DNA from: Sipunculus nudus
Lineage: Eukaryota; Annelida; Sipuncula; Golfingiida; Sipunculidae
Reading direction: 5' to 3'
NCBI GenBank assembly: GCA_026874595.1
Contig: CM049311.1
Location: forward strand, 57,496,453 to 57,560,452
DNA: 64,000 nucleotides
Shown here: one piece after another, positions 1 through 64,000 of the stretch
How the letters are laid out: every line of letters starts with the position of its first letter
How positions within the stretch are numbered: the stretch's first letter is position 1
Translations under genes and position numbers: made by a program
Notes under the pieces: generated by a model
What the model was told of the DNA's origin: nothing
Database searches by the model: none
The model's input: only the letters and a program-made list of their open reading frames with translations

Positions 1-683
1 TCTCTCTCTCTGTATGTGTAGAGGAGCCCGGTTATGGTACTTATTACTGAATATCCCGGAAATCCAACATTATATAGACTGAATTGCAAACTAAATTGAT
101 TGATTTAACCTCTTTTGTCAAATATGGAACTGGAGGTAAGGTAAACTGTTCTGTTTATGACCACTTTGACATCCTAAATGCAATCAATCTTTTTTACAAT
201 CTGGTACACTCTGTAATGAATGCTTAATCAGGCCAAAAAATAAGTATGGTTCTCAGGCATCGCCGACATCAATTTTAAACCCCCGCATCAATTTTTTTGG
301 TTTTATTAGAAACTTACCAATTTTGAGCTCAAACCGCTCGGAAATTTCTTTCAAGAAGATACAATTATACAATTTTGATAAAATTTCCTTTGTTTAGTAA
401 TGTTTTACTTGTTTAGCAAAAAATGTGTTATATTCATTAAGAACCAAACCTTATTTTTTAGCCTTATTAATTCATTTTCATATTATTCAATTTTTGTTTC
501 CAAACCTATATATAGTCGCACGCAGTCCCATTGAAGAAATAATAATGAACGAAATCATTAACATATTTGCAATTTTATTACAATTATGAACATTTTTATT
601 GGCGGAGTATTATACGTAGAGAATTCTTTTTAACATATTGCATGCTTGATTTTTCTGTTTTCAATAAAAAAGTAAAACAATCA
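1..683. other. AT-rich intergenic sequence
   Basis: No coding region, RNA gene or recognisable mobile element is seen here. It lies downstream of the minus-strand actin gene. The short open frames overlap the following microsatellite and have no protein-like composition. Confidence 0.6.

Positions 684-779
<96 letters not shown>
684..779. repeat. Compound (AC)n(TA)n microsatellite
   Basis: An AC dinucleotide tract (684-710) runs directly into a TA tract (711-779). All open frames through it are tyrosine-isoleucine or threonine-histidine dipeptides produced by the repeat and are not genes. Confidence 0.95.
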
Positions 780-782
<3 letters not shown>

Positions 783-2015
783 ATATCCGTAGACCCGCTG
801 TGGGCGCCATGCATCTGTTTCCTCCACTGCAATATAAATGCAATTTGATGAACATATAAATGCGGTATCGGCAAACATCATGTTTTTGGACAAATGAGAG
901 CCATATTTTCATACAAATACTAATATAATACAACTTTTAAAAAAAATGTCCTCATGAATGCGTATCTGTAATGAAACTTCTACTTAAACTTGCAACATAC
1001 ATATATATGTTTACAGTCTGCGGGACTGCATAAAATTACTATCAAATTTTTAAAAAATATACAGTTTCTCTAAACTGTCAATTAAATTTAATTTATATCC
1101 AATACATGTCTTACATTGTTTCAAAATAAACCCACATGCACACACTCCTCTTTACTGCGGGACACTTCCGTTAGCCACAGACAGAATCAGATCACGCCAA
1201 TGAGGAACAATCAACACATTTCATTTATAAATTTAAAGAATAACACGATAAGGTATTATTTTACCAAATATATTTATATACATATATCACATGCTTAAAA
1301 AACTATTAAATTGTAAAGCTCAATGGTTTTATATTCTGATATATACAGGAGGGAGCTCTACATGTATGCCCACGTTAAGGACCATCTGAAAAAACACATC
1401 CGGAAGCTAAAGGCTAAGTGTACAAACGAATGGCATATATATTATAACTGGTTGATGACCTAATATCATACATCGTACCAATTTACTGTACCTTGAATTT
1501 TTCATCACAGATAATGACATATCACTGATTTCCTATTTAATAAATGGTCATCAGTTTATGTTACGAGACACTAACTCCATGCATACATTTATGCAAAACA
1601 ATCTTGGCACATGGTTTAGAATGACTAACTTTGTGACTAAATTAATTAGTTTGTTCTCCTAAAACGACAGGCAGTGCCCAGATACGTGAACGTAGAGATG
1701 CCTTGAGATCAAAACTAACTGTAACATACACTGACAAAATGTGCCGGAGAACCAAACCAATTCCTTGGCCTAAGACTGCAAATGACACTTTTTAACCGGA
1801 AGAATGGGAAATGCAAGTGTACAAACTGTATATTAAGACTGGCTGGATCATCTGAAGGTGGATGTCCGAATTCCGAATTCGGATTACCAGGTTCTGGTGT
1901 TAAAAATCACAGATATCCAAGTTATCATCCACCCAAATGTAATCTTTGAGTTCAAAGTGTTCTTGAATCAGCATTTACATAAAGGAGACTAGCGGCAGTG
2001 CTCATGACAATACAT
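780..2015. other. Intergenic sequence 3' of actin
   Basis: No gene is supported. A short palindromic segment built on GAATTC lies at 1866-1882. The 3' UTR and polyadenylation site of the actin gene should lie in the upper part, but no well-placed AATAAA on the minus strand could be identified, so the transcript end is unknown. Confidence 0.5.
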
Positions 2016-2094
2016 TGGCTTCAAAGACTTAATGGACGAGCTTCAAAAACATTTCCTGTGGACGAGCTTCAAAAACATTTCCTATGGATGAGTT

Positions 2095-2115
<21 letters not shown>
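2016..2115 (-). repeat. 26-bp tandem repeat of the actin C-terminal codons
   Basis: The block TTCAAAAACATTTCCT recurs at 2042, 2068 and 2094, an exact 26-bp period. A shortened fourth copy begins at 2020. The copy at 2094 contains the real last codons and stop of the actin frame. The other copies lie immediately 3' of the stop, so the end of the coding sequence has been tandemly duplicated into the 3' UTR. Confidence 0.85.
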
Positions 2116-5719
<3,604 letters not shown>

Positions 5720-6342
5720 TCTCGATCTGAATATATCGACATATTGTATATCAACACTCTGTACTGAAACTATTTTATATATAAAAAAAATATTAGTAAA
5801 CGGAAACATAACTGCATTACTGAATCAACCTTTGTTTGTATGCATGGTTTTATATCTGTTCTATTGATACGTCATGTGATTTTATCCAAATTTTAATCAG
5901 CCAGAAATGTCGGAATAAAACCTAACAAATGCTGATAACAGAGGTTACAATATTTATATCAAATAAGTAATTTGAAGTAATCTGATGAAAGTTCACAAGG
6001 ATATCACAATAGTTTGGAAATAAATACTGCATAACGACAGTGGGTCTATGCACCACTTAAGTTTTACAAATGCATAATTTCATGGTGTGAGTGCAAATAT
6101 ATATATCACGTTCCCACTTACATTTTAAGATCTTGTATTAATACATACAATACGTTAATCGTAAGCTTAATATGAACGTCAATAATGATTGTCAATTAAA
6201 ACTGAAGGGTAAACACCTATATTTTGCGCATAATAAACCAACGGGTAGAATTTCAACGGATTCCTAATTCACGTATACCACAGTATATTAAAATTTAAAC
6301 ACGGTTAGTTGAATCATAAAGATGCGAAAAGAGATATACTAC

Positions 6343-6415
6343 CTGGTGCTGTAACTTAATTGTCTTGATTGTGACACTGGTTATAGTTGTCGGAGCTGGA
6401 GCTGGGGCGTCTGTT
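6343..6415 (-). other. Predicted non-coding actin exon 1 (5' UTR)
   Basis: A strong donor (CAG followed by GTAGTA) lies at 6343/6342. About 30 bp downstream of the TATA box is an initiator-like TCAACAG, which places the transcription start near 6415. The predicted leader exon is about 73 nt and is joined to the ATG exon over a roughly 620-bp intron. A non-coding first exon is common in animal actin genes. The exact start is inferred. Confidence 0.55.
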
Positions 6416-6439
6416 GAAAACTAACGCCTATTACTCCTT

Positions 6440-6446
6440 TTTTATA
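6440..6446 (-). promoter_or_regulatory. TATA box of the actin promoter
   Basis: TATAAAA reads on the minus strand at 6446-6440, about 31 bp upstream of the inferred start near 6415 and upstream of a good splice donor. Spacing and orientation fit the actin gene. Confidence 0.65.
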
Positions 6447-6494
6447 CCCAGCAAGTGTGACTAATCGGGACCTTACCCCTTACCTAACAGGTGA

Positions 6495-6532
6495 TCATAT
6501 ATGGGCAAGTTACACCTAATAAACATATATGG
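6495..6532 (-). promoter_or_regulatory. Two CArG-like SRF sites upstream of actin
   Basis: Two 10-mers that match the CC(A/T)6GG consensus at nine of ten positions lie at 6495-6504 and 6523-6532, 28 bp apart and about 80-115 bp upstream of the inferred start. Serum response factor sites at such positions are a known feature of animal actin promoters. Binding here is inferred. Confidence 0.5.
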
Positions 6533-6682
6533 AAAAAATTGGTATTAAAATTAATGCTGATATGAGGGACCATTCATTGGAATTCCAAGGCATATTACAC
6601 ATCTATCCAATAATAGAACCATAGTAATAGTATGTATGAATGAACCGGCGTCTTTTAATAGACTTGATTTCATACATCGAAC

Positions 6683-7229
6683 TAGACTGGTACCCTGCTC
6701 TATTAAGTCCCTCAAGCCAAGCATAGAGACAGGCGTAAAACGCCATCTTCAGTACTCCCAGTTGCAACTCCTGACTACCTGTAGACTGGTTCCGACTCCA
6801 GACTGTACGCTCACACCGATTGTCATGGACGTTCCCGCGATCCTGGCTGGTTATCCGTGAAGATTACTTATAAAATTACTTTCTTTAGTTATTTAAAGTT
6901 TCCAAATATTGAAAAATTAGTTTTTGCACAAAAATTGACTGATGGATGTATAGATGATACGAATCATACAATATACTGAATACTTGATATTCCATTGTAC
7001 GTGGCATTGGTTTATTATCAATATCTATTAATCTAATCATAAATGTCAGACGAAATGTACAGCCAACTTTTAACAACTTCTCTGAGTAAACGAAATGCTT
7101 ATTTATATCATATATGATTCAGACTTGAGTTGGAACCAGTCTACCGGGAGTCCTGAAGATGGCGTTGTACGCCCGTCTCTATGATTGGCCTAGAGCAACG
7201 GTGCCGTAATAGAGCGGGGTACCAGTCTA
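6683..7229. mobile_element. Fold-back MULE-like element with perfect 9-bp TSD
   Basis: This is a 547-bp element with long imperfect terminal inverted repeats: arms of about 110-125 bp at 6683-6806 and 7119-7229. They start TAGACTGGTACC and end GGTACCAGTCTA. Both sides carry the identical 9-bp sequence acatcgaac (6674-6682 and 7230-7238), read as a target-site duplication. Long TIRs with a 9-bp duplication are characteristic of Mutator-like elements. No transposase is encoded, so it is non-autonomous. It sits about 270 bp upstream of the inferred actin start site. Confidence 0.85.
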
Positions 7230-7238
7230 ACATCGAAC

Positions 7239-7712
7239 CAGGTGATTGTCATTCACTTTATTTATGTACATATGAAGCGTGTATATACATGTATCATATA
7301 CCCTATAGCCGAACATTTGCACCTTTAGTCTTGTAACTGCGGTTTATCCGCTTGGCACTGTGCACCCCATTAACATAGGTGACTGTAATGGCCTACCTCG
7401 ATGACCATGTATAGACTTACACCAAGTATAGCAGTTGTTTTGCAATAACGAGTCTGTTGAGTTTAAGTATTTGTCATAGCTATAGCGATATAATTGGGCA
7501 GGCACCAGAGCCGATATATTATCAATGGCACTAACAGTTCTGCAATACTGCTGAGGTAACGCAGCGTTTTCCATAAATGGGCATGGATTAAGACCGAGTA
7601 ACAGAAGACCATCGGCTTACCATATAAAGATTTTCAGTAACAGTTTCAGGCAGGTCAATAGATGGATATTTCTTCCTGAGATTTTTTCATCAATGGTTGG
7701 ACCATCAATGAG

Positions 7713-7715
<3 letters not shown>
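7239..7715. other. Unannotated intergenic sequence
   Basis: No gene or repeat is supported between the MULE-like element and the TC microsatellite. The 76-residue minus-strand frame at 7344-7574 has no recognisable domain. Confidence 0.5.

Positions 7716-7762
<47 letters not shown>
7716..7762. repeat. (TC)n microsatellite
   Basis: A pure TC dinucleotide tract of about 47 bp. Confidence 0.95.
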
Positions 7763-7764
<2 letters not shown>

Positions 7765-7845
7765 GGCTTTGAGTATGTGTGTGTATGCGAAGAATACAGG
7801 ACAATAAAATATTCCTAAGGGGTACTAACCGAGGGGAACCAATAG

Positions 7846-7993
<148 letters not shown>

Positions 7994-8051
7994 CGCACAC
8001 ACAAATGTTAAACGATACGAAGCTGACACTTGATAACTGTTTATTCTTTGT

Positions 8052-8114
8052 CTGCAACAAAGTGGACAAGATCTGATTCGACGTGTCGTCGATAGCATGA
8101 CATGAGGCTGGACT
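8052..8114 (+). repeat. 63-bp direct repeat, copy 1
   Basis: It begins CTGCAACAAAGTGGACAAG and matches 10068-10130 at 61 of 63 positions in the same orientation. The sequences on either side of the two copies are unrelated. Confidence 0.9.
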
Positions 8115-8117
8115 CAC

Positions 8118-9720
8118 TTGATCATATTGTTTACAAATATTGGACTGCTTATTCTCATAAAGGTACTCAATATATTGTTTACAAACACTGGACTGTTTAT
8201 TATAATGTGTATAAATATACTCAAATGCAATTTATGCATCTGCAACAAGTACACAAGATATGTTAATGTGTGTTTACCTGAAATCTTCATGTTATTATAA
8301 GCATGTTATTATACATATCTTTTAAACAACTCCTAATCTCACACTATCTTACATCTTGTTTGTACATATCTATCAATCTTTATCTCATACTCTCGTCTAA
8401 TTTATATTTGTTTACATCTTACTATTGATACACAAATTATGTTTGTGTACAACTATACACAAACAATACCACTAAGATTTCACTTCGTTTATATCTTCTA
8501 TCTATAATAACATACATTAAGTATACAAATGTGAAACATCTAGGCTAAGTATCATTCTTAAGTACATAATGTTTTATATTGTTATCATTCAAAGTAATTA
8601 TGCTATTACAAGATAAAATATAAATATGACCAATGATTGTAGTAAATTTCTAAGTGAAAACATTCGGGGTGGTTATTTTCTGGGAGTCTATGATGGAAGA
8701 GCGAAGGGGGTATCCCACTATATTTGGAGGGAAGGATAATGGTTGTTTATCTCCCCTAGGAAATTCAAGAAATCTACCTCGGTAAATATTTATTTACTTG
8801 TAGGTATGGGATATCTTTGGTTGATCACCCATATTAACATTACTTCGTAACATAATAAATAGAAGGACTAATGTGTGTTATAAAAGGGGAATGGTTTATA
8901 AAGGGAACAGCGAGCCAGAACAACGAGGCCGCCGCGCGCAAACAGGTGGTTCCCGGTGACGAATCATCAACATCGCCAGGCGCAGAACGCTTCGTGAAAG
9001 TTGTGTATGAATTTAACGTGAATTTTGCAGCAGGGCTATCACAGGTGAGGTTCAAAATCAATAATTAAGTGGAAAGTTACTGGGAGTCAGTCATTGGTCA
9101 GTGGTTCTGGTACTTTTAATGCATAGGATCGTACTATTATTTAAAGGATCAGATTTTTAAGGTTGAAAGTAACTTGGCATATTCCCACAGTGAGTTCTGC
9201 CACAATGCTAAGTGGTTTAAGTTTAAAATACGTTTATGTGAGGTTTATGAACGTTTGTAAGAATTTCTGGTTCATTTCGCTAACATTTCGTGGTAATTCA
9301 ATTTGTCAAAAATAAAAGAGAGAAAGGGGGGGGGGGGGGGTGTTATGGGTTAGCTCGATTTAGTGCGAGCATCCACCGATAGACGGCAGCACGGTTATAG
9401 TCATAACGTCTGCGTTTGTTTTAGAGACGGCCGTTGCTGTAGAACCATTTTCTCTTTACTCCTATTTATGCCGTAGACCCATTTTCTCATATTTTATAAA
9501 AGAAAATATGATTTTATAGAATTATTCAGTACGAGTGTTACATTTAGTTCTGTTATGTTTTAAATTCATTGTTTACTCATTCTATGCATTTTCAAGCTAA
9601 TTTTTAAATATTGCTGCTGCCTTAGGAGTGGGGGGGGGGGGAAATAAATGATGGACAGACGGAAATAACGGAGGTTAGATGTACCGGTACAGATATAATT
9701 CGTTTATTGGCCCTTCTTTC
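8118..9720. other. AT-rich sequence without a gene
   Basis: No conserved frame is visible, including no integrase. Near-duplicate lines with ATTGTTTACAAA occur at 8125 and 8175. Poly-G runs occur near 9327-9340 and 9630-9641. The 65-73-residue frames at 8840-9068 on both strands overlap each other and have no recognisable domain. Confidence 0.5.
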
Positions 9721-9723
9721 AGT

Positions 9724-9791
9724 CCCACGTGGAATTCTATCGGGACACGTGGAGATTATCTAGACACGTGGAAATTATTTGGACACGTGGA
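9724..9791. promoter_or_regulatory. Four-fold array of CACGTG E-boxes
   Basis: CACGTG occurs at 9726-9731, 9746-9751, 9765-9770 and 9784-9789. The spacing is 19-20 bp, and the last three copies share the context GACACGTGGA. CACGTG is the binding site of MYC/MAX and USF type bHLH factors. The array could be a short minisatellite, a retroelement enhancer, or chance expansion. No adjacent promoter is identified. Confidence 0.6.
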
Positions 9792-10067
9792 AATGCTCTT
9801 TTAGAGGTAAGCAATAATTTGGCATATTGACTTGTGGTGTGGGTCCCTTTAAAGATTTACAGGAATATTTCACGGGGTTTCCAGTGCAACCAAAGAACTC
9901 GAGGTCGAAGGTTCAGGGGTCCCGTAGTAATAACGATAATATTACAAGGATATATAATTAAAGCACACAGATAGAAAATATACCAATATTAATTAGGGAA
10001 TATTATATTGACATTCAATTTATACTTTGGCATCTATCTACAATATTTTGAAAATAATTTTACCTAC

Positions 10068-10130
10068 CTGCAACAAAGTGGACAAGATCTGATTCGACGT
10101 GTTGTCGATAGCATGACGTGAGGCTGGACT
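10068..10130 (+). repeat. 63-bp direct repeat, copy 2, at the pol break
   Basis: The second copy is fused directly to the truncated end of the gypsy pol frame, just after the residues FVWGPDQ. The truncation point of the element therefore coincides with this repeat. Confidence 0.9.
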
Positions 10131-10847
10131 TTTGGTCTGGACCCCATACAAAAGGTTGTGCTTTGGATTTACGCATCTTAGATGCAGGACTTCTACTAGA
10201 GCCTTCGCCTTTAAGGAGGTCATGGAGGGGCCTTGCTATTTGAGAAAAATTACGCACGAACTTTCGGGAAAAGCTGGCAAAGCCAAGGAAATGTCGGACT
10301 TCAGTTACGGAGGATGGAATGGGCCAGTTCTTCAAGGCTTCAATTTTAGTGGGGTCAGTTTGAATTCCTTTAGCCGAAACAACATGGCCAAGGTAATTTA
10401 CTTGTTTTTTTAACAAATGACATTTACTGGATTCAATTTCAATCCAGTCTCTTTCAGACGTTTAAAGACTGCCGTAAGTCGATCTTAGTGTTCTTGAAAG
10501 GTGGAACTGAACACTATAATATCGTCAAGATAGAGGAAACACTGAGACAAATGGAGATCACCCATTGTCTTTTGCATTAGGCGTTGCAACGTGGCGGGGG
10601 CGTTAATTAAACCGAACGGCATCGTATTCCATTCGAAAAACCCGAAAAATCTCTAATCACCCCCAATTCGAGCATTTCCCTAATGTGATCGCGCACCTCC
10701 TGATAAAGGTGTGGAGGGATACGTCGATATGCCTCGCGAAAAGGGGCAGAGTCTGACAGAACAATTTTGTGTTTAACTTTATCTGTGCGCCCAAGATCCA
10801 AATCATGTTTAGCAAAAATGTCTCGCCACTCCCACAGCAGGTCCAGA
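10131..10847 (-). pseudogene. pol: Ty3/gypsy reverse transcriptase remnant
   Basis: Reading on the minus strand, the frame after the protease shifts by one base near 10847 and continues with the N-terminal RT region (HKIVLSDSAPFREAYRRIPP to MLELGVIR). An internal deletion at about 10640 then removes the palm segment carrying the first catalytic aspartate. Sequence resumes at the TMPFGL motif, followed by the catalytic YLDDIIVFS box, an in-frame stop near 10482, and the thumb/connection region (NYLGHVVSAKGIQ, VRHFLGFASFSRKF). It stops at FVWGPDQ, where RNase H should begin. It is a dead polymerase. Confidence 0.9.
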
Positions 10848-11661
10848 CTTGCTGTCTTTCCGTAAGGGAAAGGGAGGGATCAATGGTAAATTGGTCAAGT
10901 ACGTTATCGTTGGCCTCGAGGCTGGATTTGCCAGAAGGAACAACAGAGGCCAATTGCAACGAACAGATGGTTGTTTTCGCTGGAATAGTTACAATGTCAT
11001 TTGTAAGATTAGACATTCTTATATCGAATCGTTTCTCTGAACGATTTTGCAAGTTTACCTCCATCAATAGAGGGTCTACTGCTAATCCCGCTGGAAGAGG
11101 ACCGTCAGGTTCTGTTGCAATCAACGTCTTTCCGTATGTACAAGCACGGGTTTTACCTGGTACAATAAGGGACTGATTGGGTGGTATAGCTATTTGCCTA
11201 AATGAGGTGACGAGGCCTATTGAAGAAGATTTAGCAGTCGCAAAGGTACAGCATTTTAAGGCTGACCGCCAGGCATCGGGAATTTTACTCTTCTGGAGGA
11301 ACCTAGGGCCCCCATCACCGCGAAGTATCCGAGCACACTGCTTTAAGACATTCTGTCCAATTACAAAAGGGTGCAACGCATTAAAGGTTGTATCTTTTAC
11401 CAGTAATACGGGAGTTGGAAAAATTTTATCCAATACACCTGGAAAATTAAAATTTATTTCAACAATGCCAAGGTATTCGAGATTATTTCCCCCTGCGACC
11501 TCTATGTTAAGGACATCAGATATTTGTTGGATTGGTAAAGAAGACAGATACTGATTGTAGAAATGTTCAGCCACTGTGGTAACAGAAGAGCCAGTGTCTA
11601 GTAAACCGGTACATGGAACCCCCTGTGATATGAGCGAGACACAATCTACATCCCCGGTCAA
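10848..11661 (-). pseudogene. pol: Gypsy retropepsin and spacer region of pol
   Basis: An aspartic protease domain with the active-site block GLLDTGSSVTTVAEHFY and the distal ALHPFVIGQNVLKQC motif is followed by a roughly 170-residue linker. The frame is +1 relative to gag and is open across the gag stop codon, so expression by +1 frameshifting, as in Ty3, is possible. The first potential start in the frame is TTG, not ATG, which also points to a fusion product. The frame is lost near 10847 by a one-base shift. Confidence 0.85.
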
Positions 11662-11683
11662 AGCAACAGGTATAACCTTGGGT

Positions 11684-13063
11684 TTAGTGGGCCTGTGTGT
11701 CCGACCTACGTCCTCCCACTGCCTGGTGCAGGTGATCGGAGTTTGAAGGCTTACCAGTTACGTCACGACGTGCTCTACAGTCTTGAACAGAATGGTTATT
11801 ACGTTTACACCTGTTGCAAAACATGACTGGTTCAGGTGGGTTCGAATTTTGTTCTGAAACTGTAGTGTTACTCTTTCGATAGGCAGGAGTGGTTGGTCTA
11901 CTATGTCTATAGCTTTGGGTTGTTTCGACTCTCGATAGGCGAGATTCAATACCTTCTAGTTTTTGTAACACTGTATTGACCATTTGAGAAAGATCACTAA
12001 GTGACTGTTGTTGGGAAGTTGGAGAGGGTTTTAAATTGGGTCTCCTAATGTTACCACCCCCAGGGGAAGGTTTTGATGGAGTCATCATAGGCATATATTC
12101 AACCTCGAGCTCCCGGGCTGCACTAAAAAGAACTTCAAAGGACGTACCCGATTTTAAAGTGGGACGTAGGGCATCTTTCACGGGTTGATAGAGGTCATTT
12201 AATCCATACCAGAATCTGGAACATAGACTGCTACGAGCCTCGTGGTCTGAGATTGCACCCCGTTGCTTTAAACTGTGTAGAAGCTTTTGAATACGACAGC
12301 CCCATTTAACGATGGTCTCCCCACTTTCTTGTTGGGCCCCATAATACTGCTCCCTTATCATATTAATGTCTACCACCTCTCCAAACGTGAGGTCTAAGTG
12401 GTGGATCAAATCAGTAAGAGGGGCAGATTGGTCCAGGTAAAGAAGAACCTCCGCGGCTGAACCTCTAAGGGACAGTCTAATTGCCTCCTCTATATCTTGG
12501 TGGCGGTCACTTCTGTTATCTAAGAGACAGTCAACTTGGTAACGCCACTGGCGTAAAGGGGCGTCTTTTGTTTGGGGGTCACCGGAAAATGTGGGTAAAC
12601 GTGGTTTCTTGGACATTGTATACAATAGGTTAGGACCCATGGCAGCGCCCTCTGGGGAAGAAGGGATCCTCTGATAAGCCATCCTATCCTCTATTTTGTG
12701 CTTTAATCTGTTAAGATTGTCAGAGGACAATTTATCTAGGAACATTTCTAGCGGATCTGTTAAGGAAGATTTCCCCTCAGTGATCAATTCTCGTATACAG
12801 TCCTCATGATCGGTTGTGGCAGCTTTTACTTTTAGTGACACCACTCCCGATGGAGTCTGCCATTCAGCAAAACTGGGAGAACTGAGAACCTTGGTAACTG
12901 CGGATGAGGAGGCAAAGACAATGAAAGCCTGGTCCAGACTAGAGTCTGAAGGAACCAGCAACACATGCTCCACGTCACCCGCAGCACCAAAGTGATCCCC
13001 GAGTTCTGCTTGCTGCACATCTACTGGTAAGTTATCTACCACAAGGGTGTTTTGGTACTTCAT
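11684..13063 (-). CDS. gag: Intact PNMA-like gag protein (459 aa)
   Basis: The start is an ATG at 13063 and the stop is TAA at 11686-11684. Residues about 5-75 look like an RNA-recognition-motif fold (NTLVVDNLPVDVQQAELGDHFG through AFIVFASSSA), as in PNMA-family proteins and the gypsy gags related to them. A helical capsid-like region follows, with PRLPTFSGDP and LRQWRYQVDCLL, then SLRGSAAEVLLYLD and MIREQYYGAQQESGE. The C-terminus has a proline/serine-rich, basic stretch and one CCHC zinc knuckle (CNRCKRNNHSVQDC). In the family this protein forms the capsid and packages RNA. Gag is complete while pol is broken, so it is either a recently damaged element or a candidate for retention; one window cannot decide. 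Confidence 0.88.
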   Translation of the reverse strand: MKYQNTLVVDNLPVDVQQAELGDHFGAAGDVEHVLLVPSDSSLDQAFIVFASSSAVTKVLSSPSFAEWQTPSGVVSLKVKAATTDHEDCIRELITEGKSSLTDPLEMFLDKLSSDNLNRLKHKIEDRMAYQRIPSSPEGAAMGPNLLYTMSKKPRLPTFSGDPQTKDAPLRQWRYQVDCLLDNRSDRHQDIEEAIRLSLRGSAAEVLLYLDQSAPLTDLIHHLDLTFGEVVDINMIREQYYGAQQESGETIVKWGCRIQKLLHSLKQRGAISDHEARSSLCSRFWYGLNDLYQPVKDALRPTLKSGTSFEVLFSAARELEVEYMPMMTPSKPSPGGGNIRRPNLKPSPTSQQQSLSDLSQMVNTVLQKLEGIESRLSRVETTQSYRHSRPTTPAYRKSNTTVSEQNSNPPEPVMFCNRCKRNNHSVQDCRARRDVTGKPSNSDHLHQAVGGRRSDTQAH

Positions 13064-13480
13064 AGTGGTGAGATCAAAGTTCTGTTTAGTTAGGTAAACA
13101 ACTACAGTGCAGTCAGTTACACTACAATCTAAGTTACACTACCGCTTAAAATCTAATAATTTATCTAAGTGAAGCTAAGCTTATCTTCAAGTGAAGTATC
13201 ATATTTGTAGCCTACTAGGTGATCACTAAATAAAATACAAGTACCGAACCTAGTATGAAATATACAAGGTCAGCTTACCTCTGTACAGGAGTACGTGAAT
13301 CTAAAAAGCAACTGGATTAGTGAACATTAATGTTTACATAACAACACTATCAGATATTAAAACAATTAGATATTAAATATCATAAGTAAACTTGATATGC
13401 AACAATGGATAATCAAAGTTGCACAATAACAAATAACTAGTGGTGACCCATGTGCTAATAATAAATGTATCTGTATCAAA
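13064..13480 (-). other. Leader between candidate LTR and gag
   Basis: AT-rich non-coding sequence upstream of the gag ATG. GGTCACC/GGTGACC inverted blocks occur at about 13441-13500. No gene is supported. Confidence 0.45.
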
Positions 13481-14039
13481 TGTCACAGGTTGGTCACCGA
13501 AGTAGAGGATCACGCTGGATTCACATTAACGTTCAGAGTCTCCACAGTTCTCTTTGGTGTCCTGGGTACACGGCCGGCACTGTTACCCAGATGAGAGTAC
13601 CGCAAGAGTAACTGACCGGAAAGTAAAGTCCATCAAAGTTTCTTTGACTAAGAAATTCTGAGGCGCAATTCACTTCAACAGTGCACGTAGAAATAACTCC
13701 GGAGAAGTTTTTATTATGCAGTGAATGTCCTTGTACTGGCTTCTGCTGCGACGGAACATCCACGCAAACAACTGTCACTTAAACAGGGGTGACGTCGATA
13801 AACTATCATGTTCAGTGGGACACACTATACGCGCAAACGAAACGGCAGTTCACGCAGGCCAAGACAAATTATGCAGGCCGTCTCCACATGGGTGCCCGGG
13901 GTCCAAGGACTGGAGGCCCATCCATGACAGTGCGTCAAACCGGAAGTCTACCTGGAGTATCAGTGTCCAGCTGCGATATCGATTCCTGCAGGCTGAGCCA
14001 GTGGACCACGAACCAGACCCCGTCTTACCGCCCGCCCGC

Positions 14040-14043
<4 letters not shown>
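13481..14043 (-). repeat. Candidate 5' LTR of the gypsy element
   Basis: On the minus strand the segment begins TGTCGCGGGC and ends CCTGTGACA, which fits TG...CA LTR termini. It holds a polyadenylation signal (AATAAA near 13711) and lies upstream of gag with a 417-bp leader. No convincing tRNA primer-binding site directly follows and no matching 3' LTR is present, so the inner boundary is provisional. Confidence 0.4.
14000..14043 (-). repeat. Right copy of 44-bp inverted end
   Basis: Reverse complement of 7950-7993 with one substitution. It ends at the start of the (TA)n tract at 14044. Read on the minus strand it is the TG start of a candidate 5' LTR. Confidence 0.9.
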
Positions 14044-14103
<60 letters not shown>

Positions 14104-14147
14104 ATATTTATATATATATATATCTCTAGAGAGAGAGAGAGAGAGAG
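14044..14147. repeat. (TA)n then (GA)n microsatellite
   Basis: A TA tract runs to about 14127 with small interruptions, followed by a GA tract at 14128-14147. It abuts the right inverted end of the retroelement block. Confidence 0.93.
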
Positions 14148-14985
14148 CAAAAAAGACCAGTGTCCCCTAATGGGAGGTGGATACCCCCTACCACGTTGTG
14201 GGGAAATTTTTAAAATATGTAGTCAAAATGAAGAATTTTTAGCCACTATCCTTGATGTGTATTAGAGCCCTGCGAGGGCTGCATCCCGCCCAGCCGGCTG
14301 ACTTTTTATGGATTTTGTTGGGCGGGGCGTGCTAAAAAATTACCTGCGGGGCGGAGCGGGTTACATGATATTTTAGTGCGGGTTTCTGCGGCGGAAAGCA
14401 TGATTGTAGTGAGGAGATGATTACATTTACTTAAATGTAAAGTACTGTAGGTCTGTTTGTATATTCCTTCGGTTATTTCGTATTCTTTATTACTATATTG
14501 CACTTATAAAATATAAATTCCCTGAGTTTTGAGACAGATTCATCTTTGGTGGGACCACTGGTCAGAATATTGTACAAATGTACCTGGGAATAGTGTTGTA
14601 TATTTAGACTTTTCAGCACTGTGGGCCTATAGCTGCGGCCAGTAGGCCCTATCTATCTCAGATATTAAATAACATGGCTGAGGGTAGAGCACCAGGATTA
14701 TACCAGTGGTCTTATAATAGCAGGGGCGTCAATATAGGGGTATATATCCCCCCACATTTTGGCAAGGGGGGGGGATGGTCAATGTAATCATCCCCCCCCC
14801 ACTTTTCAGATAATATTTATATATTTCAAATAAAATATATAAATAAACAGAATTATAGACTTTGGTTCCATTTATAAGTTTTCTATGAAATATAAATATC
14901 TATTAGAATTAGCATATACCTTATTTTTTAAAAACTTAAACTTAATTGATATATATATATTTGATATGTCACACGGACAATAAAA

Positions 14986-14989
<4 letters not shown>

Positions 14990-15030
<41 letters not shown>
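14990..15030. repeat. (TA)n microsatellite inside the nested element
   Basis: A pure TA tract within the nested hAT copy. Confidence 0.9.
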
Positions 15031-15035
<5 letters not shown>

Positions 15036-15080
15036 CATGTCTGTTTTATCCCAATTTTGACTACCCTCCACGCCTGACTT

Positions 15081-15104
15081 CCCCCCCCCCCCCCCCCCCC
15101 CCCC
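15081..15104. repeat. C24 homopolymer
   Basis: Twenty-four consecutive C. The plus-strand length may vary with sequencing. Confidence 0.9.
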
Positions 15105-16424
15105 TTGAAGATAAATTGACGCATCTGTATAATAGTCACTGCATGGGGTGCAATCTGGCTCTGTCACCAGTGGATATAGCTTCACATAACTCACAAAGAC
15201 TGAGGTGTGCTAATCGTGCATGAGCCAAAGAACACTGGCTAGTTTAGAGGACTGCATTGGCAAAGCAGAATGAGATAACGAGCATGGCGCTCATTGGAAA
15301 TCTGATCTGCATGGCGTGCACAGCCATGACCTAAAGCTTGCTCCCTCTGGCGTTCCACAGCCATCCCCTTTCAGTTAATTAGATGATCATCACTGAACAG
15401 GACTGACTTCTTTATCAAATAAAAGGTGTGAACTATCCTCTAGCTAATGCAGCTATAGTGATGAGTAGTGCAATTCTTGGTATACAATCTTAATAGAACG
15501 TGATTGCTTTATTCTTTAGTTTTATTTTATGTTTCCGTATAGCAGCATATGCATGGAAAATGTTTAACCTATAATTATATATTGTTAGCTAAATATCTGA
15601 ATATGTTGAATTTAATAATTACTTTAAATATTTTGAGGGGACACAAAGGCAATATTTGATTAGTGTGTCCCAGTTACTGACATTTCCGCTTATATGACAT
15701 TAAATAAATGTATTATTGTGAGTGGTAATTGTTTTAAAATAAAAAATAAAATACAAGTGAAAAAAACTGAAAACGTCATACCATCAGCAAAACATGGTAT
15801 CGATATCTACTCACTAAAGGTCGACATTATTCATAAATGTATTAAATTTAAAATCATATTTTATTTTCATTTGTCTACCTTTCCGGTTGTCTCTTATGTC
15901 TTTTGTTCATTTGCGGGTTGAATGCGGGTCGATTTTTGTTAATAATGTGGGGCGGTTGGGGGCGGAAAGCTTGATGTGCGGGGCGGGTCCGGGTTGATTG
16001 ATTTTATTATAGGTGGGGGGCGATGCGGGGCGGGTTTTAACAACCGCGGGGAAGTTCGGTTACGGGCCTATAAGGTTTATTTTGTGGGGCCGGTGCGGGC
16101 TCTAAATTTCGGCCCGCCCAGTGGCTTTAGTGTGTATAATGAATTTCCAAAACTGAACCCATTGAAAAATCATAAACTTTGAAAGGCTTCAAACCAACTT
16201 TTATGCCCCCTGCATGTGTCCCTGTGCTCTTACAATAGTTAATATACACACTTAACACTATCCGGGATATCTTCATCTTGAGTATTGTAATGCATGAATT
16301 CGTAATGTGTCCGTTGATTTTCAACTTTGCTGATATATAGACTTTACTGTTTATATGAGCTGATAATTATGTAACGAAATGAGAGCAGTCCTTCACCAGA
16401 TCTATACAGAAAATAAAAGTGCGC

Positions 16425-16441
16425 GGGGGGGGGGGGGGGGG
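16425..16441. repeat. G17 homopolymer
   Basis: A run of 17 G, shortly followed by further G-rich sequence (to about 16447). Confidence 0.9.
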
Positions 16442-16920
16442 AGGGGGTATTGAGACATCTTTCCTATATAGGCCTACGCCGTATTCTCATGACGTATTTA
16501 ACAGTAGACACTTAAACTTAGATTTTATATCAGATATTAGGTAATCTCATATAGATCTTCAGTTCAGGCTTCATTCAAAAAATAGAAACCGGTGTCACAC
16601 TTTCGAGGAAAGCCTCTGACCTTGAGACTGACGAAAGTTCGCGAACATGAGAATTTGCATATCGGACTGCAATGGCGACACGCCAGGGCTTCTGACGTCA
16701 TAATGGAGAAATACTTCGATATGGCCGCTTTCATGCTGGCGCCTTTTCTGGAACTAAATAAACAATTCGTCGCCTGCAACCAACCTCGTATAACGTAGCA
16801 GGCCTATAACGCGACAGTGGAACAAATTACTTTTAGGGTTACATCACGCATACAATCATGACGACTTATGTTTAAAATATCGGAAAGTTAAGCTGCAAGG
16901 TTTTGGATAAAATCGTCAAT

Positions 16921-17059
16921 ATGGAGGTTACTAGTTCCGAGCCCCGCCATTGCCTGCTGCACCGGCGCGTTGATGAGGGTTCTCCCTTTCCACAATTAGC
17001 CCACTGGCAGCGTATGCATGAAAGTCGTTTCTTCAATCCCAATGCACGTATACTTACCG
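16921..17059 (+). CDS. Unknown gene, exon 1
   Basis: Encodes 46 residues beginning MEVTSSEPRHCLLHRR and ending NPNARILT, then a split codon. The frame continues only briefly past the donor before losing protein-like character. Confidence 0.65.
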
Positions 17060-19153
17060 GTAGGACTTCTTTATATATTTCCATTGAATTAATTTTTTAT
17101 TCAATCATCTTCAAAACTCAGAATACAAATTGTTAAATAAAAATTAATAGCAGGCGATCTTTACAAATACTAGTAAGTGCAGGCTAGTTAATCAAAGGAA
17201 AGAAAGGGGGCAGAGGGGGTTCTACTGACTCGGGATAAAGAAAGTACAAGACAAGGTTGAAATGTTTCATGCATGGTTACTGAAGATGCACAAAAAGCAA
17301 ACATGAGATATTTTTTTGTTCGCGAAATTTTGTTTGATCGGTCACGAAACGTTTTCTGGCCAGGCAAAACTACAGGTATAGAGACAAAAGCATGCGTTTC
17401 ATATCTCTAAAGGTCCACTCACTGTGTCACCGGTGGTTTAACTAGTTTAATTATTTAACTATGTTTTATTAAGAGCTCTACTCCCTCCAGCATATAGTTA
17501 AATTCAGGTTTCTTAAAATGCACCATCATTCACCATGTTAAATGTTTTTGCTCTGAAGAATAATCAAATCTGCCCTTAAGGATTAAGATAGGGAACATAT
17601 ACTGTAAAACTTGTTTAAACATGCAAAGAATCGGACATACGATAGCGACATCTGCGGGAACTGCGATAATCCTTATAGTTTTCTCACGGGAACACACAAA
17701 AAGCAACTTATTTAAAAAAACTGATGAATGGTCTAGCCCTTTCCCCATAATATAGGCCCCCGTATACGTGTTTATAACAGGATCCCGCCAAGATATGCCG
17801 TGGAATTTATATATTGTACCTCCGCTTGGAGGCTATAAGTAAGGTATTGTGCGGTTCCCTTAGTTCATCAGTTGGTTTGTCTGTTAGCAACATTACGTAA
17901 ACAGTAATGAACATATTTTGATAAAATCTTGATGATTGGGCAGGTAATACCTGAGGAACAACCCCTTAACTTTTGGAAGTAATCTGAATCGCCATCATAT
18001 ATTTTTTTTGTTATACAAAGGCTTTTTGTCCATTGTGACATATAGGGCCATTCCTTTTGTCCCCATGTTCAAGGGCCAGTGCTTGTTCTACTATATTCAC
18101 CTAGCGTTCCCGTATTATTGAAGCAGTGTATACACGTCATGGAAGTCTAATTCCGGCTGAGGTTTGTAGGCTCTGACTATACCCATTTTGGTTTATCATA
18201 ACAATCTTAAGGGTAGCCCGTACCAGTAGGATATACTTTTGTTACAACGATTGTATAAGACCATCTACAATCTTTTTGTAATTAAACTTCACTAAAATAT
18301 TATTTGATTACGTAACACATATTATCAAAAACTTTCTATTTCAGAGAAGGACGCTGTGGAAAGTCAGAAATTTTATAAGGTGCGTCAGGTTGGGCGGAAC
18401 ACGCCGAGTGTACAGTCCAGGACCCTGCTACATAACGGGACTTCCTATTTCGACTACCGGCGACGTGCCGCTGTAAATGAACTGACGATCGGCAAATATA
18501 TCAACATAAAGTGTCCAGCCAACCTTAAACACAAAATAGAACAAAAACCGGATCCACCTCGCCCTTTTAAGGCAAAACCTTTGGAAAGAGAGCATCTTCC
18601 CTTACCGGTCTGTCCTAAACCTGTCTCTAAGAGAGGGAATTGCTTATTCCGAAGACCGAACCCACCAAAATGGCCGTACACTGCACTGATCCAAAGGTAC
18701 CGGATATCTGGTGATATTATACCGAACACTATACAGAATAACAAACTTGGGCCGGCAGATGTACCAGTGGAAGTGACCCATTCCCCTCATGACATGATAT
18801 GCGTCCAGGCTCCCTCCCAGTTCAAAGCATTAGAAAATGAGGAGAAATCGGAAGACGACCATGACAAAATGGACGACTTAATTGAATATTTCAATACTTT
18901 CAGACTTTGTAGCTTTACGACCTTTTTCGATGAAGCCCCGTTCACTAATGATTCATATTACGCTAAACATTTCCCGCTTTTGATGCAAAAAATCCCCAGG
19001 TGCCACGAACGACTAGAAGAAGCAGAAGACCTTGTCGCGAATGCAGCCCAGGTCAGCCTCAGTTTTTTAAACACCTCTTCTTCAAACGAAACCATTTCGC
19101 CCTGGAGGCCGGCTTTACCACGGCAAAAGTCATTAACACAGATGTCTAATTAA
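16921..19153 (+). CDS. Unknown two-exon gene, 315 aa
   Basis: Exon 1 is 16921-17059 and exon 2 is 18345-19153. The ATG at 16921 has A at -3 and G at +4, and an in-frame TAA lies upstream at 16873. Exon 1 ends one base into a codon before a GTAGGA donor. Exon 2 begins after TATTTCAG with the two bases that complete a glutamate codon, so the junction is in phase and yields 315 residues to a TAA. The N-terminal half is basic and proline-rich (KPDPPRPFKAKPLEREHLPL); residues about 205-225 are acidic (ENEEKSEDDHDKMDD); the C-terminus has an aromatic-rich segment (YFNTFRLCSFTTFFDE) and a short helix (CHERLEEAEDLVANAAQ). No signal peptide or membrane segment is evident. I do not recognise the family. 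A frame of 269 codons in AT-rich DNA plus matching splice phase makes it credible. Confidence 0.7.
17060..18344 (+). other. Intron of the unknown gene
   Basis: A 1285-bp GT-AG intron. No repeat family or nested gene was recognised in it. Confidence 0.55.
18345..19153 (+). CDS. Unknown gene, terminal exon
   Basis: 809 nt, open from the acceptor to TAA at 19151-19153, starting KDAVESQKFYKVRQVGR. The only in-frame start-like codon near the 5' edge is GTG, so this cannot be a stand-alone gene. It requires the upstream exon. Confidence 0.7.
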
Positions 19154-19954
19154 CATGCGGATACAAATATGATATAGGCAAACTTTTGGTATGACTCTAA
19201 ATGTATGTGGGACGCGTGTCAAAAACGTTGAGCATTAAAGCATATCCCAAACCCAATCTATCTCTGCGTGAAGTCTTTCGCCTGATTCACTTCATACAGT
19301 ACCAACATATAGGCAAACGTATCCCCCTGATCGGGTCAAGGTCAATGTTGATCCCATCCACTTCAATAATATATGAATGCGTATATCCGAAACTAACCCA
19401 GAAACGTAGTTTGAACCTGCATATATACCTCCACTGGGACCCTTATTTAACGTTCATGTGTTTTACATTGAAAATATATGTCATGAATCATAAAAAATAC
19501 CATACGGTTACGTTGGCAACAGAACAAAGGCGGCCCAAATACCACTGAAGACCGGGATAAAGAATTATTTTGATCCTTTAATTAAATTAAAAACATGGTG
19601 ATTCAGAGTACCTCCAAATTTATTGGATTGTTCCTCAGTCGTTTTATTTCACTTAATTACGGAATTTCCATCAAAATATATTTAAAGCGTTCATGTTAAG
19701 TAAATTTCGAACAGACAAGCTGAACAATCCAATAACCAACCAAAATAAAGAATGCTCTTCCAGTCTTCTGGTGAAAATGTCTATGCTGTGAACTCTGTGC
19801 AAAGTGCGCTTTCAGTTTTATTCTCCGTGTAACTCTTCATGTAAATCATACTCGGAAGATTCCATAGCCGTTTAGTATCCAAACATGCATGAATCTTCTT
19901 TAAGATTATCTAGGAGTGTCTTGGTGGTTTATTTTAAAAGTTATATAAAATAGT
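19154..19954 (+). other. 3' flank of the unknown gene
   Basis: An AATAAA near 19744 is a possible polyadenylation signal. An ATG-initiated frame of 115 codons at 19201-19548 lies in this segment, but it has no recognisable domain and is more likely chance sequence in the 3' UTR. Confidence 0.4.
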
Positions 19955-20467
19955 TTAGTTTAAACATATTTATTTTAGTTGGATTATACAAATAGCACAA
20001 AGTGCTAATGAACGTACTTTCCAACATATAAGATATACATGGCATACAATGTGTACAACAATTGACACATCAACACAACTATTCAACTGAAATAGAATAC
20101 AACATAGAAAACAAAATAAAAATCTTACCTATCACAGGGTATACATTATATACTGGACTGATTACATAAATATATGCTTACATATACATATAAATACACA
20201 CGTACATATATCTTAGAGTCATACATTACAGTAATGTGACATTGATATCTGGTGTAACCAAGCTGTCAGTATATATATACATACACATAAACAATCAACG
20301 GATTTACAGGAAGGCTGAATATGTAAAATGTACAATTAACATAGCTTTATAAGAATCTCCGGCTTGAAAGAATGTACATGTGAACTGCCTCGACCAGTTT
20401 AAAGTTCATTTCAAGGGTCAGGGAATGATGACCGTTTAAACATGTTATGACAAAAAAAAGCTCTGCT

Positions 20468-21060
20468 TCATCTATTCCGAAGGTTTAAGGTATAACATTC
20501 CATAGATTGAAGCATGATATCTTCATACTTAGCCAGGAGTTCAAGTCGGGCGACCTCATACTTTGGACATTCAATGAAAAAGTGGGTAGTGCTTTCAATT
20601 TGTTGACAATGAGGGCATTTGTTAGTAAGAGCCAGACCATGGCAATATAGATGGTCGTTTAGACGACTATTCCCGAGCCTTAATTGTGTCATAGCGTCCT
20701 TAGCGTTCTGTTACTAATACTAGAAGCAAGGGGAGGCATTAGACTGCACTGATACGTAGGGCATAAGTCATTTCTTATCTTAAAGAACAAGCACATTTTT
20801 GCTAAAAATCTACGATTCTTTAGGGTTGGCCAACCTATCTCTCTTAGGAGTTTATCACCATTCGTATTGATCATGGCACCTGACACGATTTTTTGCCGCA
20901 TCATATTGCACTTTCTCAAGCTCGTCTGAGCTTGCACCTGTACAGTTATCGAAAATAACGTTTCCATATTCAAGCAAGTGTCTTACAAATGATTTATAAA
21001 TGATTTCTAAAGTATTTCTCCTATGACGATGCTTCAAGTGGGTCAGCAGGCCAAGTCGTT
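20468..21060 (-). pseudogene. LINE C-terminal region with CCHC finger
   Basis: Fragments in shifted frames: KHRHRRNTLEIIYKSFVRHL (the RT thumb), then GAMINTNGDKLLREIGW, then a zinc finger CPHCQQIESTTHFFIEC (CX2CX7HX4C) near the end. Frame changes occur near 20855-20970 and 20690. Confidence 0.8.
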
Positions 21061-21097
21061 TACGGGCTTTTCAACTCACTTCGTTTATGTGATGGGA

Positions 21098-22072
21098 TCA
21101 AGAAAAATCATACGAAAGTATAAGCCCTAGGTGTTTATGGGTGTTGACCTCCGATAAACGTGTACCGTTCAACAAGAGTGCTGAGTAGACAGGCGGTGAC
21201 GATTTCAAGGAGAAAGTCATGGATACAGTCTTTGTGGGATTATATGTAATCCTGGACCGTCTTGCCCACCCTTCAAGCGTGGTAAGATCCCGTTGTAACC
21301 GATCGTTTCCCTCCTGTGAGTTATCCATGACACTAAAAAGGCAAGTGTCGTCAGCGAATAAGAAAATATTAGATTGTATATTAATACTTATATCATGTGT
21401 GTACACAAGAAACAGAAGAGGGTCACGGATGGACCCCTGGGGGACACCTGCAGTTATCTGACCCCACTTGGAGGAAACCCCATTTATAATGACTCGTTGT
21501 GTTCTATTACTCAGGTAACTCGAAAACCACTCAAGGAGATGGCCACGAATGCCCAATACTTTTAATTTGAAGATAAAACCTTTATGCCATGCTGTATCAA
21601 AGGCTTTGGATGAGTCTATGAAAACCATTCTCACATAATAGCCTGCATCAAGTCCGCGGTAAATTTTGTCAGTTATAGCGACCAGTTGGTTAATTGTTGA
21701 GTCATTCTTTTTAAATCCGGAATTAGTATAAGAAAGAAGTCCATTTGTCATAAGAAATGAATAAAGTTCATCATGTACAATACGTTCAAATACTTTTGAA
21801 ACGTTGCATAAAAGGGAGATAGGCCGATAGCTGCCAATTTCATGAGCATCCCCCTTTTTAAATACTGGACAGACATGTGCACGTTTCCATATATTGGGGA
21901 AACATCCTTCTTTTAAAGACTTGTTAAAGATAAGTGTTAATGATCTACATATGCTGTCGGCGGTAGCTCGCAAGAGAAAATTCCCTATATCGTCGGGACC
22001 AGTAGCTTTATTGTCCTTGAGTTCATTCAAGATGGTATGAACGTTGGATTCACGAGCTTTAATTGATGTCAA
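21098..22072 (-). pseudogene. LINE reverse transcriptase domain
   Basis: A 324-residue frame with RT motifs in order: KATGPDDIGNFLL, SYRPISLL, FIDSSKAFDTAWH (motif A), TAGVPQGSIRDPLLF (motif B), FADDTCLF (catalytic motif C) and HKHLGLILS. The catalytic aspartates are present. Upstream (22113-22580) a basic linker continues in another frame. Downstream the frame breaks near 21098. Confidence 0.92.
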
Positions 22073-22579
22073 TGCATAGGGAGTAAATGCAAATAAGTTG
22101 CCGATAGTAAATTCATCTTCGGCTGGCTCTGGTGTATTTTGGGAAAAAAGAAAGAATCATCTCATTTCCAACTTGGATAGGAGGTATACCAACTTGTCTC
22201 CTTTTACCGAGCAGACCTTTTACAGTGTGCCACCATGATTTATTGGTTGAATGCTCCAAGGAAATATTGAGATTTCGGAAATATAAATTTTGACAAGCTC
22301 GGTTTGCACGGACGACATCATTACGAGCGCGTTTGTAATGCTGATAATGTTGCTTGTCTCTAGTTCTATAACGGCGCCACAACCGATTTCGCTTTCGTAT
22401 TAATTTTCTCAGCTCGGCAGTCACCCAAGGTTTATCATTATGTCTTATTAAGACAGTTTTCTGCGGAACAAACTTAGATGCTATGGAGATAAAAATGTTG
22501 GTCCAAACCTCAGCGAGAGAGTTTACATCATTAATTTCTTCGAGGGTTCTGTCCTTAAATTTCTATCAAGGGCATTGTT

Positions 22580-23370
22580 TTATCCTTCCAAGTTAGCTCG
22601 TTTAAAATCCCAGATTGTTCTTCGGGTTGTTTTCGTTTTGTTAGGTGAAAATCTAAGCTTACAAAAGACAGGGCAATGATCGCAATTCGATATCGGTGGT
22701 AGGACCATAGTTGTTGTAATAGAATCTGGGCTATCGGTTATTAATAAATCTAATAAGGATTTACTGTATTCTGTAATTCGAGTAGGTTGGTCAACCATTT
22801 GAGCGAGCCCATTTCTATCAAACAAATCATGTAATTCAAGTCCGAGTTCACTGTTGTGATGATCGGAGTTCCATGTTAGACACCTGTCATTAAAGTCGCC
22901 TGTTAATAATATCAGACTAGCTGAACTGACCAGGGCTTTTTCTATCGACAACTCTAATGATTAAAGGAAAATTTCTCTAGTGGATTGTATTTGACCTGGA
23001 GGACGATAATAACATGCTATGAGCGTCGACCCCTTGGATCCCTGTACCTCTACCCACAGACATTCATTTTGATCATCAATAAGATCTCGTTGTTGTATTA
23101 CCTGAAGGTTACACTTGTAATATATAGCGACACCACCTCCATGTCTGTGTTGGTCTTTCCGTATTAATTCAAATACCGGTAGTGAAACTATGCTATCAGG
23201 AATGCTCGAGTCCAACCAACTTTCACTCACACGAATAATTTCAAGCTTGTATGGTTCGGACAAGATATCCAGCTCTTCTAATTTACCTACAGCTAATAAA
23301 CTCCTTACGTTGACGTGACATACAAGAAGTTCATGGGGGCGAGGCACAGGCCAGGGTTAGGATGGATGTC
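22580..23370 (-). pseudogene. LINE endonuclease domain (frameshifted)
   Basis: APE-type endonuclease. The first part has HVNVRSLLAVGKLEEL, SESWLD and HRHGGGVAIYYK, and CYYRPPG. A frame break near 22955 is followed by LLTGDFNDRCLTWNSD and SNCDHCPVF; the usual SDH motif reads CDH here. A further frame break near 23349 separates the 2A-like DIHPNPG motif from the domain. It nicks target DNA in active relatives; this copy is broken. Confidence 0.85.
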
Positions 23371-23400
23371 ATTCGCATGTATCAGAAAAAAGATACACAT

Positions 23401-23941
23401 TTTTGCACGATGTTTGGCACCAAAGAACACACGAAATATTATTTTTGCGGTTTTCAACAGAGGAGACTAGTTATGTAATAAACGGTGAAACATGTGGGTC
23501 GCCCCATTCGTTAACGTCACAAAGAACACGTATTCAAAATTGTTATGACGAGAGGGTGGAACACCTGGCGATTCGAGACTATAACTGAATTTGCGCACTG
23601 GTGTTTCGGTGGTAAAAAACCTTGGTCTATTTTGCATGTTAAAGGTGGTGAACCTGTGTGGTCGAACACTAACGTTAAAGCATTGTGTGGAAAAGAGCTT
23701 GTTTATGGAGGCAAGGTATAATTATGGATAACAATAATGAAACAAATGGTGCATGGGAACCCATGCGGAGCTATACAGAACGAGAAAACCAACAGAACAA
23801 ATCTTACATGACAAAAGTCAAAGGAAATTATTCGAACTATTTGCATATGACTAACATATTTACCATTGAGGCCAGCCAAATAAGTGTTCGACGGATTCAT
23901 AAGCCAAGAATAAAGAAAGAGTGGGCGATTTGTTCCTTTAC
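23401..23941. other. Unannotated flank of the LINE
   Basis: No supportable gene. The 61-88-residue frames on either strand have no known motif and could include degraded LINE 5' sequence. Confidence 0.4.
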
Positions 23942-24410
23942 AGAGGCCTAATCATATATCTGACCTTTATAAACAAAAGGTAATCGCTTTGGGATTACAT
24001 GAATATAGGCCAGAAAATGTGGGTATCACTGCACACAGGCTGCTTGTTTTGTTTATATCAACGTGTTTATAATATGGGGGGGGGGGGCGCCAAAATAATC
24101 AAAACAAATTCAACAAGGGCTTCTGGCAACAAGTCTTATAAGCCAGAGCTTTGCAAATGGCGTTTTTGCAACAAGTGACCTTTCTATCTCCGCATATATG
24201 CAACCTACTATCTTAGGAAACATGTTTTTCCCGTTTGTCAACATTGCTGTGTTTACAAACATGTTGTTTATACCCAAGTTCACACATCCTTCACGAAGGC
24301 CTTATATGAGAACTTTTCACAACCAAAATTACATTAAGATCATTTATATATACACAGAGGAAGCCAGAAATCACATAAATTCTTTTTCAAAAGGTAGGTG
24401 AATGGGCATC
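23942..24410 (-). mobile_element. Repeat family A, copy 1 (inverted)
   Basis: About 470 bp, clearly homologous in inverse orientation to 30033-30481 along its whole length. Shared blocks include TGACCTTTATAAAC, CAAATTCAACAAGGGC and CCTTCACGAAGG, and GGTAGGTGAATGGGC. The two ends are imperfect inverted repeats (GGTGCCTATTCACCTA type), so it is probably a MITE. A poly-G tract lies near 24076-24087. No coding capacity. Confidence 0.75.
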
Positions 24411-26487
24411 TTTTAAAAATACAGGTCGAGACAAATAATATGGCATTATGTCCGCTGAAAGAAATTATACAGATACAATTCTAGGAATGGTGCCTGTTCA
24501 ACCACACACAGTTGAATCAACTTTGAGTTGGCATTCCGTAGTACAGTTATTTACCGGACCCCCCCCCCCCCCCCCAAAGGGTTCAAGGGTCCTAGTTCAT
24601 GCTAGTTTACATTGGCTCTTGAAACAGGGCAGAAAAATCCCGCGCATAACAACAGAATCCGTGAACAGTGAATGCAGTTTTTTTGCCAGGCGGCGTAAAC
24701 ACGCTCCAGACAGGCTATACGAGAAGCCTTCACGGCGCACTCACTGCTATGCCCAGCATTTTTGTCCTGACCAGTAATTGGGCTATTTTTACAAAGGAGG
24801 GGCAAATAACGGTAAACAACTTTTGAAATAATTCGACCATTTCTAATTCAATTTTCAGTGACATAAGAAAAAATGCTAGAAGTGAATTTTTAAAAAGGAA
24901 ATTCCATATTTTATGTTGTTTTCTTAACCGTTATGAGTGTTAACGGTAAAGACAACATAGTCTGTCCTTACCGTTAAACTAGTATAGCATGTACATTTGT
25001 TTTTCATAAATGCAAGCAGAGTAATGTCAAGTTACAAGATCTAGCCATTCTGACTTAAGAAATAGTCGTAAAGCAGCTTCTCAGGCCTGGAGTTTACAGG
25101 GAACACTTTTAACTGGGACATTTTAATGTGAATAATCTTTTCTCAAACAACATCAACTATAAAGATAATGATCGATGTATCCCATAAATGAACATCTTGA
25201 GTTAGCATTGAAAACAAAATCTTAAATATTGGAATTTTAGTTGATTTAATTACAAATTGCTATCTCTTCAAGCACCTCATAGCTATTTCATTTACTTTCT
25301 TGATTTTCAAATTGTTACTCAAGAGTTCAACTGTTAATGAAATACTTCATTTTCTCAGATTTAGTTTCAGATATTTTATTGACGTTGTACAACTAATTTT
25401 TTTTTATAGATCTTCCTGTATTTGTTCATTATAATCTAGTATTTTAATCTAAAATCTAAAGACAATAAGCACGGATTCTATGATACCTGTTAGAGTGTCG
25501 TAGTTTAGTTTGTGAAAATATTGATTTTCAGCAAGAAAAACCCCCAGAAAACATACACAGATTTTTCATAAACTTTCATGATACATACAAAATTATATGT
25601 TTGTTAGAGAATAGAGCAAAATACTTCTACATGTACACTAGAAGCCAAATGCTCATAATACATGCACACAAAAACAGCTGTAAAAGTAACATGTAAATAA
25701 ATTGTATTCACACAGGGTTAGTTATAATAGCTTTACATTCTAGTCATGATAATTTCAGGACCGTTTCCTTATTTAAAAAATGGTCAAAGGTGTAACTGTA
25801 AGACTTTCATAAGAATGCAAATATGAACAAAGACTAATTTTTCTATAAAAAAATCATCAATCCTTGCATTTGTTACATATTTGCAGGAATTTGATCTTCT
25901 ACAGCCCGTTTTCAGGTTCAAATATGTAAAATGCAAATGTTAATCCGAGTAGTTGTTTACCAATATTTTTACATGTGACATACGGGTTTGAAGTGTATAC
26001 GCAAAATGCCAGCCCCCATGAGAGGTTTTGAGAAACAAGGGGAAATAAACCTGTCAGGTATCTGCAATGTTTATAGTGGAATTACACTTTCTGGAACATG
26101 CCAAAATCAACAAAGTGAAGTAAGATATATTTATTTTAGTTTAAAAATGACCCCTAAATATTTTGCTTCATTTACATTTATTTTTTAACAAAGAAACAGG
26201 AAAGTTTTACTTACTGAAACAACTAACAGTTCTCAGATATTTGTTTATTGTATGTGTGTGTGTCATTAAGTGTGTCGCGGGGGGAGGGGGGGGGGCGGAG
26301 AGGCAAATAGGAGGCAGATAATGCATATTATTCACCGAACCACCCTAGAGTTGTCTAATTTCATAAGGTTTCCCTCCCCTTCTTTTTCAGATTCTCCAAC
26401 CAGAGTCTGACATTTGCTTATCTTAAATTATCATGTAAAAATTAAAACTACATAAACACGTAACAGAGAAATCAAATAGAATACAGA
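24411..26487. other. AT-rich sequence with a poly-C run and a palindrome
   Basis: No gene supported. It holds a C run at about 24560-24575, an inverted repeat at 24940-24977 (listed separately), and otherwise plain AT-rich sequence. The 109-residue frame at 24448-24777 crosses the C run and is not protein-like. Confidence 0.45.
24940..24977. repeat. Inverted repeat with 15-bp arms
   Basis: TTAACGGTAAAGACA at 24940-24954 faces its near-perfect complement at 24963-24977 (14 of 15) across 8 bp. The arm motif equals the terminal repeat of the MITE at 34733-35046, so this may be two element ends meeting. Confidence 0.8.
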
Positions 26488-27652
26488 TAGTCGACAAGCG
26501 ACTAAGTGTATCCGCCGAAATCAGAGTGGGATGGATGAAGTGAGGCATGGGTTGAGTGGCAAGGGGAAATAGAGTGAGGTGTGTTGCATATTAGCATGGA
26601 TGTCTGCAGCCTAAATGTGTATGTAGGTTGCGCCACCTACCACAAAATCCAGAAAGCTGTCCAAGTTGTATACATATGCAAAATTTTAGGCAGAAAAGTC
26701 AAACCACTACTTTTATATAAGTGATTTTATCCCAGAGCAGACGAACAGTGGCAAAAATGGTGGCAGGTGGCGCCTCCAGTTTTGTATATGATAAAGAGCT
26801 ATGTGAGATCTATACACATGCAAAATTTTAGGAGGATACTGTAAACCAGTCCTGAGATATAAGCCTCGGTGTGTGCAGCGTAAACATAAATGTAGGTGGC
26901 CCCACCTGCCACAAAATCCAAAAAGGATACCCAAGATGTAAAAAATGCAAAATTTTAGGCAGATATGTCAAACCACTGCCGAGATATAAGTGATTTATCC
27001 CACGGCAGACTAACAGACGGACGCTTTGAAAAATGGTTGCAGGTGGCGCCGCCAGTTCTGCGTATGATAAAGCGCTATGTGAGATCTATACACATGCAAA
27101 ATTTTGGCCAAATCGGTCAAACGGTTCCCGAGATATGAGCTTGCATGTCTGCAGCGTAAACGTGAATGTAGGTGGCGCCACCTATCATAAAATCAAGAAA
27201 GCTGTCCAGGATGTATAAACCTGTAATTTTTCAGGTGGATCAGTCAAACTACTGCAGAGATGAGTTATTTTATCCCAAGGCAGATAAACAGATGGACGCT
27301 GTTCAAAAATGGTTGCAGGTGGGGCCACCGTTTTCAGTGTATGTTATAATGTTATCCAACGGCTACATTCGTGCAAACTTTTTTGCCTGATCGGTCAAAC
27401 GGTTCCCGAGATATGTTTATGTGTAGAAACAGATGGGCAGAGAGGAAAGGTCAGAGGTCAAAAATGAGGGCGCAGCAGTTCACATGTGACCCGATCATGA
27501 TTCCGAATTACATAAAATTCTGCCCAGTGGTTACGGAGGGGTTTTCCGGAAACCTAAGCGGCGGCGGCAGCGGCGGGGGGTGGGGGGTGGGGGGGGGGGG
27601 GATGCGTCCGTCTGAAAACATAGGATCAGCAAAACTCTGTTTTGGCGGATAC
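26488..27652 (+). mobile_element. Repeat family B (GTATCCGC hairpin), copy 1
   Basis: It begins with a small hairpin TAGTCGACAAGCGACTA followed by GTATCCGCC. It contains several tandem monomers with the AGGTGGCGCC motif and a GC-rich GGC/G tract (27560-27602), and ends TTTTGGCGGATAC. The 5' GTATCCGC and 3' GCGGATAC are inverted. The whole layout is shared with 47768-49226. Terminal hairpin, subterminal inverted repeat and a tandem core resemble Helentron-associated (HINE) elements; that assignment is an inference. Confidence 0.65.
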
Positions 27653-28373
27653 AATTTATTAAACACGTCTGAAAATAAGATATTTAAAATCAACCCGTAT
27701 CAAAAAGCTAAAAGTTTCAAAATAAAAGACTATATATAGAACAAAATGTACAGGTCAAGGGGTCCAGAGCAGTGGTTTATCAGTTATTAAGGAAAAACTG
27801 AAACAATGCTTATACATGTTCACGATACAGTTCTGAAACTTTAGAGCCAGCCCGGTCCTGGTGAAATCACCATGCACAGTGATTTATATTCAATGAGCTA
27901 TGAGTCAAAAACATGCTTTTGATGATAAAAAAAGTCAGAATCTCTTTAAGTATGCGGGGCTGTTGAACAAAAATGTACCACGGGATTACAAAATAAAAAT
28001 AACGCATTTTATTTATACACATTTATCTTTGTCAATGTGCAAAATTTTAACAAAATGGGTCCATATATATAAAGTTTAATGCATGGGTCCATTTTAGGTA
28101 AAATATCATACAACAGGTTAAGTATCTCAATATTTAGTGCATACTGCTATGCATATTTATCTTGAGGAAAGGTTATTGTTGATATGAGACTGGTGGCAAC
28201 ACCACTTTTTAATCAACTTCTGCAGATTTTCAGAACTAATTTTTCAGGCTAAAAGTTGTCATTTATGTGACATTTTATTATTTTTTATTATAAAATTTAT
28301 ATTTAGTACATCTGTAAGATATTTCCCAGTTTTCCAAAAGTTTAAACAAAATTACGCAAAGCATTTCTTAACT
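27653..28373. other. AT-rich spacer
   Basis: No gene or recognised repeat. Confidence 0.45.
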
Positions 28374-29858
28374 AGATGTGTCGGAACGACACGAATGCCC
28401 CCACCTGGGGCAAATTAGAAACATTTGTTAAATTTTGTAAAATTTTTTAAGTTCAGAAGGTGTCGTATGGTCAAAAGTAGGTCAACAAGGGCAAAATACA
28501 AACAGGATCTGTAACGGGTCATTATCAAGCAACACACCAAAAATCAGGCCATGCAATATCTGCAGGCATTGTTAAAAAAAGTCCATACATGTGCATTTTT
28601 AATAAAAATATCTGTCTCTCATGAAATTTTCTATGTTCAGGATCTGTCATATGGTCAAAAATAGGTCAACTGGGACGAAACGCGAACTCGATCTGTAAGT
28701 GGTCATTATGCGCCGACAGACCAAACATTAGGCCAGTATCTGTAAGCATTGCATTGCGAAACTAGAATATTAGCAAAAGGTGATAATCAGTTATAATTTT
28801 AAATTGTAGAGGTATGTACCATGTTTCATAACAATCCACCAAATTCTTCCTGAGAAATAAGCTCCTAAGTTTTTTTTTTCTATACTAAGCTCTGTGACCT
28901 TGAAAAGTAGGTCAAGATCACCCATCTTTGAACTTGACCAAGATTTTGTAAATATTATGCAATATCAATGAAGAAATGAAGTTTCTGTGTTGAATATATT
29001 TGGAGATATCCTGCCCAAAGGCTAAAATTGAAAAATCCGATAAAAATTCATTAAAAAATCAGAAATTGTAGGTGGTGCCACAAAAAATTGTGCAGCATGC
29101 ACCGACCACAGTCCCAATGATCATAGTAAGTATTGTGAAAATCCACACAATGGTTCCTGAGATATAAGCTTCTGAGTGTTTTTCTATAATCAGCTCTAAA
29201 ATGTAAAAAAAAATGGGTCAAGGTCACCCATCATCGAACTTGACCGATATACATCTTCACTGATGAAATAAAATTCCAACGGTGAATTAGAGATATCCCG
29301 CTCACAAGGTAAAACGGACGGACGGACACCGGACGGACAGACAGACGGACGGACAGACGGACAGCTTGGCTGACGACAGTAGCCTTTCAAACTATGGTTG
29401 TACATTTACATTTGTCATTAAAATTTATATTTTTCATGAAATTTTCTATGTTTAGGAGCCGTAAAACAATTAAAAGTAGGTCAACCGGGACGAAACGCGA
29501 ACTCGATCTGTAACTGGTCATTATCTGCCCACACACCAAAAATCAGGCCAATATCTGTAGGCATTGCGAAAAAAGTCCGTAGATGTGTATTTGTCATGAA
29601 AATTTCTAATTTTCATGAAATTTTCTAAGTTTAGAAGCCGTAAAACGGTCAAAAGTAGGTCAACCGGGACGAAACGCGAACTCGGTCTGTAACTGGTCAT
29701 TATCTGCCCACACATCAAAAATCAGGCCAATATCTGCAGACATTGCGAAAAAAAAGTCCGTACAACTGTTTGATTTCGGAATGACGGAAGGACGGAATGA
29801 CGGAATGACGGACATGGGTAAAACTATATGCCCCAGCCACTTTGTGGCGGGGGCCTAA
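28374..29858 (+). mobile_element. Repeat family C with 3' hairpin and GGAC runs
   Basis: The head has two small hairpins (GTGTCGGAACGACAC, GCCCCCACCTGGGGC). The core has units with GGACGAAACGCGAACTCG at about 28676, 29485 and 29665, the last two 179 bp apart. GACGGACGGACAG-type runs occur at 29311-29366 and 29785-29815. The end is a hairpin GCCCCAGCCAC...GTGGCGGGGGC followed by CTAAAAA. A different repeat appears to be nested at about 28760-29400. No coding capacity. Confidence 0.6.
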
Positions 29859-30032
29859 AAATGTGAAGAACAAAAGTGTAATTTTATTGTTATCTCTCCA
29901 TTTTAAGTATGAAATTCACAGTGAAGCTCACAGTTCTCAATAACTAATGCATGGACTGCTTTTACATTTGCCATGCTTATTCAGCTTATCAGTTATTTGT
30001 ATGAGACTAGTGTTGCCAGATATGATATTTAA

Positions 30033-30481
30033 AGGTGCCTATTCACCTACCTTTTGAAAAAGAATTTATGTGATTTCTAGCTTCCTCTGTGTATATATTA
30101 AATTATCTAAGGGTAATTTTGGTTATGAAAAGTCCTTATTACGCCTTCGTGAAGGATGTATGAAATTGTTTATCAACAAACATGTTTGTTAACACAGCAA
30201 TGTTGACAAAAGGAAAAAACATGTAACCTAAGGTGATAGGTTGCATAAAGGTCACTTGCTGCAAAACACCATTTGCAAAGCTCTGGCTTAACTGAATTAC
30301 TGCCAGATGCCCTTATTGAATTTGTTTTGATTATTGGCGGGCCCCCACATATTATAAAAACGTTGATCTAACAAAAACAAGCTGCCTGTATGCGGTGATA
30401 TCCATGTTTTCTGCCCCATTTTTATGAAAGCTCCAAAGGATTACCTTTAGTTTATAAAGGTCAGATAGGTGATTGGGCCCC
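30033..30481 (+). mobile_element. Repeat family A, copy 2
   Basis: About 449 bp. It begins GGTGCCTATTCACCTACC and ends GATTGGGCCCC, which are imperfect inverted repeats. It is homologous to copy 1 (opposite strand) and, more distantly, to copy 3 (same strand). Confidence 0.75.
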
Positions 30482-33400
30482 ATTATTAATTTTAGATCAG
30501 TTATAGACCAACTTTTAGTCTGACAACATTAGAGCCATGTTACAGTTTTATGATGCACACAATTATATATCTCACTTTGGATCATAACTTTGATACAGAG
30601 TACATTAGCTATGAACCTTTGTCCACCCTCCTATATGGTCGTCTGTTAACTGGGCACGTTTTGAAACCTGTGAATCGAAAATTCAGCATACATTTAGATG
30701 TCACTAAAAACTGCTACCAAACCCAAAACTTGAGTCAATGTGACTTCGTTCATTTTAAACGTTTAGGAAAAACCTCCATTTTCCATTAAAAACCTATTGT
30801 TACGTTTCCAGACTAATATCAAAAGCACTCGCGTTGTTAGTTCATATTTGGTATAAATATTCCTCTATATATTTCCTATGTGCCCGTCAAAAATTAGATA
30901 TTACATAATTTGTAGAAGTTATGGACTGGAACATATTCATTATATCAAAACTGCAAGAAATACATTTCACACTTAACAAGGTAATTGTTAAAGACATTTA
31001 TATACATGGACAAACAAGTCCAAGTTTATAACTGTACTTAATCAAGGTTTAATTGTATATATACGAATTTAGATAATAATTGTAAATATTTTAAATTATT
31101 AGCATAAATGTCAAATCTTTAGCTTAAATTTCACCCTACTTAGACCATTGCACATTTCCTCTCTGTAATCACTTCTACTTCAATTTTCATGTTTTGAGCG
31201 GAAAGGGGGTTAGGCTTTTGTAATCTGAAATTTGAAAGCAATTGTTAAACAACTGTAGCTTATATAAAGTTTTGAAGACCAAGTCAAGTATTTTTTACTA
31301 CAAGCCAACCCAATGCAGGAAAATGTATTGAATGGCTAGGGTGGCCCAGCTGTTATGTAATTTGAATGGGGAGCTCTAACAGAATTAGTCTAAAATTTGA
31401 AAGCAGTTTCTTAAAAAATGTAGCTTTTAATTTGATCTAAGTTTTAAAAGACATGTCATTTAAGTAACTGTTTACATCAGGCAAGGGATACTTCATAGGT
31501 ACGTAATATGGCCATGCATCCAGGGGTCAGGCAGCTAGCAGTAACCACCACAGAGACTCTCTCAAATGAAAGGTTCAATAAACAAGGTGAATCTTGTTAT
31601 TTTATATTTAATTCAAAACTATTGATATTTTTTAAAATTTTTGTAATAAAAAATATATTTTCGGCCTTCAGTCCCCAGCTCTACCAATAGCAAATTTACA
31701 ATTATTATTTAAATAAAAAAATGTATATATGATAAAATATTATCGCTAGGATTTTATACAAAAATCTCTCCCCCCCCCCCCCCCCCCCCCCCAAGCTGAA
31801 AACATCATTTTTATCAGAGAAGATTCTCATTATTTTCAGTTGCCGTCATACAAATATCACCCTCTCAACTGAAAAACAAAAGTTGAAAACCCAAGGAATC
31901 GTTCGGAGAAACGCTTGTCTACACCAGGATTAGGCATCTTTTTATTCCCCCGCCATTAGGAGAGAGGACTACTAAAAAGGTCCACGTCTGCAAGTCCCTC
32001 CGTCCTTTCGTCCGTCTGTCCTTCAATCCGCCCGGCCGTCCCGCACCATCACTGATGCCACACTTTCCTAGTTAAACATATGGCCGGGGACCCTTGTGGC
32101 CCTAGGTCCTTGTTGTATTTTTAAATAATTAGTTAGGCATTTTCCAACATTGCTTATATATCAGTTGGAATTCTCAATGGGGTATCTGTTTTTTAAATAT
32201 TTTTTCGTGTCGCTCTTTAAAAGAAAAAAAAATGTACAAAACGGAACAAGAAACTTGAGTAAACTGACAATGTTCAATACCTATAGCATCGTTTTACGGA
32301 AGATTTATTATCGATTACAAATGTATAAATTACCAAATAAATATGTAAACGATAATGCATAAATATGCGAACGAAAGAATTGCATTTTATAATTCAGATG
32401 TATATATAAAAGAGATATGATATTTGAACGTATAAAAGCAAGTTATAGACCAATGAAGCAACTGCACACATGGAAACGTAATTTAAGCTATACCAGTTAT
32501 TCAAAATAAATGCTGGTGAGTAATATCTTAAAAAAGTATTCAGAGAATAATATACATTCATGAGTTATTCGTTTGCCTTTTCAATGAAGTTTAATGCACT
32601 TCAATGTTTATATGTAGTCTTGTCTTTATTTATGACTGATCAGTTATCTGAGATTTAATTATGAATGAAATGTTTACATCGTTGGGCACTTGTGCTCACG
32701 TCTCATGTTCATCTCTATACGATACCTTATAAAGATATTATTAATATTCTATCGGTTGTTAGAAAAAAAAGGTTTATCATGTAACTATCGACGTTGGTTG
32801 TTTCGTCTGTTAGCAGCTGTACTCAACAGTTATAGACGGACTTATGAGGAGAGCCAGAAAAATCAATCCAAAATAATTAAGAGTTAACTGGATCACAATA
32901 ATATTTTTATTTTAAAGATGATTTACTGTTGTGAAAAAAGGCGATAAAAGTCTTTTTTATTATTTAGGGGAAACTTTAATTGAATATATATTTCCGAAAG
33001 GGGCGAGCGGACCGGTTATGCAAAATCGAGTTGGTGAACTTGACCCACATTTCTCTTGAATTAATATAATCCTCGCGCTATAAACTGTAAATTCACAAAA
33101 TAAAAAAAAATACACATAATACGTTTTGTCTCAACTTTGTTTATGAGTTTCAAGTTGTAAACTATGTCTCGGGAAAATATTATAAGTTGCACCTCTGTAC
33201 CCATTTACAACAATTTCACAATTCACAAATTGACAGATCGTATATGAAGTGGAAAATGCAAATGTATATATTAATAACCGTGGATTCGTGTTTTGTTTGT
33301 TTCAAGTCTGCAAATTATTAAATGTTAGATTTAAACTACGACGACATGTTTACAAGAGATTGAATGTGGTACTGGCCATCTAATACCTCTTTCTCTCATC

Positions 33401-33594
33401 CATCAATAACAGTTGATTTTTTTTTCAAAACCATTATTCTGAAGTTTAAGAATAGAAAAAGGGCAGTTTTTCGTTGTTTTTTTTTTAAGGCAAAGAATTC
33501 TGGTTTTTTTTATCGGTATCAAGTGATTTAAATTCAAACAGCGTACCCGACGATTCACGCATTATAACCTTTTGAACATCAGAAGTTTAAACTG

Positions 33595-33596
<2 letters not shown>
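30482..33596. other. Intergenic, no gene seen
   Basis: AT-rich. It holds a C23 run at 31770-31792 and, at 31945-32045, a fragment reading CCCCCGCCATTAGG followed by CCGTC-type runs that looks like a reversed end of a family C-type repeat. The short open frames have no protein features. Confidence 0.45.
31770..31792. repeat. C23 homopolymer
   Basis: Twenty-three consecutive C. Confidence 0.9.

Positions 33597-33648
<52 letters not shown>
33597..33648. repeat. (TA)n microsatellite
   Basis: Pure TA tract. Confidence 0.93.
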
Positions 33649-33650
<2 letters not shown>

Positions 33651-33684
33651 ATAAGATGAATGTTTATGGCAAGTGCCTGCGCCA

Positions 33685-33689
<5 letters not shown>

Positions 33690-33736
<47 letters not shown>
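33690..33736. repeat. (TA)n microsatellite
   Basis: A TA tract. It is followed by a C run (about 33762-33776) and GGATCCGACCCTG, which resembles a truncated end of a hAT-type element on the minus strand. Confidence 0.85.
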
Positions 33737-33776
33737 GTTTGATTATGCGAAGTATCAACTAGCCCCCCCCCCCCCC

Positions 33777-34732
33777 TTGCAAAATCCTGGATCCGACCCT
33801 GCTGAGCACCATTACCTACAGGTTCCTTGTTTAAAACTACTGAGGTCATTATTTAAATTTTAAACAGGTGTTATAATGAACAAGAGTTTCCATGCAACTG
33901 GATTATTCCGAATAAAAAATGGTAAATTTCGTTAGAAATAATGCACCATAATAATAATTATAATTTTTTATGCATGTTGAACTTGGATATCTCCAAAATT
34001 GATCAATATAAATCAGCAGTAGTATCACTTGCAGTTTCTTCAGATCTTGACAAAACTAATGGTTCTTTTGACAAATAGTAGGCATGTCAAGAGTATTAGT
34101 TAAGCATTCAGACTTTTTTGCACTTGACCATTAAATTAGATTTCTTTAAAAATAACAGTCATCAAAGCTCAGTTCAGTTGGCCCTTTATTTTAGTAAATA
34201 TTCATACAAAAGCACCAAATTTCCTAATGGTCCTAAAGCGTGTTGCATTGATATTTATTTTGTATTTGTAAAGATTTTATGTTGATCTTAGTGCCACCTA
34301 AACCTTCGTTTGCATTGTTAGTTTGCTCTATACCTAGAAGTTATTTACAGGCTGAATTATAGCTATCATATATCACAGTTTAATCTCAGCAATGCTTTAC
34401 CCTGCATGGATATTTTGTTAGTGTTTTGAACAGACAAATATCTGTGCCCTCCTGCAAAGTTTTAACAAAATTGGCAACCAAGTTCTTTAAAGATGTAACT
34501 CGCAGTTGTGAGTGCCAGGCCAGATACTGTCAAGCTATGTCCGCCTATCCCCATGATCCATAGGTTACTAATGTTCAACATAAAGATAAACCCATATATA
34601 TTGAGTGTTCTAATTAAAGTTAAACCTAAACATATACACAGTTTGTAAAACTTGAATGGAATTAATTATTTGCTAACGAAAAATGTCTACTTTACTTACT
34701 ACATGTGAACAAATCATTTAAAAATAAATTAA
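33777..34732. other. Intergenic, no gene seen
   Basis: AT-rich sequence without a recognised repeat beyond the possible hAT terminus at its left edge. Confidence 0.45.
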
Positions 34733-35046
34733 TGTCTTTACCGTTACTTAAGCTGTCCATCAGGTTATGCACTATTTATAACAGTAAAGACATTTTTTAA
34801 ACGGTTAAAACAAATTTAGTGCGCCAACAGGGTATATTTGGACACTAACGGTAAAGATGGACATTTTGTGACATCACGTGATACATGACTTGACTGAAGA
34901 TAGCTTAAAACTTTTGTCTTCCCGCCATTTTATAAGATCACGTGGCTAACATTACCTTTACCTTGTTATATAATGCCCCCTACCAGGATGCAGACTAAGC
35001 CATGTCTGATGTAGTCATTTAACAACATGGTATAACGGTAAAGACA
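34733..35046. mobile_element. MITE with 14-bp perfect terminal inverted repeats
   Basis: TGTCTTTACCGTTA (34733-34746) and TAACGGTAAAGACA (35033-35046) are exact inverted repeats bounding 314 bp. Internal related motifs occur at about 34779 and 34846. The flanks allow a 3-bp AAT duplication if the terminal base is excluded, but this is weak. The superfamily is not assigned. Confidence 0.65.
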
Positions 35047-35789
35047 ATTTTGGAGAAGATTTTATAAGAAACTAAAAATCTCCTCTGCTACTGCCTTCCA
35101 CATATGTAAAGCTATGAAACTGTGAAATTATACTTACTTTTCTAGTACTTTTTTAATTATTCAGATGATTATATAAAAAAAATTAAAATTTAAATTCGGT
35201 TTAAAATCAAATTATTTTGCATGACATTTTTTAAGAATAAAGGAGTGGACATTTTGTAGGTTTCATACAGCAAAATACAATGATATAGCAGAAACAAATG
35301 TTTTATCCAAAGTAAAAGAATAAAATGTTGTTTATGTTTAAACAATAATTTAATTACAAACAAACACTTATTAGAAATATAGGAGCTGAAACGTCTTAAT
35401 CGTTATTTGCATTTTTTTGTGAAAATAGCCCAATTATGCTTCATGCGAAATGTTCTTTAAGGGGGCACAATTGGCATCAGAAAGGTTTTTTTTCATAATA
35501 GGAAAATATCTTCTTTGAATTAGCTATTTATTCAATGAGCGATATCTAGCAACTATACTAGTCAAACTGCTGCCTATAGCAATACAAATTCTAACCCTAG
35601 CTCCTGTGGTCTCTCCCTGTGCTCAGCCGTGAGAAGCAGATTCTTTCTACAAACTAGAGGCATTCAAGTTAACGAAATATCGGCAGGATAACCGACTTCA
35701 AAGGCGAACGTTTTTGATGCGTAAACTAATAAGAAATCAGCTTCTAGGCACAATGGAACACCATCGTGTGAACTGGCATTACTTAAAGA
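35047..35789. other. Intergenic, no gene seen
   Basis: No supported feature. Confidence 0.45.
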
Positions 35790-36194
35790 CAGCTAAACTT
35801 ACTTTACCTCTTTCTATAGAGTTTATGTGATTTATGACTTACTCTGTATATCTTAAAAAAACGAAAGGTAATTCCTGTTAACAAAAGTTCTTCTGACGCC
35901 TCTGTAATGTATATATGAGCTAGTTTATATAAAAGTTGTTGGTAAACCCATGCAGCAACGATGCCTAAAACTGAAAAACCAAGTAACCTAAGGTGGTTGG
36001 ATGCTCATGTGCTAAAAATCACTAGATCCAAAACGCTATTCGTGAAACGCTAGTCCATCTGACTTGCTCACAGATGTCCTTGTTGAATGTGTTTCACCAA
36101 ACGAACTGCTGTGGGATCAGCGTTTATGGCCCATTTTTATGAAAGGTTCAAAGGATTTCTTCAGTTCATAGACGTCAGATATCGAAATAGGCCC
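35790..36194 (+). mobile_element. Repeat family A, copy 3 (diverged)
   Basis: It shares with copy 2 the ordered blocks TTTATGTGATTT, AAGTAACCTAAGGTGGTTGG, TGTCCTTGTTGAATGTG, CCCATTTTTATGAAAGGTTC and a GGCCC end, but is clearly more diverged. It is the oldest copy of the three. Confidence 0.65.
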
Positions 36195-36379
36195 TTGAAT
36201 AGACGATCTTGATGAATTATACTCTGGGGGCCCTCTGTAATAAATGAGCCATACATTTAGTCAGTAATGTATTGAGTAAAGATAGTAGTCTCTAATTTTT
36301 TGATAAATTTGAAGCTTAGGTTTTTTTTTAGGAATTAATGTAATGATTCCCTGACCTGTTAAATAACAGTTATTCTAGA

Positions 36380-36850
36380 GTTGCCAAAGTACGACCTTGA
36401 ACATTAAGGTCACCAATACTCGAACTCCTCCGATAACTTTGTGGAAACGACTTGTGTGTCAAATACGAGGAGAGAATATGCAACACTCCGGAAGCTCGTA
36501 CTCCATAAGTTTTCGCATTCATAAGACATTCTGTAGAGACGGTGCACTATAATTCGGATTATTTGCCATTGAAATTCCTGGTCAAAGACACCAATTCTGG
36601 ACCTCGGTTGAAACATGTCGTGTGTCGAATTTGAGGACAAACGTGGAAATCTTAAAAAGTGATGGCGTTTAAATTTCGGCGGATTTGACCTTGAAGATCA
36701 ATGTCATGGTGTGGGAATAGAGATTTTGGTATAGAAACAATTTATGTTTAAAATTTCAGAAACAAAATGTGCAGCCCTCTAGAGGTTACTACATTCAGAA
36801 GATCCAACAGACGACAATAGACGATGATACTGAAAACGTCTCCTCCGGGG
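36380..36850 (+). repeat. Tandem-like repeat of GACCTTGAA units
   Basis: Two to three related units with a GACCTTGAACATTAAGGTCACC-type core occur near 36392, 36579 and 36688, followed by a GACGACAATAGACGATGA tail and a G run (about 36846-36860). It resembles the dispersed repeat families in this window, though a terminal hairpin was not defined. Confidence 0.45.
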
Positions 36851-36860
36851 GGGGGGGGGG

Positions 36861-39284
36861 GTTAGAAATAAAATATGATTATCAAGCTTAACGACGGGCA
36901 GCAAGATAGACGGGTTTCGGACAAAGACCTCTGTTCATATACAAGTATGCTTCACCTTTGTATACGATTTCGGGCTAATCAACGTAAATAACCAGAGTGA
37001 CCCACTGCCCAGCTCAATTTGCCTGACTGAAAAATATCGAATCCTGCCGGGCAGAAAAGAGATTACATTCTAATATTGTTGCACTTGAAAATATATATCC
37101 TAATGCTACAGCAATTTGGCAATATTAGTAATGTCTGTTATGCAATTGTAGTTTTCTTTCTCTTAGTTCCAAATACATGTGATGTTGCTTGTGCTGCTAC
37201 AATGATTGTACAAGCATAGAAGAGCTTTTTTTTTGTCTCTACACATAGAAATGGACTCTTTCAAAAACACCGTTGATTCGCCGGATATGAAATTGCCAAG
37301 TATTTACATAATACATATATTTACTGGTTGAAATCCTCAGTCTCAACAGGGTCTATTTATAACAGGCCTAATGCGAACCTGTGCAATGGGATATACACCA
37401 TGTATAATGTTTCAATGATAAGATGCTTGACCGTTATTTTTCATGTACAATGCAAGTACTCAATACTTAAAAACAAGTATGTATACATATGCCCAATTTA
37501 AGGCTGATATATCAAATCCCTACAGATTTCAGAATAAGCAGGAACACAAACTACGCAAAAATCATTGTAATTGGCACCACCAGTCTTCTGTATATAATGA
37601 AGCTGTCAGATATGTATAATGCACAAAATTTCAGGCTGACATATCAAATCCCTCCTGAGAAATAAGCAGGGACACACACTGTGCAAAAGTCATTGAAGGT
37701 GATGACACCAGTCTTGTGTATGAGAATGCCACAACGGCGGTTCTAAATATCAGGCAAATACATCAAACTTCCCTTGAGTCAGGTGCACTGGGCTGGCCAG
37801 GCTTAGGTGAGAAAGGCAGTTGCCCCGAGTGAACCGGAACAAATTGCTAGCTTCAGCTACTGCACTGAGTGATTTCATGACCTGTACCTGTCTGCACTGA
37901 GTGAACTCTTTGAAGGGTTGCCAAATCTGATAGTTGGCAGTCTGCCAAAGCTATATATAGATCCAAACTGACCTTTGGCCTGTTGCCAATCTGAACATTT
38001 GGCAGTCTGCCAAGCTATTTATAGATACAGACACAATCTTGGTCTGTTACTTAATCTGTTTACACATACTGAAAGATGTTTAGAATAATAAAAGATGCAG
38101 TCCTTTGATTGTTTAATGTCCAATAATTTTGCCAAAAATCATTTCAGTTAACTTGAACAAAGGCCTCCTAAGAATCATTTTTTTGCAGTGTAATAGAAGT
38201 TGAAACAACAGTTTTGCAGAAGAGGACTATTGCAGTCCTGAGTTTGAAATAGGCTTAGTAATGGCCACAAGACATTTCAGCTCTCTATGATTCTACCAAA
38301 AATCAATAATCTAATATATTCTTATGCGATTGAAAGAACCATACCCTAGGACAATTCTTGTGAAAAATTAAACCATTCGATCAGCTTAAGTTTCATCATA
38401 AAACAATTTTAAGGTGAAAGAGGCTTAAATTACAAGTTTTTTTTGTACAAGTTTAAAATGTAAATTGATGCAGATGGCGCCACAAAAAGCACAATCATAC
38501 ATTTGATTTGTGATGGATTTTTGCGTAAAAATTGGGGATGGTAGCTCCTACTATTCCCGAGAAATTATGGGTTTATGTACTGATGACCCCCGTACAAAAA
38601 GGTTGATGCAGGTGGTGCCACATAAACCTCAATCTTAAAATAGGAGACATGGAACCAACATTTGCACAAAACCTGATGCCTGCTCCTGCTGTTTCTGAGA
38701 TTAGTATAATTAGTTGGCCAAATGACCAAGTTCAGCTTCCCATAACTCGGCAAAAAATCACAACTGGAACCATTCAAACAAACTTGAGAGAGATTGTACC
38801 TGGAAATATGAAATATTGGACAATTTTGCTGAACAGTTTCAGACAAGAATTTTAATGGGTTTCTTTAGCTTTTTCTCTATAAAATCCAAGTAAATGCAGA
38901 TAGCAAAAAATAAGCAAAATCTGATAGTGTATTAGATAACTGAATTTTTGCATAAAATTTGGCGATGCTAGCTACTGCCATTCTTAAGATAGTATTGGTT
39001 AACGTATGCACGACAGACGACGCCACACCATCACATTAGCTCACAGGTTCTGTAAAACAAAATAATTATATTTGCATTTATGAATGTTGACTTCTTCGAG
39101 GGTTTAAAATTGTCTTCATAGGAATCTTAAGTCCTGTGTGTTTGGTTTTTTTTTTTTGGTATGGGTATGCATGATTTTATGGGGTCTCCACTCATTTCAG
39201 AATAAATAAAAGGAGCTTGAGCATCACACAAACAAGGGGGAAGGATAGAGAACAAATGTAACAAAAAAGGCAAGACAGATTATA
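36861..39284. other. Intergenic with scattered repeat monomers
   Basis: No gene. Diverged monomers related to the family B core (GAGAAATAAGCAGGGACACAC, GGCACCACCAGTCTTCTGTA) lie at 37500-37760 and again at about 38460-38640 (GATGCAGGTGGTGCCAC). Confidence 0.45.
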
Positions 39285-41768
39285 CACATTATACTTTATT
39301 TTCACATGATTTCATCTGGACAGTGATTATTTATTATCCGTATTAACACAGTGGCGAATTGCCGCATTTACACTGTGAAATGTAATGAAAATACATAGTA
39401 TTAACAGATAAATCTACATGGGATGTCACATTATGCGCTCATTGAAATACAAGCATGTCACTAGTTTCAGTGATACAAGAGTTCATTCTCAACCAAAGTG
39501 TTTGATGACATCATAATAGGTTTATTACATCATCATGTCACCACTGTGGTTACCATGACGTTAAGGCATGCCATCATCGTAACATTAAAATTGGGTTTCT
39601 TCTTACCCTTACATCTTCAACACAGTACTTCACATCAACATTAAGCAGTTGTGGGCAAGTTGGGGATTTCACCATGCGTTTGATATTTTGTATAGGCCTT
39701 AGATATAAATGACAGATTCAAACTGCAAAGATCTAAAATCCTATGAGGAACACACAATAATTGTGAGCCAATTTACTCATGGACATTTTATTAATGCAGT
39801 TGTTGTAACCAAAAGAACTATCACTGAGTCTGGTGTAAGCGGAGATAATCATGGTAACCATAATCATAGGATCACAGCGTATTATAAAGTTTATATAAAA
39901 AACTAGAGTATTAACAGCAAAGACACAAAAAGGGATAGCTTGTCCACAAAAACACTGTGAAATAGCGGGACTGGCTCTGAAACAATGTTATATACATGGA
40001 ACTATATGTGTACAGTGAAAATGATTTCTTCTTTATGTGCTTGTTTAAAATTAAACTTATTTGTATATTCACCACTGTTACAAATCAGGAGAATGAATCT
40101 ACACTTCAGTAAATGATCAGAGACAATAATAAACATTCCTGCCACAATATACAGTGAAATGAAACAAATAGCATGAAGATGACGGTAAATTGTATCTTTA
40201 CAGATACAATGTATACATTTTTACACAAAGTGTAGTAATTTTGACAGATGTGGGGGAAATTGGTGAGAAATAGGTACTGCATTGCATGTAATGGTATATC
40301 AGCAATACATATTTACCAATGATTTACATTTCTGTTACAGTTATCACTGAGACACAGCCTTTTTCCATATCATTAAAATGAAGTTTGCTATCAATAACAC
40401 TGATACTTTTAAATGGGAGATAATTTTCCTGACCTCTAAGGTAGATACAATACAAAATAATATGGTGTTTCATCTAGTAGCTGTGAGCATTAACTTGTTG
40501 TGGGTCTTTTATTCTGATATCTACTGGGTACAAAAATATGTCGAAAACAATCTAAAGAAAGGTTTGCAAACCCCAGCTCCAGAACTACCTACATTTTCTA
40601 AATCTATACAAATCTGGATCTACTGGCCCATGCAACCTGATTTGCAAGCAAGCTTGCTGTACCATTTATTCATATCAAAATGTGTTTCATTGCTTATTAG
40701 CAGAGATTTACCAAATTACAGGTTTAATTAAAACACCATTCCTTCAGTGCCAGTAAATGCAATAAGACCCACAGTAAGCTGAAAAAGCGAGACTAATCTG
40801 TCTGCCATGTAAGACAGTCTTCACCAGGGTCATTCTCTGAGTATATCCAGATATATATATTATATATATATCAGACTATAACATCAAGCCTTCTCTGATG
40901 AGGTATATTTTAGTGTAGACAACAAAACCTCAGTTAATGCCAACAACCTGTCCCCAATATATGTTTGGAAAACACAAAACATTAACAGGGTATTTTTTCT
41001 AATTCTATGTCCAACGCTTAATCAATTATCTTACTTACCTCAGAATATAAAAACCCCCAAGTCAGTCAAAAAGGCTCTGTTGTATTAACACTTATTAAAT
41101 ACACCACATGTTAAGAGGTTCCAACGCCATATTTTTCATTTACTCGATACGTCATTTACATTGATAAATTGAACATAAGAAATACACTACCTAGACTTAG
41201 TTCTAAACTCCTTCAGATTGGTGAGATTATATATTAATATTGTTAGTGCTAAAGCCAGCATGAATCAGGTGTTAATTTACAAGGTTAATCATTCGTATGG
41301 CATTGTACAACAACAAACAATAACATAAGTCTATAAACACAATTTCTTAGGTGATATGGTCAAAGCTTGGTACCTATTTGCACACAAACTATGTACAAGT
41401 CTCTACTAAGAGTACAAGAAAATAAACACAGCAGAATATTTTCTATTTTGGTTATTTTAAATGATTTCCTACAACTATAGATACACTGTATGCATGTTGT
41501 ACTCTAACAATAATAACAAGTGTGGTCTAATATTCATGCTAAACAGGACAAAACTGTACAAAATCTGTTGGCGTCTGTTTAATCCAGATGGAGAAGTATC
41601 CTCCGTCCATGCACATATCCACATGTATAGTACTCGATCAGACAATCGGGAAAATTCCTAGAAGTGAAACTAAGCCAAAGTTTTTCTTGGAAAGGTTGGT
41701 ATTTTATCTATGTCTGTTGGTGGTGTAATTAAAATAAGAGCCACGCACTTCAACGTTCTGTATTGTCC
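39285..41768 (-). other. Possible 3' UTR of the distal SNX3 isoform
   Basis: The sequence between the distal stop codon (41769) and an AATAAA on the minus strand at about 39293-39300 is AT-rich and, unlike the neighbouring DNA, nearly free of the repeat families seen elsewhere. A long 3' UTR is plausible. No transcript evidence is available. Confidence 0.35.
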
Positions 41769-41874
41769 TTATGCATTGCGGACCTTACCCGGCACATATT
41801 GTTTGTCTATTATCGGCTCTGTCAGAAATATATGTAAGCATCGCTCGTTCTGTGCCAGTGGATGCCCAGCTACT
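41769..41874 (-). CDS. SNX3: SNX3 alternative last exon 4b (distal)
   Basis: 106 nt after acceptor GATTTCAG. It encodes VAGHPLAQNERCLHIFLTEP then IIDKQYVPGKVRNA and a TAA stop. It is 4.3 kb beyond exon 4a, with the same length, phase and stop position but many silent differences. Its first base completes the lysine codon as AAA. Confidence 0.92.
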
Positions 41875-44800
41875 CTGAAATCACATCAACCACACCAGAA
41901 AAGGTGCATTATAGTTAAACAGGCTAACATAACATTGATCATGTTACTATTACTATAACAGTAACTCATACATGTATATTATAAATTTAAAATTATTGGT
42001 TTTCCCATCAGTCAACACAGCATGTTGTATCATTACAAACCTGTACCCTCACCTTCCTGCTAGCAGGTACATCACTAATAATAATACTAATCACTACTGT
42101 GTTCAGTATGTGACATAACACCACTGAATTATGATAGTAACAACAATATTAGCATTTTATCAGAGCTGACAGACAATGTAAAATGTTGAAAATATCTCAA
42201 CTGTCACTCCCAATGAGACTAATATCACATTTAAAATGGCTTTCATTTTTTCTACCATCACTGCTCTAAGCAAACACAAAAATATTTATGTTTGGTATTC
42301 ACACTTGTGCTTTTCACTTTGTTTAACTCACATGTCTGTTATTCTCTGAGTTTGTTCGTGTGTGTTATTTGTCATTATAGGCTGATAACTTTTCTAATTT
42401 AAACAATGCCCTGGTTTGGTTTCTCAGCTCCAGTTATAAATAAATACTTCATTCTAGGAGGTACAACATATTCATCTCAATGCATTTAAAACATATGAAC
42501 AAGGGACCTGTGGGTCATGGCGCACAGCTGAAATTAATTATGAGAATAATTTTATAATCAGCTGGATTTGTCACCAAGTGTATGTTTATAAGCTTTATCA
42601 AAATGTGGGTCCTGTGGTCAAGTCTGAAGCTAATCTGTCTGTCAGAGCTGGAGTTGTCATCCATTGACTATTTTGTGAATAGATGGGCCCTGTGACCTTG
42701 ATCTTTGACCCTGCGAACCCAAAATCATTAAGGTTCATCTCCTATTTGCAGGCAACTATTTGTTGGGGAAATGATGAAACACTATTTATTCATATATATG
42801 AAAAAGAATCATGGCAATCAATGCATTAGTTATTCAGATAGGAGCTTTTGTATCTAATTTTTAATTATTCTGGGGGGGGGGGGGGGGTTACTTACAAGCC
42901 TCATAGCTTGGAGGATACAGGTCACAGTAACATAATTTCAGGTTACCAAGGAAATTTTTATAGAATTCAATGGGTATTTAGTTAAGCTGGCCATATAAGA
43001 GGTGACATGTCACTCGACATGTTGCCTCATGTATGGCCAGCTTTAGAAGTTTCTACGTCTAGCAGATATGATTTGTGCCCTGTTAACGGACAGACCAACA
43101 GACCGACAGACAACAGACAATGAGTAATCACTAAAGCTCAGTTGACTTTCAGTCAGCTGAGCTAAAAAATTAATGATTTAATCTTAGGAACTGTTTGTAT
43201 ACTACATGCTGAAAGCATCAAACTGAAAGATTTAAACAAAATTATAATAGATAAACAAACAAAAAAATAAACCAATCAGGAAATGTAAGGCAATCTCACA
43301 AATCAAATTAATGAGGGAAAATAAAAACAAAAAAAAAAAGAAATCAAATGAGACAAAGGGAAACCTTGCTTTGCTTTTTATGACTAATAAAAAAAACTAT
43401 AATCTTTTTTTTTGTCCTTTCAGTTAAACACAGATTTTGTATCTTTTCTAATTTTATGATATATTAATATACCATTTAATTAATGCATAATTCAATATAC
43501 TGAATGAACCCAGATAATAACCTTTATCATCCTACATCTATTCCTAACAAAATTTTAAAACTCAAATGGAAATAATGTTTCATTCTAAGAGAAATTCATG
43601 CAAAACATTAATAATATTTTTTACAACAACCTGAGGTCCTGTTGGTTAGATGAAATTTGTTTTTCAGTTTAACAGTCACTAATTTATCCATGCGTGGGGG
43701 GGGGGGTTCTTAAATTTATAAATTCAGAGTCCCCGTCATTCTGGTGCCACAAGATAAATAAACAAAGACTTCCCTCTTTACATATTTACATATGAATCAA
43801 ACCTGGATTGAAAATATTAAAATTTTACTTGCATATGGAACTGTTGCCGCAATATGTGAGAATTCTTAGAAATAAACTGTATCATGCTCCTGGTTTATCA
43901 GAATTTTCCACTTAATATTTCATGTGGTGCAAAAAAAATGAGAATATGGATACAAGAACCTGAGATTATGCAGTCCTGCCACCCCAAACAAAAGTTGTTT
44001 GAATAATGCTTTTTCAGGGTTAACTAGTTAACTCAAGGGTCTTGGGTTACAGACAGCAGCTTTAGGCATTTAAAACCACAAATGGAGGAAATAAGGTTAA
44101 AGCGTACCTTCATGTATATTTGTCAATATTTATATCTAAATTAAGTATACTGCTAAATGAACGAGATTCACGAAAAGCACATGCATATGAGATCTACATG
44201 CAAACAGAAAAAGATACGGTTAATGCTGTGCACCAACATTCCTGAAATGTTTCCTTGCTGCATTGCTTATGTGCATTTACCAAATCTTTTTTGGCTTAAA
44301 AATGCTTTTTATAGGAATATATATTATCAAGATTTATCCCACTTCCACAGTTATGAAAGTGAGGTGGCACTGGAATTAGTTCATGAAAGTTTTTTCAAAG
44401 TCAGCATTTGGGTCAACACAAAAAAAAACACCTCTTCCCTTATGACATCCAATGTGAATAGCCCTCCACTCATTATACAAGGGGTGGAAAAGTTGAAGCT
44501 CTAAATTAAATCTGTTATGCACTACTTATTAAAAGTGTTAATGGTTTTTTCCAACCTTGGTGTCTGCAGGATGGGGCATATTATTTACAAAGGGATCCCT
44601 GTTAATACAGCCATAAGGCAGTCTAAAGTCCAGATGCCAGGGATAATACTGTATAATTATTTTCAAAGTGAATATTTATCACTATCTATGTGCATGGTGG
44701 AATAAGGTAAGTGGTGTTAGGGGAATCAGGGCAGTAGAAATCACATTCAAAAGCCTTAAAACCTAAATAACATACAGAAGAAATAAGAAAAAAAAAAATA

Positions 44801-47800
44801 AATGGTAAAAAATGAAAATAAAATATTTCTAATACTGCTATGCATTCCAACATATCCTGGAAAATTTGCAATAAATCAAAACAAATTTTACTCAGGAAAT
44901 GATTGTTTGGGAGTTCCTATCATACACTGCACGATTATAAAACAAATAAGCTTAAAACAATGGGTGTTCATGCCTTTTGTACTCCTATAAATTAAATTAT
45001 ATTTAAAAGAATAATGTGTATGTCTTTGTAAGGACAGTACTACTAAGTTTCCACGATGCTCAACCAATATAATAACTGCTTTCTTCTACTTGTGGTAAAT
45101 ACTGAAGGTATACACAGTAAACCAGCGAATTATGCATGAACCTGTAAGTTATTACTTAAGCACAAGCATTCTGACTTAAGCATTGTCCACATTGAGGTCT
45201 TACTATGTGTGTGAACTGCATGGAACCTTAAAGTGTTGTTTATTCCATTAAACAATTTTGTTTACAAAATCAAAACAAACTTTGATATAAAACTAATATT
45301 CACAAATCTGAATGAAAACTGGCTGTCTCCCTTTGAGTAAGATTTGTATGTGGCAAACTGCAGTAAGTTTAACAAAAGCGAACATGTTTCTAAATATGTT
45401 TCACCTATTTCAGTTGTGAATTTAGACTGAAATAGAAGTAAACACTTAACCAAAGATTAATTGTTGAACCTGTTATTTTGGGCTGAAAATATGTACATCA
45501 AAATATACTGGCATTATAAGGTGTTATGAATATCACCAGTCAATAATTTCAACAGCTCACATGATCATACCAAAATGTCTGAACAAAGTTAGCACCAGAT
45601 AATGTCATCAAAAAAAGGCCCGATCAGAAGTGAACATAAGGTAAAGGAGATAATTCAGAACCAACTCTACTATGACTTGATGACTATGATCTTGCTCAAC
45701 ATCTATACAACTTTTCTGTGAGCATATCTCAGTGGTGAACGATGATAAAACTGTCTTTCCTAACACTTAACAAACCCCTGTGTGTTGATATTCAATGAAA
45801 AGCTTGACTACAAATATCCATCACATGAAGTAAGCTTGTATCTTTGTAAACAATGAGTCAACATTGTAAAAGAGGCAGTGAGGTCATTTAGTAAAAGGCT
45901 AGCAAATTTGCAGTATTTTGTATGACAATATAAATCTCCATTATGGTTAAATACAGTATCAGCAATAAGGTCAGTAGTATTAACCTATTATTAAATATAT
46001 ATATATATATATATACACACACAGAGAATTTCATATTTCTCATGATGTAAAAGAAATCATCTAACTAATGAGAATGACTGACATAAATATAGGTAGGTGG
46101 AGCCTAGCCATATGACTGACAGGGGAGTATGAGCCTGTCAGGGCATGGTATGAGTTTCTATTGGCTGGTTTCTATACAGGGGCGGGATCACGTGGTGCGG
46201 ACTTTGCCAGGTACATAATTCTTGTCAATCACAGGCTCTAGCAGGAACATGTGCAGACAGCGCTCATTCTGAGCCAAGGGATGACCAGCCACCCTGCAAG
46301 AAGATAAGGTCCGTGGAAGTAGGCGAGCGCAGCATTAAAAGCTACAGGGATGAGATGACTTCTGTTGTCAATGCAAGGACAGCATCGTTCAGATAGGATT
46401 CAGTATGTCTGTGTGCAGTTATGCCAAGGTGCATATTCTTTGCCTTTTCAGGGTTCCCAGCACCTTCTGAAAACAACACTTTCTGAGTGTTCCTGTTATA
46501 TTTCCCTGACTGATATCTTTAACAAGCTTTAACAAGTGGCTACAGGAAAGCACCTTCAGTTAAATACTGGAAACTACACACTACATCTCATGTTGCACTG
46601 GCTTAAAACCATCCAATGTTTGATAATTGTCAAACCTCTGATTTTATCCTAAAACTTTAGTGTCTGACATACATTCATGGAGCCCTCTCATTTTAGTAAT
46701 ATAGAAATGTGGTTTCATTTTTTTCCCAGGTTAATTAGAATGGCTGGGAACCCTGAATCCATATAAAAATTCAATGTTTTCTCCTTACATTCTGAAAACC
46801 ATTATGCAAATATTACATCATTGTTAACTTTATGCTTAAGTTGTGTATTCCTGTTGTGGTCAGATTCTTGATCAGTGCACAATTAAGTATGTCCACAAAA
46901 CTTTGCCTGAATCAAAATATTGACTGGGAACTTTTGTTAACAGTAACACAACATGCAATGATGCTGGTCTGGTTTTAGTTATTTATGTGTCTCTATAAAT
47001 AGTTAGTGTTGTGAAATGAAGAAGATAAAGACTAAACAGCATGCATCTGCGAAACAGAATTCATTTGACAATAAATGTCTTGATAAAGAACAGTTGTAGC
47101 CCTTACTGTACACAACAAATACAAACAGAATTCATTTTTCCTTTACAGAAGCTGTTATCACTTATTTCTTTTTATCGTTAACTGTTATCTTTAAGCTAAG
47201 AATAACCACTGATAATTCAATGGAACTGATAAGGGAAACACTTGGTCATAATCCAGGATAATCTGACACAAACTAAAAAACATAAATTATTGCTGTGTCT
47301 GCTAAAGTAACAATTCCTTACCATTGCACACTGGTAGTGTATCTTCTAAATCACCAGTATGAATAAATTCCAAACAGTTGAATGCTATATTTTGCAACTG
47401 AATGAAATTAAAATGTATGGAAAAGGTTGCTCATCTGAAACTTTAGAAGCAACATGCCACACAAAACACTGGTTTTTCACCAGAATTTGAAGTCAAACTT
47501 GCAACCACAAACTGACAAACTTATATCTAAATAGGTAGGTGTATGACAGGAGAAGAGCCAAAATAAAACACTCCAAAGCTGTTGTGCACAAATGCTTGAA
47601 AACGTGAACACATACCACTTGGATATGCTTCAGAATGAGAAAAGGTTATACATGAAAGATATAGGTTATTAACATTTTTGAGTGTTTACCTGGAACATGT
47701 TAATAGTTGACCAACTTTTAAGGTAGCATCGCTGGCAAAATCATCTTAATTGAAACTAGAATACGGGTAGTCGACAAGCGACTACGTGTATCCGCCAAAA

Positions 47801-50800
47801 TCAGAGAAGGACAGGTGAAGTAAGGCATTGATTGAGTGGCAAGGGGATATAGAGTTACATGTGTTAAATATTAGAATGGATCTCTGCCACATAAACATGA
47901 TTGTAGGTGGCGCCACCTGTTATTTGAACGAGAAACTATCCAAGATATATACACATGCAAAATTTCATATGGAAAAGTCAAACCACAGCAGAGATATGAG
48001 TAATTTTATCCTACAGCAGACAAACAGATGGACGCTGTGCAAAAATGGCTGCAGGTGGCGCCACCATTTTTGTTCATGTTATAAAGCTATCCAAGGGCTA
48101 CATTTGTGTAAAATTTTTTTCCTGATCAGTTAAACGGTTCCTGAGTTATATGGATTTATGTGTGGAGTGTTAACGTGAATGTAGGTGGCGCCACCTGTCA
48201 TAAAATCAAGAAAGCTATCTAGGATGTATACACATGCCGAATTTTAGGTGAATTAGTCAAACCACTGCAGAGATATGAGTGATTTTAACCCCAGGCAGAT
48301 GAACAAATGGACACTGTGCAAACATGGTTGCAGGTGGCGCCACCTTTTGTTGTGTATGTAATAAAGCTATCCCAGGGCTACATTTGTGTAAAATTTTTTT
48401 CCGGATCGGTCAAACGGTTCCCGAGATATATGGGATTATGTGTGGAGCGTTAACGTGAATGTAGGTGGCGCCACCTGTCACAAAATCAAGAAAGCTATCT
48501 AGGATGTATATGCATGCCGAATTTTAGGTGAATTAGTCAAACCACTGCAGAGATATGAGTGATTTTAACCCCAGGCGGATGAACAGATGGACACTGTGCA
48601 AACATGGTTGCAGGTGGCGCCACCTTTTGTTGTGTATGTTATAAAGCTATCCCAGGGCTACATTTGTGTAAAATTTTTTTCCGGATCGGTCAAATGGTTC
48701 CCGAGATATATGGGATTATGTGTGGAGCGTTAACGTGAATGTAGGTGGCGCCACCTGTCACAAAATCAAGAAAGCTATCTAGGATGTATATGCATGCCGA
48801 AATTTAGGTGAATTAGTCAAATCACTGCAGAGATATGAGTGATTTTAACCCCAGGCAGATGAACAGATGGACACTGTGCAAACATGGTTGCAGGTGGCGC
48901 CACCTTTTGTTGTGTATGTTATAAAGCTTTCCCAGGGCTACATTTGTGTAAAATTTTTTTCCGGATCGGTCAAACGGTTCCCGAGATATATGGGTTTATG
49001 TGTGGAAACAGACGCACAAACGGACGCTGGGCAGAGACGAAAGGTCAGAGGTCAAGGTCACTTGGTTAGGCACCAGTTCACATGTGACCCGATAATTTGT
49101 GTAAGTTTCGGAAAAATCTGTCCAGTAGTCTCAGAGGAGTTCTCCGGAAACGAACGCGGCGGCGGCGGCGGCGGCGGAACCCGGTCAAAAACATAGTATC
49201 CGCAAAACTTCGTTTTGGCGGATACAAAAATCAATTAAAAGGCTGTTTCAGATTCATATTTGACTCTATAAAGTATAAACCATTTTAAACTGGTTACAGA
49301 GCTTTTTCAAATGATAAATTAAAATTGATTTTTTTTTTTATTTTGATTCAATAAAGAAACAGAGATTTCATTTTTAAACATGAGAGAAAAATGGTAGAGA
49401 AAAAATAACAAGAGCACCGCAAACATGCATAATATGTTGTCGTGTATCTGGTGACCTCTGACCCCATTGAATATGTGTTAAATCTGCTGAGAATTTAATT
49501 GAGGTGAAAATATGTATATTGAGTTTCATGAAAATCTAAGGATTTTTGTTAAGTCACCACGGTGCCTCAAAAGTGCAGTGACCTCTGACCTCATTAAATA
49601 TGCTTGGATTTTGCTGGAAATCAAACTTAGGCAAGATATTTTATTGATTAACATTTCTGACAAGTTATATCAAAATCCTTTATATTCATTTCGTGGCGAA
49701 ACAACTCAAAGTAGCCTTAATGACCCATGACCCTATATTAAATATGCGTGAATTTTGCCGATAATCAAACTTGGGGGAGATAATATGGTGGTTAGTAGCT
49801 ATGGTGAGTTTGGTGAAAATCCAACAAAGCCATGGAGAGTTTTTGTGGTGACACTAAAAGTTAGCGGACAGACAGACGGACTGTGGGTATACCATAATAC
49901 TCCTGCACATGAGGGGCGTATAAATATGATTTAGAGATATTGTCGTATATTAGCCCATCAAAAAATGGTTTGCTGTACCTGGTCGCTTAAAAACTTGAGT
50001 GCCATTTAAAAATTTTAAATCACATTGTATGTGAATTTTGTAAACACATGTACCATAAGAAAGAGCTCTGTACCAGGTTTAAATGATATATACTATATGG
50101 GGTCCAATGTGCATTTTAAACAGCATTATTTTTTATTTCAAAATTAGTTTTTTTTTGCCAGGGATGCTATCACAACAATGGTTACAAGCGATATTTGAGA
50201 CCTTGTATAGTTACATGGTGAATCAGAAGTTCTGTTAAAGCATGTTAGCACTAGGAGGGTATAGGTATTTGGGAAAGCTGGGGTTGTGGCATATTCATTT
50301 AAATACAGGAAGGTCAAGGCAATGCCAAGCAGAAATGTAAAAAAAATCTTTAAAATCCAGAATGCTAGCTCACATCAAGAGGTATAAATAACTGATAACA
50401 ACTATGTGTGGTAAGTAATAATTCACATGCTGTGTGACAGTTCTGGGTATACCGTAGTTAACATTCAGTTGAAGGAAGTGAATTTAACACTGTAGTTTGA
50501 AACAAAGTTGAACAAAGCAAAGCCACATAAAATTCATTGTCTTACCCGGAAATTGGTATAAAAAAGCATAACAAATATGGTAAAAATTCAGTCATGATCA
50601 CCTTATATTTTTTTCATATTCTATTTCGTTTTAAGGCAAAATCACATTTCCATGGATCTGCATTGATATACTCCTGGCAAAAGTCCAGAATGGTACAAGA
50701 AGATTAATGTTATTTAGATGTTATTACCCAACTCAGTATAACATCTGCATTATGGTCAGTTCATTTCTAAGAATGAGTTATATAATCGAGACAAACATTT

Positions 50801-53800
50801 CCTTCACTGCCAGTGAATCATATTTAAAAATGTATTCAACCTTTTTAAAACTTTTTTTTATGATTTTCACATTTTTTTTCATATAATAGCTTGATATACT
50901 GATCTGACTATGCCATATATCCAAAAAGGATATATATTATTTTATAGAATTTTTTGTGAAGCTTGACTTGAAAGTTTTATCATAATGATGTGAACACAAG
51001 TAATAGGTTCATGGTGATCAGACCAGTATTTGTTTTGCTTTTGAGTTAACTGAATATCAGATCAAACAAAATAACAAAATTGTATCTTAAATATCAAAAC
51101 AGAGACAACAATCATAAGGACTACATGGAGGAATTTTTATGGATCATTCTACAAATGTTCATAAAAGTCTGACTTAAAAAATATTCTTTAGCAATGAGCA
51201 TGAGTGAATCTGCATGGATAAGGACTATCTGTTGTGACTTTTAAGCTTAGGATTATAAAAGCTGTAAGCACTGGATAAAGGCCTATCAATAAGAGGCTAA
51301 AATGTTGAGCCCTGCTGACCTTAAATTTAATAGGCAATTGGCCTGCTGTAAAGTCAAAGCAAAGCTGCAAAGAAGGAAGTGCAAGTCTCCTATTCCATAG
51401 TATGTGACCTTAATTAACTGGAGAGTAATACATATGTGCTTTGGATGTTATCTAAGATTGTTTTTAATGTACTGAATGACTGTAACAAACAAGGGACCTA
51501 TGGGTCACGACGCTCAGCTGTTATATATGATAAAAAATATTTTTTAGAAATGAGGCACATGCTGGTTTTGTGTGGTAATAAATATAAGCTGTATTATGAG
51601 TTGTGGGTGTTTAGCTTATGTATGATTTTGATAGTATCTTTGGAGACAGGGAAGAGGATTGATTTCATTTATTTTATTAACAAATGGAGTGCTATTGTCA
51701 CACAGATTTTGACTTGGCCATATAACTTATAAGCAGAACATATAATATAAGAGTTTAACTATTTATTAAAAAATTACAAATATTGTCCCAAATATAATTT
51801 TTATTAAAAATAATAAGAGAATCATTTGATTTTTTAAAATGAAATATAACTGATATGATTATTAAAATAATATTAAAGAATATATTCATGAATGCATTCA
51901 TGAATACATTTTGAAAGTATTTGCACGAGTATTCATATACTTTCATTTTTACCTGAATTCCCATTCTTTATGCAAGAAATTTTATAATGGAATACATAAT
52001 CATATTCGTATTTAAATACAATTACAATGTATTTGCACCATGTCTGGTATTTATTCAGTTTTCACCAAACAATGATTTTGAGAATCCAGAATATACAAAA
52101 TTCACACATTTAAATAATGATCATAAGTACCTGGTTTTATGGCTTTTATTTATATTAAAAAATAACTGTAAAAAATTCATTTTGGACTAATTTCACATCA
52201 ATGTACACACTAGACACAGTAGGAATCTAGATTAATATTATCAACTGCATCTTTGTCTATCATTAATTTCCTTCATATAATCCCTAATGATTAGTAATGA
52301 ATAATATGATTTACTTCTTTATCATTAAAAATGAACTGAAAAATGCCATAGGTGACTGCATGGTGTTATTTGGAATATGTGACATTCTACCCATCGATAC
52401 AAGATTCTTATGTCATCAGTAACTGCAAGTTAATTTCCTGTTATTATAAACTAACAAATTCCTTTTCTATTTTTCTTTAATTTGTTATTAAAAACCAAGA
52501 AAAATTTATTAATTTATTGTTTATTGTTATGTTGTTGGTTAAAACTACTAGATGAGTTGGGTTGGACACCTGGATCAACTGTGGCTGGCCCATAAGCTGC
52601 CATGATTCTCGCCTCAAGCGTGCATAATTTGATGAAAGGTCAACAAGGTCAACATACAGGTGACTCAAGAGGGGCTGATGAGAGCCAAAGTCTGACAGGG
52701 TCTCATAAAAAACATTAATAAAAGCTACAATATTTGGCCAATTTCTTTCAGCTTTCTAAACTAAAAAGCTGATATCCTTATGTGTGCATGATATGAAAAT
52801 TATATCAACAGTGCTCTCAGGAAACAAACGTGCCATGGTCACAGTTGGGCAAAATTTAAGGTACTAATTTTATATTTATACTAATAACTTATAAAATTTG
52901 AAAAATTCAGAACTAATTTTGGGTATTCAATTGAATCTTGATTAAATAATGTTACATCCCTGACAATAAAATCTCTAGCTTCAGCAATGCCCTTGTTAAG
53001 GGAGTAAATATATTTCTTGATTTTTTACAAAGTGCATTATGTTTGGGCCCATAACTTAAAAAAAATACACAATACTGACATCATTTCTGGCATGTGCATA
53101 GCGAATGTATAGAAAAATATGTATATTATATATGATCAAAGTCAGATCAGTGGTTTTGATATTAGGCAGTCTTAAAGTGTAACAATGGGTTTTTAATGGA
53201 AAAATGAAGTTTTTCATTGATATCTCGAAGGAATTAAGTCCTAGTGACCAAATTCTTGGCATGGTAGGGGATTTTGGAGAAATCTAACTGTATGCCAAAT
53301 TTAAGGAACTTAGAGCTGAAGCTCCGGAGCTGAGCTCTAGCAAACTGCATACCACTAGCAATATATGACATGGTGCTTGAAAACTTGAATAAAATCTACA
53401 GTTTTTGATCAACTGGTTTCAAATTTTTGGTGTTAACAGTTGAAATGCTAACAAAAACATGCTGTGAAAATTAAATCCACAGCAGTTACAGCAAAAAAAA
53501 CGTGCCATGGTCAAAGTTGGGCAAAATTTAAGGTACCAATTTTTTATTTTTGCTAATATTTTAAAAAATTTAAAAGATTTTGATCTAATTTTGGGTATAC
53601 AATTTAATTTTGATTAATAAAAGTAATATTACTGGAAAAAAAAGTGCTTAGCTTTAACAAGTTTTGTGTTAAGTGATAACATTTCTTTCCTGATTATTTA
53701 CAAAATGCATTATGTTTGGGCCCATAACTTTTTTTAAATTATATAATACAGACGTAATTTCTGGCATGTACATAGGAATTATATAGAGGATTATTTATAG

Positions 53801-56800
53801 GAAATATGAGGAAAAACAGATGAGTGGTTTTGATAATAGGCAGTCCTGAAGTGTGAAAATAGGTTTTTAATAAAAAATTGAGGTTTTTCCTTAATTTCTC
53901 AAAGGAATGAAGTCGCAAAGACCCAGTTTTCGGCTTGGTAGGAGATCTTGGGGACATCTAACATTATGCTGAATTTTGGATTCCTAGGTCTTACGGTTTC
54001 AAAACGTGCCACATCTACGGACGGACGGACGGACGGACAATGGACCACGACTATAGCTCAGATGACTTATAGTCAGCTGAGCTAAAAATAGACATAATTA
54101 AAATATATATATAAATACAAATATAATCTTTTTTTATTTAATCAATTAATGCAGACACTAATTTATACCTCATTAACCATTGTAAAAAAAAATTTGGAAA
54201 GAACTATCAGACCAGGGAAACTGGAAATACAGAACTTTGATCCTCAACATACAGAAAATACTTTATAAAAGCACTAACTGGAGCCTGTTTGCACTTTAAC
54301 CAGTACTGGCTGACCTGTAGCTTACATTTTGCAAAATAACATTAACTTTTGACTCCTCTAGTAAATGGAGATCACAATATCAAATATTATACGAACAGCA
54401 ATACAGAACCACAGCTTGGTATGCTGGAGGAAGTATTAAAATGGTTAACTGGGCTGGACTGAACAATCTTTATGCTTTGTGTTGTGTTATCTATATAAAT
54501 GATAAGTATTAATTTAACTGTTAATGTTTTTAATTCTAAACTTCACTCGATCCACCACCCCTGTCCACCTGTTTTTTACGCAATATGTTTTTGGTGTAAA
54601 ATGCACTAAAGCTTACCCTTATTTAACTCAAGAGGCCAATCACATAAATTTGGTGATTTTCTGATGGCTAAATAGTTCTCTCCCATGTATGGATTCCATA
54701 TGATGAATTGAAATTAAAATAGAACTGAAAAGATACACAGTACTGTGACACTGACAGCCAAAGCTGACTACATACATTTGATGATTCATAGAGATGACAT
54801 CATACTGGTATTTGTATGTCTCGTACAATACATGGATAAACAGATGATGGCCAGTGGGAATTTAGCCACCGTTTTGTGCAATTCTTTTTAGACAGGTCTT
54901 GATAGCATAAAAAAATACATTTATTTAATACTTATTTAAATTATCATTATTCATCACATCATCTGCTGTGACAAAAGCTGTTCTTTAGCAGCTGACAAAA
55001 TAAATTTAAAAGAAATATCACAAAAGAATTGGTGGAGAGGGGTGTTGGAACAGATAGTTATCAGAGTTAATCTTTCAGTATAGCATTTCATACTCACTTG
55101 TTTACAAATTGCTCCAAGCCCTTCCTCCTGTCCTCAATAAATTCTTCGTCAAAAATACCATCATCCCCCCTGAATGGAAGCTGCCGTGACCAGGCTTTGC
55201 CAGGGAGAGGTGGGACTACAATCTGTGAACACAATTTTTTGCCTGACTGATTGCTAATACTTACACCACCATATGTTACAGCCAACAACCTCTAATGCAT
55301 ATTTCAAGTAGATTAACAATTAAAAGAATATAAGACAACTTTAACATGAGCACCTCAAACATGCATAATACACCCATCGTGTATCTGGTGACCTCTGAAT
55401 TCATTAAATATGTGTGAATTTTGATGATAAGGTAATTCAGGGGAGGAACTCTATTGGTAAATATGTATACTGAGTTTCATGAAAATCCACAAGATTTTTT
55501 ATAAGTCACCAAGATGCCCTTAAGTGCAGTGACCTCTGACCTCATTAAATATGCATGGATGAGCTTTATCAATATCCTTCATATTCATTAGTTATTGCGG
55601 CAACCACACAAAGTAGTTATGGTGAGTTTCTGGAAAATCTATCAATGCCCCCGTAAGTTATCATGGCAACACTTAAAGTTAACAGATGAATGGATGGAAT
55701 ACCATAAAACTTCTGTCACTGGTGTATGATAAGTAATCTATGAATCTTGACAAAGTGTTAAATGTCCAACAAAGTATTACATCAAGATTAGTCAAAAACT
55801 AGTAAGAATAAGTAATTTTGATATAAAAATTCCTGAAAAATATATCTGTTTAATTGGGAAACATAACTCAAAGGAGTTAAGATGCTGATCAATTCACAAA
55901 CATATTCACAAGCAAGCTTATCACAGGCTTATTCTGGTTAACCAAACCAAAATTTGGTTCCATCTCAAGTTGCAAATTTAATATAAAATATCAATTTGGT
56001 TTTGCTTCCTGCATATTATATATAACAATATACATTAATGAACAGTGAATAAGCTTGACAGGGTCTAAACATTCCTTTTAAGGATGGTATGAGTATTGCT
56101 AAGAGTGGTTGCACAGGTGTCTGGTTCCCACAATTGTTGATATATAATCACTTTTTAAACCATCCTTTGTTCATAGATTTTAGAAGTAATATAAAGGGGC
56201 TCATTATTTATTGAAACAAGTGGCTCATTGGTCATAATACTCAGCTAACAAGCATGGCCAATGACATTTAAAGGGTAAGTGTTCTTTAAAATGTTTAGAA
56301 AATCTATGAAAGAAGCATACTTACCTTGCTATCTCTTTCTAATTCATTTTTAAGCCAGTCAAAATCACTGTATCTCCTCCTTACACTGGATTCTTTGACT
56401 TTAAATACAGGTAGGTTTGTCTGAAATACAAATCAGGTAACTATTTGACTAACAAAGCCTCACAGAACTGACTTGTATAAGCTTCTCCAACACATGTAAT
56501 ATCAATCCAAATGAAGGAACACTCAGTTATTTGACCAGCTTCAGAGAATTATTATTACAGAAAAGGATCCTTCAATCCTTAAATCACTTAACCAAGGAAT
56601 ATTATCATATGCATAATGCATGAAACATTCTTACTAAAAGCATACAAAACCTTATCTGGGAATTTGTTAAAAGGGCGAATTCTTAAAAAGTTGTCACATT
56701 GCATTAGTTCTGCTTCAGTTTACCAAAGAATATCTCCTACTGTGACCAGTGTGAAGTGACTATATAATGTCCATATTTCAGAGTCATCCAAAAATTAATA

Positions 56801-59800
56801 TCTATCCACTGACATTAGTAAACTGACTGCATTTAACCCTGTATCATACTCAATAATTACAAAATATCATGGACAATACATTTTTCAAAAGGGCACCGGG
56901 GGGGGGGGGGGTACCCAATCAATTCACCATCACACCCTTGAATTAGCTGAGCTTTCAGTACAATATATTGGCACTTATCACTGACATTAAAACTAGATCA
57001 TGGTGAACAGGTGAAGATATTGCCATCATATTGATTACTATCATCATTGACAAGCATTTGTTACAGCACATTCACCTTTCAAGTTTCCAGTGGTCCTTAA
57101 CTTTTCCCAAGCATATTACACAGTAAACATTGGAAAACCAGGTGGTGGTTACAATGTGTTATAGGGGAAACATGCTACTTACAAATGCTTGAGATGGGGA
57201 CTGGAGAACTGCCTGAATCAATGGTTAAAAAAAATCATTTGCACTGATAAATGGTATCATATGTTAATGTCTGAATAAAAAAATGTTTGTCTTGAATGAG
57301 ATGCTTCTCTTTGCCAAGATACCATAATTTGATGCTTATTGTAATGTCCTAGTTTGAAAACAGCATCATCTAGTGCAATTCCACAACAGAGGACAACAGA
57401 GGATTGGAAGAGAAGACTAGGTCTAAATAAATAGCCAAGTTTTAATTCAGATATTATATATACATGATCAATAAGGGTCCATGGATTAAGACATAACAAA
57501 TATATCAAATGATAACTGTTCATTCCTTAATCTGCAATAATAATCAGTAGTCTTCCTTGTCACCGACTGTCCTAAATGAGACATGCCAGTGGATGTGTTA
57601 GTTTCCATCAATTTAATTTTAGCACTGCAGTGTCTGTGTAGAAACGGCCATTTAAACCATTCATTTAACATGATGAATGCCACAGAGAGCTTTGGTTACC
57701 CTGACTCCTCCCACACTGACATAATTCCACAAACTACTACAGGTGTGTGCAAAATCCATGTGGGGGACCTCTTAGGAATGAGAAATGATTATTATTGTTA
57801 CAATAAAAAAAAAAATTAAAAAGTTACTAGAATGCAACAATTTATACAATACCGGTATACAATACACAAGGAATTTGGTTGAAAGCCTTAATCACACACA
57901 ACACACATCAAGGCTTGAATTTTTAATATAGTTATTAGTTATTATGAGCTATGAAACATGTCTGACAGTTTTACTGTTCAGAGGAAGCCCACAATTAAAT
58001 CCACATTTGGGAATGGTCAATTGGTTTCATTTTTGGGGCTGTTATTGTAAATTTTTCACTTTGATCAAATTTCAGGCTTAAATTAATGTTCATGACTTGA
58101 TGTATTAGTTAACAATTCCCTTTACATTGCAGATCAGTCACAATTATGCATGTGTGTGGTGTGTATTTTAAATAAATACTTACAAGCTATTTAACGTATT
58201 TATTCATGACTTAAAATGAATATATATACATGGAATATGATGCACAGAGCAGCACTGCCTGATGTGTGTTATAATTAGGTAATAAATGAAAGTAATTATA
58301 AACATATAAGTATTAAACAATAATGGAGATACTGAGCTGATATTCCTGCATATCAGACAATTGATCATAACACAGCAGATTATGGCTGAGCAATTAACAT
58401 CAAAAGGATATTACAAGAGGCCAATAGTTTCCTTAATTGCCCTGTACAATCAGACATGTTGGGGCATCTAATTACTCAGGCAGCATGCCGCAGCAGTAAT
58501 ATCCACCTTGATGTATCATTTGGTTGGCAGTGACACTCATCACAGCAACTCAGTAATGACAAAGGTTATAACAACAATTTGCAGTTCCAGTAGCTTTTTT
58601 TTTCAGACCAGATCAGCAATCAGGCCATATTTGTTACTTATATTTATGAATACATGGGTGGTCTCAATTTTGAGAAATTTATTGTATAATAATTTTAAAA
58701 TATATCTGGGACCAAGAAAACTGGTCAGAATTGTATGTATGGTCAGCAACAGCTTGCTGATGGCTATTAAAAGTATTATATTCTGTGATTTGATGATTCT
58801 GCAATTTATACTCATTTTACCTACCTTAAATGCAGAAAATACTCTGATCATAAACCATACATCCAAAATTTACCATTTTTGTCTGATTTCTTCACTGATG
58901 CAAGGCATAAATAATAATGCATGTATTAGCTGTCATATTTCTTCTTCTGTATATTAAATCAACAACTGGTTGGAAGTTTGTTGATGAGAGGAGGTGGAAT
59001 ATTATTAAAAAGAAGTTAGGCAGATCTGAACATTTACATAAGTTTGAACATTTTTAATGCATAAAAATGTGTTATATTAGTTATTAAAGTTACATACCGA
59101 AAAGTACGCAACTAGATGTTTTAAATATCAGTTAGCCACCGACGGCGACACAACAGGTTTCAGTTGCGTCGCCGGCCCACCATCAGGGATGGGGCCAGGT
59201 ACTTGTACCTGTACCTGTACCTAGGCACACATTTCAGAGTACCTGTACCTATACCTGCCGGTCATGAGTGAGAATACCTTGTACCTGTACCTGAAGTACC
59301 TGTACCTGGTACAAAGTACTCAAGGTACATTTTCATATTTTCATTTTTTTTAAGATTTATCCTCTTTAAGTGTTAAAATTGATTACCTGTAGTGTAAAAT
59401 AATCAGCAAGCCATCAGTGTGATAATATACTTTATACTTATATTTAAAATTTACTTTAGCAAACAACTTCAATATTGTTCGATAGGAAAAAAGGCATGTT
59501 AACTTGCATATATATGTGAATTTATGCCTTTATTATTATCTTTAAAAACGTCTTTGAAATAAAAAAATAAATGTACCTGTACCTGTACCTAGGTACTTTC
59601 TAAAGTACCTGTACCTAGGTACTCTGTGAAAATCAAGTACCTTTCTAAAGTACCTGTACCTAGGTACTCTGTGAAAATCAAGTACCTGTACCTGGCCAGT
59701 TCACAAGTACCTATACCTGTACCTAGGTACTTTCTAAAGTACCTGTACCTAGGTACTCTGTGAAAATCAAGTACCTTTCTAAAGTACCTGTACCTAGGTA

Positions 59801-60824
59801 CTCTGTGAAAATCAAGTACCTGTACCTGGCCAGTTCACAAGTACCTATACCTGTACCTAGGTACTTTCACTTGTACCCTGCCCACCATAGGGCTAACTGG
59901 GGTTATAACACGATACGATCTGTTACTCTTAGAAAGGAAATTGTTTAAAAATATTTCCTATGGTTTTAACATACCAATGTTCACATAATGTAGTATGTCA
60001 AAAGGCCTGTAATAAAAAATAACCACTCTGGAAAGCATGAAACACCTGTAACATCAACAATTGATTTAAATGACCAGATGGAATTGAAGCATTAACAGTC
60101 CAGCAGACATCTTGCATTCGGTAGCAGTCCTGTATAATGTTTTAGGCCTGTGTACTGTTATGTTCATATTTTACTTCCTTGGTGCAAAATAGTGATGTAA
60201 TGTTTTTCAGTGGTCAAATATACAATACACATAGGAGTACTGAGCATTAAACTATTGATATATGTTAAATTTCGCAGTTGTGTATGAAGTGTTATAATCA
60301 CAGTTAACTGCAGGTGCAATCTATGTACTCCACATTGCGTCAGTCACTAAAAAAGAGCAATTGAGGAGTCCATTCTTATGGGCTAAATATCAGTGTGCCA
60401 ATGGTTTAAGTTGACAGAGAAGAAAATTGAGGAGTTTCAATTTATTCAAAGCTGGAGGCAGTGGCCACATAATCCTTTGTGTCCGTTTAATGTATGTAAT
60501 TGGATCCGTCAAAGAGAAAAGAAAAATGGAAAATATCAGTGTCAGTAGCACACTTAGCAATAGCACTCATAGCCATACTATAGCAGTGAGTAAGCGTCAA
60601 ACTAAAAGACTAAAACCTAACCAGCTAAGCGGTAGGGGGTGGGGAATCCCCGCCCCTTCTCTTACCCTCATGCGGACTTCGTAGTCTGTGTATCTTTTCT
60701 TTCCAACTCCATGAGTTTCTGGGTTGAGAACATCGATTTCTAAAAAGTTAGCTGGTGGCGCGTACGCATCGTCCAGCGTCTGTTTCTTTGAGGGGATTCG
60801 CGATGTCGCGGAATTCGCTGCCAT
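41769..60824 (-). CDS. SNX3: Sorting nexin SNX3/SNX12 with alternative last exons
   Basis: A PX-domain protein that binds PI3P on early endosomes and, in animals, works with retromer to recycle cargo such as Wntless. The coding exons are 60824-60666, 56420-56325 and 55222-55098, then either 46293-46188 (4a) or 41874-41769 (4b). All junctions are GT-AG. Exon 3 ends two bases into a lysine codon that either last exon completes. Both forms give 161 residues, against 162 in human SNX3. Visible features are the N-terminal DDAYAPPANFLEIDV, the PI3P-binding RRRYSDF (Arg69, Tyr70), VVPPLPGK (Lys94), and the LPFRGDDGIFDEEFIEDRRK segment (Arg117), then VAGHPLAQNERCLH. Key lipid-contact residues are all retained. 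Introns are large (4.2, 1.1 and 8.8 kb) and full of repeats. Vertebrates have SNX3 and SNX12; an invertebrate copy corresponds to both. Confidence 0.95.
42498..43168 (+). mobile_element. Repeat family D with 3' hairpin, short copy
   Basis: It starts AACAAGGGACCTGTGGGTCA. It has GACAGACCAACAGACC-type runs at about 43090 and ends in a hairpin GCTCAGTTGACT-TTC-AGTCAGCTGAGC followed by TAAAAAA. The same head and tail occur at 51488 and 54089. A third head fragment lies at about 56213-56250. A G run lies at about 42873-42887. Confidence 0.6.
43169..45993. other. Intron between alternative SNX3 exons, no gene seen
   Basis: AT-rich sequence between exons 4a and 4b. It holds a short G run near 43697-43706. 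The polyadenylation signal for the 4a form should lie here; a minus-strand AATAAA near 45237 is one candidate. Confidence 0.45.
45994..46020. repeat. (TA)n(CA)n microsatellite
   Basis: A short TA tract followed by CA, 168 bp 3' of the exon 4a stop on the minus strand. Confidence 0.9.
46188..46293 (-). CDS. SNX3: SNX3 alternative last exon 4a (proximal)
   Basis: 106 nt after acceptor CTTGCAG. It encodes VAGHPLAQNERCLHMFLLEP then VIDKNYVPGKVRTT and a TGA stop. It lies 8.8 kb downstream of exon 3. Its first base completes the lysine codon as AAG. Confidence 0.93.
46294..47767. other. SNX3 intron 3 sequence, no feature seen
   Basis: AT-rich intronic sequence with no recognised repeat. Confidence 0.45.
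47768..49226 (+). mobile_element. Repeat family B (GTATCCGC hairpin), copy 2
   Basis: Same head (TAGTCGACAAGCGACTA then GTATCCGCC) and tail as 26488-27652. The 3' end forms a hairpin GTATCCGCAAAAC-TTC-GTTTTGGCGGATAC followed by AAAAA. A GGC trinucleotide run lies at 49155-49175. The core is a 280-bp tandem array (listed separately). It sits inside SNX3 intron 3. Confidence 0.7.
47903..49025 (+). repeat. 280-bp tandem array with GGCGCC palindrome
   Basis: Units start at 47903, 48181, 48461 and 48741 (periods 278, 280, 280). Each contains a perfect 14-bp palindrome AGGTGGCGCCACCT and a second related half-unit with GCAGGTGGCGCCACC. The 280-bp unit is thus itself a diverged dimer of about 140 bp, a higher-order repeat. 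The last three units are almost identical, implying recent amplification. Confidence 0.92.
49408..49926 (+). mobile_element. Repeat family E, copy 1
   Basis: It starts with GAGCACCGCAAACATGCATA. It has repeated GTGACCTCTGACC...ATTAAATATG subunits and a GACAGACAGACGGAC run, and ends in an imperfect hairpin (ATAATACTCCT...AGGGGCGTAT) followed by AAAT. It shares its head and subunits with 55346-55735. Confidence 0.6.
49927..51487. other. SNX3 intron 3 sequence, no feature seen
   Basis: AT-rich intronic DNA; nothing supported. Confidence 0.45.
51488..54089 (+). mobile_element. Repeat family D, long copy or two fragments
   Basis: The head AACAAGGGACCTATGGGTCA (51488) and tail hairpin GCTCAGATGACT-TAT-AGTCAGCTGAGC (about 54057-54085, then TAAAAA) match the short copy at 42498-43168. 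A GGACGGACGGAC run (54016-54036) precedes the hairpin. The interior holds a 672-bp tandem duplication. Whether the head and tail belong to one 2.6-kb copy is uncertain. Confidence 0.5.
52829..54005 (+). repeat. 672-bp tandem duplication
   Basis: CGTGCCATGGTCA begins at 52829 and 53501. The ordered blocks TTTGGGCCCATAACTT, TTTCTGGCATGT and GTGGTTTTGATA recur at the same spacing. A third partial start (AACGTGCCA) occurs at 54003. The copies are clearly diverged. Confidence 0.85.
54090..55097. other. SNX3 intron 3, exon-3-proximal part
   Basis: No feature other than AT-rich sequence. Confidence 0.45.
55098..55222 (-). CDS. SNX3: SNX3 exon 3
   Basis: 41 codons plus two bases, IVVPPLPGKAWSRQLPFRGD through LEQFVN, ending before GTGAGT. 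The final two bases (AA) begin a lysine codon completed by either last exon. Confidence 0.96.
55346..55735 (+). mobile_element. Repeat family E, copy 2
   Basis: It begins GAGCACCTCAAACATGCATA and carries two GTGACCTCTGA...ATTAAATATG subunits, as at 49408-49926. It lies in SNX3 intron 2. The tail is degraded. Confidence 0.6.
56325..56420 (-). CDS. SNX3: SNX3 exon 2
   Basis: 32 codons, TNLPVFKVKESSVRRRYSDF through ELERDSK, phase 0 at both sides. It carries the arginine and tyrosine of the phosphoinositide pocket. Confidence 0.96.
56421..59142. other. SNX3 intron 1, downstream part
   Basis: No gene. It holds a G run at about 56890-56900. Open frames up to 149 codons at 58508-58957 have no recognisable domain and an AT-rich, chance-like composition. 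Confidence 0.5.
59143..59174. repeat. GC-rich hairpin next to a hAT insertion
   Basis: CGGCGACACAAC (59143-59154) faces GTTGCGTCGCCG (59163-59174), 11 of 12 complementary across 8 bp. It is GC-rich in an AT-rich intron and ends one base before the hAT target duplication. Confidence 0.8.
59184..59880. mobile_element. Non-autonomous hAT element with perfect 8-bp TSD
   Basis: 697 bp bounded by identical 8-bp flanks cccaccat (59176-59183 and 59881-59888). The ends are CAGGGATGGGG and, in reverse, CAGGGTACAAGTG. The interior is dominated by GTACCTGTACCT and the palindrome GTACCTAGGTAC, with a 134-bp tandem duplication (GGCCAGTTCACAAG at 59694 and 59828). No transposase is present; the small open frame is a repeat artefact. 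It lies in SNX3 intron 1. Confidence 0.88.
60666..60824 (-). CDS. SNX3: SNX3 exon 1 (coding part)
   Basis: 53 codons from ATG 60824-60822 (MAANSATSRIPSKKQTLDDA...) to EVRMR, ending in phase 0 at a GTAAGA donor. This matches the point where human SNX3 reads EIRVK before TNLP. Confidence 0.95.
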
Positions 60825-60899
60825 TTTCCTTTGCAGGCGATAACTGTGTAGCGCAAAAGATAAGACCCGCCGTCCAAAACTTGTTTTCGATATTTTTAA

Positions 60900-61499
60900 A
60901 TAAAGTAACCTACGCCTTTCCCTAATCTGAAACTGCAGAATTGATATGAATATTTCCGTTCTGTAAGCTGTATATTTGATAAGATTTAAAAGTAGCTAAT
61001 TAGGTTTCCATAAGCGATGCTCATCAATTACTTACGGCGTACTATTTTGCCGCGGATACACCTACTTCCGTGTTGTTAGTCACATGACGTCAAAGTGTCA
61101 GTCACCTGCACCGGGCCATGACCCGTCTGTAATCCCTCTTTTTGGTTCTCAGCCCTAAGCAACACATCACACGAGCAGCTACGTGCAACGGGTCAACAGG
61201 ATCAAAGTAAACATGCTCATATGCCCGATGACGTAACTGTATGAACCGTGGGTGTGAATATAACTGTCACCAATTATGTAAATATCTGACAAGCCAACAT
61301 CGGCAACAGTACAAAATATGTCTGTATCTTTCAGCGTTCTGACTATCCACACAAAAAAGTTTCTTTCACTACCAAATCATTTTTTGTAAATATATTATGT
61401 GGAACCGGAAAGAACATGTTTTTTTTCTATAATTTAACCTATATAAATTAAAATAATTCATAAATTCATGTCCCTGGCATTCACAGAGCAATATAGTAC

Positions 61500-61502
<3 letters not shown>
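60900..61502. other. SNX3 upstream region
   Basis: Intergenic sequence upstream of SNX3 with the ETS/CRE motifs noted separately. No divergent gene was recognised. Confidence 0.45.
61064..61092 (-). promoter_or_regulatory. ETS and CRE motifs upstream of SNX3
   Basis: CGGAAGT reads on the minus strand at 61070-61064, and the full cAMP-response palindrome TGACGTCA lies at 61085-61092. Both are 240-270 bp upstream of the SNX3 start codon. ETS and CREB/ATF sites are common in promoters of widely expressed genes. The start site is not determined. Confidence 0.5.

Positions 61503-61571
<69 letters not shown>
61503..61571. repeat. (TA)n microsatellite
   Basis: Pure TA tract of about 69 bp. Confidence 0.95.
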
Positions 61572-61574
<3 letters not shown>

Positions 61575-64000
61575 CTGTCATTGTGCTTATACCTCTCCTT
61601 AATTTGGGCTTATTTGTTAAGCAAAGTAATACCTAAAATGCTTCAAATTTATACTTAATGGTTCAAAGGTCATTAAAAATTACCTGTCCCCAGGCAATAG
61701 TAAAAAACTGATTATCCTTTTATTTTTATTAAATGGTATAGGCCTAGGATTTTTTGCACTCTTCGTGTAAAATAAAATCGTTCCTTAAAAACTTCCACCA
61801 GTTTCGTTACATCCCTCCATTTTTTCCACTTTTATTGCGATTAAATGACTTTCCCCAGATTTAGTTTAACACCGTTATAATTTAAAGATGATTTGATCAC
61901 CATAACACGATGTTGATTGATTACTCCTTGCTTAAAACAACCCAAGTTGAAGTTAAGTCATAGAATGACTCTTCAAAACCATCATTATCGGAATGTATTT
62001 TGTCATTTTACAACAAGAAATTTCCATAATTGTGTAAAAATGTCCGTGTATTTATTGTTTTTCAACACCTTTACCTAAATTTCTCCAAAATAATGGAAGT
62101 ATTTATGCTTTTCTTAGTTTTGAAATATAGCTCACACTGTCAATTGTCATTCTCCAGAAAATGTACAATTTCAGAGTGCCAATAAATGAATAAACGAATG
62201 TTTCCTTGTCCAAAAATGTTTTATTTTATGAAAAGTACATGAACCTTGAACCTATATTTTGAAGTCGGCCGATCTTTGTTAAATAAATGTCTGTTTTACC
62301 TGAAAGTTCACCAAGACTCAATTTTCATGTCAGTGGTGTTACAGACCTTAATATTGACGTTAAACTTAAACTTTATAGTAAAAATTCAAAGCTCTTTGGT
62401 AGATCACCTAAACTGGTGTTACTCTTGTTATAAATGTTTACACCAATCATTCCCTCTAAAAAAGAATAAAAACATCAGTACATCTGAAAGTCATGTAGCA
62501 TTGAAGAACCTGTGCTAACAGGAGTAAGTTTAATATACTGAAAATATTAGTTGTACAATTGAATTGCAAATCTCTTGAATCCATTACCCATAGTTTTCTT
62601 AACTTACAATGCCCAATGTTGAATAATTAACGTAAAATTTATTTATTCTTCATAAGATTTATTCCTTATAACACCACTGACTAACATGAAACACCACTGA
62701 CATTTGGGTAACACCACTGAAAAACTTATACCAACCTGCTTAATTTTTCTTAGAATCCTCCTTCAATAATTTTTTATTCAGTATCCACATAAATTGTTAA
62801 CTATATGCATCACGGGCATGTAAATTATTTGAAAGGTTAACTTCACATGCAGGATATGTTTAAATTACTGAAATAAATAAAAATGTTTCATTGAAAATTT
62901 TAACTCTTTGTTATCTGAACAATCTTCTGTTTAATCCGACGATAATTTTTACAAATGTAACAACAGACTTAGGGAAAATGTGTGTTTATGTTAAAATTTC
63001 ACTGTGGATTGTCCATCTGAAATACAGTGGGGTGATTTGAATCTTCCATACTTAAAGTAAAAAGGCGAGGAAGGTGGAGTCAGCAGATTCTCGTCTTTTT
63101 TTTTGTCATATATAATTTAGGATAATATTAACATATTCAAAATGATGTAATGTTCATATTTTTTAGAGTAACTCAAGTTTGTACGTTTTTTGGAGAATGA
63201 CCCAATTAACACATACATGTATATACTGAATACTAGAAAGGTTAAAGGAGTAATTAAGTTTCTTTGAATAAATATCATATCTTTTTGCAACACCATTATG
63301 CACCAACACTTTTCACTTTTAACGGTGGTGAATGTCAATGAACGATGTTGAAACAAAAAGGTGACAGGATGGATGTGAGATCAAAATTCTACAAACTGGC
63401 ATTGTCATCCAGGAATTTCATAGTTTTTATAGCGATCACTGTGTTATGTATTTTTATAAGTTAAACTTTAAATATTATAAAAGAAGTCTGCTTGCTTTAA
63501 GTAATGATTTTGCCAATGTTTACATTTATTGTAATTCAGCACCGTTATCCTTCTTGAACACCGTTATACTTTGAAAATGGACATAATTTCAAGAAAAAAA
63601 ATTTACTTGAAACATATAAGAAACTGCTATTATCTCCCGTAATGTTTTATTTAGATTGCTATATATTGCTTCTGTTTATTGCATTATACCTTCTGTGGGT
63701 TGCGGTTTATTTCCATGTAAGACTCTATAAAATAAATATTAGGATAAGTTATTTTCAGCTGTTGAAATGGGTCGTTTTTTCTTATAGAATGACCCAAACA
63801 AGCGGGCGGTATATTGAATTACCTTCATTACTTTTTTTTTTAAATGAAGACAAATTTTCATTTTTACAAGAGAGAAATATCGGATATATTTACATTTTAT
63901 AGACAAAGACAAATTTTTATTATACATGAGAGAAATATTATAGGCTTAATAATATTATATGTTTGACGGATCAGGGCATATATAAGTTCTCGGGCTCAGT
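61572..64000. other. Intergenic, no gene seen
   Basis: AT-rich sequence. Open frames up to 90 codons lack motifs, and no repeat family was recognised. Confidence 0.5.

Follow-up and report, generated by a model that had tools for sequence, protein, structure and literature searches.

In a stretch of 64,000 nt from Sipunculus nudus (assembly GCA_026874595.1, contig CM049311.1, positions 57,496,453 to 57,560,452; referred to as the window), we identified a complete SNX3 gene on the minus strand, consisting of three shared exons and two candidate last exons, named 4a (proximal) and 4b (distal). The two last exons are best explained by an old tandem duplication of the last coding exon in a single-copy gene, both copies having been kept as alternative last exons. 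We assign this interpretation a probability of roughly 0.8, a value that refers to alternative last exons in general and includes the case that the two encoded proteins are functionally equivalent. SNX3 connects retromer with the membrane of endosomes, and Wntless recycling depends on it. In the window, the following features were annotated:

60666 to 60824, minus strand: coding portion of SNX3 exon 1, from Met1 to Arg53, with donor GTAAGA; a single strong genome match.
56325 to 56420, minus strand: SNX3 exon 2 (TNLPVF to ERDSK), with acceptor TTTCAG and donor GTAAGT; a single strong genome match.
55098 to 55222, minus strand: SNX3 exon 3 (IVVPPLPGK to QFVN, plus the AA of a lysine codon), with acceptor TTCACAG and donor GTGAGT; a single strong genome match.
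46188 to 46293, minus strand: proximal alternative last exon (4a), encoding a tail with VRTT at its end; acceptor CTTGCAG, tract with a pyrimidine fraction of 0.70.
45239 to 45244, minus strand: putative poly(A) signal AATAAA, the first AATAAA or ATTAAA past 4a, 944 nt after the stop codon; motif only.
41769 to 41874, minus strand: distal alternative last exon (4b), encoding a tail with VRNA at its end; acceptor ATTTCAG, tract with a pyrimidine fraction of 0.50.
41578 to 41583, minus strand: putative poly(A) signal ATTAAA, the first AATAAA or ATTAAA past 4b, 186 nt after the stop codon; motif only.

Exons 4a and 4b are located 4.3 kb apart on one contig, both comprise 106 nt, share the same phase, and are each preceded by an AG acceptor, and their coordinates agreed exactly with the original prediction. 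The same was true for the reading frame: exon 3, which ends at position 55098 with the donor GTGAGT, begins a split lysine codon with AA, this codon is completed as AA-G or AA-A by the one or the other last exon, and each of them then encodes 34 residues and a stop codon. The joined coding sequence of 486 nt is open with either last exon and yields a protein of 161 residues. The pair thus consists of adjacent homologous terminal coding exons of the same phase and similar length, each with its own acceptor and stop, as in other tandem-duplicated last exons. GC content was 0.53 in 4a and 0.46 in 4b, compared with 0.33–0.34 in the surrounding introns, and a motif scan revealed no GTRAG donor within 300 nt of either stop codon. 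Downstream of 4b, the first AATAAA, as distinct from ATTAAA, starts at position 40670 (likewise a motif only). Since each exon ends in its own stop codon and a separate poly(A) site would be required for each, we replaced the label "mutually exclusive", under which the pair had been predicted, with alternative last exons; PMC5740500 also distinguishes terminal exons from internal mutually exclusive ones, as promoters and polyadenylation join in the choice.

Based on conserved domains, PX (Pfam PF00787) was the only family listed for the two isoforms, with E values of 1.4e-24 and 1.1e-24. Comparison with solved structures, for which the query was composed of exons 3 plus 4 only, resulted in SNX3 or SNX12 chains in the top six of 13 rows for either isoform (E 3.5e-38 to 4.6e-32), while the other rows reached E 2.7e-6 or weaker and included one further Sorting nexin-3 chain (7blq). 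Human SNX3 aligned in order over exons 1, 2, 3, and 4. In the human protein, changing Tyr22, Glu30-Ile31-Asp32, Glu50, or Arg160 leads to a loss of VPS35 binding, for which a double-arginine motif was named as well (PMC6137200). All of the former were present at the aligned places, namely Tyr22, Glu30-Ile31-Asp32, and Glu50 in the shared part and Arg160 in both tails. Both isoforms would be complete SNX3 proteins and are expected to bind PI3P and retromer.

Of the 106 nt, 32 differ between the two last exons, as do six of the 34 residues, leaving 28/34 residues identical. Thirty of the nucleotide differences fall into the 34 codons, one into the split lysine codon, and one into the stop codon, and their distribution over codon positions 1, 2, and 3 is 6/3/23, much as predicted (six amino acid changes, about thirty nucleotide changes, most of them silent). 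Nei-Gojobori counting resulted in a pS of 0.88 and a pN of 0.11. The dN/dS check proposed for the two exons, performed here within this gene, gave an omega of 0.03 and a dS of about 3.8 under the codon model; omega = 1 was rejected for the pair (2dlnL 37), indicating purifying selection, and constraining dS to a value near 1 worsened the fit by about 3.5 log units relative to the best. When 30 random substitutions were introduced into the 34 codons in a neutral simulation, six or fewer amino acid changes were obtained in 0 of 20000 runs from either exon, with a mean of about 18 changes and a stop codon in 50% and 62% of the runs. In a one-branch simulation with 15 neutral substitutions started from 4a, 246 of 20000 runs showed six or fewer amino acid changes and no stop. 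Both tails are also about equally near to human SNX3 (24/34 identical residues for 4a and 25/34 for 4b), which, together with the simulations, makes it likely that neither copy was a dead exon for long. These results bear out the proposal of an old duplication under purifying selection, the saturated silent sites, our sole indicator of age, pointing to an old event.

Similarity between the two copies ends at the exon edges, as it extends in register over only 6 nt upstream of the exon and not past the stop codon. The best other upstream match between the flanks had an E value of 0.06, the 1.2 kb downstream of 4a and 4b shared no more than two short, AT-rich, out-of-register matches (E 0.001 and 0.005), and a short-word comparison of the wider flanks revealed no match. 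Comparison of intron 3 with the interval between 4a and 4b detected direct matches over 72 nt (78%) and 59 nt (76%), the longer of which also contains a single inverted match of 30 nt. RNA pairing that would loop out 4a was considered as a candidate and discarded, the matches between intron 3 and this interval being taken for putative dispersed repeats.

From this arrangement, we infer that an old tandem duplication doubled the last coding exon of a single-copy SNX3 gene and that splicing and polyadenylation now offer a choice between two C-termini, both of them presumably expressed. Exon 3 would be spliced to the proximal 4a, resulting in a transcript with the 3' UTR of 4a, or would skip 4a and be spliced to the distal 4b, resulting in the other 3' UTR. 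The poorer pyrimidine tract of the distal acceptor (0.50 compared with 0.70) counts against this explanation, and, the proximal acceptor having the better tract, 4b may be used to a limited extent or may depend on additional factors.

In human SNX3 numbering, 4a and 4b differ at positions 143 (M/I), 146 (L/T), 149 (V/I), 153 (N/Q), 161 (T/N), and 162 (T/A). By position, the changes are thus located in the last helix and tail, as predicted, and the last two directly follow Arg160, which is kept in both tails. Tail residues Ile150, Tyr154, and Ile159 of human SNX3 pack on the PX core (PMC5843628), and the corresponding residues are I/Y/V in 4a as well as in 4b. While the tail is described as structured in PMC5843628, it is described as unstructured and near the VPS35-binding surface in PMC6137200. 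According to the latter, SNX3 binds VPS35 primarily through its N-terminal region together with strands beta1 and beta2, while for the extreme C-terminus an additional influence is given only as a possibility. Of three mutants of the tail, Arg160 to Ala was the only one in which VPS35 binding was lost (PMC6137200), which we counted against our explanation. The changes had been predicted to lie next to the surface for retromer and cargo contacts. By position, the retromer side of this claim is supported. Cargo sits on VPS26 near the SNX3 interface according to PMC7990337; in the retromer literature examined, no support was found for the SNX3 tail contacting cargo itself, and no residues of the SNX3 tail were found in the passages of PMC13043683. 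Human SNX3 and SNX12 also differ at 149 and 153, i.e., at two of the four comparable variable sites (143 and 146 are not comparable), so that the six changes between 4a and 4b may be tolerated drift.

Under the alternative-last-exon reading, the six residues would lie in the last helix and in a tail packing back beside the VPS35-binding surface, and the choice of exon would probably tune retromer affinity or tail packing slightly and at the same time swap the 3' UTR. Both isoforms are expected to work with retromer, with an affinity that is at most tuned. It is quite possible, at somewhat less than even odds, that both last exons are used, that their proteins are functionally equivalent, and that the pair was kept for its differing 3' UTRs, which could act on stability, localisation, or translation control. 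Such equivalence would fit with three of the six changes being conservative (M/I, V/I, and N/Q), with all six sparing the known packing residues and Arg160, and with the sites shared with the SNX3/SNX12 comparison (two of four), and differing 3' UTRs would fit with the 1.2 kb after each exon, which lack in-register similarity past the exon (best AT-rich match E 0.001). However, TT versus NA right after Arg160 and L versus T at position 146 could matter, and equivalent and tuned proteins are not separable on sequence alone.

For the number of copies, we searched the whole assembly (1.43 Gb in 153 contigs, with the window in contig 6) using a genome search in which scoring is limited to the best candidates for each exon. 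The 4b peptide resulted in three matches at E up to 10, namely 4b, 4a, and a 42% match in contig 12 (E 2.69), and the whole SNX3 protein resulted in eight matches at E up to 1, namely exons 1, 2, 3, 4a, and 4b and three elsewhere (E 0.09 or more). This whole-assembly search thus revealed neither a close paralogue of SNX3 nor a processed copy or a duplicate contig, and further copies of exons 1–3 were found neither in the window nor at strong score in the genome. One of the 17 PX matches in the genome was SNX3 exon 3 itself, and comparison of SNX3 with eight PX loci (L001–L008) revealed local matches only, in six of the eight (best E 1e-5). Scans of viral and prokaryote contigs gave 12 and 75 pattern stretches, respectively, none of which was confirmed as a relative. 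Thus, exon 4 was found twice and exons 1–3 once each at strong score, and based on these genome-wide counts, along with the divergence of 4a and 4b, we rejected a processed copy, a tandem gene copy, or a haplotype duplicate, which counters the objection, raised with the original prediction, that the distal exon might belong to a separate processed copy or an assembly duplication.

We regard it as very improbable that 4b (or 4a) has ceased to be spliced and is a remnant, either of another SNX3 gene once arranged in tandem or of an SNX3-like paralogue that was lost. The distal acceptor does look weaker, and a precedent for a last exon of foreign origin is given by KRAS exon 4A, which reportedly came from NRAS by exon copying (PMC9882654), but the search for further exons 1–3 was negative in the window and, at strong score, in the genome, frame, stop, and acceptor are intact in both exons, and an omega of 0.03 argues against a dead exon. 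An assembly artefact, in which a haplotype copy or misjoin would have placed one exon 4 allele twice, has in its favour only that 4a and 4b lie 4.3 kb apart in one contig, and it is hardly credible, since silent sites are saturated (dS about 3.8) and the flanks are unrelated, both of which speak against two alleles, and in view of the lack of a third exon 4 copy on other contigs.

Alternative last exons are known from other genes. The tails of CDC42 differ in lipid modification, and we know of no lipid-modification signal in SNX3 tails. In CDC42, C-terminal splicing leads to variants with distinct targeting tails, and in KRAS, exons 4A and 4B, in this order, provide one protein body with two C-terminal ends (PMC9882654). 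Like the SNX3 gene described here, KRAS has four coding exons with two alternative last exons (PMC9882654), but its tails carry different membrane-targeting signals, while the SNX3 tails are 28/34 identical. Furthermore, KRAS4A was reportedly copied from NRAS (PMC9882654), whereas no close SNX3 paralogue was found in the assembly. Among 236 human tandem duplicated exon substitution events, 77 swap homologous C-terminal regions, and most residue changes are conservative (PMC9741552); this C-terminal class is of the same kind as SNX3 4a/4b, and neither SNX nor sorting nexin appears in the main text of that study. Tandemly repeated homologous terminal exons are also present in the Drosophila sulfotransferase gene pip, in which they are used mutually exclusively and form eight clusters, compared with one pair of single exons in SNX3 (PMC9013439).

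Human SNX3 and SNX12 likewise represent two SNX3-type proteins with differing tails, both of which bind VPS35 (PMC6137200), but are encoded by two genes instead of by two exons of one gene. While 4a was slightly nearer to SNX12 (25/30 identical residues compared with 23 for 4b) and 4b slightly nearer to SNX3 (25/34 compared with 24), these differences of one or two residues are too small to claim a parallel, and an assignment of 4a as SNX12-like and 4b as SNX3-like was rejected. Among the titles and abstract openings listed from the open-licence literature, including those on mutually exclusive exons of bivalves, no report of alternative SNX3 last exons was found. Altogether, SNX3 4a/4b is a known kind of exon duplication, and the SNX3 case is new, in an otherwise conservative gene.

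A more far-reaching version of our explanation, in which an ancient, lineage-wide switch of the SNX3 last exon would tune retromer affinity via the residues adjacent to Arg160 and the last helix, so that one gene would do the job of vertebrate SNX3 and SNX12 and would affect cargo, for example Wntless, in a tissue-specific manner, seems unlikely to us. If both proteins are made, a pair of SNX3 proteins differing only at six residues would provide a natural test of the role of the tail in retromer binding, and, if the alternative-last-exon reading is true, the core machinery of endosomal sorting would join the systems in which C-terminal exons have been duplicated.

Three tandem repeats were detected in the window, two of which lie within introns of the sorting nexin gene SNX3.

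Tandem repeats in the window
26600-27326: tandem array of 276-280 bp units
47894-49006: tandem array of 276-280 bp units, within SNX3 intron 3
59573-59868: tandem repeat of a 134-bp unit (2.2 copies, 99% alike), within SNX3 intron 1

The sequence GTAGGTGGCGCCACCT was present in units of both arrays of 276-280 bp units, and the two arrays appear related by eye. The 134-bp repeat was composed of smaller units rich in GTACCTAGGTAC.

Two stretches of the minus strand revealed similarities to retroelements. The region 21101-23356 resembles a non-LTR retrotransposon, with a reverse transcriptase domain at 21101-22156 (Pfam RVT_1, E 4e-28) and more open frames upstream, of which the one tested (22116-22562) gave no Pfam match. 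Retroelement-like open frames were also found at 10060-13138, where one frame of 484 aa carries an RRM-like stretch together with a PNMA-like gag and, scoring below its cut-off, a CCHC zinc finger; this combination of domains is unusual. The two frames following it had no match in Pfam and were judged by eye to belong to a retroelement. On the plus strand, a 281-aa open frame (18308-19153) showed no Pfam match at E 0.001.

An actin gene lies downstream of SNX3, likewise on the minus strand, with exons at 2098-5230; Pfam Actin was matched in all three stretches tested. Elsewhere in the assembly, the weak SNX3-like matches from searches with SNX3 peptides include two loci, L012 on contig 12 (42% over 26 residues, E 2.69, exon 4b peptide) and L018 on contig 11 (61% over 30 residues, E 0.093, whole protein), both of which are probably other PX genes.
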